Of a stretch of 64,000 nt of DNA, positions 1 through 64,000 are shown piece after piece (position 1 is the first letter of the stretch; each line of letters begins with the position of its first letter). Source of the DNA: Cryobacterium zongtaii (GTDB taxonomy: Bacteria > Actinomycetota > Actinomycetes > Actinomycetales > Microbacteriaceae); contig NZ_PPXD01000024.1 of the NCBI RefSeq assembly GCF_002909375.1, positions 1 to 64,000 on the forward strand. The letters are read 5' to 3'. The position numbers and the translations under genes were made by a program. The notes beneath the pieces were generated by a model, which saw only the letters and a program-made list of their open reading frames with translations, made no database searches and was not told the DNA's origin.

Positions 1-323
1 TCTTCTATCCGAGTCGCTTGGGCCTGGGCGTTGACGACCTCAGCGCTACGGCGGGGTCCGTCACTGACGAGGGGGATGCCCTCGGAGTTTTCATCGAGCC
101 GGCGAAGTTCTTCGTCCGTGAATTCCAGCGGAGGTTCCCAGACATCCGAGGTGAGACCTTCAGCCGTGTCGACGTTGCCTCTTAGTTCTTCGTCTATTTC
201 AGTGGGCGACGCGGCCCCCTCCGTCGCAAGGTACGACAGAACCGCGATGGAGGAACTCGGAAGAAACCGTTGCCACCCGCTCTGGACGTAGACGAGGGTA
301 AAGAGTGTCCAGGTGTCTCTCAT
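1..323 (-). CDS. Hypothetical protein, C-terminus beyond the window edge
   Basis: An open frame runs from an ATG at 323 to the left edge without a stop (about 107 codons visible). It begins MRDTWTLFTLVYVQSGWQ and continues into an acidic stretch containing EIDEELRGN and FTDEELRRLDENSEG. No domain is recognised. It lies just downstream of, and in the same frame as, the endonuclease stop codon at 429-431, so the two may be co-transcribed. The ATG is the first standard start after that stop; no clear ribosome site precedes it, so the start is uncertain. Confidence 0.45.
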   Translation of the reverse strand, partial: MRDTWTLFTLVYVQSGWQRFLPSSSIAVLSYLATEGAASPTEIDEELRGNVDTAEGLTSDVWEPPLEFTDEELRRLDENSEGIPLVSDGPRRSAEVVNAQAQATRIE

Positions 324-428
324 TCCGAAAGAGTAGCTGCCCAGTTCCGGTTCGGGAACTTTCCGATCCTCTTTGCCCTCTGCTCGAGTCGGTAGGGGCG
401 AGCGTAATGCGCCGCCACACCAGGTCCC

Positions 429-1295
429 CTAAAGGTGGATTCCTGACTCGTCCGAGAGCTCGACCCAGAGCCCACGGTCACCAGTGTCATTCCGCACGGC
501 TAAGACCGGCGCCAAAACGTCAGCGTCGGCGAAGGTCATCAGGTCAAGGCCGGTCAGGCCGGCGATATCCATAATGGGCACTTGATATGTGCGGTACGGG
601 CCAAGTGGGGGAGGAGTGCCAGCGATGAGCGCTTGGGCGCGAAGAGCGTCGAGATCAAGATCGGCCAGCTGCGGCCTTTGATCCAAGACGAACCCAGCGG
701 TTTGAAGAACAGTGGCAGCATCAACCGTTGTCGTCCACGCCGCGACCTTCCAGAAAAGTTGAGGGATCCTGACACCGCGATACACCGGATCTTCTTCGAA
801 GAGCACGGGTGCGGTGAAGACGCTGATGCGGTTCTTGTTGGTGTGTGCGTAGGTGAGGACGTGATCTTCGAGGCCGAGCCAAAGCTCTTTCGATTGGTTG
901 AACGCCCCGGCTTGCGGGGCGGCATTGGTGTAGGCGAAGGTATCAGCGTTGGCCTGCTGGGCGGTTGCGGCGTCGCCCCAGACCGGGTCTCGACGCCGCA
1001 CGAGGTGCCCGCGGTCCAGGTCGTTCTTCGCGTAGACGGCCTCCCCAGTCTGTTCATTGTTGGGGATGCGGGGGTCGAGGTGCCAGTCATCACCGCGGTC
1101 GACGTCGATGAGTTGGTCGCCGTTGATGTTGACACCGGTGGCGATAGCAAGGCGCCGGACGGGATCCAGAAGGATGGTGAAGTGTGTGTAGGGCAGTTCG
1201 CGAGTGATGGTTCCCGCGGACGGTGTGGGAAGCTGCAGCGGCAAGTCGAGGAAATTGTCGTCGTACCCAGTAGGAGAGAATATCGCAGCGTCCAT
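429..1295 (-). CDS. DNA/RNA non-specific endonuclease (NUC1 family)
   Basis: The protein is about 288 residues and matches the beta-beta-alpha-metal NUC1 fold. Seen directly: the signature DLDRGHLVRRRD around residue 97, where His is the general base; a downstream TNAAPQ segment supplying the metal-ligand Asn; and FNQSKELWLGLE, matching the conserved helix of the family. Family members cleave DNA and RNA without sequence preference using one Mg2+. No signal peptide is visible, so it may act in the cytoplasm or as part of an export or toxin system. ATG 1295 is preferred over an in-frame GTG at 1301 because the decayed paralogue at 12658 starts at the equivalent Met. No immunity gene is recognised beside it. 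Confidence 0.8.
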   Translation of the reverse strand: MDAAIFSPTGYDDNFLDLPLQLPTPSAGTITRELPYTHFTILLDPVRRLAIATGVNINGDQLIDVDRGDDWHLDPRIPNNEQTGEAVYAKNDLDRGHLVRRRDPVWGDAATAQQANADTFAYTNAAPQAGAFNQSKELWLGLEDHVLTYAHTNKNRISVFTAPVLFEEDPVYRGVRIPQLFWKVAAWTTTVDAATVLQTAGFVLDQRPQLADLDLDALRAQALIAGTPPPLGPYRTYQVPIMDIAGLTGLDLMTFADADVLAPVLAVRNDTGDRGLWVELSDESGIHL

Positions 1296-1584
1296 GCCCA
1301 CAGCTAAGCAGCCGCAATCGACATGTGAGCGACGACAAGGTGTCGCATAACCAACGATGAATGCCGAAAACCACTCCGGAGGTTGTGCGACCTAGTTATA
1401 AGACTCGGCCCGTCGCTAGATCCAGGCGATTTCAGAAGAAGCCCACATCACGGCTTTGAGACCTCCTATATCTCTAGGGTTTTGATACACCCAGTGCCCT
1501 CCACCGGCTCAGCCCGCCTAGCTGAAGTCTTGTCTCGTTGGTTCCGCTCTGACAAGTATGTGACCGACACGTGGCGCTTTTAGA

Positions 1585-2238
1585 TCAGAAGAGACTGGTC
1601 GCGCTGATCCACGACACATTGTATGTAGCGGGTGTGTTGCACACGGTGACGGGACTTTCCAGCGTTATAGTCCGCGACGAATCCCAGTTGGGTGGACTCA
1701 CTTTGGCCACATCGGCGACGGCGGTGGCACAGTCGTACGCTCCGGCATTGCTGAAATGGATGGTGCTGTAAGCAGACGCCCCAGGAGCGAGTTGCACCAC
1801 CTCCGGCATGCCGCTGTCCGCCGCGCGCTTCCCAACGACCGCCCCCGTAGCGCTGTCCGCGAGGTTGAAGATGGAAGGCGCTCCCTCAACCAAACAGGCG
1901 TCGCCGCTGGTGTTAGTAAACGTAATCTCGGAGAAGAACGAACCGGCTCCGCTGGCCATCGGCTGCGCGGCGATAGAAATACCCAGGTTGTCTCCGTCGC
2001 ACTCAGCGACTCCGACGGGCATCGGCGTCACATCCGGATCGTTTGCGGGGACCGAGGCTTCGCCGCTGGGCTCGGACTTCCCAGGATCAGGCGCTACGGG
2101 CGAAGGGGAAGCCGAAGGGTAACCGGTACTAGTGGGCGACGGGGTTGAAGACGCTGCCTCTCCGCTCTCCTGGCCAGCGCAGCCAGTCAAGAAGAATATG
2201 ACGGCAATTCCGGAGCAGAGTGCACAAAGTTTCTTCAT
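1585..2238 (-). CDS. DUF4232-type secreted lipoprotein
   Basis: A 217-residue protein with a lipoprotein signal: MKKLCAL start, hydrophobic core, then lipobox LTGC at about residues 17-20. A Ser/Thr/Pro-rich linker (roughly 25-70) leads to a beta-rich domain with GISIAAQP, ITFTNTSGDACLVEGAP and a C-terminal Cys in VTVCNTP. This pattern matches actinobacterial DUF4232 surface proteins. The ribosome site GAGGAAA lies just before the ATG. A distant second copy lies at 11202-11768. Predicted site is the outer face of the membrane; function is unknown. Confidence 0.75.
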   Translation of the reverse strand: MKKLCALCSGIAVIFFLTGCAGQESGEAASSTPSPTSTGYPSASPSPVAPDPGKSEPSGEASVPANDPDVTPMPVGVAECDGDNLGISIAAQPMASGAGSFFSEITFTNTSGDACLVEGAPSIFNLADSATGAVVGKRAADSGMPEVVQLAPGASAYSTIHFSNAGAYDCATAVADVAKVSPPNWDSSRTITLESPVTVCNTPATYNVSWISATSLF

Positions 2239-2389
2239 GATTTTCCTCGGATTGTCGTGATGTCAGTTGATGTATGTACCTGCGGTGTACGACTGCCGGG
2301 GCGGCGGCCTCGGGCGTTGGGTCTAAAGGTACGAGTCCGTCTGTGCAGAGCCTGGCAGCGGCGGTTTCAAACGGTGGAAGCAACAGGGG

Positions 2390-2490
2390 CTTTTCCTTCT
2401 TCGAGACTAGCTCGCCGAGCAGATCGGCTGGGGTGCCGCGGTTGAGAGTTTTGCGGGGCCGCTCGTTAAGTTCAGTGGCCGCACGCTGGC
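2390..2490 (-). pseudogene. IS30-family transposase C-terminal remnant
   Basis: The minus-strand frame reads ATELNERPRKTLNRGTPADL. This resembles the conserved end of IS30-type transposases (LN-RPRKTL-trP followed by a PAe/dLL motif). The rest of the element is absent. It abuts the truncated resolvase, so the two were joined by a deletion or insertion event. Inactive scar. Confidence 0.6.
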
Positions 2491-2747
2491 CTCTGCCAGC
2501 TCGGCCGATATGTCGCGCGCATTCGGCACCGACCGGGCGAGCCGATCGAGCTTGGTCACTACCAGGGTGTCACCCGACCTGCACGCAGCGAGGGCGCGCG
2601 CCAGGCCCGGACACGGTCACGGTTGGCGCCTGAGCGGCCCTGATCGACGTACACGCGCTCTGGCGCGACTCCCAGGCCCGTGAGGGCGTTGCGTTGCACT
2701 GTGAGGTCCTGCGCGTCCGTGGAGACGCGGGCGTAGCCGATGAGCAT
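2476..2747 (-). pseudogene. Serine recombinase (resolvase/invertase), frameshifted and truncated
   Basis: The N-terminus reads MLIGYARVSTDAQDLTVQ, with the catalytic Ser in ARVST, then VYVDQGRSGANRDR. A one-base slip near 2610 moves the reading frame. It resumes as LARALAACRSGDTLVVTKLD and RLARSVPNARDISAEL, the conserved resolvase core. The protein is lost after that, where IS30-like sequence begins. Catalytic residues remain but the helix-turn-helix domain is missing, so it is non-functional. A separate resolvase-like C-terminal scrap lies at 13877-13993. Confidence 0.75.
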
Positions 2748-3118
2748 TGTCGGACCTGGTCAGGGGAGGCACCCGTTCAATGCTCAGCAACAACTGCAGT
2801 CGCAGGTGACAGCGCATTGCGCGGCACAACGCCTTTTCCTTTTTGTCGTCATTCTCCCGTAATGCACGTACCGAAAAAGGAAAAAAGTAGTGTCGGGTCC
2901 GACGGCGACCTTTGAAGGTGTACTCCTCCGACTCGGTGGGGGAGACATCTGATAGCCACCATTGCCACCATCATTGCCACTCATGAAACTGGACGGATCT
3001 TCAACTAGTTCTACGCTGCCCCCTCTTCTGACCATTGGAACCGCGCTTCAATGTACGCCGCGTCCGGAGAAGGATCCCCTATCGGGCAGCCGATGGGGCA
3101 ACGCTTGCACGGTCACGA
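2748..3118. other. Gene-free stretch with an AT-rich inverted repeat
   Basis: No convincing gene is seen. A short minus-strand frame ending in a Cys-rich tail (CAAQCAVTCDCSCC) spans part of it but resembles no known family. The stretch includes the A/T stem described at 2831-2888. Confidence 0.4.
2831..2888 (+). repeat. AT-rich inverted repeat resembling the two stem-closed leaders
   Basis: The arm GCCTTTTCCTTTTTGTCG is followed about 30 nt later by CCGAAAAAGGAAAAAAG. Eleven bases (TTTTCCTTTTT with AAAAAGGAAAA) pair perfectly. The arms resemble those closing the leaders at 8081-8260 and 61589-61743, but the interior here is very short. It could be a shrunken third copy or a chance A/T hairpin. 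Confidence 0.4.
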
Positions 3119-3643
3119 CTACGAGAGTCGAGCTGCGTTGCGGGTGACAAGAGTCTTTCCCGTCCCAAGCTCGACATACATACGCACGCGGCCAACAGAG
3201 GTCCGCCTTTTTGCTTTTGTCACGCGCACAAGCGCTACGGCGTCCTGCAGCTCCGCGTACCACGTCGTGGATTCGCCGGGTTCGATCCATACGGGCAGTG
3301 CTGTGTTAAACGCTCCCGGATCGTTGTAGCCAACGCTGGGTAGCCCCTTGGCCTGGTGGAACCCGTAACGCACAACTTTTGTCCGTTGTCGCCCCACATT
3401 CGTCACCTCGACCGCTAGGACATCGGGGCCCGCCCACCCTTGGCTGCGCATCGACCCCATGTCACGAAGTCGGCCGTTCTTTTCGACATTGGCGGTTACA
3501 GCGCTGCCGCGCCCGAGCACTCCGCTTTTGAGGGTCACCCGAACACGTGCACCGTTCATCAACCAAATTGCTATTTGCCATCCCAGAGAAAGTCCGCTGA
3601 CTATCAAGCTCAGCGAGGCTATAAAGACTGCGGTAAAGGTCAT
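3119..3643 (-). CDS. Hypothetical membrane-anchored protein
   Basis: A 174-residue protein with one N-terminal transmembrane segment (about residues 3-30, TAVFIASLSLIVSGLSLGWQ). A soluble domain with beta-rich features follows: ARVRVTLKSGV, VLAVEVTNVGRQRTKVVRYGF, and IEPGESTTWYAEL. Actinobacterial proteins of this shape often carry an immunoglobulin-like extracellular or cytosolic module of unknown role. It is transcribed away from the winged-helix gene at 3936, sharing an intergenic stretch with a palindromic repeat. Confidence 0.6.
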   Translation of the reverse strand: MTFTAVFIASLSLIVSGLSLGWQIAIWLMNGARVRVTLKSGVLGRGSAVTANVEKNGRLRDMGSMRSQGWAGPDVLAVEVTNVGRQRTKVVRYGFHQAKGLPSVGYNDPGAFNTALPVWIEPGESTTWYAELQDAVALVRVTKAKRRTSVGRVRMYVELGTGKTLVTRNAARLS

Positions 3644-3739
3644 AGCTGCAGGTTATGGCCACCCCCCGGCACATGGAGAAACCAGGCCCTCGCGGAAGTT
3701 CGGCGCTGGCTGCCGTGAAAACCTGAACGGCTGCCGGTT

Positions 3740-3753
3740 GTGCTGGTAACCAG
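3740..3753. repeat. 14-bp direct repeat, copy 1 (contains palindrome)
   Basis: GTGCTGGTAACCAG occurs here and again at 3894-3907. Each copy holds the palindrome CTGGT-A-ACCAG. Both copies lie between the divergent genes at 3643 and 3936, so they are candidate operators. Confidence 0.5.
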
Positions 3754-3893
3754 GTCGGGAAGCCCTCACACCCGGAGTTCCGACTAGGAGATGTCGGCGA
3801 CGGGCTTTTGCACTCGCATTCGCTAACATGCAGATATCAAATGGATAGCATCTCCTCGCAGAGGGGTGTCTCAAGTGGTAAGAGTTCTAAACC

Positions 3894-3907
3894 GTGCTGG
3901 TAACCAG
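3894..3907. repeat. 14-bp direct repeat, copy 2 (contains palindrome)
   Basis: Identical to 3740-3753. It sits about 30 bp upstream of the preferred ATG (3936) of the winged-helix gene, a suitable place for autoregulation. If translation instead starts at the GTG at 3894 the repeat would be coding. Confidence 0.5.
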
Positions 3908-3935
3908 CGCGGTGATTATGGGCCATGATGGGCTG

Positions 3936-4844
3936 ATGAGCATCCCGCAGACAGCAGCCAGCACGACGCTGAACCCCTTCCAGGGTTCTGCGCCTCTGGG
4001 CGCGCCTGCTCGGGAGGAATACGTTAAGACAATGCTCGCGCGCACCACCCGGACGGCTGTGCCGATCCGGAGTGCGTTTGTGCAGCGCTTGGCAAAGGAC
4101 GCTAACGCCTCGGGGGAGCGAGGTTCGATGTTGGCGAAAATTGTCAAGACGAGGAGCGCAGTCCACCTAGACGCTTTCCTGTTCATCCACGCGATCGCGT
4201 CCAGCAGGGCGCCATACAAAGCCACTTACCCATCTCAGACCTGGGTCCGCGCACTCGGCCTGGACCAGGGAACGGGAGGGGGCACGGATGACGGGCTAGA
4301 AGCCGCCCAATCATCCTGGTCCAAGGTCGTCCGTCGCTTGGTCGACCAGGGCCTCATCCGCCGAGAACGGGAAGGGCGACAAATGTCCTACATCCTCCTG
4401 GATGAGTCCGGACACGGCTCCGAGTATGTCCGTCCCACGTCAGACAAGGTGCACGGCACATGGTTCTCCATCCCTCACGCGTACTGGTTGGAGGGGCACT
4501 ACATGACCATGACGTTCCCCGCCAAGGTCATGCTGCTCATAGCTCTGTCGATGAAATCAACGTTCACTTTGCCCTTTGAACGTGTGCCGAAGTGGTACGG
4601 GATTTCGCAGAGCACCGCCAAGAGGGGCTTCGCTGAACTGACCAAGAAGGGCATCCTGTCTCACACGATCCAATGGAGAATCGAGCCGACTTCACCTGTG
4701 GGTTACGCCGAGATGCGGAGCTACGAGCTTCAAGGCGGGTGGTCTACGGCTTCCCGCAAAGCGGCCTCCACTCGGCCCACTGATGCCGTCTTATTTACGG
4801 TCCCCGCCACTAATAGTGGCGACGAAAAGTCGGTAGGAGAGTGA
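3936..4844 (+). CDS. Winged-helix-like DNA-binding protein, possibly plasmid-encoded
   Basis: About 302 residues. Two regions look like winged helices. The first is WSKVVRRLVDQGLIRREREGRQMSYILLDE, a helix-turn-helix with wing. The second is a C-terminal segment with WYGISQSTAKRGFAELTKKG, a helix-turn-helix with a typical recognition helix. Tandem winged helices are common in plasmid replication initiators and in large transcription regulators, but no specific family is recognised. In-frame starts exist at GTG 3894, ATG 3918 and ATG 3936, and none has a strong ribosome site. The flanking CTGGTAACCAG repeats suggest it may bind its own promoter. Confidence 0.6.
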   Translation: MSIPQTAASTTLNPFQGSAPLGAPAREEYVKTMLARTTRTAVPIRSAFVQRLAKDANASGERGSMLAKIVKTRSAVHLDAFLFIHAIASSRAPYKATYPSQTWVRALGLDQGTGGGTDDGLEAAQSSWSKVVRRLVDQGLIRREREGRQMSYILLDESGHGSEYVRPTSDKVHGTWFSIPHAYWLEGHYMTMTFPAKVMLLIALSMKSTFTLPFERVPKWYGISQSTAKRGFAELTKKGILSHTIQWRIEPTSPVGYAEMRSYELQGGWSTASRKAASTRPTDAVLFTVPATNSGDEKSVGE

Positions 4845-5276
4845 TGGTCGAAACTGGGCGCGAGAACTCGCGGAACCCAGCGGAACTCACTCACTGCCGC
4901 CCAAGAGCTGAGGATAGAGACACTCCGGGTCTCCTTCCTTGTGGCAAGAAAAAAGCCCAGTCCCGTTACAGCGGTACTGAGCTTGTTCTTGCCTCCCAGA
5001 TGGAAGAGCGCGGGATTCTACAGATCCCAGTGGTTTCAACTGGAACTGTACGCGGAAGTGAGTACGTGTGCAAGCTCATCAGAGCCCGCGCGTATGCCAC
5101 CCGCACCCGCCTCGACCATCCTTCGTATTCGCCGGAGTTATCGAAGGACGGTGAATCCTATGACATGCACTTGTGCCTGCCACGGGGTCACAAAGAGCGA
5201 AGCAGGAAGGTGGGTAAGGATGGCGATTTCTATCGCTGTCACCCTCGCTAACCTGATTCGGCTGTTTGTGGGCTGA
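4845..5276. other. Region with weak open frames only
   Basis: Two overlapping plus-strand frames span this stretch, one opening with an ATG at 4841-4843 that overlaps the end of the previous gene. Neither looks like a protein family and composition is unconvincing. A tiny frame at the end (MAISIAVTLANLIRLFVG, preceded by GGTAAGG) sits directly before the terminator at 5283 and could be a small membrane peptide. Confidence is low. Confidence 0.3.
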
Positions 5277-5282
5277 GTAAGT

Positions 5283-5313
5283 GCGGGGCTCCAGCAATCG
5301 GCTGGGGCCCCGC
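5283..5313 (+). terminator. Rho-independent terminator-like hairpin
   Basis: Arms GCGGGGCTCCAG and CTGGGGCCCCGC (12 bp, one mismatch) flank a 7-nt loop, followed by TTAATTT. It would end transcription coming from the winged-helix gene. Confidence 0.7.
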
Positions 5314-5454
5314 TTAATTTCCGCGGCACGAGGCGCGACCGTCAAAAAGTAAGCGTCGAGCTGCAAAATCTCGCTGGCCCATCCCCTATCGGACAAGCAT
5401 GACGGTGTGCAACCCCTTTGCGGCCGGTGTGATCGCGCTCTAATCTCTGGGTGC

Positions 5455-6213
5455 ATGGTCTCCTCACAACGCGAAGTTGATCTTGCAGACGTTTTTGTGC
5501 TCCTCGCCGACTCACTAAGCGCGGGCCACGACGTCGTTGACACCATGGACATCCTCGTCCAGGCCAGCACCGAATTCACCGCGGCGACAGACGCCGGAAT
5601 TCTTCTGGCCGACAGCGGTGGCGTTCTTCACATTGTGGCGTCTTCGAACGAGCGTACGAGCGAGGTCGAAGAGGCCCAGCTTGGTTACAATGAAGGCCCA
5701 TGTCTGGACTGCTTCGCTTCCGGGGAACCTGTAGAGGTTTCTGATCTCTCTGAAGAGGCCGGACGGTGGCCTCAGTTTGTTGCGATTGCCTTGTCGCGGG
5801 GATTCGATGCGGCGCATTCTTTCCCCTTGCGCCTGCGCGGTCACACTTTCGGGAGCTTTGACCTTTTTAGTTCCGCCCGCGAACCGTTCAGCGACCAAGA
5901 CGCAGCCTTGGCGTTGGCCTTGGCTCAAGTGGCAACGATCAGCCTCGTCCAGTACCAAATCATCCACAATCAAGGCACAGTGAACGGACAATTACAGCAA
6001 GCGCTGAAGAGCAGGATACTCATCGAGCAAGCTAAGGGTGTTTTGGCGCAGCGCCACGGGGTGCCCATCGATGAAGCCTTCTCCTTGCTCCGCACCTACG
6101 CGCGCACCAGCAGCTCCAAGCTGCACGACATCGCTGATGGTGTCGTACATCATGGGCTCTCGTTCCAGGCGGAACGATTAAGACGACCGCTCGAGCGCCC
6201 TCGCCTGAAATAG
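5455..6213 (+). CDS. GAF-ANTAR domain transcription antitermination regulator
   Basis: About 252 residues from ATG 5455. An N-terminal GAF-type sensor (roughly residues 15-165; EAQLGYNEGPCLDCFASGEP and HSFPLRLRGHTFGSFDLF) is followed by an ANTAR RNA-binding domain (about 180-235). The ANTAR core is SRILIEQAKGVLAQRHGVPIDEAF and ARTSSSKLHDIAD. ANTAR domains bind paired stem-loops in mRNA leaders and prevent termination; the GAF domain presumably senses a small ligand or redox state. This is the common actinobacterial architecture. A GAF-less ANTAR protein lies at 13408. The target RNA is unknown. Confidence 0.85.
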   Translation: MVSSQREVDLADVFVLLADSLSAGHDVVDTMDILVQASTEFTAATDAGILLADSGGVLHIVASSNERTSEVEEAQLGYNEGPCLDCFASGEPVEVSDLSEEAGRWPQFVAIALSRGFDAAHSFPLRLRGHTFGSFDLFSSAREPFSDQDAALALALAQVATISLVQYQIIHNQGTVNGQLQQALKSRILIEQAKGVLAQRHGVPIDEAFSLLRTYARTSSSKLHDIADGVVHHGLSFQAERLRRPLERPRLK

Positions 6214-6293
6214 AAATCCAGGGCTGCTTGCCTTGCGGCCGGCACGTCGGTCGGCTCCGTCGTCGGGTCAGTAAACGTACGTTGACCGATCCC

Positions 6294-6560
6294 CTACCGG
6301 TCACCGAATTGAGAGCTGCCGGGCACTACGTCCATCTCCAAAAGCTTCGCAACCTCAGAGGTTGCCATGCAGCGGTCCCGCCCTTCCCCAAGCCAGGTGT
6401 TGCTTAGTGTGCCGTCCCAAGATGAGGCGTGCACAACCAGGCGTTGTCCAGCGAAAGGGCCCGTGGCCGGACCGTAGACGAACGTGCGATCGGGCGGTGC
6501 CGGGTTGTCCTCGCCGTATCGCGCCCCACGCTCATCGACAAATGCGTATCCCAGTGCCAT
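6294..6560 (-). CDS. Hypothetical small protein
   Basis: An 88-residue protein reading MALGYAFVDERGARYGED, then FVYGPATGPFAGQRLVVHAS and NTWLGEGRDRCMATSEVAKLLEMD. Composition is protein-like (alternating hydrophobics, a balanced acidic/basic mix) but no domain is recognised. It converges on the GAF-ANTAR gene. A palindrome AACGTACGTT sits between the two stop codons (6273-6282). Confidence 0.5.
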   Translation of the reverse strand: MALGYAFVDERGARYGEDNPAPPDRTFVYGPATGPFAGQRLVVHASSWDGTLSNTWLGEGRDRCMATSEVAKLLEMDVVPGSSQFGDR

Positions 6561-6852
6561 GGCTCACACCCTAAACCGGACCGCGAACACGTCGCGGGCT
6601 GCTGGCTCCAAGGAGCGCGCATAGGGAAACCGTGCCAGCATCCCTCATCGGTCACGATCACGTCTGCCGATGGTGTGAGTGGGGGCCGCTCTACTGGCGC
6701 CCTATTCAGGCGAAGAGACAGGGTGGAATCTCCCAACCCGAAAGTACCCAGCAAACTCACGGTAAGCTTTCAGGGAAAGTCCAGATTCAGAATCTAACTA
6801 CAAGCGCAGAGTGGGAGGGGGGAAGGCGATGCGCGTCACAATTTTACTGGAC

Positions 6853-7182
6853 CTAGACGGCCAACCCGCCGCGTTCGACGGCCGAAGCCCACACCCACGC
6901 GCGGTGCAGCCCGCGGTGTTCCCACTCGACGTAGACGGCGCGTTGGGTCCACGCCAGGGCGCGGCCCTGGACGTGCGCAGACATTGCGGGGGATCGCACC
7001 CACGCCAGAACGAGAATGGGCTCGGTGACCACAATTGCCGGCAGTCGGCCCAGCTCCTCCGCGGTGAGGCTGAACGGCCGAGCGGTGAACTCCTCGTACT
7101 CGGGCTCAACCTGTTTCAGGGTGTCGGCCTGCACGGGGGGTGCCGGTTGCGGGCCACTCGGGTATCTCTTGTTCGCTCCCAT
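6853..7182 (-). CDS. Hypothetical protein
   Basis: A 109-residue protein. A Pro-rich N-terminus (YPSGPQPAPPVQAD) leads to a compact body with FTARPFSLTAEELGRLPAIV, ILVLAWVRSPAMSAHVQG and TQRAVYVEWEHRGLHRAWVW. The aromatic-rich C-terminal half looks like a small alpha/beta domain often seen as an uncharacterised plasmid or chromosomal protein in Microbacteriaceae. No catalytic motif is seen. The reading frame is unbroken and GC-rich at third positions, supporting a real gene. Confidence 0.55.
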   Translation of the reverse strand: MGANKRYPSGPQPAPPVQADTLKQVEPEYEEFTARPFSLTAEELGRLPAIVVTEPILVLAWVRSPAMSAHVQGRALAWTQRAVYVEWEHRGLHRAWVWASAVERGGLAV

Positions 7183-7428
7183 GCCGCAATTCCATTCGAA
7201 TGTGTGTTCGATTCAAGGCACAATGTCCCAACGGACTCCAGCCCCGGCCCGGGGAACCGCATAGACGTACTGGCAGGACCGCCGACGGCGACAGGCCCCC
7301 TGCCGCGCATGTCCAGAAAGGAAGTGCCGATAGTACCTAGTAGCACGACCGTTTAAAGCACAGAGACCCCGTGAGGGGCCTGTGTCCGATAAACCTCCCC
7401 AAGAGGCAAACCAGAAAGAAGAAACACC

Positions 7429-7611
7429 ATGACCGTAGCACCCGAACTGCTGCCCACATCTCCCGCATTCAGCGCAAGCATGCAGTTCTCACCCTCCGGG
7501 ATGAAGATTGCAGGCGGGGGAGTGTTGGGCGCAACCTTGCTCCTGTGCGTGATCTCCGGCGTCCTGAGCTGGGACCAGGCCCTGACCGTTCTGGACTTGC
7601 TCCTCCCGTAG
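7429..7611 (+). CDS. Small membrane protein
   Basis: Sixty residues with one predicted transmembrane segment near the middle (GGGVLGATLLLCVISGVLSW). It starts at an ATG preceded by AGAAAGAAGAAAC. No family is recognised. An inverted repeat directly follows the stop codon, consistent with a small independent transcription unit. Confidence 0.45.
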   Translation: MTVAPELLPTSPAFSASMQFSPSGMKIAGGGVLGATLLLCVISGVLSWDQALTVLDLLLP

Positions 7612-7615
7612 CAAG

Positions 7616-7644
7616 CTTGGGGAGTGGCCCTGTCGCTCTCCAAG
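7616..7644 (+). terminator. Hairpin after the small membrane gene
   Basis: CTTGGGGAG and CTCTCCAAG pair over 9 bp with one G-T, separated by 11 nt. There is no T tract, so it may be a weak terminator or an mRNA-end stabiliser. Confidence 0.4.
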
Positions 7645-7858
7645 CCCTCCAACGGTGGCCGGCGCCCTCGACTACTTAGCGGGCCTGACGTACGGCACCA
7701 GGTGATCCGCGGGGATCGCAGCTCGCAGTTGCTCGACTGCAGCCCAACTGTCAGGCGCTTCGACAGTGGCCGGCGTTGACTCAGCCGCGTCCCGTGGGCG
7801 GTGTGCCAGGTCCCAGTTCATCCCCCATTATCCGCCCACCAGATGGGCCGATCGGGAG

Positions 7859-7984
7859 CTAGACCAGGCGCACCAGGTCACACGAGGGACACCGCCAGAA
7901 CGCGCTTGCCGGTGACCCGGTGGCCACCATCGGCACTAGGCACCGCTCGCAGTTCGGGGGAGCGCCCAAGGAGTCCGGTTCCAT
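7859..7984 (-). CDS. Small zinc-ribbon protein
   Basis: A 41-residue protein with two CxxC knuckles: CERC near residue 13 and CPSC near residue 34, separated by MVATGSPASAFWR. This is a minimal treble-clef or ribbon able to bind one zinc. Such mini-proteins are common in actinobacterial mobile elements and may bind nucleic acid or proteins. ATG 7984 fits the family size; the same frame continues upstream for far longer but that part lies under the candidate leader at 8081 and looks non-coding. Confidence 0.55.
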   Translation of the reverse strand: MEPDSLGAPPNCERCLVPMVATGSPASAFWRCPSCDLVRLV

Positions 7985-8080
7985 GCCGGCAGCATAGCCA
8001 ACCTGCCGAGACCCGTTCTCGAGACGGGGAAATGCGGCGGTCTCGGTGCCCCGGTATGCAGGCCGGCGCACGGTGGCCTT

Positions 8081-8260
8081 TTTGCTTTTTCGTCTGGGGG
8101 ATTGTTCACTTCGCGCTGCCGGCGTCAAGCCGTCGTCGCAGTTTCGGCAAAACTTTTCTCCCCCGCTGCGCTCCTCCAAAAACTTTGGCCTGCCAACCGC
8201 TCCTTGTGGCTTGACCCCGACAGCACTCCCGTGAGGGCGGAAGACCGCCGAAAAGGCAAA
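8081..8260 (+). ncRNA. Candidate structured leader upstream of the LPD29 gene
   Basis: TTTGCTTTTTCG (8081-8092) can pair with CGAAAAGGCAAA (8249-8260) with one G-U pair, closing a domain of about 180 nt. Inside lie GGCGG-AAGA-CCGCC and CCC-GTGA-GGG hairpins. It ends about 25 nt before the ATG at 8285, next to GAGGGAGATAGAG, which contains the ribosome site. The parB leader at 61589-61743 has the same design. Not matched to any named RNA family. Confidence 0.45.
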
Positions 8261-8284
8261 GAAACGTTGAGGGAGATAGAGAAC

Positions 8285-8821
8285 ATGATCGAATACATCA
8301 CCACCAAGGACACTGCCAAGTTGGTTCGCGCCGCATTGAAGAACGCGTTTCCCGGAGTGAAGTTCAGTGTTCGGATGAGCACCGGCACCGCGGCCGCGTG
8401 GATGAACGTGAGCTACAGTGACGGACCCACCGAGCTTGAAGTAAAGGAAGTCACCAGCCAGTTTCAGGGCCGCAGCTTCAACGGGATGACCGACAGCTAC
8501 GACGACAGCGGAACAGCGCTGATCGCGGGCGAGGGTGAAGAGATGCCCCGTGAGGTGCGCTACTGCTGTGACGGAATCCTCAGCCACCGCGAATACACCG
8601 CCGCCGGATACCGCGCAGCGCAGCACCTCATTAGGACCGAGAGCGACCACCGGGACCTAGTTCTGTTTACCCCCGAGGGCGAGCCGATCGACAGCGCAAC
8701 GTTGCCCGATGGGCTGTACGTCGCGGGCCGTTACCTCGACTACCTCTACAGCCCCAAGCAGGTTGCCCAAGCAATCCTCCACCGCGTAAACCTCTGCACC
8801 GTCACCACACCCGTCCGATAG
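8285..8821 (+). CDS. LPD29-domain plasmid protein
   Basis: A 178-residue protein. The N-terminal half (residues 9-90: TAKLVRAALKNAFPGVKFSV, WMNVSYSDGPTELEVKEVTS, FQGRSFNGMTD) resembles the large polyvalent protein-associated domain 29. That domain is found as a stand-alone or fused module in plasmids and phages, often beside anti-restriction and DNA-processing proteins. The biochemical role is unknown. ATG 8285 is chosen because the domain begins there and GGGAGATAGAG precedes it. It heads a run of small genes (8838, then the hicAB set) with similar ribosome sites. The leader described at 8081-8260 may control it. Confidence 0.7.
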   Translation: MIEYITTKDTAKLVRAALKNAFPGVKFSVRMSTGTAAAWMNVSYSDGPTELEVKEVTSQFQGRSFNGMTDSYDDSGTALIAGEGEEMPREVRYCCDGILSHREYTAAGYRAAQHLIRTESDHRDLVLFTPEGEPIDSATLPDGLYVAGRYLDYLYSPKQVAQAILHRVNLCTVTTPVR

Positions 8822-8837
8822 ACCAGGAGAACCAGAC

Positions 8838-9137
8838 ATGCCCACAATCACCATCGACTCAGTTCCCGTCGTTGTATTTGTTGACGTTTTCGAGGAAGCC
8901 GACCTAGCCCGCGACCTGGGGCCGCGGTTAACCTGTGGCGAGGTCGAGGCCCTGTCAAACTTGCTCCGCGCAGTGGGCGCAACCGCCGCCGCCGACTACT
9001 GGATCGAGGCGCACGCCGCCACCGACGAGGAGGGGGACAGCCACTGCCGACCCGCCGAAGCTACGCCCGTCGAGGTCTTGGACATTGACCAAGAGAATCT
9101 GTCTAGTAACCTTGACTTGTTTAGTCAAGGTCGCTAG
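8838..9137 (+). CDS. Hypothetical acidic protein
   Basis: A 99-residue acidic protein starting at an ATG preceded by AGGAGA and lying 16 nt after the LPD29 gene, so probably in the same operon. Sequence includes VPVVVFVDVFEEADLARDLG and EVEALSNLLRAVGATAAADYWIE. A C-terminal acidic tail overlaps the hicA promoter. No domain is recognised. Confidence 0.55.
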   Translation: MPTITIDSVPVVVFVDVFEEADLARDLGPRLTCGEVEALSNLLRAVGATAAADYWIEAHAATDEEGDSHCRPAEATPVEVLDIDQENLSSNLDLFSQGR

Positions 9138-9140
9138 ACT
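9110..9140 (+). promoter_or_regulatory. hicAB promoter with palindromic operator; leaderless start
   Basis: The palindrome CCTTGACT-TGTTT-AGTCAAGG (9110-9130) contains a -35 box TTGACT (9112-9117). TAGACT (9135-9140) lies exactly 17 bp downstream as the -10. The ATG of hicA is at 9147, seven bases past the -10, so transcription should start on or beside the start codon and the mRNA would be leaderless. A repressor bound to the palindrome would cover the -35 box, as in toxin-antitoxin autoregulation. Confidence 0.75.
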
Positions 9141-9146
9141 AGAGTC

Positions 9147-9356
9147 ATGAACAAACGCGCGGTACTCAAAAAAATCAGGGATGCGGCCAAAGCTCGCGGC
9201 CTTGACTATCGAGAGGTCGAGCTGACTAACCACACCGGCATCGTGGTTGGAGAAACGCGAAGCACCATCGGGCGACATTCCGAAGTTGCGGAAGGAACCG
9301 CCCGCGCGTTTTACAAGCAGTTCGAGAAGGAACTAGGGAAGGGGTGGTGGCGGTGA
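9147..9356 (+). CDS. hicA: HicA-like mRNA interferase toxin
   Basis: A 69-residue protein with the double-stranded RNA-binding-like HicA fold. VLKKIRDAAKARGLDYREVE forms the first helix; TNHTGIVVGE contains the catalytic His (about residue 29); and STIGRHSEVAEGTARAFYKQ matches the C-terminal signature (prH, then a GT-R helix). HicA toxins cut mRNA and are inhibited by HicB. It overlaps hicB by a GTGA junction, toxin gene first, the usual HicAB order. Divergence from classical HicA is noticeable, so the call is family-level. Confidence 0.7.
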   Translation: MNKRAVLKKIRDAAKARGLDYREVELTNHTGIVVGETRSTIGRHSEVAEGTARAFYKQFEKELGKGWWR

Positions 9357-9724
9357 CGTACACATCACAGGCACACAAGGAGGGCCGCTGGTGGGTCGTG
9401 CAAAACGACCAGGTGCCCGGCGCGATCTCGCAGGTAACCAGGCTCGACCAGGCGGCCGAAGCGCAGCGGGAAGCAATCGCGTTTGTTGAAGATGTTTCGG
9501 CGGACTCGATAGAGGTTCTGGTGCGCGTGTCGATCAGCCCGGAAATCGACCGGGAAGTGCAGGAGGCTAGCGCGCTGCGCGAGGAAGCGCAGGAGCGCGA
9601 ACAGCGCGCGTCCGAGCTGCGCCGCGGCGTCGCGCGCCGCCTAGAGGCGGACGGTTACACCATCCGCGACATTGGCGTGGTGTTGGGCGTTTCGTATCAG
9701 CGCGTGCACCAGCTCACCCACTAG
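9353..9724 (+). CDS. hicB: HicB-like antitoxin with C-terminal helix-turn-helix
   Basis: About 123 residues. The N-terminal part (TYTSQAHKEGRWWVVQNDQVPGA) has the partial RNase-H-like HicB strand pattern (W-v---d-pg). A charged coiled-coil linker (EVQEASALREEAQEREQRASELR) follows, then a helix-turn-helix (YTIRDIGVVLGVSYQRVHQL). The HTH would bind the palindrome upstream of hicA. Its GTG overlaps the hicA stop; earlier in-frame GTGs at 9344 and 9347 are alternatives. A paralogue with the same layout lies at 10140. Confidence 0.7.
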   Translation: MTYTSQAHKEGRWWVVQNDQVPGAISQVTRLDQAAEAQREAIAFVEDVSADSIEVLVRVSISPEIDREVQEASALREEAQEREQRASELRRGVARRLEADGYTIRDIGVVLGVSYQRVHQLTH

Positions 9725-9744
9725 ACCAACGACCAGGAGACCCA

Positions 9745-10122
9745 ATGTCAGTAAACGAAGAAGGCCGACAGACAGAAATTGCGGACGAGCTGGCCGAAGC
9801 GGCCAAGACCCTGGCGCACTCGACGCGCACAGTTCCGCGCCCCTCAGATTCTTACGAGCTGCTGGGCAGTCTCCAAGCCGCCCAGGAGTCGCTAGCCCAG
9901 GTCTATGCACATTTGGCAGGGTGGCACGGCGCAGCGGTAGACGGCACGCACTACAACGGCGAGGACGACCACGGCACCCCCGGACTTCCCGCAGTCGGCG
10001 CCGACGGGCAAGCCACGGGGCTGCTCGACCTGGCGGCGGCATCCGCTGCAACAACGGCCGACCTGGTCGCCAAGGCTCACGCAGCTAACGCCGTCGTGCG
10101 TTGGTTCGATGAAGTGAAATAA
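9745..10122 (+). CDS. Hypothetical protein between two HicB-like genes
   Basis: A 125-residue mostly helical protein: RQTEIADELAEAAKTLAHS, then SYELLGSLQAAQESLAQVYAH, and a C-terminal AASAATTADLVAKAHAANAV. A short Gly/Asp-rich segment interrupts the helices. The ATG is preceded by AGGAGA and sits 20 nt after hicB, so it belongs to the same operon. No domain is recognised; it may be a third component of the toxin-antitoxin unit or an unrelated passenger. Confidence 0.5.
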   Translation: MSVNEEGRQTEIADELAEAAKTLAHSTRTVPRPSDSYELLGSLQAAQESLAQVYAHLAGWHGAAVDGTHYNGEDDHGTPGLPAVGADGQATGLLDLAAASAATTADLVAKAHAANAVVRWFDEVK

Positions 10123-10139
10123 GAAAAGGAAGCACGACC

Positions 10140-10541
10140 ATGACGACGCCCCGCACGATAGAAGCAACCGCATCCCACAAGGGCAACTGGTGGGAAATCT
10201 CCTTCCAGGATGATGACCTAGACACCGTGACTTCTACGCGCAACATCTACGACGTAGAGGCCACGGCCACCGACGCGGCCGCGCTCTGGCTTGACGTGAA
10301 TCCCGCCACGATCGCAGTCCGCGTAACCTACGCGCTCCCCGAGGCCTACCGCTCCACCTGGGAGAGCGCCCAAGCTAAGACTGTGGCCGGCGAGGACGAA
10401 GCGGAAGCGGCGCAGATGCGCCGCACCGTGATTGCCAATCTCCTTGCAGACGGATACACACTCGAAGAAGCCGGCAAAATTCTAGGACTATCCAAGGGCC
10501 GAATTCACCAGCTCGCGACCGTCCCCACACCCACCGCCTAA
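10140..10541 (+). CDS. HicB-like antitoxin paralogue without an adjacent toxin
   Basis: A 133-residue protein with the same design as hicB at 9353. The start ATASHKGNWWEISFQDDDLD aligns with the HicB N-terminus and the end LADGYTLEEAGKILGLSKGR plus IHQL is a helix-turn-helix. A charged linker joins them. The ribosome site AGGAAG is strong and the gene lies 17 nt after the previous one. No HicA-like gene abuts it. It may cross-regulate the hicAB promoter, act as an orphan antitoxin, or neutralise a toxin on another replicon. Confidence 0.6.
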   Translation: MTTPRTIEATASHKGNWWEISFQDDDLDTVTSTRNIYDVEATATDAAALWLDVNPATIAVRVTYALPEAYRSTWESAQAKTVAGEDEAEAAQMRRTVIANLLADGYTLEEAGKILGLSKGRIHQLATVPTPTA

Positions 10542-10560
10542 CCAAGCGCGCAGCGAGAAA

Positions 10561-11046
10561 ATGAAAGCCACGGAGGTAGAGCGGTTCGGGTCGCACGTCG
10601 TCAAGGGCCCTGCCGCCGATGACTGTTGGATATGGACAGGCGCGATCGCTGATGACGGTTACGGCCGGTTCTGGACGAAGGACGGCGACGACCAGAAGGT
10701 CTATCGGCCGCAGCGTTTCGCCTACCAGCTCGACACCGGAAAAGCGCTTCCGTCGTCGGTGCTGCTGCCGCACTCCTGCGACGTGCCTATCTGCGTGCAC
10801 ACCGTCAGAGACGCGGCAGAGTCGTACCTATCCGAGGACACCAACAAAACGAACATGCTCGACCGGGCGCAGAAAAACCGCCACGCTAACCGGTGGTCAG
10901 CATGGCAGTTCAATGGTCTTGCGCGAGAGGAAGGCGCGCAGCGCTCCCGCGATCTTCGAGACGTGATCCTCACCCACGGGTGGGACCCTGAGCGGATGAG
11001 CGCCGCTCTCGCCGGGGTAGAAGAAACGCACCCGCGCCTGTTCTAA
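10561..11046 (+). CDS. HNH-like endonuclease, divergent
   Basis: A 161-residue protein with the layout of small phage HNH endonucleases: CWIWTGAIADDGYGRF near the N-terminus, then VYRPQRFAYQLDTGKALPSS and LPHSCDVPICV. The His in LPHSC and the Cys pairs are retained, but the usual nP-HL zinc/catalytic motif after the second Cys pair is replaced by HTVRDAAESYL. KTNMLDRAQKNRHANR matches the family's Asn-helix end. Activity is therefore uncertain. It ends the small-gene run and is followed by a GC-rich spacer. Confidence 0.55.
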   Translation: MKATEVERFGSHVVKGPAADDCWIWTGAIADDGYGRFWTKDGDDQKVYRPQRFAYQLDTGKALPSSVLLPHSCDVPICVHTVRDAAESYLSEDTNKTNMLDRAQKNRHANRWSAWQFNGLAREEGAQRSRDLRDVILTHGWDPERMSAALAGVEETHPRLF

Positions 11047-11151
11047 CCGTAAAGCCCGGCCCGGAGCCCAACGCCGCTCGGCTTGGGCGCCCCGGGGAAG
11101 CTGGGCGTGTGCTGAGGGTCTGAGAGACGAGGTGTTCCCCCTCATTTCTTT

Positions 11152-11163
11152 GGCTGATCAGCC
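11152..11163. promoter_or_regulatory. 12-bp palindrome upstream of the DUF4232 gene
   Basis: GGCTGATCAGCC is a perfect palindrome about 40 bp before the GTG at 11202. The position suits a regulator operator; no regulator is identified. Confidence 0.4.
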
Positions 11164-11201
11164 GTACAGTGCTGGTAGGCAACTTGATAGGGGGGATTCA
11201 A

Positions 11202-11768
11202 GTGAACGGTCGACCTTGTCGATCCACCAGCGCACGGGCCGCCGTGACAGCGATGATCATTCTGGGGGCACTAGCGGGCTGTTCGCCGACGGTGCCCGAT
11301 GAAAGCCTGGCAACGTCGGCACCGGTGGTAGGCACCACAGCCGGAGGCTGCGAGTTCGCTGCCACCCGTAAAGCGTTCGACCCTGAGCACCCTCAAAACA
11401 CAGCCCTGTCTTACGTGAAGCTAGCCAACACCGGCACCACTGACTGCGAAGTGTCCGGCTTTCCCGATGTAGCCCTGCTCGATGCCAACGGGAACGTTGT
11501 CGGCGACCCAGCCGTGGAACGAACCACGGTCCCGGCTCGGACGCTCACCGTAAAACCGAAGCAGGCCGCCTACGTCACACTCAAAGTCGCTGGCCAAAAT
11601 CTCTACCAGGACTGTCCGTTGCTCGGAGCGGCAACACTGCGGATCCGCCTGCCTCAAAGTAGCGAAGACATCCATGTTGATGTGGCTGATCTCAACATCT
11701 GTGATGGTGCAACCTCCAGGTGGCTGGTGTACAACCTCGCCGCCAGCCCGGATAATCCTCTTTCCTAA
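11202..11768 (+). CDS. DUF4232-type secreted lipoprotein, second copy
   Basis: About 188 residues. A basic N-terminus and hydrophobic core end at lipobox LAGC (near residue 27). The body has the DUF4232 pattern: GGCEFAATRKAFDPEH, YVKLANTGTTDCEVSGFPDV, a middle AYVTLKVAG and C-terminal LNICDGATSRW. It starts at GTG 11202, with GGGGGA before it; a GTG at 11169 is less likely. Related to the lipoprotein at 1585-2238. Its last 25 codons recur, inverted, fused to a sigma-factor fragment at 12025-12414. Confidence 0.75.
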   Translation: MNGRPCRSTSARAAVTAMIILGALAGCSPTVPDESLATSAPVVGTTAGGCEFAATRKAFDPEHPQNTALSYVKLANTGTTDCEVSGFPDVALLDANGNVVGDPAVERTTVPARTLTVKPKQAAYVTLKVAGQNLYQDCPLLGAATLRIRLPQSSEDIHVDVADLNICDGATSRWLVYNLAASPDNPLS

Positions 11769-12024
11769 CCGAAGCGGATCGACCCCACCTATACATGAGC
11801 TGTGCGATGAACCCGCTTCGCACGAGTGACGAGCCTGACCGGGGAATGGCGTCCGTTTGGGGATCCTCTATCGGACGCCGAAGGTGCAGACCGAGAGTGG
11901 CGGGGCCACTGCGGACACCGATAGCTTGTCATCCAGTAGGAGCCACAAAGGGGGCATCTCATCCCGTGGCGGGGCGCGCGTGCGAGCAACGTGCGGCGGG
12001 CGGCGTGATGGCGAGCCGCATCGG

Positions 12025-12414
12025 TTAAGAAAGCGGGTTGTCCGGGCTGGCCGCGATGTTGTACCCCAGCCAGTTGGAGGTGGCGTCATCGCAGATGTTG
12101 AGAGAGACAGCCGTTCCTCGGGCCAGGCGCTCTGCCTGAGCGTGATACTTGGCGTGGCGCTCCGCGGTTTCAATGATGATTGACCAAGGCGAGCCGTCAC
12201 GCCTCGATAACATCGCCGCGTTTTGCCAGACGTATAGCCACAGGCCACACATGGCCTCGTCGACCGCGGCCGGGGACTTCAGATAGTGATTGCAGATCGC
12301 AAACGTCGGAACACACAACTGATCGTAAATCAGGCCGAACGCAGCCTGACTGCCCGAAGCCATGCTCAGCATCAGCTTCTGCTGATCGGATGCCTCGGAC
12401 AATGCCGTCACCAC
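12025..12414 (-). pseudogene. Sigma-factor region-2 fragment fused to a DUF4232 tail
   Basis: A 129-residue open frame. Residues 1-100 (QAAFGLIYDQLCVPTFAICN, VDEAMCGLWLYVWQN, SPWSIIIETAERHAKYH) resemble region 2 of an ECF-type sigma factor. The -35-recognition region 4 is missing. The last 25 residues (LNICDDATSNWLGYNIAASP) match the end of the DUF4232 protein at 11768, and about 76 bp of DNA is shared in inverted orientation. The frame stays open through the join. Probably a recombination by-product; it could still be expressed, but without region 4 it should not act as a normal sigma factor. Confidence 0.7.
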
Positions 12415-12657
12415 ACTATGCCGCTTCGAACGCCAGAATCGGATATCACCGCGCTACACAGAGGACCTCCGCTGCTGGCATGCACGGGCTCACGGCAGGC
12501 GAGGGGCCAAAGCTTGTGACCGGTCGATCTGCACCCGATGCCGGTTGAGTCGCTATGCCCACAGCACTCGCCGCCGGCACAATCCGGCCCCACTTTTGCC
12601 GATGAAACCACACCCCACCGAGGGACGTGACCCGACTGCAGCTGATTTACCGTCGAC

Positions 12658-13260
12658 ATGAAGGGTGCAGTATTTCCTCCTGCTGGATACAAACCGAATT
12701 CCTCCAGTTTCCTCTGACGCTGCCGGAATTTACCGACTGCGCCTCAATGCGTGCACTGCCCTGCACACAACTCACCGTACTCCTGGGCCCGCTGCGGGCC
12801 CTCGCGATCGCCACTGGCATCAACATCAACGGTGATCAGTTCGTTGATGTCGATCAGGGCGACAACTGGCATCTAGACCCGCTTATCCCGGCCGACAAAC
12901 AGCTTGAAAAGGCCACCTATGCCAGGGACGACCTCGACCGCGGCTATCTCGCCCGGCACCAACACCCGGTCCGGGGCGTCGCCGCAACAGCCAGGCAAGC
13001 TAACACCGACACCTTCGCCTACACGAACACCGCCCCGCAGTCCGGGGCGTTCAACCTGTCGAAATCGCCTGCACTCCCCGCCGCTTGGACGGTTCCGGAT
13101 GTTCCAAAGGCCCATCATGGATATCGTCGGCCTCACCGAACTCGACCTGGCCGATCTGTCCGACCCAGACGCTCTGGCGCAAATTGCGAACACTCGGGAC
13201 GACGCAGGCCGTCGAGACGACTGGGTCAAGCTCCACGACGCAACAGGAATCCACTTCTAA
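12658..13260 (+). pseudogene. Decayed NUC1 endonuclease paralogue
   Basis: This is a broken copy of the gene at 429-1295. It starts MKGAVFPPAGYKPNSSSFL then hits TGA; a frame change restores homology as LPEFT through IATGININGDQFVDVDQGDN, TYARDDLDRGYLARHQHP and QANTDTFAYTNTAPQSGAFN. A second shift with an internal deletion of about 90 residues jumps to SPPLGRF and PIMDIVGLTELDLADLSD. The catalytic His of DRGH is Tyr here. Two frame changes, the deletion and the lost catalytic residue make it non-functional. Confidence 0.85.
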
Positions 13261-13407
13261 TCCGCAACAGCCAGTTCGGTTGCCGTCGAGTGAGGGCTAT
13301 CGCCGTCGTTACAGATTCGTTATATGCATCTTGACCCATTCGAGGGGAGCAGCCCAGAATATAGGCGAACCTCATTACCCGAAACGAGGCGGAGAGCTAG
13401 GCGCGAC

Positions 13408-13614
13408 GTGACCATCGAAAACCCGCAACAGATCAGGCGATTCGAGAGCTGGTACAACCCACAGGTGCATCAGGCAACTGGGGTGATCATCGCTCAAACC
13501 AACGCAAACCCTGACCAAGCGCTGCGATGTCTCGTGAGGCATGCTAAATCCACGGGGGTTTCAGTTGATGCCGTGGCCGCGGACGTTATCGCCGGCAAAA
13601 TCACTTTCACCTAA
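13408..13614 (+). CDS. Stand-alone ANTAR domain protein
   Basis: About 68 residues, almost entirely an ANTAR domain: NPQVHQATGVIIAQTNANPD, QALRCLVRHAKSTGVSV, DAVAADVIAG. ANTAR domains bind leader RNA hairpins to permit readthrough. It lacks a sensor domain, unlike the GAF-ANTAR protein at 5455, so it may depend on a partner or act constitutively. The GTG at 13408 gives the N-terminus VTIENPQQIRRFES; the in-frame ATG at 13324 is an alternative. It follows the endonuclease pseudogene. Confidence 0.6.
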   Translation: MTIENPQQIRRFESWYNPQVHQATGVIIAQTNANPDQALRCLVRHAKSTGVSVDAVAADVIAGKITFT

Positions 13615-13680
13615 CGTCCTCGGTTAGCCCGGTGCGTAGGGGACTGCCCCGAGTTCAGTTGACTCAAAGGGTTAGTGGTT

Positions 13681-13731
13681 TCAGGCGGCTTTGAGGGCCA
13701 CGTATATTGCCTCAAACTCGATCGGTGAGCT
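13681..13731 (-). pseudogene. Transposase C-terminal scrap (IS3-like)
   Basis: The frame reads SSPIEFEAIYVALKAA and then stops, like the last residues of IS3-type transposases. No other part of an element remains. It marks the left side of the resistance-like cassette. Confidence 0.45.
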
Positions 13732-13876
13732 TACCGAGGCCAGATCCACCCGTTGTCATGTTCGCGCCGGCCTCCCAGGGAGAATTGCCGTTAGGTCCGG
13801 TGGCCTCGAGATACCGTGTCCCTATGCGGGACAACAAAGCGAACGCCGCTCTGATGCGACAACGGATTCGGACCTG

Positions 13877-13993
13877 ATCGAGCGAGGCCTGGGCCACTGT
13901 CTCCCCGCCTTCTATGAGGCGGCGGGCGTTTCCAATCTGGCTGTCTATGACGATCCGCGGGCGACCGCCCATATCCTTCCTGGAGTTGCGGCG
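13877..13993 (-). pseudogene. Resolvase C-terminal HTH remnant
   Basis: The segment RNSRKDMGGRPRIVIDSQIG and NARRLIEGGETVAQAS resembles the DNA-binding tail of serine resolvases (GRP, then a helix-turn-helix). The upstream catalytic domain is absent. It cannot be shown to belong with the N-terminal piece at 2476-2747. Confidence 0.45.
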
Positions 13994-14122
13994 ATTGGTG
14001 GTCGAATCCAGTATGACTGTGGCGGCTTTAGTGGGACCCACCGGGGCAATCTAAACGGGACTCACTTCGACGTTTTTGGGGTGTCTGGGGCGATTTAGGC
14101 CGGACCCACCCCTACGGTTTCC

Positions 14123-14674
14123 TCACCGGTCGGGATCCTTGGTGGGTTGTGGGTGAGGCGTGGGTGGTTCTTGTGGGCTGTTGATTCGGGCGGCAGTGGT
14201 GGCTGTGATGTAGCTTTCCATCGTTTCAGTCAGATCGCCGAGCATTCCCTCGAATTTCCCGAGAAGCTCGGTGGAGTGTTTTGCCAACACATCAGCGATC
14301 CGATCACCCAGCGGCTGGAAGAAGTCGTCGGCGATGGCCTGGACACCGGATGTGGAGTGGAGCGTCACGATGCGCCGATCGGCGTGGACTCGGCTGCGGA
14401 GTACGTGGCCGGCTAGCTCTAGACGGTTGATGAGTGTTGAGGTGGCTCCGGGGGTGAGGCCGATTTTTTCACTCAGTCTTGCCGGGGACAGCGCCGCGCC
14501 GCGTTCCTCCGCTGCGAGGATCTCAATCAGGGCAGTGGCGTCAGTGGAATGCAGGCCTTCGTTGGCCGCGAACTGGCGTGCGAGCTCCGAGTAGGTGGCA
14601 CCGTAGGCGCGCAGCGCCTCATTGAGGCGTTCGCTCTGCTGAGGGAACCCGGCGTGCGGGACGCAGTTACCCAT
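14123..14674 (-). CDS. MarR-family transcriptional regulator
   Basis: A 183-residue protein with a MarR winged helix: LHSTDATALIEILAAEERG, LSPARLSEKIGLTPGATSTL (recognition helix), then INRLELAGHVLRSRVHADRR (wing, with the D-R motif). Family dimers repress efflux genes until a drug or phenolic binds. It is divergent from the MFS pump at 14775 and very likely controls it through the inverted repeat at 14718-14738. The N- and C-termini are extended relative to typical 150-residue MarR proteins; the C-terminus is Pro-rich. Confidence 0.85.
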   Translation of the reverse strand: MGNCVPHAGFPQQSERLNEALRAYGATYSELARQFAANEGLHSTDATALIEILAAEERGAALSPARLSEKIGLTPGATSTLINRLELAGHVLRSRVHADRRIVTLHSTSGVQAIADDFFQPLGDRIADVLAKHSTELLGKFEGMLGDLTETMESYITATTAARINSPQEPPTPHPQPTKDPDR

Positions 14675-14706
14675 GAGGCCACCTTTCGTTAGGTTTCATA
14701 GCTCGA

Positions 14707-14738
14707 TTGACATTACCATCATAAAGTAGTTTGATGAT
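14707..14738 (+). promoter_or_regulatory. Promoter and MarR operator candidate
   Basis: A consensus -35 TTGACA (14707-14712) is followed after 17 bp by a weak -10 (TTTGAT, 14730-14735). The imperfect inverted repeat ATCATAAA-GTAG-TTTGATGAT covers the spacer and -10, where the divergently encoded MarR protein could block transcription. Confidence 0.6.
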
Positions 14739-14774
14739 TAAATAGTTTTTTGGTGAAGTTACATGGAGGTTGGA

Positions 14775-16415
14775 ATGGCTGTTTCTGCAGGAGCGCGGCG
14801 GTGGATCGGTTTGATAGCCGTCGCGCTGGGTGTGGCCCTTATCGTGGTGGATACCACCATCGTGAATGTGATCACCCCGTCGGTGATCGATGACCTGGGC
14901 ATCAATTCAAGTCAGGCGCAGTGGATTCAGGAATCCTACGCGATCGTCTTCGCGGCGCTGCTGTTGGTCTCCGGACGAATCGCGGACCTGCGCGGCGCTC
15001 GAAGCGTGTTCATCGGCGGTGTTGTCATCTTCGGTGCCACCAGCCTTCTCGCCGGATTGGCATCAAATGGCGAGATTCTCATCCTTGCCCGCTTCCTACA
15101 GGGCATCGGTGCCGCCGCTATCCTGCCGACGTCACTGGCGTTGCTGAACCACATGTTCACTGGCCCGGCCCGTGGTCAGGCGTTTGCCGTGTGGGGTTCC
15201 ACCATCGGTGCAGCCACCGCGCTGGGGCCGGTGCTGGGAGGCTGGCTCTCCGAGCACGCGTCGTGGCGGTGGGCGTTCGGGATCAACATCCCATTGGTCA
15301 TCATCATCCTGGTGATCGCTGTTATCTTCCTCCCACAACCCCCGCGTTCTCGGGGAAGCGTCGATGGCCTGAGCGCCGTGTTATCCATTCTCGGGTTGGG
15401 CCTGCTTGCGTTTGGCCTCGTCGAGGGCCGCGTCTATGGATGGGTGATGAGCGAACAGCCACTCACACTGTTCGGTGCTACGTGGGGTGCCGGGCTCTCC
15501 CCAGCGTTCGTGGCGCTCGTGCTCTCTGTCGTGCTGATGACGGTCTTCGTGTGCCGTCAGGTGGTGATCAGCCGTGTGAACAGCAAGCACCAGCCGCTCA
15601 TGGACGTGAAGCTATTCTCGATCTCGTCCTTCCGCAACGGCAACATCGCCACTCTGATCATTGGCCTGGGTGAATTTGGCATCATCGCCGTCCTGCCGCT
15701 GTGGTTGCAGTTCACTCTGGACTACACGCCGCTGGAAGCCGGAGCAACACTTGTCCCTATCGCTATCGGCAGCTTCGTTGCCAGCGGCATCAGCTTCCCG
15801 CTCTCCGCGAAGGTCTCTCCGCTGGCACTGGTGCGTATCGGTCTCATCCTTGAAGTAGTGGGACTTGCCGGCCTCGGCCTTGTTGCGGCCGTCACTGACG
15901 CGAATTGGTGGTTCATCGCCCTGGTCCTGTTCTTCTACGGGATCGGCGTCGGATTCGCCACGTCCCAGGTGACCAACGTGGTCTTGGCAGATGTTCCGGA
16001 AGGAGATGGCGGTCAGAGCTCGGGCATCCAGAGCACCTTCCGCCAACTGGGCTCGGCACTTGGTATCGCCGCCTTGACGACGGTATTCTTCTCCTCCCTG
16101 GGGAGCACCCTGCAGAACAAGCTAACCGAGGCCGGCCTCTCCGGGGCGGAGGCGAGCAATCTCAGCAACGCGGTCACCGACAGCGCCGGAGCCGCCATTG
16201 GGCCGCTGGCAGCGAACCCGGAAACAGTTTTCGTCGCCGATGCGGCGAGGGAAGCGATGACCCAAGCGATTGCGTTTGGTTCCTACCTCGCGGCCGGTTT
16301 CCTCATCATCGGGGTGATCGCCACCCTGCTCATTCCGAGCAAGCGGCTCACCGAGAAGGCACACGCCGACAGCGTTTCAACCGAGGCTCAAAAATCCGTA
16401 AGCGGCAAAGCGTGA
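14775..16415 (+). CDS. DHA2-family MFS drug efflux transporter (14 TM)
   Basis: About 546 residues. Seen: motif VVDTTIVNVITPSVIDDLG in helix 1, typical of 14-helix drug:H+ antiporters (EmrB/QacA group); RIADLRGARSVF as motif A; QGIGAAAILPTSLALLNHMF as motif B; and WGSTIGAATALGPVLGGWL as motif C (G-----GP--GG). The long hydrophobic protein would export drugs across the cytoplasmic membrane. ATG 14775 is preferred because GGAGG (14765-14769) precedes it; ATG 14763 is also in frame. The product shares a cassette with the FAD monooxygenase at 16558. Confidence 0.88.
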   Translation: MAVSAGARRWIGLIAVALGVALIVVDTTIVNVITPSVIDDLGINSSQAQWIQESYAIVFAALLLVSGRIADLRGARSVFIGGVVIFGATSLLAGLASNGEILILARFLQGIGAAAILPTSLALLNHMFTGPARGQAFAVWGSTIGAATALGPVLGGWLSEHASWRWAFGINIPLVIIILVIAVIFLPQPPRSRGSVDGLSAVLSILGLGLLAFGLVEGRVYGWVMSEQPLTLFGATWGAGLSPAFVALVLSVVLMTVFVCRQVVISRVNSKHQPLMDVKLFSISSFRNGNIATLIIGLGEFGIIAVLPLWLQFTLDYTPLEAGATLVPIAIGSFVASGISFPLSAKVSPLALVRIGLILEVVGLAGLGLVAAVTDANWWFIALVLFFYGIGVGFATSQVTNVVLADVPEGDGGQSSGIQSTFRQLGSALGIAALTTVFFSSLGSTLQNKLTEAGLSGAEASNLSNAVTDSAGAAIGPLAANPETVFVADAAREAMTQAIAFGSYLAAGFLIIGVIATLLIPSKRLTEKAHADSVSTEAQKSVSGKA

Positions 16416-16452
16416 ACTGGGTGCCCAACTCGCCCGCCCTTCTGCTCTGAGC

Positions 16453-16491
16453 GGTGGTCTCCGCCTCCCGACCGCGGGGGCGGAGACCACC
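16453..16491 (+). terminator. Strong hairpin between pump and monooxygenase genes
   Basis: GGTGGTCTCCGCC (16453-16465) and GGCGGAGACCACC (16479-16491) pair perfectly over 13 bp. No T tract follows, but it could terminate or attenuate transcription from the pump into the monooxygenase. Confidence 0.6.
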
Positions 16492-16557
16492 TCACTACCG
16501 GGGCCGGATTCACCGAATGAACCGGCAACCCTCGCCCACTCTGAAAGGAACCACCGC

Positions 16558-17832
16558 ATGCCGAATATGCGTGTACTGATCTCCGGAGCCAGCATCGCCG
16601 GCCCCGCCGCCGCCTACTGGTTGGCAAGATACGGGTGGGAGGTCACCATCATCGAGCGTGCCGCCCAACTGCGGGTGGGCGGGCACAATATCGACGTTCG
16701 CGGCGCCGGACGCGAAGTGGCCCGCCGCATGGGAATAGAACAGACCATCAGAGAGGCGACAACGGGTGAAAAGGGGACACGGTTCATCAACAGCAATGGC
16801 GAAACAGTCGCCGAGTTCCCAGCCTCGACCTCCGACACCGCAGGTGCGACAGCTGAGCTGGAGATCCTGCGCGGAGATCTTGCACGCATCATCATTGACA
16901 GCAACTCCACGGGTGTCGAGTACATCTTCGGCGACGTCATCACCGGCGTCACCGAATCCGCCGACGAAATCACCGTATCCTTCCAACACGGGCCTGACCG
17001 CTCCTTCGACGCCCTGGTGATAGCCGAAGGCATCAATTCCCGCACCCGAGCCCTGGTATACGGAGACGAGCCAGTCATCAGACACCTCGGCCTGTACACG
17101 ACATATTTCACCATTGACCGCACCCCCCACGATGACGATTGGGCGCACTGGTACAACACAACTCAAGGCCGGGCCGCTCTTCTGCGCCCCGACAACAAGG
17201 GCACCACCCGAGCCGCCCTCTCGTTCCTCTCCGGTCCGGAAGGATACGAAGACCTGCCCCCCAAACAACAGAAGACGGCAATACGCAACCGCTTCGCTGA
17301 CGCCGGATGGGAAATCCCCCGCATCCTAGAAGGTCTCGAAAGCGCAGAGGACATGTATCTGGACTACATCGGACAAGTACACGCCCCGAGCTGGTCCAAA
17401 GGCAAAGTGATACTACTTGGCGATGCAGCCTACTGCGCCTCACCCATCAGCGGCATGGGCACCAGCCTGGCCCTCGTCGGCGCGTACGTGCTGGCCGGAG
17501 AACTCGCATCCCATCCCCACGACACCGATACCGCAAACCAAAACTACGAACGCCTCATGAGGCCATACGTCCACCAAGCCCAACAACTGCCACCCGGTGC
17601 CCCCCGCATAGCAAACCCCAAAACCCGACCCGGCCTGGCGGTCTACAACGCTGCGCTCAAACTCGGCGCAACCCGCGCATTCAGCGCACTGGGCGAAAAG
17701 ATTTTTACACCACCGGCTGACAAGATCGAACTGCCCCACTACACACATCTGATCAAATCAACCTTTGTTTCCAACCAGAATTCCGATTCTCCTCAACAAA
17801 TACCCCACGATGATGAGGATCATGTCTCCTGA
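16558..17832 (+). CDS. FAD-dependent monooxygenase (class A; TetX/PHBH-like)
   Basis: A 424-residue class A flavoprotein monooxygenase. The FAD-binding Rossmann motif is ISGASIAGPAAAYWLARYGW (a G-S-GP variant of GxGxxG), followed by IIERA. EILRGDLARIIID holds the conserved Arg, and GKVILLGDAAYCASPISGMG contains the GD motif. Such enzymes hydroxylate aromatic or antibiotic substrates using NAD(P)H and O2. Together with MarR and an efflux pump, modification of a toxic aromatic or a tetracycline-, rifamycin- or anthracycline-like drug is plausible; the substrate is unknown. AAAGGA precedes the ATG. Confidence 0.82.
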   Translation: MPNMRVLISGASIAGPAAAYWLARYGWEVTIIERAAQLRVGGHNIDVRGAGREVARRMGIEQTIREATTGEKGTRFINSNGETVAEFPASTSDTAGATAELEILRGDLARIIIDSNSTGVEYIFGDVITGVTESADEITVSFQHGPDRSFDALVIAEGINSRTRALVYGDEPVIRHLGLYTTYFTIDRTPHDDDWAHWYNTTQGRAALLRPDNKGTTRAALSFLSGPEGYEDLPPKQQKTAIRNRFADAGWEIPRILEGLESAEDMYLDYIGQVHAPSWSKGKVILLGDAAYCASPISGMGTSLALVGAYVLAGELASHPHDTDTANQNYERLMRPYVHQAQQLPPGAPRIANPKTRPGLAVYNAALKLGATRAFSALGEKIFTPPADKIELPHYTHLIKSTFVSNQNSDSPQQIPHDDEDHVS

Positions 17833-17989
17833 CCTCTCAGAGACCCGCATCAACAGACAAGGCATGATTGCTTCGATTTACCGGAACCCTTGGAGCAATA
17901 GTCATGACCCCGCTCACCCTCACCCCGGCCGGAATTCTCCCGACCGCGAGCTCCAACTCACCTGGCGGAAACCGCCGGGACCCGGCCGC

Positions 17990-18335
17990 ACCGATGATGA
18001 TCTCCGGCGGTACCGTCATCGCCCCGGAGGGCGTGCACTCGCCAGGCTGGGTCGATATCCGTGCTGATTGCCCCGTCGAGGACCTCGATGGGGTTGTTCC
18101 TGGTGGCCAGCTCGAGCATGGATACTTCGGAGAAGTAGCGTCGTTCGCCAGCTCCCCACTCGTCGTGCGGCTCGATCAAAACCAACCCGGCCAGGCGCAA
18201 CAGAGCTGCAGCGTTGGGAAACACGCCGACGACGTCGGTGTGGCGTTTGATTTGTTCACCCGTTCCAGCGAGTTTGTGGACCAGATCTGGCGCCAGTGCC
18301 GCCGCAGGAACGCAGCGAACTCATGGTCGACACCA
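17990..18335 (-). pseudogene. IS256-family transposase C-terminal remnant
   Basis: The minus strand reads AFLRRHWRQIWSTNSLERVN, then shifts frame by one and continues IKRHTDVVGVFPNAAALLRL, AGLVLIEPHDEW and RRYFSEVSMLEL. This matches the end of IS256-type (mutator) transposases (WSTNPLERVNKEIKRRTDVV). The N-terminal two-thirds is missing and the frame is broken near 18245. It abuts the IclR gene and marks the right border of the resistance-like cassette. Confidence 0.8.
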
Positions 18336-18352
18336 TGGCCGGCGAGTCGCTC

Positions 18353-19138
18353 TCACGGCTCTGAATGCGCGACGACGGCTGGTTGGGGTGCCCGCGGCGG
18401 CCAGGTGCTGGCGCCGAGTTCCCGGGAGATGTTTCGGGCCGTTTCGCGCAAGCTATTCAGCACGCTGGATTCAGGAGGCCACTCGCTCGTCGGAACGACA
18501 ACAGCGACCGCGGCAATGACAGTGCCGCGGGTGTCCACCACGGGCACCGCGACCGACGACTCACCCAGCACCGCCTCGTCCTCTTCGGTGGCGATGGCGT
18601 GTTCCGTAATCGAGGTTAACTGCATGGCGAGCTGGGCCGGGTCGGTGATCGTGGCGCCGGTGAGACTGCGGAGGGTTCGCCCCAGCAATTCGGAGGTGTA
18701 CTCCGGGCTATACGCGAGGAGAACTTTGCCCATTGCCGAGGCGTGAGCAGGGATGGACAGGCCCGTTTCGGGCATCTGCTGGCTGCCGTCAGGGCGCTCG
18801 TTGTGATGGATGACGATGACCTCGTCGAACAGCTGTACTCCCAAACGCGTGGACAGTCCGGTTCTGCGCGCGAGCTCGACGGTCCAGCGCATGGCCCGCG
18901 CGCGCACATCGAGCGTGTCGAGGTAGACATTCGAGAGTTTGAGCAGGGCCGGGCCGAGCAAGTACCGGCTGCCGCCGGGCTCCTGCGCGACAAGGCCGTG
19001 ACCCTGCAACGATTTGACGATGCCGTGCACGGTCGAGACCGGCAGTCCCAGTTCGGCGGAGAGTTCGGTGATGCCGAGGTGGCGTGCGCCCTGCAACGAT
19101 GAGAGCACTTTCGCCGCACGATCGATGGCTTGAATCAC
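18353..19138 (-). CDS. IclR-family regulator, likely of dha genes
   Basis: About 261 residues. The N-terminal winged helix is IQAIDRAAKVLSSLQGARHL, ITELSAELGLPVSTVHGIVK, SLQGHGLVAQ. The IclR effector domain follows (GLSIPAHASAMGKVLLAYSP is the conserved ASAmGKa/vlLA signature). GTG 19138 is chosen because GGAGGTG lies 6-12 nt upstream and IclR proteins begin at this point; an upstream in-frame ATG at 19249 lies in the operator region. Divergent from dhaK; the palindrome at 19228-19244 between them is a probable binding site. Confidence 0.85.
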   Translation of the reverse strand: MIQAIDRAAKVLSSLQGARHLGITELSAELGLPVSTVHGIVKSLQGHGLVAQEPGGSRYLLGPALLKLSNVYLDTLDVRARAMRWTVELARRTGLSTRLGVQLFDEVIVIHHNERPDGSQQMPETGLSIPAHASAMGKVLLAYSPEYTSELLGRTLRSLTGATITDPAQLAMQLTSITEHAIATEEDEAVLGESSVAVPVVDTRGTVIAAVAVVVPTSEWPPESSVLNSLRETARNISRELGASTWPPRAPQPAVVAHSEP

Positions 19139-19200
19139 ATCTGCACCTCCGGTTGATCTCTTCAGTATGCTGCGCCATTGACACTTCTTCATAACCCGTG

Positions 19201-19244
19201 TTGACATCCACCATCCTTCCGGAGGATATTCGACATTGTCGAAT
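19201..19244 (+). promoter_or_regulatory. dhaK promoter and palindromic operator candidate
   Basis: TTGACA (19201-19206) is followed after 18 bp by GATATT (19225-19230). The perfect palindrome ATTCGAC-ATT-GTCGAAT (19228-19244) overlaps the -10 and start region. An IclR-type dimer here could repress dhaKLM. Confidence 0.6.
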
Positions 19245-19348
19245 TGCATTCTGTGGCTTGTATTGAGTTGCGGGCGAACGCGTCTCGCGGATCCACCTCG
19301 AAAAGTTCAACGGAGAGCAAACATGAAGGTATACCTGGAGGTCTCAAC

Positions 19349-20347
19349 ATGAAGAAACTGATCAATTCCCCGGAGACGGTTCTGGCCGATTCCCTTATCG
19401 GCGTGGCGGCCGCGCACCCGGAACTTCGCGTCGACCACGTCAACCGCATCATCTATCGGGCAGCCCCAACGAGAGTAGGCAAAGTTGCCCTGCTCTCGGG
19501 TGGAGGTACCGGTCATGAGCCCCTCCACGGCGGTTTTGTCGGTGTGGGCATGCTTGACGCGGCCTGCGCTGGAGCGGTCTTCACCTCGCCGACGCCCGAC
19601 CAGATGCTCGAGGCGACAAAGGTTGTGGACAGCGGAGCGGGCGTGCTGCACATAGTCAAGAACTACACGGGTGACGTGATGAACTTCGAAATGGGCGCGG
19701 AACTCGCGGCGGCGGAGACCGGGATCACGGTTGCAGTTGTGGTCGTTAACGACGACGTGGCGGTCGAGGATTCAACGTTCACCGCAGGCCGCCGGGGTGT
19801 GGGCATCACGGTCCTGCTCGAGAAGATCGTGGGTGCGGCCGCTGAGGAAGGCCGCGACCTCGCCGCCGTCACCGCGGTGGCCCGCCAGGTCAATGAGTCC
19901 GGTCGCTCCATGGGAGTTGCCCTCACCAGCTGCACAGTCCCGTCGGCCGGGAAACCAACTTTCGAGCTCCCCGAAGACGAGATGGAGATCGGCGTGGGCA
20001 TTCACGGGGAGCCGGGACGCCGCCGCGTGCCGTTGGCCGGGGCCGCCGAGGTAGCCCGCCAACTCGTCGAGCCGATCCTCGCCGACCTGGACTTCACCGG
20101 GGCCCCGACGATCGTGATGCTGAATGGGCTAGGCGGTACCCCGTTGATCGAGCTCTATGTCATGTACGCCGAAGTCCGGAAGATCCTCGACGCTGCCGGC
20201 ATCACGGTCGCCCGCTCTCTCGTGGGCAATTACATTACGGCGCTGGACATGGCGGGCTGCTCTGTCACGATCCTCAAGGCTGACGAAGACCTGCTTCATC
20301 TGTGGGACGCACCGGTAAACACCGCCGGAATGCGCTGGGGGATCTAA
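19349..20347 (+). CDS. dhaK: Dihydroxyacetone kinase subunit K (substrate-binding)
   Basis: A 332-residue DhaK. Signatures: [47 protein letters not shown], and GVGIHGEPG with the His (residue 219) that forms a covalent hemiaminal with dihydroxyacetone. The PTS-type kinase phosphorylates dihydroxyacetone with phosphate from DhaM through DhaL-ADP. ATG 19349 follows a good GGAGGT. The operon dhaK-dhaL-dhaM is tight (4- and 3-nt gaps). Confidence 0.95.
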
Positions 20348-20351
20348 CACC

Positions 20352-20996
20352 ATGACGAATGACACGATCGACCTTGATCAGCTCACCGGCTGGCTGACCC
20401 GGTTTCGCGATTTGGTGACTGAGAAGGTCGCTTACCTCACCGAACTGGATTCGGCCATCGGCGACGCGGACCACGGCTCGAACATGACCCGTGGCATGGG
20501 TGCGGTCCTCGAGAGAATCCAGGCCTCGCCGGTTGGCACCGTTGACGAACTGTTCAAGGGCGTGGGAATGACCCTGGTGACGTCGGTGGGTGGCGCCAGC
20601 GGCCCTCTGTACGGCACCTTTTTCCTGCGGATCGGTACCACGGCAGGACCGGTCAAGGCTCTGGACGCGTCCGGCCTGGCGGCGGCCCTCCGTGCAGGGC
20701 TGGATGGTGTCGTTGCCCGCGGCAAGGCTGAGGCGGGGGACAAGACCATGTTCGACGTTCTTGCTCCCGCGCTCGACGCGTTCGATGCCGCTCTTATCGT
20801 GTCTTCCGATATTTCTTCAGCAGCCCGTGCTGCCTACTCCGCCGCCCGAACGGGGCGGGATGCCACTGAACCTCTGCTCGCCCGCAAGGGTAGGGCAAGT
20901 TACCTGGGGGAGCGCAGCATCGGTCATGTCGATCCGGGAGCCGCGTCGACGTCGCTGCTCTTCCAAGCGCTGGCCGAGATCCTCGACGAGGAGTAG
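20352..20996 (+). CDS. dhaL: Dihydroxyacetone kinase subunit L (ADP-binding)
   Basis: A 214-residue DhaL. LTELDSAIGDADHGSNMTRG contains the conserved Asp residues that coordinate Mg-ADP, and VTSVGGASGPLYGTFF is the nucleotide-binding loop; KAEAGDKTMFDVLAPA and GRASYLGERSIGHVDPGA are further family signatures. DhaL holds ADP permanently, accepts phosphate from DhaM and passes it to dihydroxyacetone on DhaK. It lies 4 nt after dhaK and 3 nt before dhaM. Confidence 0.95.
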   Translation: MTNDTIDLDQLTGWLTRFRDLVTEKVAYLTELDSAIGDADHGSNMTRGMGAVLERIQASPVGTVDELFKGVGMTLVTSVGGASGPLYGTFFLRIGTTAGPVKALDASGLAAALRAGLDGVVARGKAEAGDKTMFDVLAPALDAFDAALIVSSDISSAARAAYSAARTGRDATEPLLARKGRASYLGERSIGHVDPGAASTSLLFQALAEILDEE

Positions 20997-20999
20997 ATC

Positions 21000-23450
21000 G
21001 TGATAGGAATCGTAGTTGTATCGCACAGCCCCCGTCTGGCGCAGGCAGCAGTGGACCTCGCGGTGGAGATGGTCGGGGTCAACGGGCCGGCCATCGCAAT
21101 CGCGGCCGGTGCCAGCGAAGGCGTCATCGGAACGGATGCGCTCAAAGTCTCCGAGGCCATCGCCGAGGTGTCCTCTCCCGAGGGCGTGCTCGTGATGATG
21201 GATCTAGGATCGGCTGTGATGAGCGCGGAAATGGCGCTGGAATTCTCGGACGACCCCGATGTGCCCGTCCGGCTCAGCAGCGCTCCCTTCGTTGAGGGTC
21301 TAATGGCGGCAGTCGTGCGAGCGGCGGGTGGCGCCACCCTCGACGACGTGGAACGTGAGGCCCGAGGCGCCCTCCGCGCCAAGCAGAGCCACCTAGGCGA
21401 CGAGGAGCCGGCCGGCCGTCCGGCCGATTCCGGCCCGGCGGCGGAACACACGATCCAGGTAATGCTGCTGAACCCCCACGGCCTGCACGCGCGACCGGTT
21501 TCGATGCTCGTCACCGCCATCAGCGCATTTGAGGCGACGGTGACGGTCGCCAACCTCCGCACCGGCAAGCCCCCTGTGCCGGCCAACAGCCCGACGGCAC
21601 TGTTGGCCGTCGGCGCCCGGAAGGGCGACACGATCTCTGTCGCAGCGGCCGGACGACAGGCCGTGGCGGCACTCGAGGCCGTGAGCGACCTGGTCTGCAA
21701 GGGCTTCGGGGAACTGGAGACCACAAACGCTCCCGCGCCCATTCCGGCACTGCCCGCGCCGCAACCGGAGGCACCGCCCTCGACCAAGGCGGCGTCGAAC
21801 CGGCCGCTAGGCGTAAGTCCTGGCCTAGCCGTCGGTCCGATCGTGCGGATGCAGGAGCCGATGGGTGAACCCGGACCGGCAGCCGAACTCTCCATGCGCG
21901 AACGGGAGGCGGCCGCGGAGAGAATCGTAACTGCCGCGACATCCGTTGCCCTGGCCTTCAGGGCCAAGGCGGTCCGGGTCAACGGAGCGGCGCAGGGGAT
22001 TCTGGAAGCGACGGCGCTGATGGCGGCCGATCCCGGATTGATCGATGCGGCCGTTTCCCGGGTGACCAAGCAGGGTCACACTCCAGAGCGCGCCGTTTGG
22101 GCGGCCGTGGGTGAGGTCGCGTCGCTCTTCAGCGAACAGGGCGGGCTCCTCGCCGAGCGCATCCCGGACCTGCACGACGTGCGCAACCGCATCGTGGCTG
22201 AGCTGCTCGGCCGTCCGGCACCGGGCCTGCCGGATCGTTCCGAGCCATATGTGCTCGTGGCCCGTGACCTGGCGCCCGCCGACACGGCGCTGATCGACCC
22301 CAAAGTGTGTCGGGCGATCGTCACCGTCGAAGGCGGCCCGACCTCCCACACGGCCATCCTCGCGCGTGCCCTCGGCCTACCCGCCGTGGTGGCGGCCCGG
22401 GATGCGATGGACCTGCCCGAGGGGAGCGTGGTGATCGTCGACGGCACGACCGGTGAAATCGTCGTGGACCCCACCGACGAGCAAGTGGTGCGAGCTGAGG
22501 GACAGGTCGGCCGGGTGGTCACCTTCGACGGCGCGGGAGCGACCAGAGACGGGCACCGTGTGCAGCTCCTCGCGAACGTGGCTTCGCCGGACAGCGTTGC
22601 CGCCGCGATCGAGGCGAACGCCGAGGGAGTCGGCCTCTTCCGCACCGAATTCTGCTTCCTCGACCACGCCGAAGCTCCGGGACTCGACGAACAGGTCGCC
22701 GCCTACCGTCAGGTGTTTGCCGCATTCCCTGGGAAGAAAGTGACGATTCGAACACTGGATGCGGGCGCCGACAAGCCGCTCGCGTTCGTCACGGCCGCGG
22801 ACGAGGTCAACCCTGCCCTCGGCATCCGGGGGTATCGCACCGCGTGGCAGCGCCCTGAACTGTTGGACACCCAGCTGCGGGCCATCGCCACGGCGGCGGC
22901 TGCAGAGGACGCCGTCGTCGGCGTCATGGCTCCCATGATCGCGACCGTCGACGAGTCTGCGGATTTTGCGGCCCGATGTGCCGCGCACGGCCTGCACAAC
23001 GTGGGTGTGATGATCGAGACTCCTGCCGCCGCCATCACCGCGAGCTCAATCCTCGAACGGGTGGACTTCGCGAGTCTGGGGACCAACGACCTTGCCCAAT
23101 ACACCATGGCGGCCGATCGGCTGATGGGAGAGCTCGCCCTGCTAAACGACCCCTGGCAGCCAGCGGTCCTGCGGATGATCCGGGAGGCTTGCCAGGCCGG
23201 TGTGGTGGCTGGTAAGCCGGTCGGGGTCTGCGGAGAGGCCGCGGCAGATCCGATGCTCGCCGCCGTCCTGGTGGGGTTCGGGGCAACCAGCCTGTCGATG
23301 TCCCCGCGCGCCCTGGGTGGCGTGGCGAAGTTACTGCGTGGCGTGACGCTGAATCAATGCCGGGATGCCGCGATCGCCGCGGTTGCCGCCGGTAGTGCCG
23401 ACGTGGCCCGGTCCGCCGCCGCTGTCCTGCTTGAGCCGACACGGGTGTAG
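21000..23450 (+). CDS. dhaM: DhaM fusion: EIIA(Dha)-HPr-Enzyme I phosphotransferase
   Basis: An 816-residue three-part protein starting at GTG. Residues 1-125: EIIA(Dha) (GIVVVSHSPRLAQ, phospho-His 9). Residues 150-235: HPr (NPHGLHARPVSML, His 163). A Pro/Ala linker follows. Residues 265-805: Enzyme I with GGPTSHTAILARALGLP (active His 450), the substrate-barrel GLFRTEFCFLD, and a C-terminal GVCGEAAADP. It can therefore run a full PEP-to-DhaL phosphorelay in one chain, unlike E. coli, whose DhaM lacks most of the Enzyme I barrel. Ends the dha operon. Confidence 0.93.
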   Translation: MIGIVVVSHSPRLAQAAVDLAVEMVGVNGPAIAIAAGASEGVIGTDALKVSEAIAEVSSPEGVLVMMDLGSAVMSAEMALEFSDDPDVPVRLSSAPFVEGLMAAVVRAAGGATLDDVEREARGALRAKQSHLGDEEPAGRPADSGPAAEHTIQVMLLNPHGLHARPVSMLVTAISAFEATVTVANLRTGKPPVPANSPTALLAVGARKGDTISVAAAGRQAVAALEAVSDLVCKGFGELETTNAPAPIPALPAPQPEAPPSTKAASNRPLGVSPGLAVGPIVRMQEPMGEPGPAAELSMREREAAAERIVTAATSVALAFRAKAVRVNGAAQGILEATALMAADPGLIDAAVSRVTKQGHTPERAVWAAVGEVASLFSEQGGLLAERIPDLHDVRNRIVAELLGRPAPGLPDRSEPYVLVARDLAPADTALIDPKVCRAIVTVEGGPTSHTAILARALGLPAVVAARDAMDLPEGSVVIVDGTTGEIVVDPTDEQVVRAEGQVGRVVTFDGAGATRDGHRVQLLANVASPDSVAAAIEANAEGVGLFRTEFCFLDHAEAPGLDEQVAAYRQVFAAFPGKKVTIRTLDAGADKPLAFVTAADEVNPALGIRGYRTAWQRPELLDTQLRAIATAAAAEDAVVGVMAPMIATVDESADFAARCAAHGLHNVGVMIETPAAAITASSILERVDFASLGTNDLAQYTMAADRLMGELALLNDPWQPAVLRMIREACQAGVVAGKPVGVCGEAAADPMLAAVLVGFGATSLSMSPRALGGVAKLLRGVTLNQCRDAAIAAVAAGSADVARSAAAVLLEPTRV

Positions 23451-23911
23451 CGAGCCCGAAACAACCCGCTAATCCGGTGGGGACCCGGACTGCTGCACTG
23501 CTCCGGAAGATGCCCGCCGAATCGTTGGACGATCGCTTGACTCGAGCGTACCCCCGGCGGCTCGGCGGGCATCTGCTGGTGCCGGGCCGCTCACGAGCGT
23601 CCGATTTGCACAGACGTGCATTGACGGTTTCTAAAATTAGAACCCATCTTCCAAAAATGCTGAATAGCATTCAGGAAATATGGCTTCGGAGGCGTATTTA
23701 CGCCTTGAAACTGATTTTGTGGGCCTTGATCTCGGATTGGGCGAACGTGCCAGAATCCGCTCGAAGGTGCGTTCGCCCGGCCGCTCGGCGCAGGACGCCC
23801 GTTTTCGGCCGGATCGGCGGGCGTAGTGTGAAATCTGTGACCCGGAAGACCGGTTCACCGCTACCGTCCCACAAAGATGTAGACGCAGTTCAACCAGGAA
23901 GAAGGTCTACG
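23451..23911. promoter_or_regulatory. Gap before gldA with several palindromes
   Basis: No gene is seen. GATGCCCGCCGA (23509-23520) and TCGGCGGGCATC (23572-23583) form a 12-bp perfect inverted repeat with a 51-nt loop, a possible dha terminator. Further on, an A/T-rich part holds CTGAAT-AGC-ATTCAG (23660-23674) and AGGCGTA-TT-TACGCCT (23690-23705). These are operator candidates for gldA; a promoter could lie around TTGACGG (about 23621). Confidence 0.5.
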
Positions 23912-25057
23912 ATGACCACTCCAATCCGCACAGTTATGAGCCCCGGACGATACGTCCAGGGCAAGGGAGCGATTGATCGCCTCGGCGAATTTGTGGCTCA
24001 GATCGGATCCGCCCCCGTGATCGTCGCTGATGACGTCGTGTGGGGCTTCGCAGGGGAGCAGGTGTCGGCGAGCTTCGCCACTGCGGGCCTCCGCGTTGAA
24101 CGAGTCGAGTTCGGCCGATTCGCGACCGCGGCCGCAGTCGACGCGCTGGTCGAGAAGATCCGCGCAACCAAGTCCGACGTGATCATCGGCGTGGGTGGCG
24201 GAAGCACGATCGATTCAGCCAAGGCCGCCGGCTTCCTGGCCGGAATTCGCTGGGTCAGCGTGCCCACCGTGGCATCGACCGACGCACCCACCTCCGCACT
24301 CTCGGTGATCTACACGGAGGAGGGCGAGTTCGTCGAGTACCGGTTCTTCCCCCGCAATCCCGACCTTGTGCTTATCGACACCCAGATCGTGGCCAATGCG
24401 CCGGTCGAGTTCCTCATCGCCGGTATCGGCGACGCATTGGCAACCTGGCTCGAAGCCCGGGCCACGGCGACTGCCAATGCGACCACGATGGCCGGTGGGC
24501 TACCGACCCAAACTGGAACCGCGCTGGCCAAGTTGTCGTGGGACGTCATCTGGGAAAATGCCCTTCCCGCACTCGACGCCGTGCGTGACAACCTGGTCAC
24601 TCCTGCTCTCGAAAAGCTGGTAGAAGCTAACACCCTATTGTCCGGGCTTGGTTTTGAGTCGGGCGGCCTAGCGGCGGCCCACGCCATCCACAACGGTCTG
24701 ACGGCGGCGCCGCAGACCCACGGGCTCACCCACGGTCAGAAGGTGAACATCGGCTCTTTGACCCAACTCGTCCTTGAGGGCGCGCCACGCACCGAGGTGG
24801 AAGACTTCATCGAGTTCACCACTCGCGTCGGTTTGCCAACCACGCTGACGGAGATCGGTCTGGGCCTAGATGACGAGAAGGAACTGAGGGCCATCGCAAC
24901 GGCTTCTACCCTGCCGGGCGAGACAATCCACAACATGCCGTTCGTAGTCACGGCAGACGACGTTCTTGACGCTCTCAAGTCGATCGAGCGGCTCTCTCGC
25001 TCCGTGCGCGTTGCGCGCGGATTGCCCGCTCCCGTCAGGTACGTGCAAAAGCACTGA
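23912..25057 (+). CDS. gldA: Glycerol dehydrogenase
   Basis: A 381-residue iron/zinc-type alcohol dehydrogenase of the GldA group. SDVIIGVGGGSTIDSAKAAG binds NAD; PTVASTDAPTSALSVIY contains a conserved Asp metal ligand; AHAIHNGLT and GLTHGQKVNIG carry the His metal ligands. It oxidises glycerol to dihydroxyacetone, the substrate of DhaKLM, so the two modules form a glycerol route to dihydroxyacetone phosphate. ATG 23912 is preceded by GAAGG and matches the usual length; the frame is open upstream but extra residues look non-coding. Confidence 0.93.
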   Translation: MTTPIRTVMSPGRYVQGKGAIDRLGEFVAQIGSAPVIVADDVVWGFAGEQVSASFATAGLRVERVEFGRFATAAAVDALVEKIRATKSDVIIGVGGGSTIDSAKAAGFLAGIRWVSVPTVASTDAPTSALSVIYTEEGEFVEYRFFPRNPDLVLIDTQIVANAPVEFLIAGIGDALATWLEARATATANATTMAGGLPTQTGTALAKLSWDVIWENALPALDAVRDNLVTPALEKLVEANTLLSGLGFESGGLAAAHAIHNGLTAAPQTHGLTHGQKVNIGSLTQLVLEGAPRTEVEDFIEFTTRVGLPTTLTEIGLGLDDEKELRAIATASTLPGETIHNMPFVVTADDVLDALKSIERLSRSVRVARGLPAPVRYVQKH

Positions 25058-25904
25058 CACGTCGGCCCGCCGGTCGCCACGCACCGCAGTGGCGTTCCGG
25101 CTGGCCGCCGTCTTGCACTCGGCCGCCGGGGCGGCGCTGTCGTTGATGAACAGGTCGCCCGCTGAGGCTGTCTTGCTTGGACCTGCCCGAGCACGCAGAT
25201 GCACCGACGGGTGCAGCGCAGCTCGGACAGTTCCGAGCCAGCCCCGCGATCGTTGAGCGGGATGCTGTCTGTTGAGGCATCCGCGCGATGGACGCCCGTC
25301 GCGACGCCGCCGACGACCCCGGCGTCCTGAGCACCTCGGAGTCGACGTCGGGATAGCGGCCGACGTATAGGTGGCTGGGCACCTTGGAGAAGGGCGATCT
25401 GGGCGTTGTGGGTGCATTTGGGGCTCACGCGGCGGTTGACCGCATTCATGCTGTTTCAGGCGATACCCATGATTATGTTCGAGTCGAAGAACTCGCCGTG
25501 AATCCGTGCAACCGAGAGGGCTACGCGCCCCAACTGTTCGACATCATTTGGACCGGGCACAGGACCGACCTGCGCGGTGACCTGGAAGCGGTCCAGGATT
25601 AGCTACTCCACCCGGCTCGTCGCGTTCAGCGGAAAGCTGATCTAAACGTAGACCAGCCCGCTGGCTCTAGCCTGGCTGAGCAGGCGGGACCCCGAAGAGC
25701 GATGGCTCTAATGTCCGGTCTCAGATGCAATATGGGTGCGCCGCCGTGAACGTGTCGCTGGTCCGGTTGGACAGGGATGAATCATTTGGGTCGGTGATCT
25801 TGAATCCGTGCACGGATGTTCACAATGCTTGACCGTTTGTGCGGAACTCAGCCCGCTAAAGATTTGCTCAAGCAGGACTTCCAGTTGGACTTCGTTCTCG
25901 TCGA
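25058..25904. other. Long gene-poor stretch
   Basis: Several minus-strand frames are open but none matches a family. A short minus-strand reading around 25470-25602 (FQVTAQVGPVPGPNDVEQLG then VALSVARIHGEFF) has protein-like composition but ends in-frame stops on both sides. It looks like degraded DNA at the edge of the sugar operon. Confidence 0.35.
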
Positions 25905-26081
25905 TTGTCACCACCAAAGCGGAAGAGCAAGGCCGGAGCATGGGACAAGTCCACGATTATCTACAAACAACGCCTCACGCGCCGCGGAATACCGGAAGAG
26001 GCGCATGAATACATGCTCGGCTCACGTTCTGTGATCGAGTGGGTTCTGGATGACGGCGCTCATCGAAAATCCCCAGCATGA
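25905..26081 (+). pseudogene. C-terminal remnant of an ISP-type restriction helicase
   Basis: The frame reads PKRKSKAGAWDKSTIIYKQR, then GIPEEAHEYMLGSRSVIEWV. This resembles the conserved end of type ISP/helicase-methyltransferase proteins (tiiYn..it...IP.eA.eYv.g.sAieWvm). The usual downstream KTDKASGIVNDPN block is replaced by DDGAHRKSPA and a stop. All upstream domains are gone. A footprint of a lost restriction gene. Confidence 0.55.
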
Positions 26082-26470
26082 ACAACCCCAGCGACGTCAT
26101 CGACGAGGCGGTGACACTCCCGGAACTTGCCGCCGCCCAAGCTAGAACAACTGACCTGCACGGTGTCGAGAAACTCCACCACTTAGCGGGACGTGACCGT
26201 TGCAGCACGATGAACCGGCATCCCGGCGCACCCCAGATCAACGAAATCAATGCGCGGATGCGGGGGAAACAACTTGACCATCAAACACTCTTTCAATCAG
26301 AGCCTTGCTGCGACCGTATGGCTTTGCCGCCAGCTGTGGTCCAAAATCAGGCAACTAGGCGCATCTCATGGGCATCCGACGATCATGCCAAGATGGACTA
26401 GACCGCAGCCTTGTGCCAGTCCACGGCCCACAATCCGCCCAGCTGGAGTCCATACGAGATGGAGGATCTG

Positions 26471-27553
26471 ATGCCGAAGACTCCCACCGTCTACGACGTG
26501 GCGGATCTCGCGGGGGTGTCGATCGCGACTGTGTCGCGGGTGTTCCGGAAGCCGCACAAGGTGTCGCAGGCGACCAAGGACCGCGTGAACGCCGCCGTCC
26601 TGAATTTGGGCTACGTGCCGAGCGGAAGCGCTCGTAGTTTGGCGGCGCGACGGGCCGGTGCGATTGGGCTGTGCTTCCCCGACTTCGACGGGATCGACGG
26701 TGGGCCGGCGCCGATTGTTTATGCCGATGGCAGGGTGATCGAGCAACTCGACCCGCCCGAGGACGTCGAACCGAGCGGGGACCTTTACCTCAGCGAGGTC
26801 ATGCTTGGCACGGAGATCGAGGCGTGGCGGCACGGTATGGCCGTGACTATCGCGGTGGCGCGGGGCGACGAGATCTTCGACAACCTCGCCGGTCGTGTCG
26901 ATGGCATGATCACCCTCTCGCGGACGGTGCCTGAGGGGCTGCTTGCCCACATCGCCCGGCATATCCCGGTCGTGGTCATCGCCGGCACGCGCGCAGGGGA
27001 CGATTACGACCACATCGGCACCGACAACGTGGCCGGGATGCAGGCGATGACCCGGCACGTCGTCGACGCCCATGGGGTCCGCGACCTGGCCTTCGTCGGA
27101 GGCCCGGCCGACTCCCCGGACGATCACGACCGCTTCGAGGGGTTCCGAATGGGGCTGCACGCCGAGGGGATTGAGCTGCCGTCGGAGCCGCTCCTGCGAG
27201 GTGACTTCACCCGGAGCCACGGTCGGATGCTCGGTCGTCGTTTGGTCGAGGCAGGTCGGGTCCCGCGGGCGCTCGTGTGCTCGAACGACCAGACCGCCCT
27301 TGGAGTCCTCGACGCCCTACTCGCCACAGGGCTGAGGGTGCCCGAGGACGTCATAGTCACCGGCTTCGACGGGATCGACGCCTCGCAAACGTCACGACCG
27401 CGGCTCACAACCGTCCGTCAACCCATGCGTGAGTTGGGGCGAGCCGCGGTGGACACCTTGCTGCGCAGATTGGGCGACCCTTTGATGCCACCGCAGACCG
27501 GGACCTTGCCGGTCACGGTGCTGCTGCGTGAGAGCTGTGGTTGCCTCGCCTGA
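26471..27553 (+). CDS. LacI-family transcriptional regulator of the glycoside operon
   Basis: A 360-residue LacI-type repressor. The N-terminal HTH and hinge are VYDVADLAGVSIATVSRVFR and NAAVLNLGYVPSGSARSLAA. The periplasmic-binding-protein-like sensor shows VVVIAGTRAGDDYDHIGTDN, DLAFVGGPADSPD and PEDVIVTGFDGIDASQ. It probably binds a di- or oligosaccharide. GGAGG lies just before ATG 26471, deciding the start over upstream Met codons. It precedes the transport operon in the same direction; the 14-bp palindrome at 27617 is its probable operator. Confidence 0.9.
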   Translation: MPKTPTVYDVADLAGVSIATVSRVFRKPHKVSQATKDRVNAAVLNLGYVPSGSARSLAARRAGAIGLCFPDFDGIDGGPAPIVYADGRVIEQLDPPEDVEPSGDLYLSEVMLGTEIEAWRHGMAVTIAVARGDEIFDNLAGRVDGMITLSRTVPEGLLAHIARHIPVVVIAGTRAGDDYDHIGTDNVAGMQAMTRHVVDAHGVRDLAFVGGPADSPDDHDRFEGFRMGLHAEGIELPSEPLLRGDFTRSHGRMLGRRLVEAGRVPRALVCSNDQTALGVLDALLATGLRVPEDVIVTGFDGIDASQTSRPRLTTVRQPMRELGRAAVDTLLRRLGDPLMPPQTGTLPVTVLLRESCGCLA

Positions 27554-27616
27554 CCCAGGCAGGGCATCGTCACGTCCATCCCGTCGTCTGTTCGATCAAA
27601 AGTTGCGCGAGGGTGA

Positions 27617-27637
27617 TGTATGCGCATACAGTATAAG
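27617..27637 (+). promoter_or_regulatory. LacI-type operator and -10 candidate
   Basis: TGTATGCGCATACA (27617-27630) is a perfect 14-bp palindrome with a central CG, the form typical of LacI-family sites. TATAAG follows at once (27632-27637) as a possible -10. It sits about 90 bp before the binding-protein start. Confidence 0.7.
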
Positions 27638-27721
27638 GACAGCACTACTTGCCGACGTAATCCGCGTGGATGCGTAACGCTCGGCCGAGGTGACAAAGAT
27701 GACACTAAGGAGAAGACATCC

Positions 27722-29383
27722 ATGATCGATGGCACCCGTCGGACGCGCATGCGCCTGACTTCCGCCCTGGGGCTGGGGCTCGCCGCAGCCCTGGCGCTCA
27801 GCGCCTGTGCGGCCCCCGAGTCGGGACCCACGACCGGAACGGATGGATCGAGCTCACTCATGCTCGCCGCCGACAACGGATCGCCGACGTTCGTCAAGAA
27901 CTTCAACCCGTTCGTGATCGAGAAGCGCACCGCATCGACGATCATCAACGAACCCCTCATGGTCGTGAACGCGCTCGACGGCAAGTCGACGAGCTTTCTG
28001 CAGACCGACTACACGCAGCCCGACGCCAAGACGATTGTCTCGGACATCCGCGAGGGCGTCATTTGGAGCGACGGCGAAGAGTTCACCGCTGAAGACGTCG
28101 TCTTCACGTACAACCTCCTCAAGGAGTTCCCAGCTCTCGACAGCACCGGTGTATGGTCACGTCTTGAGTCCGTGAGCGCCGAAGGCCTGAAGGTCACCTT
28201 CACCCTTCAGGCGGAGGACTCCTCCGCCCCTATCACCGTGCTCGCCGTCCCGATCGTCGCCGAGCACCTCTGGGCCGACGTCAAGGACCCGGTTACTTTC
28301 ACCAATGAAGACCCCATCGGAACCGGCCCTTATACGCTCGGCGACTTCAACGCGAACCAGTACAAGCTCGAGAAGAATGCGGACTACTGGCAGGCCGACA
28401 AGGTTGCCGCCGATGAACTCGTGCTCCCCGCCGCGAACTCGCAGCTGGACGTCGTCAACAACGGCTACGACTGGGCCTACGCGTTCATGTCTGACGTCGA
28501 GAACACCTGGGTCGCCGCCGACGAGGGCAATCAGTATTGGTTCCCCGCGGCTGGCACGGTTGCCATCGCGCCGAACCTCACCAAAGCGCCCTACAACGAC
28601 CCGAACTTCCGCGAGGGCATGTCCCTCGCGCTCGAGCGCGACAGCATCGCCGACAATGCCTCCGAGGGCACCGTTGGTGCCGCCGGCCAGCAGGGACTCC
28701 TGCTGCCGACACAGGACGAGTGGCTCACCGACGCCATCCCCGACAAGGGCATGGTCGCGCAGGATACCGACGCTGCCGAAGCGGCCTTCGCCAAGGCCGG
28801 CTTCACGTCCAAGGGCGGAAAACTCGTCGACGCGGACGGCGTCCAGGCCAAGATGACGATCACAACCCCGAACGGCTGGACGGACTGGCTGCGCGCAGTG
28901 CAGGAGATCCAGAAGCAGTACGTTGCGATCGGCATCGACGTGAAGATCAACCAGCCGCAGCCCGCCGCCTACTTCCAGGCGGTTCAGAACGGTGATTTCG
29001 ATGTTGCGATGACGTCCTTCGGCGGCAACGGCTCGGTCTACCAGGGCTACTACAACCTGCTGAGCTCCGATTTCCTCCAGCCGATCGGTACCACGGCTCC
29101 GTCGAACTACCAGCGGTACTCCAACCCTGAGGTCGACAGGATGCTCACCGAGTTCCGCACGACCGTAGACGCGGACCGCCAGAAGGAGCTCGCCGGGGAA
29201 CTCCAGGAGGTCATGTACAACGACCTCCCGGTCATCTCCGTCTACTATGCGGGCCTCTGGGGTCTCGTCTCCGACAAGAGCTTCACCGGCTGGCCCGACG
29301 CCGACAATCCCTACATGACGCCGACTCCGTACACCTCGGCAGCGCTCGTCGTCCTGACCACCATCACGAAGGCGAACGGCTAA
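27722..29383 (+). CDS. ABC transporter substrate-binding lipoprotein, family 5
   Basis: A 553-residue extracellular solute-binding protein. The signal peptide ends at lipobox LSAC (about residues 24-27). The family-5 fold is shown by VSDIREGVIWSDGEEFTAED, VVFTYNLLKEFPA, PIGTGPYTLGDFNANQYKLE and APYNDPNFREGMSLALERDS. Family 5 binds peptides or, in soil bacteria and thermophiles, cello- and other oligosaccharides. Given the GH94, GH3 and GH1 genes downstream, an oligoglucoside is most likely. AAGGAGA precedes ATG 27722. Confidence 0.9.
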   Translation: MIDGTRRTRMRLTSALGLGLAAALALSACAAPESGPTTGTDGSSSLMLAADNGSPTFVKNFNPFVIEKRTASTIINEPLMVVNALDGKSTSFLQTDYTQPDAKTIVSDIREGVIWSDGEEFTAEDVVFTYNLLKEFPALDSTGVWSRLESVSAEGLKVTFTLQAEDSSAPITVLAVPIVAEHLWADVKDPVTFTNEDPIGTGPYTLGDFNANQYKLEKNADYWQADKVAADELVLPAANSQLDVVNNGYDWAYAFMSDVENTWVAADEGNQYWFPAAGTVAIAPNLTKAPYNDPNFREGMSLALERDSIADNASEGTVGAAGQQGLLLPTQDEWLTDAIPDKGMVAQDTDAAEAAFAKAGFTSKGGKLVDADGVQAKMTITTPNGWTDWLRAVQEIQKQYVAIGIDVKINQPQPAAYFQAVQNGDFDVAMTSFGGNGSVYQGYYNLLSSDFLQPIGTTAPSNYQRYSNPEVDRMLTEFRTTVDADRQKELAGELQEVMYNDLPVISVYYAGLWGLVSDKSFTGWPDADNPYMTPTPYTSAALVVLTTITKANG

Positions 29384-29408
29384 GAGGTTCTCCTGCAGAA
29401 CCGCTAAA

Positions 29409-29452
29409 GGCTGAGCGAGGTGCCTCTGACACCTCGGGCACCTCGCTCAGCC
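29409..29452 (+). terminator. Intra-operon hairpin after the binding-protein gene
   Basis: GGCTGAGCGAGGTGCC and GGCACCTCGCTCAGCC pair perfectly over 16 bp with a 12-nt loop. No T tract follows. Such hairpins stabilise or partly terminate the mRNA so that more binding protein than permease is made. Confidence 0.75.
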
Positions 29453-29490
29453 CCGCTGTGCCCCAACCTCCTATCGAAGGCGAGTAACCC

Positions 29491-30471
29491 GTGTGGTACC
29501 CCCTGCGCAAGCTTGGCCTGCTGCTCCTGACCGCGTGGGCCGCGATCACCCTGAACTTCCTGCTGCCGCGGCTCATGCCCGGCACGCCTGCTGACGCGGC
29601 CATCGCGAAGCTGGCACAAAACGGCCCTGTGGATCCAGCGACCCGAGCAGCCATCGAGGCTCAGCTCGGCGTCCCGACCGGCGACGTGTGGTCGCAATAC
29701 GTTCAGTACCTCGGCAACGTGTCCCGCCTCGACTTCGGGGTCTCGTACACGTTCTTCCCGCAGAGCGTTTCCTCCCTCGTCTTGAACGCGCTCCCGTGGA
29801 CACTTGTCATGGTCGGTCTCGTAACGATTGTCGCGTTCGTCCTCGGCACCCTGCTCGGTGTGCTCGCCGCCTGGAAGCGCGGCACCTGGCTCGACACCCT
29901 CCCCACGCTCGGCGGAACGTTCACCTCGGCCTTCCCATACTTCTGGACCGCCCTTCTGCTCGTCTTCTTCCTCGGCTACACGCTCAAGTGGTTCCCGACC
30001 TCGGGCGCGTATGGCCTCGAAGCGACCCCCAACCTCAGCCTCGCCTTCATCGGCGACGCGCTCGGCCACGCCTGGCTGCCCGCCGTGACTATCCTCGTCA
30101 CCTCCGTCGGCGGCTGGATACTCGGGATGCGCAACAACATGATCAATACCCTCGGCGACGACTACGTCACCTTCGCCGAAGCGAACGGTCTGCGCACCCA
30201 TACCGTCGCTATCAAGTACGCCGCCCGCAACGCGATCCTGCCGAACCTCACCGGCTTCGGCCTGGCGCTCGGTGGTGTGGTGGGTGGCTCGCTGCTCGTC
30301 GAGCAGGTCTTCAACTACCCCGGTGTGGGCTACTTGCTCTTCAACGCGGTCACGAACCAGGACTTCCCGCTCATGCAGGCGCTGTTCCTCATGATCACGA
30401 TCAGTATTCTGCTCGCGAACTTCTTGGTCGACATCTTGTACGGACTATTGGATCCGAGGACCCGACGATGA
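29491..30471 (+). CDS. ABC transporter permease (DppB/OppB type)
   Basis: A 326-residue inner-membrane permease starting at GTG. LTAWAAITLNFLLPRLMPGT is the family's N-terminal helix ending in LMPGTP; the EAA-type cytoplasmic loop is VTFAEANGLRTHTVAIKYAA and the C-terminal helix region contains LLVEQVFNYPGVGYLLFNAV. Six transmembrane segments fit. It pairs with the product of 30468 to form the channel for the family-5 binding protein. The two genes overlap by ATGA. Confidence 0.9.
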   Translation: MWYPLRKLGLLLLTAWAAITLNFLLPRLMPGTPADAAIAKLAQNGPVDPATRAAIEAQLGVPTGDVWSQYVQYLGNVSRLDFGVSYTFFPQSVSSLVLNALPWTLVMVGLVTIVAFVLGTLLGVLAAWKRGTWLDTLPTLGGTFTSAFPYFWTALLLVFFLGYTLKWFPTSGAYGLEATPNLSLAFIGDALGHAWLPAVTILVTSVGGWILGMRNNMINTLGDDYVTFAEANGLRTHTVAIKYAARNAILPNLTGFGLALGGVVGGSLLVEQVFNYPGVGYLLFNAVTNQDFPLMQALFLMITISILLANFLVDILYGLLDPRTRR

Positions 30472-31433
30472 CTGCTCTAGTGAATCCCCCTGAACCCACG
30501 GGCTCGACCCCGCCCCATCAGGCCGCGCGCGGTGCCGGCCCCGTCCTCCCCAAGCAGCACGGGCCGGCCTCGCCGTTGCGGGTCCTCACACGCGGCGCCT
30601 CGACGATCTGGAGCAACAAGAAGGCCCGCATCGGCGTGGTCCTGCTCCTCGCCTTCGTGGCTCTGGCCATCTTCGCGCCGCTCATCGCGCCCTACGGCGC
30701 AGGCGAGAACGGCTTCGGACGCAACCAATCTCCATCCGGAAGCCACTGGTTCGGTACCACGGCCGCAGGCGAGGACGTGCTCTCGCAGGTTATCTTCGGT
30801 GCCCGGATTTCGGTGCTCGTCGGCTTCATCGCCGGGTTTCTCTCCACCCTCATCGCGGTCGTCGTCGGCCTGTCGTGGGGCTATATCCGTGGCCCGCTCG
30901 CCGACGTCATCAACTTCATCGTCAACCTCGTGCTCGTCATCCCGGGGCTACCGCTCATGATCGTCATCGCGGCCTACCTGCAGAACGGCGGCATGACGAT
31001 GATCATCTTCGTCGTCGTGCTCACCGGTTGGGCGTATGGGGCGCGCGTGCTCCGATCGCAGACGCAGTCCATCCGCGGTCGTGACTTCATCACCGCAGCG
31101 CAATTCGCCGGAGACGGCGCGGCCCGCATCGTCTTCCACGAGATCCTGCCGAACATGACCTCGCTCATTACCGGCAGCTTCTTCGGTGCGGCGACGTCGG
31201 CGGTCCTCGCGGAGTCGGGCCTGTCCTTCCTGGGGATCGGCGACACGACGACCGTGAGCTGGGGATCCATGCTCTTCTGGGCGTCGAATTCAAACGCCCT
31301 GCTCACCGGTCAGTGGGTGCTGCTTTTCGCACCCGGCCTGTGCATCGCACTGATCGCCACGTCGCTCACTCTTATCAACTTCGGGGTGGACGGCCTGTCC
31401 AACCCCCGCCTTCGGGAAGGAACCGGACGATGA
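30468..31433 (+). CDS. ABC transporter permease (DppC/OppC type)
   Basis: A 321-residue permease. A cytoplasmic N-terminal tail (about 45 residues) leads into KKARIGVVLLLAFVALAIFA; the periplasmic GSHWFGTTAAGEDVLSQVIF is a signature of the DppC group. RGRDFITAAQFAGDGAARIV is the EAA loop, and FFGAATSAVLAESGLSFLGI the conserved C-terminal helix. It starts at the ATGA overlap with the previous permease and ends at an ATGA overlap with the ATPase gene, giving coupled translation. Confidence 0.9.
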   Translation: MTALVNPPEPTGSTPPHQAARGAGPVLPKQHGPASPLRVLTRGASTIWSNKKARIGVVLLLAFVALAIFAPLIAPYGAGENGFGRNQSPSGSHWFGTTAAGEDVLSQVIFGARISVLVGFIAGFLSTLIAVVVGLSWGYIRGPLADVINFIVNLVLVIPGLPLMIVIAAYLQNGGMTMIIFVVVLTGWAYGARVLRSQTQSIRGRDFITAAQFAGDGAARIVFHEILPNMTSLITGSFFGAATSAVLAESGLSFLGIGDTTTVSWGSMLFWASNSNALLTGQWVLLFAPGLCIALIATSLTLINFGVDGLSNPRLREGTGR

Positions 31434-33160
31434 GCCTGCTCGAGGTCAACAACCTGTCGGTCATCTATGAACCGCGCGGCGCGGAGCCGACATATGCGGT
31501 CAGGAACGCTTCTTTCTCTCTGGAACGTGGCGAGTTCGTCGGCCTCGTGGGGGAGTCCGGCTCCGGCAAGTCAACCCTCGGCTTCGCGGTGACCCGCCTC
31601 GCTAAGGCGCCGGCCCGCATCTCGGAGGGAACGATCCTCTTCGATGGACGCGATATCGCGAGCATGGATGAGGAGGAGCTGCGCAAGCAGCGTCAGGGCG
31701 GTTTCGCGATGGTGCTGCAGTCCGGCATGAACGCCCTCAACCCGGTGCGCTCGATTCGCAAGCATTTCGGCGACATCTTTGCCGCGCACGACCACGTGCC
31801 CACGAGCAAGCGTCTCGCGCGAGCCTACGACCTCGTCGAGAAGGTCGAGTTGCCCCGAGATGTGCTCGACCGCTTCCCCGGTGAGCTCTCTGGCGGGATG
31901 AGACAACGCGTCTCGATCGCTCTCGCACTGTCGCTTGAGCCCCAGCTCATGGTCTTCGATGAGCCGACCACGGCTCTCGACGTCCTCGTGCAGCACGCCG
32001 TCATGGGCACCATCCGGGAGCTGCAGAAGTCTGAGAACTTCACCGCGCTGCTGATCAGTCACGACCTCGGCGTCGTGCTGGAGTCGACGTCACGGGTCAT
32101 GGTCATGAGCGAGGGCGTCATTGTTGAGGACGGTACGTCGCAGCAGATCCTGCACGCACCGCAGCACGAGTACACACAGATGTTGCTCGGCCACTATGCC
32201 GACCCCCGCGCGGAGGTCGTCGAGGTGCCCGGGCTCGTCGTGCGCGGCTTGACGATCTCGAGCACCGGGCTCGGCTCCGCCCTCGACGCCGTCTCGCCGA
32301 AGACAGGCGAGGTGACAGCTGCGCCCTCCGCGCCCGCCCGGCGCCGACCGGGGCGGCCCGAAGTGGCGGCGATCGTGGTCGACGACGTCACTAAGGTCTA
32401 TCCGCGGCCGCGCCGCGGTAGCGACCCGGTCACTGCCGTCGACCACGTCTCCTTCACCCTCGACCAGGGCCAGTCCATGGCCCTGGTCGGAGCGAGCGGC
32501 TCGGGCAAGTCCACCATCGCCAAGCTCATCACCGGCGTCGAACGTCCGACATCGGGCACGATCCTTTTCGGTGAGACCCGGGTCGACACGCTACGGGGCA
32601 AGGGGCTGCGGGGGCTACGCCAGGAGGTGCAGATGGTCTTCCAAGACCCGTACTCCGCTCTCAACCCGCTGCACACGGTCGAGTACGCGCTCATGCGCCC
32701 CGTCCTCAACCACACAGGACTGCGCGGTGCCGCGGCGCGCACGCGCGTCCTCGAGCTCCTCGACACCGTGGGCCTGACGCCCGTCGAGCAGTTCGCGGCG
32801 AAGCTCCCGCATCAGCTCTCCGGCGGGCAGCGTCAGCGCGTGGTCATCGCCCGCGCTCTCGCCTGCGACCCGCAGGTGATCATCGCGGACGAGCCCGTTT
32901 CGATGCTCGACGTGTCGTTGCGCGCCGGCGTTCTCGCGCTCCTGGATGGACTGCGGGTCACGTTCGGCGTCTCGATGCTCTACATCACCCATGACCTCCT
33001 CTCCGCTCGGCTGGTCACTGACCAAATCATGGTTCTCAATCAAGGCCGGGTTGTGGAGTCCGGACAGACCGCCCAGGTGCTGCGGTTCCCCCAGGACCCC
33101 TACACAATGGAGCTGCTCGAGGCGATCCCGCAGCCGCACCGCGCGGGAGCCGGGCGATGA
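31430..33160 (+). CDS. Fused double ABC ATPase (DppD-DppF type)
   Basis: A 576-residue protein with two nucleotide-binding domains. NBD1: Walker A GESGSGKST (41-49), signature LSGGM (153-157), Walker B LMVFDEP. NBD2: Walker A GASGSGKST (354-362), signature LSGGQ (463-467), Walker B IIADEP. A Pro/Ala-rich linker joins them (about 265-315). In most family-5 transporters these are separate proteins; the fusion supplies both halves in one chain. The first signature has Met where Gln is usual. ATGA overlap with the upstream permease. Confidence 0.93.
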   Translation: MSLLEVNNLSVIYEPRGAEPTYAVRNASFSLERGEFVGLVGESGSGKSTLGFAVTRLAKAPARISEGTILFDGRDIASMDEEELRKQRQGGFAMVLQSGMNALNPVRSIRKHFGDIFAAHDHVPTSKRLARAYDLVEKVELPRDVLDRFPGELSGGMRQRVSIALALSLEPQLMVFDEPTTALDVLVQHAVMGTIRELQKSENFTALLISHDLGVVLESTSRVMVMSEGVIVEDGTSQQILHAPQHEYTQMLLGHYADPRAEVVEVPGLVVRGLTISSTGLGSALDAVSPKTGEVTAAPSAPARRRPGRPEVAAIVVDDVTKVYPRPRRGSDPVTAVDHVSFTLDQGQSMALVGASGSGKSTIAKLITGVERPTSGTILFGETRVDTLRGKGLRGLRQEVQMVFQDPYSALNPLHTVEYALMRPVLNHTGLRGAAARTRVLELLDTVGLTPVEQFAAKLPHQLSGGQRQRVVIARALACDPQVIIADEPVSMLDVSLRAGVLALLDGLRVTFGVSMLYITHDLLSARLVTDQIMVLNQGRVVESGQTAQVLRFPQDPYTMELLEAIPQPHRAGAGR

Positions 33161-33230
33161 CCGGCGCCGGGCGCACTGCGCACACCACGTGCTGACTGCA
33201 CCGATCCAAAAAAGACCAAGCGAGGCAAAC

Positions 33231-34400
33231 ATGCTGCACTTCCCCGAAGGATTCCGCTGGGGATCCGCGACCGCCGCTCACCAGATCGAGGGCAACAACG
33301 TCAACTCCGACTGGTGGCGTCGCGAGCACCTCGTCGACTCCACGATCGCCGAGCCGAGCCTTGATGCCTGCGATAGCTACCACCGCTTCCGCGAGGACAT
33401 GCAGGCGCTCGTCGACGCGGGCCTGAGCATGTACCGCTTTTCGATCGAGTGGGCTCGCATCGAGCCCCAGAAAGGCTTCGTCTCCCAGGCGGAGCTCGCC
33501 CACTACCGTCGCATGGTCCTGACAGCCCGTGAGCTCGGTCTCGAGCCGATGATCACGCTGCACCATTTCACCATTCCGCAGTGGTTCGAGGACGAAGGTG
33601 GGTGGCGTGCGCCCGACGCCGTCGAGCGTTTCTCTTTTTACACGCGGACCGTGCTCCCAGTTCTTGAGGGCGTGGAGTGGGTGTGCACCATCAACGAGCC
33701 GAACATGGTCGCGATGATGGCCGGAGGCGACGGTCTAGGTGCGACCTTGCAAGCCTTCGGACAACCCGGACCCGACGTGGGCGTCGCCCGGATCCTACTC
33801 GCGGCCCACCGCGCCTGCCGAGCGGTGCTCGCGAAGGCCGGAGATTTCCGCACTGGCTGGACGGTCGCCACACAGGACTTTCAGCCTGAGCCAGGTTGCG
33901 AGGAGATCGCCCGCGAGTATGGCTACTACCGTGACGCCTGGTACCTCGAGATGGCCGCCGGCGACGACTGGGTCGGCGTGCAGGCCTACACGCGCACCAA
34001 GATCGGGCCCGAGGGGCCGCTCCTGATCGCCGATGGCGCCGAGAGGACCCTTACCGGCTGGGAGTTCTACCCGCGTGCCCTCGAGGACGGTATCCGCCTG
34101 TCCCACCAGATGGCACCGGGGGTGCCCGTCTTCGTCACCGAGAACGGCATCGCCACCGACGACGACTCTCGCCGGGTGGCCTATCTGCAGGGCGCGCTCG
34201 AGGGACTGCACCGGGCGATCACCGACGGGATCCAGGTGGAGGGTTATCTGTACTGGAGCCTGCTCGACAACTACGAGTGGGGTACCTACGGCCCGACCTT
34301 CGGGCTCGTGAGTGTGGACCGCTTCACCTTCGTGCGGACCGTCAAACCCAGCGCTCGATGGCTCGGCAACGTGGCGACGGCCAACGCTCTCGCTGTCTGA
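33231..34400 (+). CDS. GH1 family beta-glucosidase
   Basis: A 389-residue glycoside hydrolase family 1 protein. The N-terminal signature FPEGFRWGSATAAHQIEG, acid/base Glu 156 in CTINEPN, nucleophile Glu 304 in FVTENGIA, and YWSLLDNYEWGTYGPTFGLV at the C-terminus are all present. It hydrolyses beta-glucosides or related beta-glycosides with retention. It is short for GH1 (usually about 450) with trimmed loops and has no signal peptide, so it acts on imported sugar in the cytoplasm. GAGG precedes the ATG. Confidence 0.92.
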   Translation: MLHFPEGFRWGSATAAHQIEGNNVNSDWWRREHLVDSTIAEPSLDACDSYHRFREDMQALVDAGLSMYRFSIEWARIEPQKGFVSQAELAHYRRMVLTARELGLEPMITLHHFTIPQWFEDEGGWRAPDAVERFSFYTRTVLPVLEGVEWVCTINEPNMVAMMAGGDGLGATLQAFGQPGPDVGVARILLAAHRACRAVLAKAGDFRTGWTVATQDFQPEPGCEEIAREYGYYRDAWYLEMAAGDDWVGVQAYTRTKIGPEGPLLIADGAERTLTGWEFYPRALEDGIRLSHQMAPGVPVFVTENGIATDDDSRRVAYLQGALEGLHRAITDGIQVEGYLYWSLLDNYEWGTYGPTFGLVSVDRFTFVRTVKPSARWLGNVATANALAV

Positions 34401-34475
34401 GCCTTCCCGCCCGCGCCATCCCGCTCTACCCGCCGCATCCCGCCCACTTGCAGCTGCCTGCATTGAGGAATATCC

Positions 34476-37400
34476 GTGACCACGCACACCATCCACCCGT
34501 CCACTACCGATCCTGCCGCAGCCGTCACAGCCCTGCCAGCCGAGCGTAGCCCCATGAGAGTCGCGCCGACGGCGGCGTTGCTGGAGGCGGGGACCACTCG
34601 CATCGAGCTGTCAGCCGCGGGTGACGTGCGTGCCATCACGTACGGGGAGTCGATGCTGGTCAACCAGTATGTGCCGAGCGAGCATGACGCAATGGTCGGC
34701 GGCGTGTTCTTGCGCCGCCACGGTCTGGACGCCTCGGGTACTCGCATTGTCGAGGGGGTACCGCTCGTCGGTGGACGCTCGTTCGGTGACTTCGCTGCGG
34801 AGCCGGGCTACGTGCGCTGGTCAGGCCAGGCCCTCGGGGCGAGCTACGTGGTGACTCTCACTCTTGACCCGCACGGTGACGTCTGGGTGTGGCGGGTGGA
34901 CCTCGCGACCGGTGAGCCCGGCGCGGCGGGCTCCATCTACGACGTCATCTTCGCCCAGGACCTTGCCCTCGTGCCGTTCTCGACGGCCGTCAACAACGAG
35001 CCCTACGTGAGCCAGTACGTCGTGCACCACGTGCTCGACGACGCCCGCGCCGGAACCGTCATCGCGAGCCGGCAGACCATGGCGACTGCGCCCGTGCTGC
35101 CTCTGGCGGTGACCGCCCTCGTCGAAGGTGCTCGCGCCTACCTCACCGACGGATTCTCTTTCTATGGGCTCAACGCGAAGATCGATGGCCGCGCTCACAG
35201 CCTGGGTGTGCCCGACTGGGACTCGCTCATCTATCAGTACGAGTTTGCCTTACCGGCGCTACTCGGCCCCGAGTTCGATCTCACCGCTCCGCGAACCGTG
35301 CACGCGGTGACAGCCGTGGTCGCGGATTACCGCGGAGAACTCGCTGTCGCCCTCGACGAGGTGCCTGGGCTGTTCGATCGCGCGCTCGCGCTCGCGCTGA
35401 GCAGCGCGCCCTCAGCACCGAACGACGGTGTGCGCTCCGCCACAGCGAACACCGCCCCCGCTGCCGAGTCCCCCACGTCGTCCCGCTCCCTGCTGGTATC
35501 GGCCCCGCTGCTGTGTGGCCTCGACCTCTCCGACGCCGAGCTCACCGAGCTCGGGACCGTGTCGGCGAACTCCGACGCGTCGTCCCGGGTCCTCCAGCCC
35601 GAGCGCGACGATGCCGGGAACCTGCGGTCCTTCTTCACGCCCGAGGCCACCCACGTCGTCAGCCGCGCAAAGGAACTCGCGGTTGAGCGACCCCACGGGC
35701 ACGTCCTCAAGGCCGGCACCGACGTTAGCCCGAACGACAACATCCTCTCCGCGACGGCCTACGCCTACGGGGTCTTCGCCTCCCACGTTGTCGTCGGGAA
35801 CACGACCGCCAACCGTTTCGTTTCCGTCCAACGCAACCACCTCAACCTGCTGCGTTCCTCAGGGGTGCGGGCACTCGTTCGAATAGGTGACCGGTGGCAG
35901 CTGCTCGGAGTGCCCTCCGCCCTCATCCTCGACCTCGGCGGGGTCCGTTGGATCTACGCGACCGAGGACGGTCGCATCGAGGTGCGCACGACGGCGAGCC
36001 ATGACGCCCGTGCCATCGAGATCTGCATCGACTCCGAGCAGCCGATCGACATCATCCTCACCGTGGATGTCGAGCTCGGCGGGCAGTCGTGGACCGCAAG
36101 CCGGGCCCTCAACGGCCGCGCGATCGTCTACGCTGCGGACGCCGGGACCGACGTCGCCGAGCACTGCCCTGATCTCGTCTACGTACTCGCCAGTGAGGCC
36201 GGGCGCTTCGGTGACGACACGGCGCTCTTCCCCGACGGCCGCTCCCATGGCACGAACCTGACGACTGTCGCTTTCGACGCAACGACCTCGGCCTCGCTTG
36301 TGCTCTCCGGTGACCTCGACGGCGCCGCGGACGCCCTCGCCCACGCCGAGGCGGTGCTCAACAACCCACTCGACGTCGCCGCCGAGCTCGAGGCGCACCG
36401 CGGTTACATCGCCGACTACACGCGCAACCTACGGGTCGAGGGCGACGGCCGCCTCACCGAGATCAACCTCCTGCTGCCGTGGTTCACGCAGAACGCGCTG
36501 GTTCACTTCCTCGTCCCGCACGGTCTCGAACAATACTCCGGCGCGGCCTGGGGCACCCGTGACGTCTGCCAGGGACCGCTCGAGCTCAACCTCGCCTTCG
36601 GTCACTTCGACGCGGCGCGCGACATCGTCCGCCGGGTGTTCGCCCAGCAGTCCCCGGACGGGACCCTGCCGCAATGGTTCATGTTCGACGCCTACCGCGA
36701 GCGGTACTCCGACGAGGCCCACGGCGACGTTGTCGTCTGGCCCCTGATGGCGCTGGGGGAGTACCTGGCTGCGACCGGCGATACGACGATCCTCGACGTC
36801 ACGGTGCCGTACTGGGACGGCGAGCTACGCCGCCCGGGCAGCGTGGCTGCGCCCCTCACCGACCATGTGCGCGCCTCCCTGAACTACATCCGCAGCCACC
36901 GCGCCCCTGGGACTGACCTGCTCTCGTACGGTGAGGGCGACTGGGATGACACCCTCCAGCCCGCACAGGCCTCAATGAGCCGTGAGATGGCCTCCGCCTG
37001 GACCGTCGCCCTTCTGTTTCAGGCGGTCAGCACCCTCGGCGGCCAGCTTCGGGGGACCGCGCACGACTCGCTCGCCACCGACCTCATGTCCGAGGCGTCG
37101 ACGATAGCGGCTGAATTCGCTGAGCGTCTCATCATCGACGATGTGCTCGCCGGCTACGTCGTCTTCACCCCCGAGGGCCCGCGGCCCGTGCTGCACCCCA
37201 GCGACGACCGGACGGGGCTTTCCTACCGGCTCATCCCCATGACCCGGTCGATCATCGCCGGGCTGTTCACCCCTGAGCAAGCATTGCGCCACGAGAGTCT
37301 CGTCGAGGAGCACCTGCACTTCCCCGACGGCGTCCGCCTCATGGACCGGCCCGCGCCCTTCCACGAAGGCCAGACGCGATTCTTCCGTCGTGGTGAGCAA

Positions 37401-38015
37401 GCGGCGAACTTCGGCCGTGAAGTCGGGCTCATGTACACCCACGCCCACATCCGCTACACGCAGGCCCTCGCGACGCTGGGCCGTGAGCGGCTCGTCACGG
37501 AGCTGCTGAGAATCAGCCCAGTCGGCCAGTTCGAGCGACTGAGCACGAGCATGCCGCGCCAGCGAAACTGCTACTACTCCTCCTCCGACGCAGCCTTCAC
37601 CGACCGCTACGACGCCGCCGCGAATTTCGACCGGTTGCGAGATGGCACCGTCGGGGTCAAGGGCGGATGGCGCGTCTACTCCAGTGGCCCGGGTATCTAC
37701 CTTCGCCAGCTGGTGCAGGGAGCGCTCGGCCTCGTCGAGCGAGCCGGCGCGGTGGTCATAGACCCGGTCCTCGCTCTCGAGGACGACGGCCTCACGATCG
37801 CCATCGACCTTGCCGGCGAGCGTCGCACGGTGCGCTTCCACGTCGAGCCCGGCAGCGGGGATGTCCGCGTGATGGCCGACGGCGCGCCCCTCACCGGGGT
37901 CAAGACGACGGCGCACTACCGCCAGGGTGGCCTGTCCGTCTCGTTCGCGGACCTCATCGGAATCTCGGTCCTCGACGTTCACGTCGGCGTTGACCGCAGC
38001 ACACTTGAGGCCTGA
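34476..38015 (+). CDS. GH94-type glycoside phosphorylase, possibly 1,2-beta-oligoglucan phosphorylase
   Basis: A 1179-residue protein. The C-terminal half carries the GH94 (alpha/alpha)6 barrel: YSGAAWGTRDVCQGPLELNL, then the catalytic-Asp region YGEGDWDDTLQPA (residues 818-825), and GGWRVYSSGPGIYLRQLVQG near the end. The N-terminal beta-sandwich is long. Such lengths are typical of the 1,2-beta-oligoglucan (sophoro-oligosaccharide) phosphorylase branch rather than 800-residue cellobiose phosphorylases. Reaction: phosphate attacks the glucan to release glucose 1-phosphate. Cytoplasmic. GTG start with GAGGA upstream. The specificity is inferred from length and context, not proven. Confidence 0.8.
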   Translation: MTTHTIHPSTTDPAAAVTALPAERSPMRVAPTAALLEAGTTRIELSAAGDVRAITYGESMLVNQYVPSEHDAMVGGVFLRRHGLDASGTRIVEGVPLVGGRSFGDFAAEPGYVRWSGQALGASYVVTLTLDPHGDVWVWRVDLATGEPGAAGSIYDVIFAQDLALVPFSTAVNNEPYVSQYVVHHVLDDARAGTVIASRQTMATAPVLPLAVTALVEGARAYLTDGFSFYGLNAKIDGRAHSLGVPDWDSLIYQYEFALPALLGPEFDLTAPRTVHAVTAVVADYRGELAVALDEVPGLFDRALALALSSAPSAPNDGVRSATANTAPAAESPTSSRSLLVSAPLLCGLDLSDAELTELGTVSANSDASSRVLQPERDDAGNLRSFFTPEATHVVSRAKELAVERPHGHVLKAGTDVSPNDNILSATAYAYGVFASHVVVGNTTANRFVSVQRNHLNLLRSSGVRALVRIGDRWQLLGVPSALILDLGGVRWIYATEDGRIEVRTTASHDARAIEICIDSEQPIDIILTVDVELGGQSWTASRALNGRAIVYAADAGTDVAEHCPDLVYVLASEAGRFGDDTALFPDGRSHGTNLTTVAFDATTSASLVLSGDLDGAADALAHAEAVLNNPLDVAAELEAHRGYIADYTRNLRVEGDGRLTEINLLLPWFTQNALVHFLVPHGLEQYSGAAWGTRDVCQGPLELNLAFGHFDAARDIVRRVFAQQSPDGTLPQWFMFDAYRERYSDEAHGDVVVWPLMALGEYLAATGDTTILDVTVPYWDGELRRPGSVAAPLTDHVRASLNYIRSHRAPGTDLLSYGEGDWDDTLQPAQASMSREMASAWTVALLFQAVSTLGGQLRGTAHDSLATDLMSEASTIAAEFAERLIIDDVLAGYVVFTPEGPRPVLHPSDDRTGLSYRLIPMTRSIIAGLFTPEQALRHESLVEEHLHFPDGVRLMDRPAPFHEGQTRFFRRGEQAANFGREVGLMYTHAHIRYTQALATLGRERLVTELLRISPVGQFERLSTSMPRQRNCYYSSSDAAFTDRYDAAANFDRLRDGTVGVKGGWRVYSSGPGIYLRQLVQGALGLVERAGAVVIDPVLALEDDGLTIAIDLAGERRTVRFHVEPGSGDVRVMADGAPLTGVKTTAHYRQGGLSVSFADLIGISVLDVHVGVDRSTLEA

Positions 38016-38032
38016 CCATGGAGGAACATCTG

Positions 38033-40549
38033 ATGACATCGCCGGCGGACAACCCCACCCCATCGCTCTCGGCGGGCGAAGAGCAATTGGCGCAGGCCTC
38101 CACGGGCCTGGTTGACACCGAGACCTACATCGACCCGGAGCTCGTCGCGCTGTGCCGGGAGTCCGCCGCTGACGGGACTGTCCTGCTCCGCAACGACGGC
38201 ACCCTCCCTTTGCGCGGGGGGTCGCGCATTGCGCTCTTCGGGCGGGTCCAGATCGACTACTTCTCGGTCGGGTACGGGTCGGGCGGGGACGTCAACGCTC
38301 CGTACTCCTGGAACCTTCTGGACGCACTACGCGACGGCGGCCAGGTCACCGTCGACGGAGATCTCGCCGCGTCCTACACACGCTGGTGCGCGGAGAACCC
38401 ACCCGACGAGGGCACTTGGGGGAATTGGCCGCGCTACTTCGAGGAGATGCCCCTCGAAGGCGAGGCCGTTCGAGCCGCCGCAACCCGGGCGGACGTCGCC
38501 ATCGTCGTCCTGGGGCGTGCCGCCGGGGAAGCGCGAGAGAACACCCTGACTCAGGGCAGTTATTACCTCACGGACGCGGAGAAGAGCCTGCTGGACGCGG
38601 TCACCTCAGCGTTCACGCACACCGTCGTGGTGCTCGATTGCGGCAACGTCATCGATCTCGCCTGGCTGGACCAGTACGGCGAGGCGATCTCCTCGGTGCT
38701 CTACGCCTGGCAGGGCGGCATGGAGGGCGCGCGGGCCATCGCGGATGTCCTGACCGGCGTGCAGGTGCCCGGAGGGCGACTCACCGACACCATCGCACGT
38801 TCCTACGCCGACTACCCGAGCGCACCGAACTTCGGCGGGCTCGAGCATAACGACTACGCGGAGGACATCTACGTCGGCTACCGGTACTTCGAAACCTTCG
38901 CGCCCAACGCCGTCCTCTTTCCCTTTGGGTTTGGTCTCGGGTACTCGAGACTCGATGTGGTGGCCACGGCCTACGTCAACGACGAGGAGGTCACGGTCAC
39001 CGCGCGCGTGAGCAACGTCGGGACGGAGCATCCCGGCGCTGAGGTCGTCCAGGTGTACGTCCAAGCGCCGGACGGCGAGCTCGGCATGCCTGCCCGCACG
39101 CTGGCGTCCTTCGCGAAGTCGCGACGACTGGACCCGGGCGAGAGCGAGTCGTTGCACCTGGCGTTCCCGATCGCCTCTCTGGCCTCTTACGACGATTCCG
39201 GGGCAACCGGCCATCGGTCCGCCTACGTCCTCGAGGCCGGTGAATACAAGGTGTTCGCCGGCACCGACGTGCGCGCGGCGACCCAGATCGCCTCGTTCAC
39301 GCTCAGCGAGCTGCGCGTCGTCGAACAGCTGACCGAGGCGTGCGCACCCGCCGCCGCTCACCCCTTCCAACGGATGATTCTCGACCGCGACGACGCCGGT
39401 CGCGCCGTCGTCGGGTGGCAGGATGTCCCCACGCGGGAGGTCTCCCGCCGCGAACGGCTCCAGGCACGCACGGTTCCGGTACTGGAGCAGACCGGAAGCC
39501 AGGCCGTCACCCTGGCCGATGTCGCTGAAGGGGCAGCGACGCTCGACGAGTTCGTGGCCCAGCTCTCCCACGAGGACCTGGAAGCGCTCACCCGAGGTGA
39601 CGCAGTCATGGACAGCCCGCTCGGGACGCCCGGGAACGCTGGCGTGTTCGGCGGCATCACCGCGTCGCTACGAGCCAAAGGCGTGCCTCCCATTACGACG
39701 ACGGACGGCCCCTCCGGCATCCGGCTGGCGGCCTACGCTGCGCTCCTGCCCTGCGGAGCGGCACTCGCCTCAACCTGGAACACCCCGCTCGTGCGTCGAC
39801 TCGCGGCACACCACGGCGAGGAGATGGTCCGCAAGGGCACCCACGTGCTACTCAGCCCGGGAATGAACATCCACCGTGACCCCCTGTGCGGGCGCAACTT
39901 CGAGTACTTCTCCGAGGACCCGCTGGTCACCGGCCTTATCGCGGCCGCAGTCGTGGCCGGCGTCCAGGAAGCGGGAGTAGCGGCCTGCCCCAAACACTTT
40001 GCGTGCAACAACCAGGAAACCAACCGGAACCTCAACGACTCGAGAGTCTCGGAACGGGCCCTGCGGGAGATCTACCTGCGCGGGTTTCAAATCTGCCTCG
40101 CCCAGGCGCGCCCGCACACCCTCATGACGTCGTACAACAAAATCAACGGCGCATGGTCGCACTACAACGACGAGTTGTGCACGACGATCCTGCGGGAGGA
40201 GTGGGGATTTGAGGGAACGGTGATCACCGACTGGTGGATGCAGCGCGCCGTCGACCCGGATTTCCCGGCAGTGGCTGACGACGCATACCGGGTCCGCGCG
40301 CAGGTCGACGTCTTTATGCCTGGCGGATGGTTCGACCACGTCAGCGGCGGCTTCGACACCACTGCGGCATCGTCTCTGCTCGATTCCCTCGCTCGCCCAG
40401 ACGGCATCACACTCGGTGAAGTCCAGCGCACCGCCCGAACCGTCCTCCAGCTCGTTCTGGCGCTACCCGCGCTGAGCGAGGAGATCATCAGGAACTCACG
40501 GGAGAGGAGCCTGCCATTCATGAGCTCCGCCAGGCGTGAAAGACCTTGA
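38033..40549 (+). CDS. GH3 beta-glucosidase with reversed domain order
   Basis: An 838-residue GH3 enzyme. Unusually, the C-type domain comes first (LLRNDGTLPLRGGSRIALFG; GYGSGGDVNAPYSW; GFGLGYSRLD), then a fibronectin-III-like domain (VTARVSNVGTEHPGAEVVQV), and the catalytic TIM-like domain last (PPITTTDGPSGIRLAAYAAL; LSPGMNIHRDPLCGRNFEYF; ACPKHFACNNQETNR). The nucleophile is Asp 733 in GTVITDWWMQ. This permuted order is known in some bacterial GH3 enzymes such as those of Ruminococcus and Butyrivibrio. No signal peptide is seen. GGAGGA spaced 7 nt before ATG 38033 decides the start. Confidence 0.92.
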   Translation: MTSPADNPTPSLSAGEEQLAQASTGLVDTETYIDPELVALCRESAADGTVLLRNDGTLPLRGGSRIALFGRVQIDYFSVGYGSGGDVNAPYSWNLLDALRDGGQVTVDGDLAASYTRWCAENPPDEGTWGNWPRYFEEMPLEGEAVRAAATRADVAIVVLGRAAGEARENTLTQGSYYLTDAEKSLLDAVTSAFTHTVVVLDCGNVIDLAWLDQYGEAISSVLYAWQGGMEGARAIADVLTGVQVPGGRLTDTIARSYADYPSAPNFGGLEHNDYAEDIYVGYRYFETFAPNAVLFPFGFGLGYSRLDVVATAYVNDEEVTVTARVSNVGTEHPGAEVVQVYVQAPDGELGMPARTLASFAKSRRLDPGESESLHLAFPIASLASYDDSGATGHRSAYVLEAGEYKVFAGTDVRAATQIASFTLSELRVVEQLTEACAPAAAHPFQRMILDRDDAGRAVVGWQDVPTREVSRRERLQARTVPVLEQTGSQAVTLADVAEGAATLDEFVAQLSHEDLEALTRGDAVMDSPLGTPGNAGVFGGITASLRAKGVPPITTTDGPSGIRLAAYAALLPCGAALASTWNTPLVRRLAAHHGEEMVRKGTHVLLSPGMNIHRDPLCGRNFEYFSEDPLVTGLIAAAVVAGVQEAGVAACPKHFACNNQETNRNLNDSRVSERALREIYLRGFQICLAQARPHTLMTSYNKINGAWSHYNDELCTTILREEWGFEGTVITDWWMQRAVDPDFPAVADDAYRVRAQVDVFMPGGWFDHVSGGFDTTAASSLLDSLARPDGITLGEVQRTARTVLQLVLALPALSEEIIRNSRERSLPFMSSARRERP

Positions 40550-41170
40550 AACGACTGGCCCCTGCCGCACCCAACGAATCGCTAGGTTAGGATAACCGCG
40601 GCGCTTGATCTCTTCCCCTCCGGGCTAGCCAGGAGCTCAGACTCTGCATCTCGCTCCATCAGTCGGAGTGTTCACGGTCAGGACGGAATTCCCCAGCGCG
40701 GCTACCGCCGACTGTGTCCCCACGCGGGCAATAAAATCGGAGCCCGCCTCAGGCTTGTGCGAGCCGTCGAGGCACTCAAAACCTCGACCCATCGGTCGGC
40801 TTTTGGGGTCGGATCAAATTTCAGGTTGAGACGCTTTGCGGTGGTCGGATATATTGAATCGGCGGGCAAACAGACAACGTGAAACCACGGAGATTCGGGT
40901 ATTCCGAAAGGGTATGCGCCGAGACATTCCCGATGTTGAATCAGAGCGCTCAGGCCTGAATCACAGTACATGTAGCGCCCGCATCTCAGAGAAATGGCGG
41001 AAGTTCCTGACGCGGCCGACGCTCCGGCGGGTAAATACCAGGGGAGTCCTATTCTGCAAGTTCTGCAATAGATACAGTACTTGTTGACATAATCATTATT
41101 ATCGGCGGTCAGGATAGACGCTACGAAAGATTTGAAGACGCCAAAGTCAGCTCCTCCTGGGGCCGTGCGA
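40550..41170. other. Intergenic region, no gene recognised
   Basis: Open frames here have poor protein character. GC content drops in places, for example TTGACATAATCATTATTAT around 41083-41101, which offers a possible -35 TTGACA but no clear -10. It separates the sugar operon from the convergent nuclease island. Confidence 0.4.
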
Positions 41171-41869
41171 TCACAGATCAACCCAGCCTCGGCTCAGCTG
41201 AGTAAGAGTGAGCGCGATGTCGACAAGCGCCGCAATTGCGCATCCGCGCGCCCACCATCTCGCTTTCAGCGCGGCGGCGAGTACCGCGCTGGAAGCGAGA
41301 GCCAACGCGCCGACACCGTTGGTGATGAGGACTATCGTTCGAGCGAGGTTAGAGCTCACCGAGTCGAACACGGCGAAACCGGTAACCACATAGGCGCCGC
41401 CGATGCTGGCGATCGTCCAGCAGATCCACAGGACGATGGTGAGGACGAGGACCGTGTTGTGGTCGGGCTCGCCGCCCCCCGAGAAGACGGGCTCGGGGCG
41501 GGGTCGAAAAGCGAATGTCTCCCGGTACTCCTGAACAGGACCGTCGAGAATCGCTCGCACCGGCGGAGAGAGCACGCCGCCGGGAAGCGCGAGGAAGTGG
41601 GCAACCCGCGCCTCGTCGACACCGGATGCCGCGAGCAAGCGAGCGAGCCGGTCTCGCTCGAGGTCGGTCGTCCAGTCCGGGATGTCGACCCCCCACCGGC
41701 CGGCCTGGTCCGGGTGTCCCATCTGCCGGTAGCATTCGGCCAGCATTCGACGGACCTCGTCGAAGGAGGGATGAGCACGAATCGCGTCTTTCAACACCCT
41801 TAGCGCCCCTGCCCGGTCGTCGGCTTCCCAGGCAGAGTGCGCTTGTGCCAGAACCAGCTTCTCGAACAT
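41171..41869 (-). CDS. DUF6584-like protein with TPR-like start and two TM helices
   Basis: About 232 residues. The N-terminus forms two tetratricopeptide-like helices (HSAWEADDRAGALRVLKDAI and VRRMLAECYRQMGHPDQAGR), followed by WGVDIPDW, like the actinobacterial DUF6584 family. Two to three transmembrane helices close the protein (TVLVLTIVLWICWTIASIGG and ARTIVLITNGVGALALAS). ATG 41869 is preferred over the TTG at 41890. Function is unknown; it is the downstream edge of the nuclease island. Confidence 0.6.
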   Translation of the reverse strand: MFEKLVLAQAHSAWEADDRAGALRVLKDAIRAHPSFDEVRRMLAECYRQMGHPDQAGRWGVDIPDWTTDLERDRLARLLAASGVDEARVAHFLALPGGVLSPPVRAILDGPVQEYRETFAFRPRPEPVFSGGGEPDHNTVLVLTIVLWICWTIASIGGAYVVTGFAVFDSVSSNLARTIVLITNGVGALALASSAVLAAALKARWWARGCAIAALVDIALTLTQLSRGWVDL

Positions 41870-42066
41870 CCGCCCAGTTTGACCGCGCAACCCTTGCTCC
41901 CCTACTCGGTCATTGCAGCCTGATGTGGCGCGCTAGCTCAGCCGAGAGTTTAGGGCACGACTGAGCGAGCGGACAGTCCGGCATTGCAGGGCCAGTGCTG
42001 CGGCGAAAATCTCGAGTACCCACGGCGTGAAAATCCTATTGAACGCTCGCTGGATGGATGACGTTT

Positions 42067-43101
42067 TCAGGGCTCGTCGGGAACCCAGTCGAGGGCGGCC
42101 GCTAGCTGTTCAGCGGCAGGAAGAGCACTGCGTTCGTCGTCGGGCAAGGTGTCGTAGGAATACGTCGAGACAGCCATCGGGGAAGCGGCGCGACCGAGTG
42201 AATATCTCACGGTGTGGTCGTTGCGGCTGCCGCAGATCAAGATACCGACAGTTGGTGCGTGGGCGCTGCGGCGGAGCCGGTCGTCGACCAGGGCGACGTA
42301 AAACCCGAGCTGTCCGGCGTGCTCCGGCAGGAACTTTCCTGTCTTGAGTTCGATGACGACGTAGCGCAGTTGTTCGACGTGGAAGAACAAGAGGTCGAGG
42401 TAAAAGTCGTCGCCGTCGACGTCGAAGTGGACTTGGCGGCCGACGAATGCGAATCCGGCGCCAAGTTCGCGGAGGGTGTCAACGATACGGTCCATGAGCG
42501 CTTGTTCAAGTTCGCGTTCGGCGACGTCGGCCGTGAGGTCAAGGAAGTCGAAGACGTAGGGGTCTTTGGCGAGTTGGTGTGCCAGGTCGGAGTCTGCTGG
42601 CGCGAGCTGGGTGCTGAAGTTCGACGGTGATGATCCGATTCGCGCGCGGGTCTGGTTCATGATTTGGTTCATCAGCACGTTTCGGGACCACCCGTGTTCG
42701 GCTGCTGCAGCTGCGTACCATTCACGGTCTTCGCGCGAATCGAGTTTGTCGAGCAGGACGGTGACGTGGCCCCACGGCAATTGGCCAACAGCTTGTTGGC
42801 CAATTGGGCGCTGGTTGTTCCAGGCCTGTGCGAATGCTCGCATGTATTTCAGGTTTGACCGCGAAAACCCTTTCATGCCCTGGAACTCGGCTTGCAGGTC
42901 ATCAGCTAATTGGTTGAGGACACCCGTGCCCCACCCTCCTTGTGCTTGGCGGGAGGAGAGAACGGTGCCGATGTGCCAGTAGAGCTCGAGCAAGTCCGTA
43001 TTGACGCGTCGCTGGGCACGCAAGCGGGCGCCGCGGACTCGGGTTTTCAGCTCCTCGAGGACCAGCCGGTAGTCGCCGGGCACAAGTGTGTTGTCAGACA
43101 T
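42067..43101 (-). CDS. PDDEXK nuclease domain protein (DUF1016/YhcG family)
   Basis: A 344-residue YhcG-type protein. An N-terminal helical DUF1016 domain (ELYWHIGTVLSSRQAQGGWG; LADDLQAEFQGMKGFSRSNL; GHVTVLLDKLDSREDREWYA) precedes a C-terminal PD-(D/E)XK nuclease core. The core shows DDFYLDLLFFHVEQLRYVVI and ELKTGKFLPEHAGQLGFYV, supplying the D and E-x-K residues. The family is frequent in defence-island and mobile-element contexts, with a presumed role in DNA cleavage or repair. ATG 43101 is chosen as in other members. It is followed by the DUF6584 gene and preceded by an exonuclease gene, same strand. Confidence 0.88.
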   Translation of the reverse strand: MSDNTLVPGDYRLVLEELKTRVRGARLRAQRRVNTDLLELYWHIGTVLSSRQAQGGWGTGVLNQLADDLQAEFQGMKGFSRSNLKYMRAFAQAWNNQRPIGQQAVGQLPWGHVTVLLDKLDSREDREWYAAAAAEHGWSRNVLMNQIMNQTRARIGSSPSNFSTQLAPADSDLAHQLAKDPYVFDFLDLTADVAERELEQALMDRIVDTLRELGAGFAFVGRQVHFDVDGDDFYLDLLFFHVEQLRYVVIELKTGKFLPEHAGQLGFYVALVDDRLRRSAHAPTVGILICGSRNDHTVRYSLGRAASPMAVSTYSYDTLPDDERSALPAAEQLAAALDWVPDEP

Positions 43102-43272
43102 CGATCGGAGCTTACCTGACCGCAATTCTCTACTGTCGGAGTTCAGCGCCGCGCACAATTCGAGAGCGCAACGAAGCTTTCGTCGACTTCCAGACCGTCT
43201 TCTGCTCAGGATCTCAACCAGACCGGGAGACTACCCCGGGAGGGCTGAATCAATCTGGTGGTAGCGAGTGTT

Positions 43273-44166
43273 TCAGAAAGTCAGAATTTCGAGGAATGTC
43301 TGCTCAGTGACAATCTCGATCGATTGACCGGCAACAGCGAGCTCCTGGGCTCGCTGGATCTTAGAACTCAGCGTCGCACCGACCCGGAGGGTGGCTGGGT
43401 CGAAGCCTCCCATGACGACCAGGGAAGTCTTCTTCGTGACGTTTCCCGACACAGCCGCCCCGAATGAGGCAACGAGATTCTGAGCCTCCGAGCGAGTGTA
43501 GCTATCGAGATCACCAGAAAAACAGATCACCTCGCCGAAAAGGGGATGGTGGGGATCCGCTACAGCGCTCGCCTGCGGAAGATCGGCTTTCTTCTGATAG
43601 ATGCGAGATCGAGTTGCCCTGACTTTGTCCCGGGCGGGGACCGATGCCCACAACTCCTCGACCGTTCCCGCACCGCGTTCCTGGGCCACACGTAGTGTGA
43701 TCTGGGCGCACGCAAGTGAGTCTGCCCCTGCTTCATGGTGGTCGAAGCCCGCCAACCCGAAGTGCGCGATAACGAGGGGGAGCTTGTGGCTAGGGAGCTG
43801 GCAGTGATGTCGAACGATGGCCAAGGCGTCGAAGAATGCGAAGTCCGACGACGGCGTGCCAGTGAGGTTATTGGCGGCGTTGTAGACGCCCTTGTCGAAT
43901 GGGCTGTACGCGATGAGCGGGTCCCCATCAGCGACCTGGCTAATGCGCTGTAATGACTCCTGCCAAGACGGAGCGCCGGAGACCTGCTCCAACCCGATGC
44001 CGTGCAAGTAGGTATTCGTGAAATCCAGACCAGTGGGCGGGGTGACAAACCACGACTCGGTAGAGGAAACGCGACCATCCACGACTTTTGTGAGGCCTAC
44101 GGCGCAAACGGATGCCCGATCGAAGTTGGCTGTTTCGAAGTCGATTGAGACGAAGTTCAGGGGCAT
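43273..44166 (-). CDS. DEDDh exonuclease with C-terminal BRCT domain
   Basis: A 297-residue protein. FVSIDFETANFDRASVCAVG is the ExoI motif (D-x-E) of the DnaQ/epsilon 3'-5' exonuclease fold; LIAYSPFDKGVYNAANNLTG is ExoII; and FDHHEAGADSLACAQI is ExoIII with the His and Asp. The C-terminal third (GEVICFSGDLDSYTRSEAQN then LVASFGAAVSGNVTKKTSLV and SSKIQRAQEL) is a BRCT domain like that of DNA ligase A. Such fusions occur in proofreading-like or DNA-repair nucleases. No polymerase is linked. Part of the nuclease island. Confidence 0.9.
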   Translation of the reverse strand: MPLNFVSIDFETANFDRASVCAVGLTKVVDGRVSSTESWFVTPPTGLDFTNTYLHGIGLEQVSGAPSWQESLQRISQVADGDPLIAYSPFDKGVYNAANNLTGTPSSDFAFFDALAIVRHHCQLPSHKLPLVIAHFGLAGFDHHEAGADSLACAQITLRVAQERGAGTVEELWASVPARDKVRATRSRIYQKKADLPQASAVADPHHPLFGEVICFSGDLDSYTRSEAQNLVASFGAAVSGNVTKKTSLVVMGGFDPATLRVGATLSSKIQRAQELAVAGQSIEIVTEQTFLEILTF

Positions 44167-44249
44167 ACCCGCAGTCTAGGTTTCGCGATCGGTCATGCCC
44201 GGCGGTTCCTTGGGGCGTGGAAGCCCCCAATAGTGGTCCTGCTCAAGCC

Positions 44250-45242
44250 CTAGGCGGTTGTCCAAAGGTTTGCGCGCATCCCATTGCGTATGAGCCGGAA
44301 GCGTTGGTATGGCCCATACATCCCGGTCATGATCTGTAGATCCTCCAGCCGCCATCCTGCGTCGACAGCGCTGGCATGCAATTGTGCGAGCACTTCACCC
44401 TGAGCAGTGAAAGCTGTGTCGGATATCGCATCGACGCCAACTAAGTTGCATGTGGCATCCCAATCTTCTCCGCCAGCATTGAACTTCTCGAAGATTCGGA
44501 TACTCGATGCTTGCTCACCGGTGAAGAGGTGGTCGCCCCAGGGGAGCTGGGACACGGATCCGAAATTGTCCATCTCGGTCAGCAGCTCGATGAGTGGGGC
44601 CCTCCAGTGCGCTTTCGGGGTGCCGGCGAGGCCGAGCCAGCATATATAGCGAGGAGAACTCCACCCCTCCCCCACGGCCAGATAGTTTCCGCCATCCATC
44701 GCAACCATCCGTTCGATGGTGTTCCCGTCGCCTCTCCAGGAGACGTAGAAGGCATTCTCCGTATACTTGTGGGGAGAGATTGCCCCAAGACGGGAAGGCG
44801 CTTTCGGGTTCTTCGGGCGAACCGCCTTCGCTATGTGCCGAACCGTCCCGGGCCGACCCGCGACAGCATCTCCAATCGCCTCAATTAGGGCTTCGATCGA
44901 TGCCTTGGTGGGAGCAGAGGACTCGGAGACGACATCGTGTGGCCCGACTTCGCTGAGGCCGCCGAGCCGCAGTCGAACGACTGTCCAACCCACTTCCCCC
45001 AACAGCTGGTTTCGGAGTTGATCTTTCTCGAATTCGTCCGCGTGGGTGTAGCCGGAATCAATCTCCACAGCAACCTTGGCGCTCTTGATGAGGATGTCTG
45101 GAGAAAGCACCGGGTGATTATCCCTGGAGGCTTCGTGCCCGCATTGAATGGCCGAGCGGCCTTTGTGAAGCTTTAGCCGAGCGTCGAAAAGTTTCTGCCG
45201 GACGCTTTCTTCCATCTTGGACGTACTCGGGTTCTTGGACAT
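44250..45242 (-). CDS. Protein with Vsr/DUF559-like endonuclease domain
   Basis: About 330 residues. The N-terminal domain has a Vsr/DUF559-like PD-(D/E)XK pattern: LSPDILIKSAKVAVEIDSGY, then DQLRNQLLGEVGWTVVRLRL (conserved D-xRN and GW-V-R). The rest (about 150-330) contains GNTIERMVAMDGGNYLAVGE and GDHLFTGEQASSIRIFEKF and resembles no known family. Vsr-type enzymes nick mismatched DNA; relatives in islands act as restriction nucleases. ATG 45242 is used because the domain begins soon after. It is divergent from the gene at 45464. Confidence 0.65.
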   Translation of the reverse strand: MSKNPSTSKMEESVRQKLFDARLKLHKGRSAIQCGHEASRDNHPVLSPDILIKSAKVAVEIDSGYTHADEFEKDQLRNQLLGEVGWTVVRLRLGGLSEVGPHDVVSESSAPTKASIEALIEAIGDAVAGRPGTVRHIAKAVRPKNPKAPSRLGAISPHKYTENAFYVSWRGDGNTIERMVAMDGGNYLAVGEGWSSPRYICWLGLAGTPKAHWRAPLIELLTEMDNFGSVSQLPWGDHLFTGEQASSIRIFEKFNAGGEDWDATCNLVGVDAISDTAFTAQGEVLAQLHASAVDAGWRLEDLQIMTGMYGPYQRFRLIRNGMRANLWTTA

Positions 45243-45463
45243 GACAACTGCCCCTATTTCGTACCTCGCGCTGCGCACCACGGACACCCCCAGTAATAGT
45301 TGCTCGGATAGTATCGACGGCCACCGACACCCAGATAGGACACTCTCGCTGGGATGGCCGCGGTGCACTTCAGCCGACGATGTGCAGGTTAGGTCCAGGT
45401 CGGCAGCGTCTGCCGTGCTTTGCGTGAGCCGGCTAAAGTGTTCGTCGTCGATAGACTCCGACT

Positions 45464-45805
45464 ATGCCGCTCGACCTGACCTTTCTCCTGGTTGGCATCG
45501 CTATTGTCGTGATTACCATTTGGTGGGGTAGCAAGGCGTTGTTGGCCCGGTTTCAGAAGCGAACAGCCGAACGGCAGTGGTTCGAGGCAACAACTAGGGC
45601 TATTGCCGCCACTCCAGATTTGCTTGACACGATCGGGCCGCTCAGCGAGGAAGAGCTGCGCGAACTGCTCAAGCAAATCGTTTTCGAGATCACGCGCGCA
45701 GGTGCTGTGAGCTGGGCGGATTTGGTCGGAACCGTCGGATGGGTTCGGAAGAGAGTACGGGAGCAGGCAGAAAATCCCGAGATAGAACCAGCCGCCGAGC
45801 TGTAG
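45464..45805 (+). CDS. Small single-pass membrane protein
   Basis: A 113-residue protein with one N-terminal transmembrane helix (FLLVGIAIVVITIWWGSKAL) and a charged cytoplasmic domain: TRAIAATPDLLDTIGPLSEE, ELRELLKQIVFEITRAGAV. No family is recognised. It lies between two nuclease genes of opposite strand, upstream of the NERD gene in the same direction, so might be its partner, which is speculation. Confidence 0.5.
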   Translation: MPLDLTFLLVGIAIVVITIWWGSKALLARFQKRTAERQWFEATTRAIAATPDLLDTIGPLSEEELRELLKQIVFEITRAGAVSWADLVGTVGWVRKRVREQAENPEIEPAAEL

Positions 45806-45893
45806 GCGTCGACGAACGGATAGCGGCATTTACACAGCCAAAGGGGACCGAAGAGGAGCCCGGCGACATCCGCTGCTCCAGTTCCGAATCAAT

Positions 45894-46880
45894 ATGGAAA
45901 ACGCCCCCAATCATGGCTACACCGCGCTAGAGCTCCTTCGCCTGCGGTCCAGCGGCCCTAGTGTGTCTAACGTGAGCGGTGACGCGGCGTTGCCGCCAAA
46001 GACAATGCGGCTTCGATACGCGGGACGATGCCGAATATGCGCGTTGGAAATCTCTGCGGGGACGATGGCGGTGTACGAGCGGGAGACCAAGACCGTCGTC
46101 TGCCTAGAGTGCCCTCCAAATCCGCCTCTCGCTGCACCCGCGATCGTCAGCACAACGAACGCCCTGCCTCTGGAGGTCTCCACGGCCGCCGGTCCGGAAC
46201 CACAACCAGAGCCGGCTGAGGTCTTCACGGGCGTCGCGGGTGCCTCGGCTAAACGAGAATACGACCGACGTAAGGACAGGCGTCAGGCGCGGATCCGTGA
46301 CGACCACCCCTACCTGGGGAAGCTCATACTCGCGGTGAGCGATGATCCGCAAAGTACCCGGGCGTGGGCCATCGGAGCGCGAGGAGAGGAAGTTCTGGGC
46401 CAACGGCTCGACAAACTCACGGGGCGTAACATTCACGTTCTCCACGACCGTCGCATCCCCCGCACGAGAGCCAATATCGATCACATCGCTGTCTGCCCCA
46501 CCGGGGTCTTCGTCATTGACGCCAAGAAATATCAAGGTCGTCCCAGCTTGCGAGCCGAAGGAGGCCTATTCCGTCCCCGCACGGAAAAACTGATAGTCGG
46601 CTCACGCGACTGCACCAAACTTGTCGACGGCGCACACAAGCAAGTCGACCTCGTCCGATCTGCACTCGAAGACGCGGACCTCGAGGGGGTTCCCGTGCGT
46701 GGGCTCCTCTGCTTCGTGGACGCCGACTGGCCACTCTTCGGTGGCGACTTCACGATTGACGGCGTCCATGTCACCTGGCCGAGAAGAGCACTCGAGAACC
46801 TAATGAAGCCCGGCCCAGTAGATGATCAGACCGCGAGGCACATTCATCGTACGCTCGCGTCCTGCTTCCCACCCGCCTGA
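45894..46880 (+). CDS. NERD-domain nuclease-related protein with zinc ribbon
   Basis: A 328-residue protein. The N-terminal part holds a CxxC pair with a second pair (CRICALEISAGTMAVYERE then CLECPP), a likely zinc ribbon. A flexible Pro-rich linker leads to a C-terminal NERD domain: AIGARGEEVLGQRLDKLTG, then ANIDHIAVCPTGVFVIDAKK (the D-H-V/A and D-A-K motifs equivalent to PD-(D/E)XK residues), and VPVRGLLCFVDADWPLF. NERD proteins are thought to process nucleic acid. It converges on the T4SS operon end. Confidence 0.85.
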   Translation: MENAPNHGYTALELLRLRSSGPSVSNVSGDAALPPKTMRLRYAGRCRICALEISAGTMAVYERETKTVVCLECPPNPPLAAPAIVSTTNALPLEVSTAAGPEPQPEPAEVFTGVAGASAKREYDRRKDRRQARIRDDHPYLGKLILAVSDDPQSTRAWAIGARGEEVLGQRLDKLTGRNIHVLHDRRIPRTRANIDHIAVCPTGVFVIDAKKYQGRPSLRAEGGLFRPRTEKLIVGSRDCTKLVDGAHKQVDLVRSALEDADLEGVPVRGLLCFVDADWPLFGGDFTIDGVHVTWPRRALENLMKPGPVDDQTARHIHRTLASCFPPA

Positions 46881-46956
46881 GGGTTGATCCGACGGTTCCA
46901 GCGATCGTCGCAGCCGACAGGTTCGACGACCCATACCCGTTTCAAAGAGTATTTGT

Positions 46957-47385
46957 TCAGACTCTTACGTCGGGGAACATGCCCGCCGGAGGTGCCTCGT
47001 AGGGCAAGGGCTCGCCCGGCTTGTTCTGATCGTCGGAGTCCGCGAATGGCCCATCAGCGCTCATGAGAATCGGCATGTGGTGGTCCAGGTGGTCGCGCCA
47101 CCAGGTGCTTGACCCGGTTGCCCCGTCCAGCCGCAAATGTTCCCAGGAACGCCACAGCGCCTCGAGGCGGGCGATGGCTTCGGGTGACCTCCACCACTCT
47201 GCCGCCCAGCGCCTTGAGGCACGGTTCGACGGGCCCACCACGCGCCGGTAGGTCTGGCTCAGCTGCTCTCGCACGAACTCGTCGACTGACCCGAAGACCA
47301 GGGTGGGCGCCGGGGATTCTTCCGCCGATTTGTCGTCGGAGACGGCATCGAGGTCGTCGTCCAGGTCGTCGTATCCGTTAGACAC
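46957..47385 (-). CDS. DUF4913 protein
   Basis: About 142 residues. An acidic N-terminus (YDDLDDDLDAVSDDKSAEES) precedes a helical domain with FVREQLSQTYRRVVGPSNRA, RRWAAEWWRSPEAIARLEAL and WWRDHLDHHMPILMSADGPF. This is the DUF4913 pattern found at the end of actinobacterial conjugation operons. Its role is unknown. GTG 47385 is preferred for the start because AGAGG precedes it; ATG 47400 overlaps virD4 more. Last gene of the T4SS operon. Confidence 0.75.
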   Translation of the reverse strand: MSNGYDDLDDDLDAVSDDKSAEESPAPTLVFGSVDEFVREQLSQTYRRVVGPSNRASRRWAAEWWRSPEAIARLEALWRSWEHLRLDGATGSSTWWRDHLDHHMPILMSADGPFADSDDQNKPGEPLPYEAPPAGMFPDVRV

Positions 47386-49192
47386 CAGTGCGCCTCTCAT
47401 CCTTGATCGCTGTGCTGGCGTTCAGCCACGGATGAGCCGGCTCGGCTGGCGCGGGCAACGTCTGGCCGCTCGGGTCGTGTGCAGCAATCGACGCCCGCAC
47501 GGCCTCAGCTTGCTTGCCTTCCATCCAGGGCACAGTGGCCACCAGCGTTGCCGGGGCACCGGACGCAAACACGACGGCGCGGCCGCGCGGCAGCGACGTG
47601 AGCTCCGACACCTCGAAGGTGTGCTCTCGACGGTTAGCAAGCGACGTCGAGCGCTGCCCCTTACCCACCGAGACGGAAGATGTTCGCAGGGTAAAGTCAC
47701 CGATCAGCTGGGATAGCTCACCGAGGAATTCCGTCTCCGCGACGCCGCCGCCGTAAACCTTGATGTTGGAGGCTGACCAGAGCTTGCGCATTCCCTCGCG
47801 GCCCCAGACCTCGACGCCCTGTGACCAGGACTGGAGGATCGTCATCAGGACGATCCCGCGTGAACCGTAGTGCGAGTACAAGTCAGGCAAGTTGCGCCAA
47901 CGGCACACGTTCGCGGCCTCATCGAGAACACCGAGCATCGGAACAGCGAGGCGACCGCCTGGCTGGGTCGTGGCCAGCTCTTCGGCGGCCTCAACGGTGA
48001 TCGCGGTCAACGCTGTCACGAGCGGGCCGGCGCTGCCCTGACCCTCCTTGGAGAGGCTGTAGAGGGTGTCTTGGCTGCGCACGAACGCGTCGGGGTCGAA
48101 CTGCGGCCGCCGATCCGCTTGGGCGTTGCAGCCCAGCGGCGTCACCCATCGGGCAATGCCGCTGATCTTCAAGCAGTCGACCATTTGCGCGGCGGTGCCG
48201 TACACGCTGTCGCGTCGTTTCGGCTCGCCATTCACTTCGCCGGCCACGGCGTCGGCCATGCCGTCGTATCCGTGATCTTCCAGGATCCGCACCGGTTCCT
48301 GATCGCCCGGCTTGGTCGTCCAGGTGAACACCTGAGTGATTGGCTTCTGGCCCAGGGCCGCGGCCAGGAGAAAACCCGCGAGAAGGTTCTCGCCGGCCCG
48401 GTTAAAGTACGACGAGTTTTCGCTACCGCCGCCGCTCATCGTCGACGACGAAAAATGTGCGGCCATCTTCGCGGCACGCACATCGTCGGTCACATACGAG
48501 AGTGGGTTCCACCACCAGCGGGGTTCTTCCCGGGCGATGCCTTGCGGGTCGAACGCCCACACCTTCGACCCGTTGGCCGATCGCACATCACGAGTCGCGT
48601 CGAGGACGTCGCGCTTGTTCGACGTCGTGAGGACCGCACCAGGTGCGCTCAGGATCGCCGGGATCGCTCGACTGGTCGACTTACCCGTACGAGGCCCCCA
48701 GATATCTACGTGCATGTCCTCAGGAGAGCCATAAAGCCACTGACGTCCCGCCACAGTGACTCCGATGGGGACACCGAGCCAGTCCGTCACCCCGAGGCGC
48801 TGCGCCGTGGCGCGTGCGCCCTTCGTTGTGAGCGCCGCCAGGTCTTTCCCTCGACCCATGTAGCGAGCGGCGCTGTCGACTCGGCTGCGCTTGGAACGGC
48901 CCCGGTTCACCTGAACAGCCACGAGGATCACCAGGACCAACACGACCACAGCAGCGCTGACAACGATCCACGTCGCGGCCATGGGCCACGCGTACGTCCC
49001 TTTGAGCGTGCCGAAGACAATCTCGAAAGGATCGCTCGGAAGATCCGGGTTCACCCCGTCGATTTTCGACCCGAAAACCATCCCGCCCCAAATGCCGCCG
49101 ACGAGCACGACGGCCAGGCCGATGAACACCCAAATGAGAACGCCGTCGCTGCCTCCGGCGTTCTGCTTGCGACGATCCGTTGCCTGGCTCAC
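47378..49192 (-). CDS. VirD4/TraG-type conjugal coupling ATPase
   Basis: A 604-residue coupling protein. Two N-terminal transmembrane helices (about 18-40 and 74-96) anchor it. WGPRTGKST (166-173) is the Walker A; LDEAANVCRW is the Walker B Asp-Glu region. The TraG/VirD4 signature IVLMTILQSWSQGVEVWGRE is present. It pumps relaxase-bound DNA into the T4SS pore. The GTG at 49192 overlaps the stop of the VirB4 gene (GTGA). It stops inside the start of DUF4913. Confidence 0.9.
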   Translation of the reverse strand: MSQATDRRKQNAGGSDGVLIWVFIGLAVVLVGGIWGGMVFGSKIDGVNPDLPSDPFEIVFGTLKGTYAWPMAATWIVVSAAVVVLVLVILVAVQVNRGRSKRSRVDSAARYMGRGKDLAALTTKGARATAQRLGVTDWLGVPIGVTVAGRQWLYGSPEDMHVDIWGPRTGKSTSRAIPAILSAPGAVLTTSNKRDVLDATRDVRSANGSKVWAFDPQGIAREEPRWWWNPLSYVTDDVRAAKMAAHFSSSTMSGGGSENSSYFNRAGENLLAGFLLAAALGQKPITQVFTWTTKPGDQEPVRILEDHGYDGMADAVAGEVNGEPKRRDSVYGTAAQMVDCLKISGIARWVTPLGCNAQADRRPQFDPDAFVRSQDTLYSLSKEGQGSAGPLVTALTAITVEAAEELATTQPGGRLAVPMLGVLDEAANVCRWRNLPDLYSHYGSRGIVLMTILQSWSQGVEVWGREGMRKLWSASNIKVYGGGVAETEFLGELSQLIGDFTLRTSSVSVGKGQRSTSLANRREHTFEVSELTSLPRGRAVVFASGAPATLVATVPWMEGKQAEAVRASIAAHDPSGQTLPAPAEPAHPWLNASTAIKDERRTGV

Positions 49193-50913
49193 ACCGTCAC
49201 CTCGCGATCGACAACGCCTGTCCTTGACGCGTCGTGCCACAGCTGGTTGGTGTCGTTGGAGTGCAGTTCTGCCTGCGTCAGCTCCACATTCAGAGGGATG
49301 CCGGGACGGCCACCGACCTTAATCAGGAACTTGCCACGCCCAGGCGGGTCGGCTTCCTTCCCGCTCACCGGATCCCACGCGGGCGGATCCTGCCAGCCCT
49401 GCAGCATGCTCTGCTCGGCCGCGCTCATGGTGATCGCGCTGTTAAGCAACGGCATTTCGGAGGCCGGGAGGCCTCCGCAAATGACCATGCCGGAACGCTC
49501 GACGAAGCCCTTGGCTTTCATCCGGTCTTCTTCATTGCTCAGTGACATGAGGTCGCTCATGGTGTGAGAAATCATGGCCATGCCCACGCCCCGCGCCCGG
49601 TTCAGACGCGTCAGCGCGTCCACCCGGTCGACCATGCCACGGCCGGCGCGCAGCGCCCGCCACAGCTCGTCGAGGATAACGAAGTAGTGACGGCGCGGTT
49701 CTAGCTCGGCGTCGGCCAGGGCCGTCGCCACGTTGACCGTGCCGAAGCCCGCCGACCAGCACGCCAGCAGCACCGCGGCCTGCAGGTCCATCTCCGAGTC
49801 ATCGATGCTCGACACGTCATAGACCACCGGGCGGTCACGCTTCATCCGCACAGTGGTCTGCTGGGAGAACAATTCACCCAAGCGACCGCCGGAGACGAGG
49901 CCGATGAGGGACGCTTCCAGGTTCTCCGTAATTTCCTGATAGCGGCCCATGTCGCCACGGTCCAGGGCTACGGAACGCAGTTCAACAGGTGCCTCACGGA
50001 TCAGTTCGAGAAGATCGCTGAGGACCGGAATCCCGTCGTGATGCGCGTCCAAGTATTTGAGCGCCGCGTCGATAATCGTCTCTTCACGGTCAGTCGGCGG
50101 CTCTCGGCGCATGATCGTCAGCAGAGCGGACACCATCGTGAGGCGACGCCCGTGGGCGTCCTGCAGAACCTGTGTCGCAAGGCGCTCATTGCGCGTGATG
50201 TTCTCGGCGTGGACGGGCATCGAACCGACGAGCTGCGCGGAGCGCTCGCGGATCACCTGCGCCGCAATCTTGTCGTCGGGTACATCGGCGGCGCGGAGCT
50301 GGGCTAGCTCGGCTTCCTCTTCTGCGATCGCTTTGCGTTCGCGGTTGGCGGCATCGCGGAGCAGCTGCGCGGCCTCGCCGGCTTCGCCGGGATCCAGAAT
50401 ATTCAGGTACCCGCGGCCGCGGCCGAGGGTAATGACCTGCCCCTTCATCTCCTTGACGAGGTCCACGTAGTCGGGCTTCAAATCCCCGAGGATGAGGGGC
50501 TGCACGCCATAGCCGGCCAGCCCCGTCGCCATCCGGCGGATGAGCGTGGACTTGCCTAGGCCGGGCTTGCCGAGCACGAAGGCCGAAGGGTTTGAAATCA
50601 GGTTGGCACGCTGGAACCAGCTAATTGGATCACAGCAGACGGTGCCGCGATTGATCAGGTGCCGGCCGAGCGGCACACCGATCATCGGGGCACCCGTGCC
50701 TACGCCGAACGGCCAGAGGCCGCAGACCTGAACGGTGGTTCCGCGCCACTCAGGTGCGGGAGAAATCACCATCGTTTCGCCCCCTCCGCGTCCCGGCCAC
50801 CCGCGAGCGGGCGGGCGGCGCGTGATGGGCTTGGCAGCCGCGGTCGCTGCGGCCTTTGCAGCCGCGCGGCCTGCTCCACTGAGGGGCGACGCGGGCTTTG
50901 TGAACCAGCTCAT
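49189..50913 (-). CDS. VirB4-like T4SS ATPase
   Basis: A 574-residue ATPase. Walker A GKPGLGKS (115-122) follows NLISNPSAFVL; Walker B is YFVILDELWRAL; and MAMISHTMSDLMSL plus GKFLIKVGGRPGIPL fit the VirB4/TrbE C-terminal core. It powers pilus assembly and substrate transfer at the inner membrane. The N-terminal membrane-associated region of classical VirB4 is reduced here; the preceding gene (SCO6880-like) probably supplies it. ATG overlaps the upstream stop by one base. Confidence 0.88.
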   Translation of the reverse strand: MSWFTKPASPLSGAGRAAAKAAATAAAKPITRRPPARGWPGRGGGETMVISPAPEWRGTTVQVCGLWPFGVGTGAPMIGVPLGRHLINRGTVCCDPISWFQRANLISNPSAFVLGKPGLGKSTLIRRMATGLAGYGVQPLILGDLKPDYVDLVKEMKGQVITLGRGRGYLNILDPGEAGEAAQLLRDAANRERKAIAEEEAELAQLRAADVPDDKIAAQVIRERSAQLVGSMPVHAENITRNERLATQVLQDAHGRRLTMVSALLTIMRREPPTDREETIIDAALKYLDAHHDGIPVLSDLLELIREAPVELRSVALDRGDMGRYQEITENLEASLIGLVSGGRLGELFSQQTTVRMKRDRPVVYDVSSIDDSEMDLQAAVLLACWSAGFGTVNVATALADAELEPRRHYFVILDELWRALRAGRGMVDRVDALTRLNRARGVGMAMISHTMSDLMSLSNEEDRMKAKGFVERSGMVICGGLPASEMPLLNSAITMSAAEQSMLQGWQDPPAWDPVSGKEADPPGRGKFLIKVGGRPGIPLNVELTQAELHSNDTNQLWHDASRTGVVDREVTV

Positions 50914-52409
50914 TAGATGTTCCCGCGCAGTTCGGCAGGCAGTTTCAGGTGCTTCGGCAGGACCAAGCCCAGCGGCAATGCGGCCGCGAACGCGGAATCC
51001 TGGCCGCCGGTGACGACGCGCAACCGGAGCCGCGCCGTCGACGACATGTTGTCCATCGCAGCGCGGGCGTCCGCGAGACGCTCAACGTCCATGACGGTCG
51101 CCGTGGCGAGCATGCCGAAGTTGACCAGTCCAGCGCCAGATGCCTCTTCCGCAGCGGTCGCCAGGGCTGCGCGGGTTCCCACGACTGCCCGGGCGGAGGG
51201 CCGATCGTTGGCTGACTCATTGAAGCTTGCCGCCCGCACGTCCGCCTGCACGATCGCAGCGGCCCGGCCGGCGTCGATGGGCCGGTAGAGCCAGGTGACT
51301 CGCTTGCGGGCAATGTCGCGGTGAGGGGCGAGGAACCTGGTCAAGATGTTGGCCTGAACAATGCCGCGCGGAGCCTCCGTCATCTGCCACGTCACCGACA
51401 CGGCACTGTCGTGCCGGTAGGAGTCCCAGTTGGACTGGTGACCGGACGGGCCAACATCGGGCCAACGCAGACCGGTGCTTTCGCCGTCCGCGTGTGCGTC
51501 GTCGATCAGCGTGGCCACTTCGGGGTCGTACGCAATTCGGATGACCTCGCAGAGTTCCTGCGCCGAGAGAGGGCGAGCTGCACCGGCCCCGGTGGCTGAG
51601 AGTCCCTGTGTGAGCCCGGGCAGGCGTGCTGCAAGCTCGCGCGCCATCTCATCGGCGTCACGACGTCGACCGTTCGCACGAGCGGCGGCACTGAACGTCA
51701 CTGACACATACGCCCGAACGGACGCTGAACCGGACGGATACGTGGCCACAACCTCGTTGAGCATCGCCCGGGCGTACGCAGGTGCTTCCGGATCGATGTT
51801 GGTGGTGACCTCGCCGCGCAGCCTCGTGCCGGTGTCGGGAGCTGTCTCAATCGTCACCGCAGCGGCAACGATGCCAGCCTCGTCTCCGAGGTTGGCGAGC
51901 CAGTGTCCCCAGTCGGCCACCCAGCCGTCGACCTGTTCTTGATCGACGAGGGCGGCGCCGTCAGGCTCCGTCCCGATGATTACCGTGTAGTCGCCCGACG
52001 ACGGAACGGACAGAAGGGCAAAGGGACGCTGGTAGGAGTCCAGGTGTTCGCTCAACCGCGATTGGGCCGCGAGTCCGGGGAGCTGGTTCGTACCCCATTT
52101 TGTGCGCCCCAGCGGGCCAGAACGGTACACGTTGGCTCCCGAGTTTCGGGCGCGCATGAAATTGAAGCGGTTGGTAGCCCGGACAATCATGCTCTGGCCG
52201 TGCTTGTCCTTGACTGCCACCGTGGACAGTGCGGCGACCATGACGAGAAAAACGCCGATCGCGTTCGTCAGGGTCGACGCCATCACGGTCATAATCGTGG
52301 CGATGAGCCCCAGGAGCAGCACACCCGTGCTGATCGATCCGAGGCCCAGTAGGCCCGGCGACGTTGGCTGACGCCAGTTACCGTACGTGCGGATAGTCGA
52401 GTTAGACAA
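50913..52409 (-). CDS. SCO6880-family T4SS membrane protein
   Basis: A 498-residue protein starting at TTG. Two adjacent transmembrane helices at residues 20-65 (LGLGSISTGVLLLGLIATIM then SVFLVMVAALSTV-like) precede a large cytoplasmic domain with SRLSEHLDSYQRPFALLSVP and LYRPIDAGRAAAIVQADVRA. This matches the actinobacterial PrgI/SCO6880 group that substitutes for the N-terminal part of VirB4/TrbE. GGGGA lies 5-9 nt before the TTG. It sits immediately upstream of the VirB4-like ATPase in the operon. Confidence 0.82.
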   Translation of the reverse strand: MSNSTIRTYGNWRQPTSPGLLGLGSISTGVLLLGLIATIMTVMASTLTNAIGVFLVMVAALSTVAVKDKHGQSMIVRATNRFNFMRARNSGANVYRSGPLGRTKWGTNQLPGLAAQSRLSEHLDSYQRPFALLSVPSSGDYTVIIGTEPDGAALVDQEQVDGWVADWGHWLANLGDEAGIVAAAVTIETAPDTGTRLRGEVTTNIDPEAPAYARAMLNEVVATYPSGSASVRAYVSVTFSAAARANGRRRDADEMARELAARLPGLTQGLSATGAGAARPLSAQELCEVIRIAYDPEVATLIDDAHADGESTGLRWPDVGPSGHQSNWDSYRHDSAVSVTWQMTEAPRGIVQANILTRFLAPHRDIARKRVTWLYRPIDAGRAAAIVQADVRAASFNESANDRPSARAVVGTRAALATAAEEASGAGLVNFGMLATATVMDVERLADARAAMDNMSSTARLRLRVVTGGQDSAFAAALPLGLVLPKHLKLPAELRGNI

Positions 52410-52418
52410 TGTGATCCC

Positions 52419-53969
52419 CTAGTTCCCCGTTGGGCCGCCACCGGCGGCATCCTCAGTCGCGCTCTTGGCTGCCGCAGCAGCTTTCTTGCCTGTCTCGCCG
52501 GCCTTCTGAGCGGCGGCCAAACCGATCCCCACTGGGCCGGCTGCGGCCGCTGCACCGCCACCTGCTGCAGCTACGCCGCCGCCTGCGCCGCCCGTGGATG
52601 CGGCTTTGCCGGCCGCAGCGCCGCCGCCTGTTGGGCCGCCACCGCCGCCGCCACCCGTCGAGGATGGCGCAGGGGAAGGTGAGGCAGTTTTCTTAGAACC
52701 AGAGGCGTCATCCTCACCGCCACCACCGCCGCCGCTTGCGCTGGAACCGGTGCTCGAGCTGAGCTTCTTCATGGCTCCCGACGCGACCTCGCCGATCGCA
52801 CCGCCTCCGGCTGCCGCCAGCGCCATCGCCGCACCCCCGCCACCACCAGTTTGGGAAACCATCGGCGCGACGAACTTCATCAGAGCTGGGAGGGCTACAA
52901 GTGCCATCGCCATCAGCGCAAGGCCGGTCAACATTTTGACCAGGCCGGTGCTGTCTTCCACGAAGAGGTTGCTGCCTGTGAGCTTGAACGCGGCCGCATA
53001 AACAATCGCGGCGGCCGGCTTGTAGAGGATGAAAGCGACGATCCACCCAATGGACTTTTTGAACCAGGCTCGGCCGGTTTCGGTGTTGGTGAAGGCCGCA
53101 GTGATCGGGAGGATTCCTGCCAGGATGACGAGCATGCCGCCCCGGATGACCATGAGGAAGACCTGCACGTAGCTCATCAGAATGGTTATGGTGCCGAGGA
53201 TCAACATCGCAATGAGGCCGATTCCGCTCGACGAAGCGACGCCCAGTGTTGCCGTTATGTTCGCCTTGAAGTCCCCGTCAGCGGCGCCGTCGAGGATCCA
53301 GACGGAGAAGCCGTCCGCCGCAGCGACGGCAAGACCGACTGCCGTCAGGCCCGCCGAAGATACGACAACGAGAGTGAGCAAGGACTGCAGCAGTTCCTTG
53401 CCTGGCTGCATGCGCTGAGTCCAAGCCATTCTTAGACCGGCAACGATGACGGACAGGACCGCGAAGCCAGCGACGTACCACCAGAGGGAGTCTTGGAGAT
53501 AGGCTACCGGACCGCTACCGCCAGACGTGCCTATGGCAGGGATGAGTCCGGCCACGATTGCGGTGGCAGCTGAGATAAGCATGACCGCGACGAGAACTAT
53601 CCCGAGTCGACCCATGTGTGCGCTGCCCTCACCTCGACGGTGGTTCAACGCCAGCATCGCGCCTGCAGCGATAACGGACATGATGCAGATTGCCAGTGAG
53701 ATCCACACGACGTATCCGAGGATGGTCGCAAACCCCTCGGAACCTGTAGCGGCTGAGGCCGAATTGCCGATCGTTGTCACCTCCCCCTCGCTCTGCGTCA
53801 GGTTAGGAGTGGGAATCATTACCCAAACCGTGGCCATGGCCTGTACGGCGGTGCCCACGGTTTCCACGATGCTGTCAACGAGGTTCTGCAGCTGGTCGTT
53901 GGCGAAGTCAGCGATAGCACCTCCGACGGCCTCTTTGCCCCCGCAAACGACGTCCCACCCGTTGCACAT
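52419..53969 (-). CDS. TrbL/VirB6-like polytopic T4SS protein
   Basis: A 516-residue protein with at least six transmembrane helices (for example GYVVWISLAICIMSVIAAGA; LGIVLVAVMLISAATAIVAG; LTALVALPALMK-type near 370). The C-terminal 130 residues are low complexity: Gly, Ala, Ser and Pro in GGGGGG runs and AAAGG repeats, probably disordered. The layout matches TrbL/VirB6 core-channel proteins of Gram-positive T4SSs. Cys at residue 2 and 9 are near the N-terminus. Nine bases separate it from SCO6880. Confidence 0.8.
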   Translation of the reverse strand: MCNGWDVVCGGKEAVGGAIADFANDQLQNLVDSIVETVGTAVQAMATVWVMIPTPNLTQSEGEVTTIGNSASAATGSEGFATILGYVVWISLAICIMSVIAAGAMLALNHRRGEGSAHMGRLGIVLVAVMLISAATAIVAGLIPAIGTSGGSGPVAYLQDSLWWYVAGFAVLSVIVAGLRMAWTQRMQPGKELLQSLLTLVVVSSAGLTAVGLAVAAADGFSVWILDGAADGDFKANITATLGVASSSGIGLIAMLILGTITILMSYVQVFLMVIRGGMLVILAGILPITAAFTNTETGRAWFKKSIGWIVAFILYKPAAAIVYAAAFKLTGSNLFVEDSTGLVKMLTGLALMAMALVALPALMKFVAPMVSQTGGGGGAAMALAAAGGGAIGEVASGAMKKLSSSTGSSASGGGGGGEDDASGSKKTASPSPAPSSTGGGGGGGPTGGGAAAGKAASTGGAGGGVAAAGGGAAAAAGPVGIGLAAAQKAGETGKKAAAAAKSATEDAAGGGPTGN

Positions 53970-53971
53970 TC

Positions 53972-54700
53972 TTACGCGCCTGACCAGGGTGTGTAGCCAC
54001 CAAGTCCATTGAGGGCGGCTGGAGCAATAGGCATGCTGCCGTCATCGGCTACAACGATCTTCCAGTCCCCCGCTGACCACACGAGTTTGATTGGCAAGCT
54101 CACCATCTGGCCGTCGTTGTAGTTCAGCGCTAGGTCAACTGTTGCGGCCTTCTCGTCAAAGGAGTTGATAGCAAACCCGGCGACCTGGGCGCGATCGCTG
54201 GACGCGCCGCTGTCGGCGCCCTCAGTCATCGCGATCAGTGCGTCACGTCCCGGGCCAGGTGCAACGAGAGCGCTCATCTTGTCGTACATGGTGGCATCGG
54301 TGCCGAGGGCGACGTAGTTGGCAGCCGCAAAGAGCGCACCCTCTGCTGTGTGTGCGTAGCAGCTACGGAAACCGGACGAGTCGGTCACGCCCGGCCCAGA
54401 ACCTTCCGGGTCCGAGGGCGCCGCTACCGTTCCAACGAGAGTCCAAGTGGTATCGGGTGCGTCGGTGAGCGACGCAGTTGTTTCGTAACCCTCCAAGCCA
54501 CACGAGCTTGGATCGCTGTCAACGGGAACCGCCGTCGTCGACGGGAGGGGGGAGGCTGTCGGTGCTGTCTCGTCTTTGCCTCCAAGGAGGTTGCTGACGA
54601 GAACGATCACCGCGAGAAGCGCGATGACTGCGACGATCACCATAGAAAGGACAAATCGTCGGCTGCGAAATGGGTTCTGCTGTTCTGACTGGTCGGACAT
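53972..54700 (-). CDS. Membrane-anchored T4SS protein, VirB8/TcpC-like position
   Basis: A 242-residue protein with one N-terminal transmembrane helix (RFVLSMVIVAVIALLAVIVL), a Thr/Pro-rich linker and an outer globular domain: FRSCYAHTAEGALFAAANYV, ATVDLALNYNDGQMVSLPIK and LVWSAGDWKIVVADDG. Nuclear-transport-factor-like folds of this kind are typical of VirB8/TcpC in the same operon position. The match is structural and positional, so the assignment is moderate. GAGGGGGA precedes the ATG. Confidence 0.65.
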   Translation of the reverse strand: MSDQSEQQNPFRSRRFVLSMVIVAVIALLAVIVLVSNLLGGKDETAPTASPLPSTTAVPVDSDPSSCGLEGYETTASLTDAPDTTWTLVGTVAAPSDPEGSGPGVTDSSGFRSCYAHTAEGALFAAANYVALGTDATMYDKMSALVAPGPGRDALIAMTEGADSGASSDRAQVAGFAINSFDEKAATVDLALNYNDGQMVSLPIKLVWSAGDWKIVVADDGSMPIAPAALNGLGGYTPWSGA

Positions 54701-54747
54701 AAGTCCCCCCTCTTATTGCTGTGTCGGTTGGGTGGTGCCGGCTGCTG

Positions 54748-55038
54748 TCAGCTGACGAAGAAGCCGACGAGTGAGGCGGCGGCAGAGATGACGATCACAC
54801 CGGCCATCGCCGTTCCGAGCGACCCGAGGGCTGCTCCACCCTCACCGCGGCGGCTCTCGATGGCGAGCTTCGCGCCGATGATCATGACGCCGATGATGGC
54901 CACGCCCAGGGCGATCCACTTGACCCAGCCCATGACCTCCTCAAACTTTTCAGCTCCGGGGGGCGTGCCATCTCCCGGCTCGGGAATGGCGGCGACGACG
55001 TTGGTCAGCGTTTCAACTGCCATGTGCAGAACAGACAA
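54748..55038 (-). CDS. VirB2/TrbC-like pilin or small T4SS membrane protein
   Basis: A 96-residue protein with two hydrophobic helices: WVKWIALGVAIIGVMIIGAK and LGSLGTAMAGVIVISAAASL. The length, the GVIVISAA second helix and its place beside VirB8- and VirB6-like genes resemble VirB2/TrbC pilins. There is no clear cleavable signal. TTG 55038 is chosen because AAAGGA lies 6 nt upstream; ATG 55023 is an alternative. Confidence 0.65.
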   Translation of the reverse strand: MSVLHMAVETLTNVVAAIPEPGDGTPPGAEKFEEVMGWVKWIALGVAIIGVMIIGAKLAIESRRGEGGAALGSLGTAMAGVIVISAAASLVGFFVS

Positions 55039-55053
55039 GGTGAGTCCTTTCGG

Positions 55054-55653
55054 TTAGGTGGTTGGTGCGATCAGGGCGGTGACCGAAGCGGCCAACACAC
55101 GGACTTCTTTAGGTGCGGAGTCGAGGTCGAAGGGCTCTCCGAGCCGCCAGTCCTCAACCCAGGGGACTTGCCAAACTTGCGGGACCCCGCCCGAGACGAC
55201 CTGTGCCAGGTCGCGGAGGGGCTTGGGAAGCTTGCCGCGTGAGTCAGCGACGATGACGAGGCCCAGCAGACGGACCATCGGGAGCGAGCCAGACGCCCAC
55301 TCTGTTGCGGCACGTTGTGCAGCAGCCAGCCCGTTCGCGTTGGACCGGGCGACCAGGATCACGTTGGACAGTGATCCGTCGTTTGCTGTTGGCCAGGCAT
55401 GCCCGGCCGAGCGCGAGCCGGCGACAGTGGCCGCCAGAGTGCTTTCGCCCGCGCCCCCGTGAACGCCGAGCCACCAGAGAGTCGCGGGGCGGTTCACGTC
55501 GCGGCGTGGCAGGCGGTCGGCCATGTCTGGTGCAGGCACACCAGGCTGCGGCGTCTGGGGTCGCGGAAGCTCACGGGACTCTTCAACTACCGGGATGAGG
55601 GTGTCTTCGGGCTCGATTGGTTCTGTGAGCCAGGGGTGCTGGGTATCCGACAC
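55054..55653 (-). CDS. DUF6668-like P-loop protein of the T4SS operon
   Basis: A 199-residue protein. After a Pro-rich N-terminus, LWWLGVHGGAGESTLAATVA contains GGAGEST, a P-loop-like motif with Glu in place of the usual Lys. NVILVARSNANGLAAAQRAA follows, like ParA/SIMIBI relatives that have lost ATPase residues. The DUF6668 family is found with actinobacterial conjugation genes; function is unknown. GTG start with GAAGGAGAA. First gene of the operon. Confidence 0.65.
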   Translation of the reverse strand: MSDTQHPWLTEPIEPEDTLIPVVEESRELPRPQTPQPGVPAPDMADRLPRRDVNRPATLWWLGVHGGAGESTLAATVAGSRSAGHAWPTANDGSLSNVILVARSNANGLAAAQRAATEWASGSLPMVRLLGLVIVADSRGKLPKPLRDLAQVVSGGVPQVWQVPWVEDWRLGEPFDLDSAPKEVRVLAASVTALIAPTT

Positions 55654-55819
55654 GGGTTCTCCTTCGCTATCGCGGGTTCAAGTATGACGAATTCCTGTGA
55701 CGTTCCCACGCGATAATTAGTCTCACGTACCCGGCCCCCTCTTTGAACGGAAGCGAACCCTATGTCCCCTATAGTAGCTTGTGAATATCGATACAGTTTC
55801 ATACGTGTTGTTAAAGATC

Positions 55820-55834
55820 TAGACTGCCGATATG
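55820..55834 (+). promoter_or_regulatory. Leaderless promoter -10 of the HTH gene
   Basis: TAGACT (55820-55825) is followed six bases later by the ATG (55832). The hicA gene has the same TAGACT-N6-ATG layout. The -35 region (TTTCAT, 55797-55802) is weak. The mRNA would start at or beside the ATG. Confidence 0.55.
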
Positions 55835-56074
55835 AATCAGCATCGAGTTTTTGACGTGACCGCACTTGACGACATGTTTGCGGACCTGCCAAAGACGCTC
55901 TCCCCAGAACAAGCGGCCGAATTGTTCGGCGTGACCGTCATCACGATCCGAAACCTCATCACCAAACACAGCGACGACCCCCTGCCGGCCATCAAGATCG
56001 GCAAGGTTTGGGTCATCCTTCGCGATGACTTCAAAGCATGGCTGCTCCGCCGTAGCAACAACATCACCGACTAA
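55832..56074 (+). CDS. Excisionase-like helix-turn-helix protein
   Basis: An 80-residue MerR/excisionase-type DNA-binding protein: TLSPEQAAELFGVTVITIRN (helix-turn-helix) and PAIKIGKVWVILRDDFKAWL (wing with the W-I/V-D-L pattern). Such proteins bind plasmid or phage promoters or cooperate with integrases. It lies divergent from the T4SS operon and 22 nt before the ParA-like gene, so a role in regulating transfer is likely. The -10 is spaced for leaderless translation. Confidence 0.75.
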   Translation: MNQHRVFDVTALDDMFADLPKTLSPEQAAELFGVTVITIRNLITKHSDDPLPAIKIGKVWVILRDDFKAWLLRRSNNITD

Positions 56075-56095
56075 CCAAAAATCGAAAGGCCGACT

Positions 56096-57445
56096 ATGGC
56101 TCAGCACGATTCAGCCCAACCCACCATCTACGCGACTGTGCGGGCCGATTTGACTGGTGTCCTCGACGTCGACGGTGTGAAGCACAACGTCACCGGGACG
56201 GACGATGCGGACGTGCGCACCCAGATCTTCTCTCAGGTGACGGGCCGCGCCCGCATGGCTGGACGTCCCGTGCTGTTGGTCACCGATGACGCGCTGGGCC
56301 AGGGTCGGCTGAATGTTCACCCTGACGGCAAGGTGGAGGCCGTGGGCGATTTCGTCTACAACGAAAAGAACGACACCACGCCCTCACGGATCGTCACGGC
56401 GCCACCCGCCGGGCCGAGCCACGTTGCGGATACGCCGGCAGCCGCACCCTCCGCGCTCATCAGCCCGCCGCCTGCCACGACCAGGGCAGCGATCAAAGGC
56501 GCAGCCGAGCCCGTCGTCACTAGTGAGCTCCGCGCTGCCCGCGCCTCCTTCCTCGTTCAGGAAACCCCGCAAGAGCCCGCGTCGAGAGGCTGGCGCGGCA
56601 TGCTCAGCCGGGCCGGAATCCAGGTCGCCCCATCCGCTGAGGAAATGGCAGAACGTGCCGACGTGCACGCGGTCAGCCAGCACTGGGCAGGCCCGCGAAC
56701 TATCTCCATCGTCAACGGCAAAGGCGGCGCCAACAAGACGCCCTCGACCGCTATCCTCGCGGCCGTATTCGCCCGCTACGGCGGATCCGGGGTACTCGCA
56801 TGGGATAACAACGAGACGCGCGGCACCCTCGGCTGGCGCACGGAACAAGGCGGCCACGACGCCACCGTGCAGGACTTACTGCCCCAGACCAACCGCCTAC
56901 TCTCGCCCGGCGCGCAATCGTCGGATCTGGCGCACTACGTGCACCACCAGACCGGCGACAAGTACGACGTGCTTCGCTCCAACCCCATCGTCTTATCAGC
57001 CGAACAGAAGATCACCCGCGCAGAGTTCGACTCACTCCACCAGGTCGCCAGCAAATACTTCCGTCTCGTATTCGTTGACTCCGGCAACGACGAGAGCGCC
57101 GAACGCTGGCAGCAGATGATCGAGCGGACCAACCAGCTCGTCATCGCCACCACCGCCCTCGACGAATCCGCCGAGGCCGGCGCACTCCTGCTCGAAGCAC
57201 TCGCGCAGCGCGACGAGCGTTCCGCACAGCTCGCAGCCAACGCCGTCGTCATCGTCTCTCAGTCCGAAAAAACAGGCAGCGGCGCCCAAGCGATCGCGGA
57301 CAGCTTCGCCGTTCTCGCCCGCCGCGCTGTCACCATCCCGTATGACGACGCACTGCACGGCGGAAAGCTCCGCTACGACGCACTGGCTCCCGCCACGAAG
57401 CGTGCATGGCTCGCAGCTGCAGCAGCCGTCGCAGAGGGCCTGTGA
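56096..57445 (+). CDS. ParA/MinD-type ATPase with extended N-terminus
   Basis: A 449-residue protein. A 190-residue N-terminal part (beta strands and a Pro/Ala-rich linker) precedes the ParA/MinD ATPase. The deviant Walker A is NGKGGANKTPS (208-217), with both signature Lys residues. VLAWDNNETRGTLGWR is the switch I region and LVFVDSGNDESAERWQ is Walker B-like. Location in a transfer region suggests a T4SS- or pole-targeting role rather than plasmid partition, since ParB lies 4 kb away. AAAGG precedes the ATG and GTGA links it to the next gene. Confidence 0.75.
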   Translation: MAQHDSAQPTIYATVRADLTGVLDVDGVKHNVTGTDDADVRTQIFSQVTGRARMAGRPVLLVTDDALGQGRLNVHPDGKVEAVGDFVYNEKNDTTPSRIVTAPPAGPSHVADTPAAAPSALISPPPATTRAAIKGAAEPVVTSELRAARASFLVQETPQEPASRGWRGMLSRAGIQVAPSAEEMAERADVHAVSQHWAGPRTISIVNGKGGANKTPSTAILAAVFARYGGSGVLAWDNNETRGTLGWRTEQGGHDATVQDLLPQTNRLLSPGAQSSDLAHYVHHQTGDKYDVLRSNPIVLSAEQKITRAEFDSLHQVASKYFRLVFVDSGNDESAERWQQMIERTNQLVIATTALDESAEAGALLLEALAQRDERSAQLAANAVVIVSQSEKTGSGAQAIADSFAVLARRAVTIPYDDALHGGKLRYDALAPATKRAWLAAAAAVAEGL

Positions 57446-57936
57446 GGGCTGTAACGGCCATTCTGGCCGTCACGGTAACCGTCGCAGGACTCTCTGCCTG
57501 CTCAACGCAGGCCGACGTCACACCGGCCTCCACCTCGAGCGCGGCACCAACAGAGTCGGCACCAGTTGACGACCTACACGACGGAATCGAGATTGCCACG
57601 GCGGCGCCGGCTGACGAGACGAGCATTGCTGCCGCGGTGACCGTCGCAGAGAAACTAATGACTGCGTTCGCTCGCCCAGGCGTCGATGAAACGACGTGGA
57701 TCAATGGCCTGTATCCATACCTCACCCAGGAAGCAGGCGCGGCATACGCCGGTACCAACCCCGCCAAGGTGCCCGTGACCGAAGTCACAGGCGTAGGATC
57801 CGTCGTTGACGGAGCCACCGAATACGCGCTGCTCGTGAGCGTCCCGACGAACATCGGGCCCTACGTCGTTTCACTCACCCGCCAGGCCCCGACCGACGCG
57901 TGGCTGGCCGACCGACTCACACCCCCAGCCAGGTAG
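57442..57936 (+). CDS. Transfer-region lipoprotein
   Basis: A 164-residue protein starting at GTG that overlaps the ParA stop. The signal peptide VRAVTAILAVTVTVAGLSAC ends at a lipobox Cys near residue 20. A Thr/Ser/Pro linker leads to a small domain with AVTVAEKLMTAFARPGVDET, TWINGLYPYLTQEAG and EYALLVSVPTNIGPYVV. The body resembles a small actinobacterial VirB8-/Lpp-like extracellular domain; its role is unknown. Next gene starts 6 nt later. Confidence 0.65.
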   Translation: MRAVTAILAVTVTVAGLSACSTQADVTPASTSSAAPTESAPVDDLHDGIEIATAAPADETSIAAAVTVAEKLMTAFARPGVDETTWINGLYPYLTQEAGAAYAGTNPAKVPVTEVTGVGSVVDGATEYALLVSVPTNIGPYVVSLTRQAPTDAWLADRLTPPAR

Positions 57937-57942
57937 ATAACC

Positions 57943-59073
57943 GTGGGGGAAAAGAACGGCTCTGGGGGCGCAATCGTCTTGTTGCTAGTACCTGTCCTAG
58001 TAATCGGCGGGCTTTTCGGGATCTTGCTGCTCATCATGGGCGGTGGCAGCAGTGCCGCGGCCGCGTGCGGCGGCGGCACGGCCTCAACTGTCGACGTCTC
58101 CAAAATCCCTGCGGGACCGATAGCTGGCTACAACCACGACCAGCTTGTGGTCGCCGCGGGGATTATGAACGCGGCCCAGCAGCTCGGCCTAAACGCGCGG
58201 GCGCAGCAGCTCGGCGTCATGACGGCTATGGGTGAATCCAGCCTCCAATCGCTCACCTACGGTGACAACGCGATTAATCCAGACGGCTCAATTGCCGATT
58301 CAATCGGTCCTTTCCAGCAGCAAAGTAGCTGGGGAACCACCGAAGAGCGTCTCGACCCGTTCACATCCGCCACCAAGTTCTACGAGCGACTCCCTGCCGT
58401 CGAGAACTGGGAAACGATGGAACCGACGCTCGCGGCACATGCCGTCCAGGAAAACGCGGATCCCTACTTCTACACAACGTACTGGGACGGAGCTGGACAG
58501 ATCACCGCCGCGCTCAACGGTGACACCACCGCTGCCCTAATCGGCGGCGGACTCGACCCCACACTGACTCTGGCCGTGGGCAACTGCGCCAACGGCCCCA
58601 TCGGCTTTCCGCTGACCAAACCGTTCAACATGAGCGACAACTTCGGCCCCCGGCCGGGTCGCGTGGAAGGTGCCAGCACCTACCACCCCGCCGACGACCT
58701 AGTCGGCGCGTGCGGAACCCCTGTCTACGCAATCGCACCTGGCACAGTAACGGTCTCGGACCGGCTCACCCTTTCGGTCAAGAGCCCGGAGGGCTACACC
58801 GTGTCCTACCTCCACAGTCACGTCAGCGATCGAACCGTTGCAGAAGGCGATCCGGTCACCATGGGCCAGCAAATTACCGCCATCGGAAACGAATCGCCCA
58901 GCACCGGATGCCACCTCGATATCCGAGTCAACACCCTTGGAACCACCAACACTGACGTTGCAGCACTGGCAAATGACCCGTTCGCCCCGAACTGGGTCGA
59001 CCCCGAAAAGTTCTACACCCTCTTCGGTCAGACCCTATGCGACGACACCTGTGCAAGAAGCTACGACGAATGA
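57943..59073 (+). CDS. VirB1-like transglycosylase fused to an M23-like domain
   Basis: A 376-residue protein. One transmembrane helix (about 10-35) is followed by a lysozyme-like domain (LGVMTAMGESSLQSL with catalytic Glu 98; IGPFQQQSSWG). A linker leads to a C-terminal LytM/M23 domain: YHPADDLVGACGTPVYAIAP (His 248, Asp 252), YLHSH and GCHLDIRV. The second His of the canonical HxH is Asp 326 here, so metal binding may be altered. The enzyme would open peptidoglycan for the transfer channel. GTG start. Confidence 0.85.
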   Translation: MGEKNGSGGAIVLLLVPVLVIGGLFGILLLIMGGGSSAAAACGGGTASTVDVSKIPAGPIAGYNHDQLVVAAGIMNAAQQLGLNARAQQLGVMTAMGESSLQSLTYGDNAINPDGSIADSIGPFQQQSSWGTTEERLDPFTSATKFYERLPAVENWETMEPTLAAHAVQENADPYFYTTYWDGAGQITAALNGDTTAALIGGGLDPTLTLAVGNCANGPIGFPLTKPFNMSDNFGPRPGRVEGASTYHPADDLVGACGTPVYAIAPGTVTVSDRLTLSVKSPEGYTVSYLHSHVSDRTVAEGDPVTMGQQITAIGNESPSTGCHLDIRVNTLGTTNTDVAALANDPFAPNWVDPEKFYTLFGQTLCDDTCARSYDE

Positions 59074-59126
59074 GCACCAAAAGCAGCGCATGACCAAACT
59101 TAGATCCCGACACACCGCGCCGAATA

Positions 59127-59156
59127 TGGACACGTCTATACATGCAGCATTAACCT
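59127..59156 (+). promoter_or_regulatory. Leaderless promoter candidate
   Basis: TGGACA (59127-59132) and TAACCT (59151-59156) are separated by 18 bp. The ATG of the next gene (59164) lies seven bases past the -10, suggesting leaderless translation. Confidence 0.45.
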
Positions 59157-59163
59157 TCTCGGT

Positions 59164-59391
59164 ATGACCCATCCACGCCTTCCGCGTAACACGCGCACGA
59201 AGCCCGTGCGGCTCGGCTACGCGATTGAAAAAGCCGACAAGCTTGAACTCGAGCGAATCGCGGCCAAAGGCGGCGTTTCAGCGGCTGTCTTTGTCGAGCT
59301 AATGATCCGGAACCTCCCGCTCACAGCCGAGGGCCTGCCCGAGTGGATGCCAACTTCGAGCAACGAGGAGTTGCCTATTAGCCCCGATTAA
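59164..59391 (+). CDS. Ribbon-helix-helix-like small protein
   Basis: A 75-residue basic N-terminus protein. TKPVRLGYAIEKADKLELER, IAAKGGVSAAVFVELMIRN has the strand-helix-helix pattern of CopG/MetJ-type DNA-binding proteins. Such proteins regulate plasmid copy or transfer genes. It ends just before a strong hairpin and the replication gene. Confidence 0.55.
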   Translation: MTHPRLPRNTRTKPVRLGYAIEKADKLELERIAAKGGVSAAVFVELMIRNLPLTAEGLPEWMPTSSNEELPISPD

Positions 59392-59396
59392 CGCAT

Positions 59397-59424
59397 AAGG
59401 CCCGTCGTTTTCACGACGGGCCTT
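59397..59424 (+). terminator. Hairpin after the RHH-like gene
   Basis: AAGGCCCGTCG and CGACGGGCCTT pair perfectly over 11 bp with a 6-nt loop (TTTTCA). The strong GC stem is typical of a terminator; no T tract follows. Confidence 0.75.
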
Positions 59425-59508
59425 GAAGCATTGGCGCTCAAACCCTCTTCTGCTTGCCGGCTACGAGGTTCGAGCTATTTCCACCAAAGATCCGGTTGAA
59501 CCGGGCCT

Positions 59509-61521
59509 TTGAAGTACCACCATCCGGAGGAAGGTGATGACCTGATAGTACCTGATAACGCTGTTTTCGACCGCAAAAACACGCAAAATACTTTCGGCGT
59601 GTCCTCTAAAGAGTGGACGGCCTGGGATTTGACGCGACGAATCAGCCCCCGCGAGCAGGTGCGCGTGATGAAGCGAGATGCCTACGGCCGTCTCGATGAG
59701 AACAGTTACCCGAGCGTGCACCGCGTCGGGCCGCACTCCCCCACGACGCCGTGGGCGATGAACCTGGCTGACGAGCGCGGGTTCTTCCGCGTCCTCTGCT
59801 TCGACTTTGACGGCAAGATCAAGGGCGAGGTCGACGTCGACCTCATGGAACAGGCTCACGACGAGTGCGACGCTCTCTCCCGCGTCCTTGACAGCCTGTC
59901 GATCGCTCATGTTGTCTGCCAGTCCTCCGGCACCGGCGGCCGGCACATCTGGATAACCCTCCGCGACGGCGCGGCTGCTGAGCGCATGATTGCCCTCTCC
60001 GGCGCCGCGCACGCCAATTTCGGCACCCTCGACCATGGCATGCTCAACAACCCGCGTACCGGCGCCGCGCGTCCGCCTCTGTCGCCGCACCGCGACGGCA
60101 GCAGTTCCACTGTGCTCTGGGGCGATCTCGACGCCCTCACGGACCCCGCGACGACGCTTGACGACCTCGACGCCCTCACCGTGGCTCTCGACAAGCGCAA
60201 GCCGGCGCTACGCGCGGCCGACAGCGCGCCGGCCGGTCCAGTGAATGAGCATCACAGGGCGCACCGCGCCCTCAGCCGTGCGGGCACCGCTCACATGGCC
60301 ACGGTCGGCGGCGGCAGCAACCCCAGTTGGACCGGGTTTGCGTGTCTGCTCTCCGCGGCCAACGCCGGATGGACGTTTGGCGACGTCGAGCACGCAGCGA
60401 AGAGTGCGCCGGGCATGGAGCACTACCGCACTAAGAACAACGGCCGAGGCAGCCGACACAGCCGCAGCAAGGGCGAGGCCCGCGCTCGGCTGGAACGTCA
60501 GTGGGCCAAGGCCCTGCAGTTCGCGGCTGTGCAACGTCCGCTGCCGGCTTCCCGTGAGCCCGCCGACCTGACGGAGCTGAACGCCCTCGTCACCGACGTA
60601 GACGTGCTCCTGAGCCGTCTGGCGGCTTCTCCCGGCCGTTGGGGTCGCACCGAGAAGGCAATCTCGCAGCGCACGATTCTGCTCTCCCTGGCCTACCTCA
60701 CCTTGCAGACCGGGAAACGGGTCGTTGCGGCCTCCACCCGCGACCTGGCGCTCATGGGAGGGCTCGGCCGCACCACGGCCGCAGACGCGCTTACAGCGCT
60801 CGCTCGGGACGGGTTCATCGAACGAGTGACGCCCAGTGATGACGGCAACGCCGCCGAATGGCGCCTACTCCGGGAGTTTTCCACAACCCCCGGTACAGTC
60901 CGGCCACAACCACTCAATAACCCCCGCCCCCCTTCCGAACTCTTTAACCTCAGAGCCTCGTTGGTCACTGCGCTTGAGAACCAACTCACTGACCAGCGAC
61001 ACGACTTGTTCACCCGTGCTGGACTTGGACACCTCGCGGGGAAGGTCTACGCACTCTTACGTCAGATTCCCGCACTGACCGTTGAAACAGCTGCACGCCT
61101 ACTAGGGGTCTCGACCAGGCACACCGCCACCATCCTCAGCCGGCTACGTCGTCACAAGCTCATCGTCAAACACCCCGAGGGCTGGGCCAGGTCCAAGAGG
61201 GATCTTCGGGACCATGCAGCTGTCAGCGAGGGAGTATCCGGCACCTTGGCTGATCGAGCTGAACGGTATCGAGCCGAACGTGAAGTGTGGGCGTGGTGGC
61301 ACGCTGAAATCGACCGGATGACTACAGCGCCGAGAGCCCGTACGCGTCGACTCCATGTCACCAGCCGCACTCTTGAATTTACCGACGGCCGACCAGGTGA
61401 GCGTAGCTGGCCGCTCTACCCCCGTGACAGTGAAGGCCGGGGCGATCACCGTATGGCTCGCTATTGGGCCGTCAACGGAATGTTGGCCCCTGGGTCGCTC
61501 TGGTGGTCGAGCGCAGCCTAA
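59509..61521 (+). CDS. Archaeo-eukaryotic primase-polymerase-type replication protein
   Basis: About 670 residues. The N-terminal part (about 35-250) is an archaeo-eukaryotic primase (AEP/prim-pol) domain: VLCFDFDGK (Asp 99 and 101), QSSGTGGRHIWITL (His 146) and TLDHGMLNNPRTGA. Winged-helix segments follow: TRDLALMGGLGRTTAADALT (about 410-430) and VETAARLLGVSTRHTATILS. Such proteins initiate or prime plasmid replication. The start is unclear: TTG 59509 opens the frame, but GGAGGAAGG (59523-59531) could serve a later non-standard start. Codons 458-476 carry a 53-bp sequence repeated at 63470. An origin in its own gene is possible. Confidence 0.8.
   Translation: MKYHHPEEGDDLIVPDNAVFDRKNTQNTFGVSSKEWTAWDLTRRISPREQVRVMKRDAYGRLDENSYPSVHRVGPHSPTTPWAMNLADERGFFRVLCFDFDGKIKGEVDVDLMEQAHDECDALSRVLDSLSIAHVVCQSSGTGGRHIWITLRDGAAAERMIALSGAAHANFGTLDHGMLNNPRTGAARPPLSPHRDGSSSTVLWGDLDALTDPATTLDDLDALTVALDKRKPALRAADSAPAGPVNEHHRAHRALSRAGTAHMATVGGGSNPSWTGFACLLSAANAGWTFGDVEHAAKSAPGMEHYRTKNNGRGSRHSRSKGEARARLERQWAKALQFAAVQRPLPASREPADLTELNALVTDVDVLLSRLAASPGRWGRTEKAISQRTILLSLAYLTLQTGKRVVAASTRDLALMGGLGRTTAADALTALARDGFIERVTPSDDGNAAEWRLLREFSTTPGTVRPQPLNNPRPPSELFNLRASLVTALENQLTDQRHDLFTRAGLGHLAGKVYALLRQIPALTVETAARLLGVSTRHTATILSRLRRHKLIVKHPEGWARSKRDLRDHAAVSEGVSGTLADRAERYRAEREVWAWWHAEIDRMTTAPRARTRRLHVTSRTLEFTDGRPGERSWPLYPRDSEGRGDHRMARYWAVNGMLAPGSLWWSSAA
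60882..60934 (+). repeat. 53-bp repeat copy A, inside the replication gene
   Basis: Forty-eight of 53 positions match copy B (63470-63522). Both share GTACAGTCCGGCCACAA and TAACCCCCGCCCCCCTT exactly, joined by a slightly variable CACT-centred section. In both copies the plus-strand frame gives the same peptide, TTPxTVRPQxLxNPRPP. Confidence 0.85.
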
Positions 61522-61588
61522 TCGGCAGACAAAACCACCTCCGGTGAGCCCTTTGGGCCTGGGACCGCTACGCGGCCGCTTTTTTCCC

Positions 61589-61743
61589 TTTTTTTCGTCT
61601 GTCTGGCCGGTCATCGTAGTTCGCTTGCGTGCCTTCGTTCCGGGCTTTCGCGGCATATCCTCGCTGCGCTTGCGGTATTCCACGTCCCTGCACTTCGGCA
61701 CTCCCGCTCTCAATCGATTTCTCTTGCCAGACAGGCAAAAAAA
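61589..61743 (+). ncRNA. Candidate structured leader upstream of the ParB gene
   Basis: CTGTCTGGC (61599-61607) pairs with GCCAGACAG (61726-61734), and beyond a short internal loop TTTTTTT (61589-61595) pairs with AAAAAAA (61737-61743). The closed domain is about 155 nt. The RNA ends about 23 nt before the ATG of the ParB gene, beside GGAGAG. It shares design with the 8081-8260 leader. Confidence 0.45.
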
Positions 61744-61766
61744 TCAGTTGATGGAGAGAGAACCCA

Positions 61767-63176
61767 ATGACTATCACCACCGTAAGTGTCGGCACTATCG
61801 AGCACGTTGACCCGAACCTGATCGTTGTCGAAGCGAACGTGCGCACCGAAGCTCAGTTGGGCCGCGAGTTCGTGGCCAGCATTAAGGCAAACGGCGTCCT
61901 GACGCCGATCCTCGCCCGCCGCGACGGCCAGGGCAACATCATCGTGCGAGCCGGTCAGCGCCGCACCCTGGCCGCTCGGGAGGCCGGTTTGGCTACGATC
62001 CCGGTTTACGTGGTCGCCGCCGACGAAACCACCGTCGAGCGCATCGTGCAGCAAATGGCCGAGAACGATCACCGCGAGGCCGTCACCGACGCCGACCGGG
62101 TTACCGCGTTCCAGCAGTTGGCTTTCGAGGGCCTGACCCCCGCCGTGATCGCCAAAAGACTGGGCAGCAAGCCCGCCACAGTCAAGGCCGGAATCGCAGT
62201 CGCAGAGAACGCCGTCGCGGCATCCGCCATTCTCAGCCACTCGCTCACTCTCGACCAGGCTGCCGCGCTGATCGAGTTCGAGGGCGACGACGAAACCGTG
62301 TCCGTGCTCATCGACATCGCCACCACCAGCCCCGAGCAGTTCGCCCACGCCGCGCAGCGCGCACGCGACGACAAGCGCGTAGCGACAATGAAGGCCGACG
62401 CGACCGCCGACCTGATCGCGCGCGGCTTTGAGGTTCTGGACCGGGAGCGGGGATCCTACGAAAACGACTACACGAGCATCAGCTACCTGACCACCGCCGA
62501 CGGCGAGACAGTCACCCCGGAGCACATCGCCGCGAGCGAAGGCCGCGCCGCGTACGTGTACGCGTACAGCACCAGCGACACCGCCACCGTGCGTTACTAC
62601 CTGAAAGACCCCAGGGCCGCCGGATTCCGCAAGTCCAGCGGCAGCGGAGCCACCACCAGCGGTCCGATGACTGACGAGCAGAAGGACGAACGTAAGACCC
62701 TGATCGCCAACAACAAGGCGTGGGCCAGCGCTGAGGTCGTGCGCCGCGAATGGCTGGCAGAGTTCCTGAGCCGCAAGACGCTGCCGAAGGATGCCGCTAC
62801 GGCCATCGCAGTTGGCCTGACCGTGCACCACAGCATGGTCGGCAAAGCCATCCAGAACGGCAACGTGCTCGCGCACACCCTGCTCGGATTGAAGCGGGCC
62901 GACTACTGGTCGCGTGACAAGCTCTCCGCGCTGGTGGAGCGCTCCCCCACCAAGGCGCAGCACGTCACCCTCGCAATCGTCCTGGCCGGTATCGAGGACA
63001 GCACCAGCAAGGAAACCTGGCGCTACCCGAACGCTACTAGCGCCCGTTACTTCGAGCAGCTGGCCGCGTGGGGCTACGGCCTGAGCGGCGTTGAGCAGAT
63101 CGTGATCGACGCGGTTGCAGAGAAGGCCGCGACCAAGGCAGCCGAAGCCGTAGCTGCTAAGGGCACTCAGGAGTAG
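61767..63176 (+). CDS. ParB/Srx-domain protein
   Basis: A 469-residue protein. The N-terminal ParB nuclease-like domain is clear: LIVVEANVRTEAQLGREFVA, LTPILARRDGQGNIIVRAGQ, RRTLAAREAGLATIPVYVV (the G-RR--A motif). A central HTH region follows (VTAFQQLAFEGLTPAVIAKR, LGSKPATVKAGIAVAEN), then a long C-terminal part ending in a helical AATKAAEAVAAKG tail. It probably binds a centromere or the iteron array at 63376. The protein is larger than chromosomal ParB. GGAGAG precedes the ATG. Confidence 0.85.
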   Translation: MTITTVSVGTIEHVDPNLIVVEANVRTEAQLGREFVASIKANGVLTPILARRDGQGNIIVRAGQRRTLAAREAGLATIPVYVVAADETTVERIVQQMAENDHREAVTDADRVTAFQQLAFEGLTPAVIAKRLGSKPATVKAGIAVAENAVAASAILSHSLTLDQAAALIEFEGDDETVSVLIDIATTSPEQFAHAAQRARDDKRVATMKADATADLIARGFEVLDRERGSYENDYTSISYLTTADGETVTPEHIAASEGRAAYVYAYSTSDTATVRYYLKDPRAAGFRKSSGSGATTSGPMTDEQKDERKTLIANNKAWASAEVVRREWLAEFLSRKTLPKDAATAIAVGLTVHHSMVGKAIQNGNVLAHTLLGLKRADYWSRDKLSALVERSPTKAQHVTLAIVLAGIEDSTSKETWRYPNATSARYFEQLAAWGYGLSGVEQIVIDAVAEKAATKAAEAVAAKGTQE

Positions 63177-63188
63177 CTTCTGTCCCGG

Positions 63189-63223
63189 CCCGGCGTGACA
63201 GTACCCGAAACTGCCGCGCCGGG
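63189..63223 (+). terminator. Terminator-like hairpin after the ParB gene
   Basis: CCCGGCGTGACAGT and ACTGCCGCGCCGGG pair over 14 bp with two mismatches/wobbles, followed by TTCTTCC. Confidence 0.65.
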
Positions 63224-63375
63224 TTCTTCCGTCCCCGGCCCCGGCACGGAGGCCGGAACCTGCACCCAGGCACACGCTCCTGACGGGTCGTGACCGAACA
63301 GCGGCGCGGCTGCTGTACCCGTCCCCGATGTTGAGCCGCTGCGCGGCCGGGGAGAACAGAGCGACATCACCTGAA

Positions 63376-63429
63376 GGGTGACGAGAGATCACCCTTTCAG
63401 GGTGACAAGAGATCACCCCTTCAGGGTGA
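63376..63429 (+). repeat. Iteron-like array, 24-bp period
   Basis: GGGTGA starts at 63376, 63400 and 63424, exactly 24 bp apart. Each of the first two copies reads GGGTGACRAGAGATCACCC, which is itself an inverted repeat (GGGTGA/TCACCC). The third is truncated. Typical of a replication origin or a ParB-binding centromere. Confidence 0.75.
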
Positions 63430-63469
63430 TGCCCGCCGATGCCGTCGAAAGCAACTCGGAGCGGCTGCG

Positions 63470-63522
63470 CACAACCCCACGTACAGTCCGGCCACAATCA
63501 CTACATAACCCCCGCCCCCCTT
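63470..63522 (+). repeat. 53-bp repeat copy B
   Basis: Second copy of the sequence at 60882-60934 (48/53 identical). It lies 40 bp after the iteron array, in a region with no convincing gene. Confidence 0.85.
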
Positions 63523-63666
63523 TGCCGCCGATCTGGCGCTGGAGCTCGTGGCTGCCGGCAACCTCAATCCCGAGAGCCGCTGGCAATACTTGGGAGATGC
63601 CGCCGAGCGGGCCAGTCCGTGCGGCGGAGATGCCCACGCGACGGCGAAGTTGGGTAGCGTGCTGAG

Positions 63667-64000
63667 ATGACTGAATCGGCGCTTCCCACTGTGGGTCCCG
63701 GCCAAGATGCGGCAGTACCGGCGCCGATAACGAGGAGAGAATTCGTTAGACGCATTGTGCTGGTTGACGCGGTCGCAGTTTTTGTCGCGTTGCTGCCTCT
63801 TCTGTTTCTGGGGATAGGTATTCAATCGTTGGGAGCGCAGAACGGGTGGTGGGCGGGGGATCCAAACTCCAACGATGGCGAGGAGTTCTTTGCCACCGTC
63901 CTGGGCGGATTTGGTCTGTTCAGCGTGACTGTCCTTGCGGCGATCCCAGTGTCCGTGCTTGCTGGGCGCCACGGCTTTCCCGTGTGGCGTTCGGTCATGG
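63667..64000 (+). CDS. Hypothetical membrane protein, 3' end outside the window
   Basis: An open frame from ATG 63667 runs off the right edge (111 codons visible). FVRRIVLVDAVAVFVALLPL and ATVLGGFGLFSVTVLAAIPV are predicted transmembrane segments. A short preceding frame ends with the sequence LGSVLR and its stop overlaps the ATG (ATGA), so it may be the tail of another small gene. No family is recognised. Confidence 0.5.
   Translation, partial: MTESALPTVGPGQDAAVPAPITRREFVRRIVLVDAVAVFVALLPLLFLGIGIQSLGAQNGWWAGDPNSNDGEEFFATVLGGFGLFSVTVLAAIPVSVLAGRHGFPVWRSVM

Follow-up and report, generated by a model that had tools for sequence, protein, structure and literature searches.

A nuclease-rich gene island at the type IV secretion edge of a Cryobacterium contig is most probably a patchwork of separate cargo units

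Results

Gene content and surroundings of the island

The window, a stretch of 64,000 nucleotides from contig C31 (121,844 bases) of a cold-living Cryobacterium, carries six genes, designated A to F, at 41171-46880. A preliminary description had placed four nuclease-fold proteins here, with a sugar operon on one side and a type IV secretion system (T4SS) on the other; Pfam matches and composition bore this out for all six genes, and the neighbours are as described, with sugar genes (LacI/ABC/GH1/SOGP/GH3) on the left and, on the right, genes for a DUF4913 protein, a VirD4-type protein and an ATPase-like protein. The six reading frames are all intact and coding-like in composition. Promoter-like and terminator-like sites were no more frequent than in shuffled sequence. 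The DUF4913 gene (46957-47400, reverse strand) ends the T4SS run and forms the right border of the cargo zone; beyond it, on the same strand, lie the genes encoding the VirD4-type coupling protein (47378-49240, Pfam), the ATPase-like protein (49189-50913) and an SCO6880-like protein (50913-52409), the latter two names being borrowed by position from annotated homologues on plasmid LW097. A search for DUF4913 by name yielded no paper in the literature collection covered.

A relaxase (53.5 bits, cut-off 24.6), a NikA-like mobilisation gene (29.4 bits, cut-off 27), TraG-D_C and T4SS-DNA_transf domains above their Pfam cut-offs and a ParB-like partition gene were found on C31, and relatives of its coupling protein are carried by named plasmids. 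C31 thus unites a relaxase, a coupling protein and T4SS genes, the combination taken here to define a conjugative plasmid, and judged by this gene content it is probably one; no terminal overlap was found in its 121,844 bases.

Genes A, B and C

Gene A (41171-41890, reverse strand) is a unit of its own, with a TPR_19 match (6.5e-8) and a DUF6584 match just past the threshold (28.8 bits, cut-off 27). A hydropathy script found two hydrophobic stretches in A and a single N-terminal segment in E, suggesting that two of the six proteins are membrane proteins. A, reported earlier as a DUF6584 protein, is better described as a TPR protein. For the membrane-linked effector action suggested earlier, nothing speaks apart from the fact that A and E are there. 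Among 149 relatives, strong matches to A besides its own were confined to G034 (50%) and G045 (53%), and the other island genes were absent from the 20-kb stretches fetched around them.

Gene B (42067-43158, reverse strand, with a possible alternative ATG start at 43101), likewise its own unit, encodes a DUF1016/YhcG protein of the PD-(D/E)XK type, in which DUF1016_N (1.5e-40) and YhcG_C (4.6e-50) both score above cut-off and the PADLOC family PDC-S02 matches at 4.7e-139. These domains and the PADLOC models cover B almost end to end and reveal no structural difference from the known family; new here is its occurrence near the DUF4913 edge in Actinomycetota. PDC-S02 is listed in PADLOC as a candidate defence family, so that an anti-phage role of B is putative, and no experiment on it was found in the portions of the literature available. 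A PDB sequence search with B gave no match. The closest copy, with 93% protein identity, lies on contig C41 of C. lactosi, and some DUF1016 copies elsewhere in the genus are short or interrupted. According to the available parts of two reports (PMC4316617, PMC6300072), DUF1016 has already been seen as cargo inside the T4SS gene clusters that Rickettsia elements carry.

Gene C (43273-44166, reverse strand), a third separate unit, encodes a DEDDh exonuclease (RNase_T, 1.4e-8) fused to BRCT (8.8e-7). NF004844 (PRK06195), the DnaQ-type exonuclease with BRCT, aligns with C from end to end (residues 3-295), but the 149.1 bits are far under the curated cut-off of 373, and C is regarded as alike in architecture and not counted as a member. 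A PDB sequence search with C returned exonuclease and BRCT chains only. The best DNA partner was contig C52 of G032 (77.7% identity over 43275-44197), and no other island gene lies near the fetched relatives of C. A chromosomal paralogue is present in 57 of 57 Cryobacterium genomes. Since this is a distinct ORF of approximately 206 AA that matches only the exonuclease half, C was rejected as a plain housekeeping copy, and a housekeeping-like distribution, raised beforehand as a possible objection, applies to that half of C and to no other part of the island.

The D-E-F block

The longest ORF of gene D spans 44250-45368 on the reverse strand; its start is probably at 45242 (ATG) or 45287 (GTG), because in the C. 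lactosi copy the GTG is closely preceded by a one-base indel. The match to DUF559 (PF04480), 23.0 bits against a gathering cut-off of 20.6, covers 44 residues (91-134 in long-ORF numbering), and D scores below the family cut-off for MTES_1575. In the alignment of four homologues, E11, D49, E60, D62 and H67 are invariant in all members; these correspond to the E, D, E-x-D and H residues of DUF559/Vsr-like nucleases and, by the family, are presumably catalytic, a role that is putative for D. Unlike these nucleases, D adds a conserved second domain with no family match, in which P234-W235-G236-D237 is invariant in all four. A PDB sequence search with D (profile A1, E up to 1) gave no match, a scan of viral contigs returned 68 pattern matches with no relative among them, and structure prediction reached a mean pLDDT of 31 from two near-identical sequences. 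Only four full-length members were found, two of which (pACHL01 and G756) have neither E nor F nearby; on pACHL01, D lies near a type III methyltransferase and a restriction-like helicase.

Gene E (45464-45805, forward strand) encodes 113 AA residues, and its one strong match among the 149 relatives, besides its own, is in C. lactosi (G046). Gene F (45894-46880, forward strand) encodes a NERD nuclease-related domain (PF08378, 4.4e-15, 56.6 bits against a cut-off of 22.1) preceded by an N-terminal C-x2-C/C-x2-C cluster, read from the sequence and taken as a zinc ribbon. F shares the NERD domain with the Mokosh type I and Nhi-like defence proteins, as described in the available part of PMC10952713, but consists of the zinc ribbon and NERD only. 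Neither Mokosh nor Nhi models matched any of the seven scanned window proteins at E 0.1, and no system-specific model or partner gene of the named NERD systems (Mokosh, Nhi-like, BREX/Pgl, MADS) was matched, the hits to PDC-S41 (E 0.043) and MAD6 (12.4 against 460 bits) being sub-threshold. A PDB sequence search with F gave no match. At 1e-10, 26 of the 149 relatives contain a match to F, and six further Cryobacterium genomes carry it without the C-terminal domain of D and without E. In G002 the neighbour of F is a DUF1016 gene, and in G027 it is a truncated DUF1016 gene; this adjacency, like the intact recurrence of D-E-F, is not predicted by pure accretion.

Of the whole island, only D-E-F (44250-46895) was met again as a unit outside the window. 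DNA comparison with positions 9733-12376 of contig C43 of C. lactosi gave 86.3% identity over 2655 aligned columns, with the similarity fading at both ends, and gene order and orientation are kept, D and E being divergent. The C. lactosi block is flanked by AbiE and by a DUF4913-VirD4 pair, in the same position as in the window, and that VirD4 is 36% identical to the one in the window. Between the two copies dS is 0.34-0.49 and dN/dS 0.15-0.24; a chromosomal exonuclease gene from the same two genomes, the one gene compared, has a dS of 0.24, suggesting that the linkage of D, E and F is not recent. The edges of the block showed neither insertion machinery nor flanking repeats, and 43900-47450 contained no direct repeats of at least 14 nt.

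Probable exchange of cargo beside DUF4913

The junction past DUF4913 was compared in a handful of elements. In G055, where the ATPase and DUF4913 are 98% and 95% identical to those of the window, AbiE occupies the junction and D-E-F is missing. Plasmid LW097 reads DUF4913-AbiEi-AbiEii; C. lactosi has AbiE alongside D-E-F; the junction of the window itself lacks AbiE; and in NicSoilB4 a DUF1016 gene lies 59 bases from the DUF4913 edge. Different cargo (AbiE, D-E-F, AbiE with D-E-F, or DUF1016) was therefore found at the same junction beside related transfer genes. The distance between DUF1016 and DUF4913 stays within 8 kb in five of six fetched contigs having both genes and in five of 12 annotated plasmid regions, which are not a random sample and of which six have no annotated transfer gene within 8 kb. 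Judged by these arrangements, the junction acts like a hot spot that takes up interchangeable cargo, largely of a defence-like kind. The available part of a report on modular defence hot spots in Pseudomonas genomic islands (PMC12629846) likewise describes a border gene that stays constant while its neighbours, some of them defence-like, are exchanged; here, the border is instead formed by the DUF4913/VirD4 end of the T4SS in an actinobacterium.

Discussion

The island is very probably the transfer-side end of an accessory region, likely of a conjugative plasmid, and consists of at least four independently moving units rather than one machine. DNA comparison with 40 fetched stretches gave each unit its own best partner with sharp limits, and the best relatives of A, B, C and D-E-F differ from one another and lie in separate locations, in favour of the accumulated cargo that the preliminary description had allowed for. 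Just past the DUF4913 gene closing the T4SS run, cargo units would have entered and replaced one another, with many nuclease and abortive-infection genes among them. Each unit most likely acts alone as a small gene for anti-DNA defence or for competition between plasmids: B and C may be stand-alone DNA-processing nucleases, D a restriction-like nuclease whose target would be chosen by its C-terminal half, and F a nuclease whose zinc ribbon may bind DNA or a partner. Nuclease activity, defence role and target choice are predicted properties of these proteins. dN/dS values of 0.06 (B), 0.08 (C), 0.19 (D), 0.15 (E) and 0.24 (F) indicate purifying selection on B to F, the genes covered.

That the four nucleases and their membrane partners form one undescribed system is not supported by the gene neighbourhoods of their relatives. 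A single six-gene defence system, for which only nearness and related folds speak, is extremely improbable and was rejected on the distribution of A, B, C and D-E-F: no fetched relative joins two units except where F, lacking D and E, stands beside DUF1016, as noted for G002 and G027. Co-occurrence, whose absence beyond chance was proposed beforehand as refuting a system, had a mixed outcome, with none for A and C, a single recurrence for D-E-F and an unclear case for F with DUF1016. Inert hitchhiking cargo with no selected function would fit the patchy distribution and the short or interrupted DUF1016 copies in the genus, but the six intact frames and the constraint on B to F make it highly unlikely. 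It is also quite unlikely that the genes serve plasmid competition or entry into the recipient, for instance by an attack on resident DNA or by blocking the defences of the host, instead of phage defence. The island does adjoin transfer genes, and DUF1016 matches 468 of 72,556 plasmid records, of which 173 are typed conjugative; leading regions of plasmids are enriched in anti-defence genes, as far as the available text of PMC11541004 goes, and a Rickettsia T4SS cluster has DUF1016 in place of a toxin gene in the parts of PMC4316617 and PMC6300072 at hand. Against this, the C31 relaxase gene lies at 88.4-90.1 kb, which puts it approximately 41 kb away from DUF4913 along the contig. AbiE, which takes this junction in other elements, is moreover generally counted among the systems of phage abortive infection.

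D-E-F is the only candidate left for an undescribed system, and it rests on one recurrence. A functional three-gene defence module with the rest as unrelated cargo, which is compatible with the patchwork explanation, is a possibility but an unlikely one; D would cut or nick foreign DNA, F would process it and E would anchor or restrain them at the membrane. The block is syntenic and constrained on a different T4SS backbone, its linkage looks not recent, and D lies near defence genes in both C. lactosi and pACHL01. Set against these points are the single recurrence, the absence of E and F near half of the full-length D genes, the occurrence of F without its partners, and the divergence of D and E, which leaves no operon. 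Quite unlikely, too, is the more specific reading of an undescribed, membrane-tethered two-nuclease defence module that inserts as a cassette at the hot spot beside the T4SS on actinobacterial plasmids. The Vsr-like D, with a new recognition domain carrying the PWGD motif, would then mark or nick foreign DNA, F would destroy it, and E would tie both to the inner membrane, the entry site of conjugating or injected DNA.

The patchwork explanation replaces a tempting call of a new system with a testable map of units, in which D-E-F, with its rare D and putatively novel recognition domain, is singled out as the set worth cloning. The DUF4913 edge of these plasmids appears to take up defence-like genes and may thus be a place to seek small new defence genes of Actinomycetota.

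Organisation of the nuclease island and its element

Positions 41171-46880 hold six genes, encoding a TPR/membrane protein (A, 41171-41890, minus strand), a DUF1016/YhcG protein (B, 42067-43158, minus), a DEDDh exonuclease with a BRCT domain (C, 43273-44166, minus), a DUF559/Vsr-like protein (D, 44250-45368, minus), a membrane protein (E, 45464-45805, plus) and a zinc ribbon-NERD protein (F, 45894-46880, plus). The preliminary description, which had reported an island of four nuclease-fold proteins here, was correct in both genes and families; A and E are predicted membrane proteins. Spacing among A, B, C and D, measured on the longest ORFs, is 83-176 bases, D and E are divergent and E and F lie 88 bases apart, so a single operon is not forced by the layout.

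To the left lie LacI, ABC transporter, GH1, SOGP-type phosphorylase and GH3 genes. This sugar-use operon (26411-40549), with an ABC transporter of the peptide type (SBP_bac_5), could be for the use of beta-1,2-glucan or sophorose, going by the SOGP name. A dihydroxyacetone-kinase-like set (Dak1 and a fused EIIA-man/HPr/PEP-utiliser protein) with an iron-type alcohol dehydrogenase occupies 19244-25057. The island's left edge has a 30-base sequence (41078-41107), possibly a site of recombination or insertion, that is identical in contig G046:C41 of C. lactosi (about 59562-59591); 23 of its bases recur in G004:C2 (about 93866-93888), and the wider stretch 41040-41105 is 80% like G015:C44.

The window covers bases 1-64,000 of contig C31 (121,844 bases; whole genome 4.05 Mb), which is probably a conjugative plasmid. 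It encodes a coupling protein of the VirD4 type next to DUF4913, together with an ATPase-like protein and an M23 peptidase-like protein, and a pilin-like protein scored under its cut-off. NikA/MobC-like and relaxase genes are located at 87.8-90.1 kb, and C31 also codes for an HTH protein and a ParB-like protein, with a ParA-like protein under cut-off. Relatives of the coupling protein lie on named plasmids, the nearest in Cryobacterium sp. LW097 (94.8%). A terminal overlap of the contig was sought and not found. C31 further carries a resolvase gene (104970-105782), a DNA/RNA non-specific endonuclease gene (429-1301; PF01223, 1.6e-43), the fifth nuclease family on the contig, and an LPD29 (large polyvalent protein associated) domain at 8102-8821 in a small cluster of plus-strand genes, mostly short ORFs.

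The island splits into separate units

The DNA of 40000-47500 was compared with 40 fetched stretches (three being other parts of C31), with a protein map alongside. The best partner was G046:C41 for B (86-90%), G032:C52 for C (78%), G046:C43, also of C. lactosi, for D-E-F (86.3% over 44250-46895) and G055:C41 for the DUF4913 side (90%); since each piece has a different best partner, the island splits into units. Likeness to G046:C43 starts about at the stop codon of D and fades just beyond that of F. No other island genes were observed in the fetched relatives of A (L124, L125) or of C (L107, and L106 together with the flanking L117 and L118). C. lactosi G046:C41 (L096, L097) contains multiple DUF1016 copies and fragments inside about 12 kb, among them one that shares 93% identity with B.

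The pairing of F with DUF1016 in two genomes counts against this reading. G002 (L104, 9304-11872) carries F (64%) at 0.6 kb from a DUF1016 gene (44%) that belongs to another subfamily, and in G027 (L105, 6289-10540) about 3 kb separate F (83%) from a truncated DUF1016 (36%). Other Cryobacterium genomes hold seven F loci, these two included, and the one in G011 sits on a 3.2-kb contig. For the two pairings, shared cargo sites are the only explanation that we can offer. The F homologues of G034, G005 and G050 (L108-L110) share a chromosomal-type neighbourhood with integrase-like and HTH genes near; in G005 and G050 a conserved ORF of 145-149 aa without a Pfam match adjoins F on the opposite strand.

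Among 149 relatives, own genome included in every count, A was found in seven (1e-3; strong matches only in G000, the own genome, G034 and G045), B in 42 (1e-20), C in 86 (1e-20), D in 41 (1e-3; full length in G000 and G046 only), E in three (1e-3; G031 weak) and F in 26 (1e-10; 8/57 Cryobacterium genomes). Most C matches span only about the first 172 residues, and such matches occur in 57/57 Cryobacterium genomes; near-complete ones were found in seven genomes (G000, G032, G074, G100, G133, G128 and G148). A search of 72,556 plasmid records, which may leave out the own genome, gave 468 matches for B, 77 for C, 19 for F, two for D (one spanning most of it) and none for A or E. Five weak and partial matches to F were observed in 50,697 phage records.

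Nei-Gojobori comparison with the nearest relative gave dS and dN/dS values of 0.54 and 0.06 (B), 1.32 and 0.08 (C), 0.34 and 0.19 (D), 0.49 and 0.15 (E) and 0.38 and 0.24 (F; 0.41 and 0.28 against G027), with dN/dS of 0.07-0.12 in four backbone comparisons. Set against a chromosomal dS of 0.24 (one gene of 176 codons, in the one genome pair that also supplies D-E-F), the dS values of D, E and F suggest a long linkage: the association of the three seems to be roughly as old as the split between the two genomes, and the adjoining transfer genes differ.

A probable cargo hot spot at the DUF4913 junction

The DUF4913 gene (46957-47400, minus) borders the island towards the VirD4/T4SS run. The C. 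lactosi order is AbiEii, AbiEi, D, E, F, DUF4913, VirD4, the last 36% identical to the VirD4 of the window. G055, with transfer genes of the window type (ATPase 98%, DUF4913 95%), has AbiE genes at this junction that share 81-91% identity with those of C. lactosi; the LW097 plasmid is likewise ordered DUF4913-AbiEi-AbiEii, and in G063 0.7 kb lie between DUF4913 and an AbiEii/DUF6036-like gene. DUF1016 often occurs close to DUF4913 as well. The two are 59 bases apart in Arthrobacter NicSoilB4, where a sugar operon comes next, similarly to the window; the distance is 1.8 kb in D5-1, 1.3 kb in ANT_H28B, 4.9 kb in YC-RL1 and 7.2 kb in Dietzia DQ12-45-1b.

Twelve plasmid regions, roughly one per organism, were inspected from 40 listed matches of the 468 DUF1016 records, a biased sample as VirD4 was known beforehand to be close by in two: DUF4913 lies within 8 kb of DUF1016 in five, a MobF relaxase in one more, and no annotated transfer gene within 8 kb in six. 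Five of the six fetched contigs with both genes have them less than 8 kb apart (C31 3.8, G063 7.7, G015 5.7, G004:C2 3.1, G131 1.3 and G055 39 kb). DUF1016 is absent from the fetched DNA of the DUF4913 carriers G054, G046:C43, G004:C3 and G112. Two papers describe DUF1016 as cargo inside T4SS clusters of Rickettsia (PMC4316617, PMC6300072).

Protein D and the predicted functions

Four full-length D homologues were aligned (window, C. lactosi 88%, pACHL01 42% and G756 31%). E11, R15, D49, E60, D62 and H67 of the first half are kept in all four, a pattern we take to be that of DUF559/Vsr-like nucleases; in the second half G185, Y187, P234, W235, G236 and D237 are among those kept. The second half gave no match in Pfam, NCBIfam, PADLOC (E 0.1 each) or PHROGs (0.01), and D none among PDB sequences (E 1). 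Searched alone, this half was detected in 1/396 genomes of the order, 2/57 of the genus and 2/335 of the class; all three figures count the own genome, and G756 comes from the class sample. Within 10 kb of D, pACHL01 encodes a type III methyltransferase, a restriction-like helicase (weak match) and a Doc-family toxin; neither E nor F was found near D on pACHL01 or G756 (about 10 kb each side).

While these comparisons establish the position, the exchange of units, the conserved residues and the purifying selection on B-F, functions are predicted from sequence. D may be a restriction-like nuclease acting on foreign DNA. As no methyltransferase family was matched (Pfam) among the seven genes at 41171-47400, such action would have to depend on some condition, such as modified or unusual DNA that the second half of D recognises. 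B, C and F would be separate DNA-processing nucleases.

The island is very probably composite cargo. One undescribed system, put forward as a candidate in the preliminary description, finds no support, given the different best partners of the units and the relatives of A and C without other island genes; its alternative of accumulated cargo is supported by the exchange of units, each with its own best partner. That D-E-F forms a working module appears rather unlikely, and is compatible with the composite-cargo reading.
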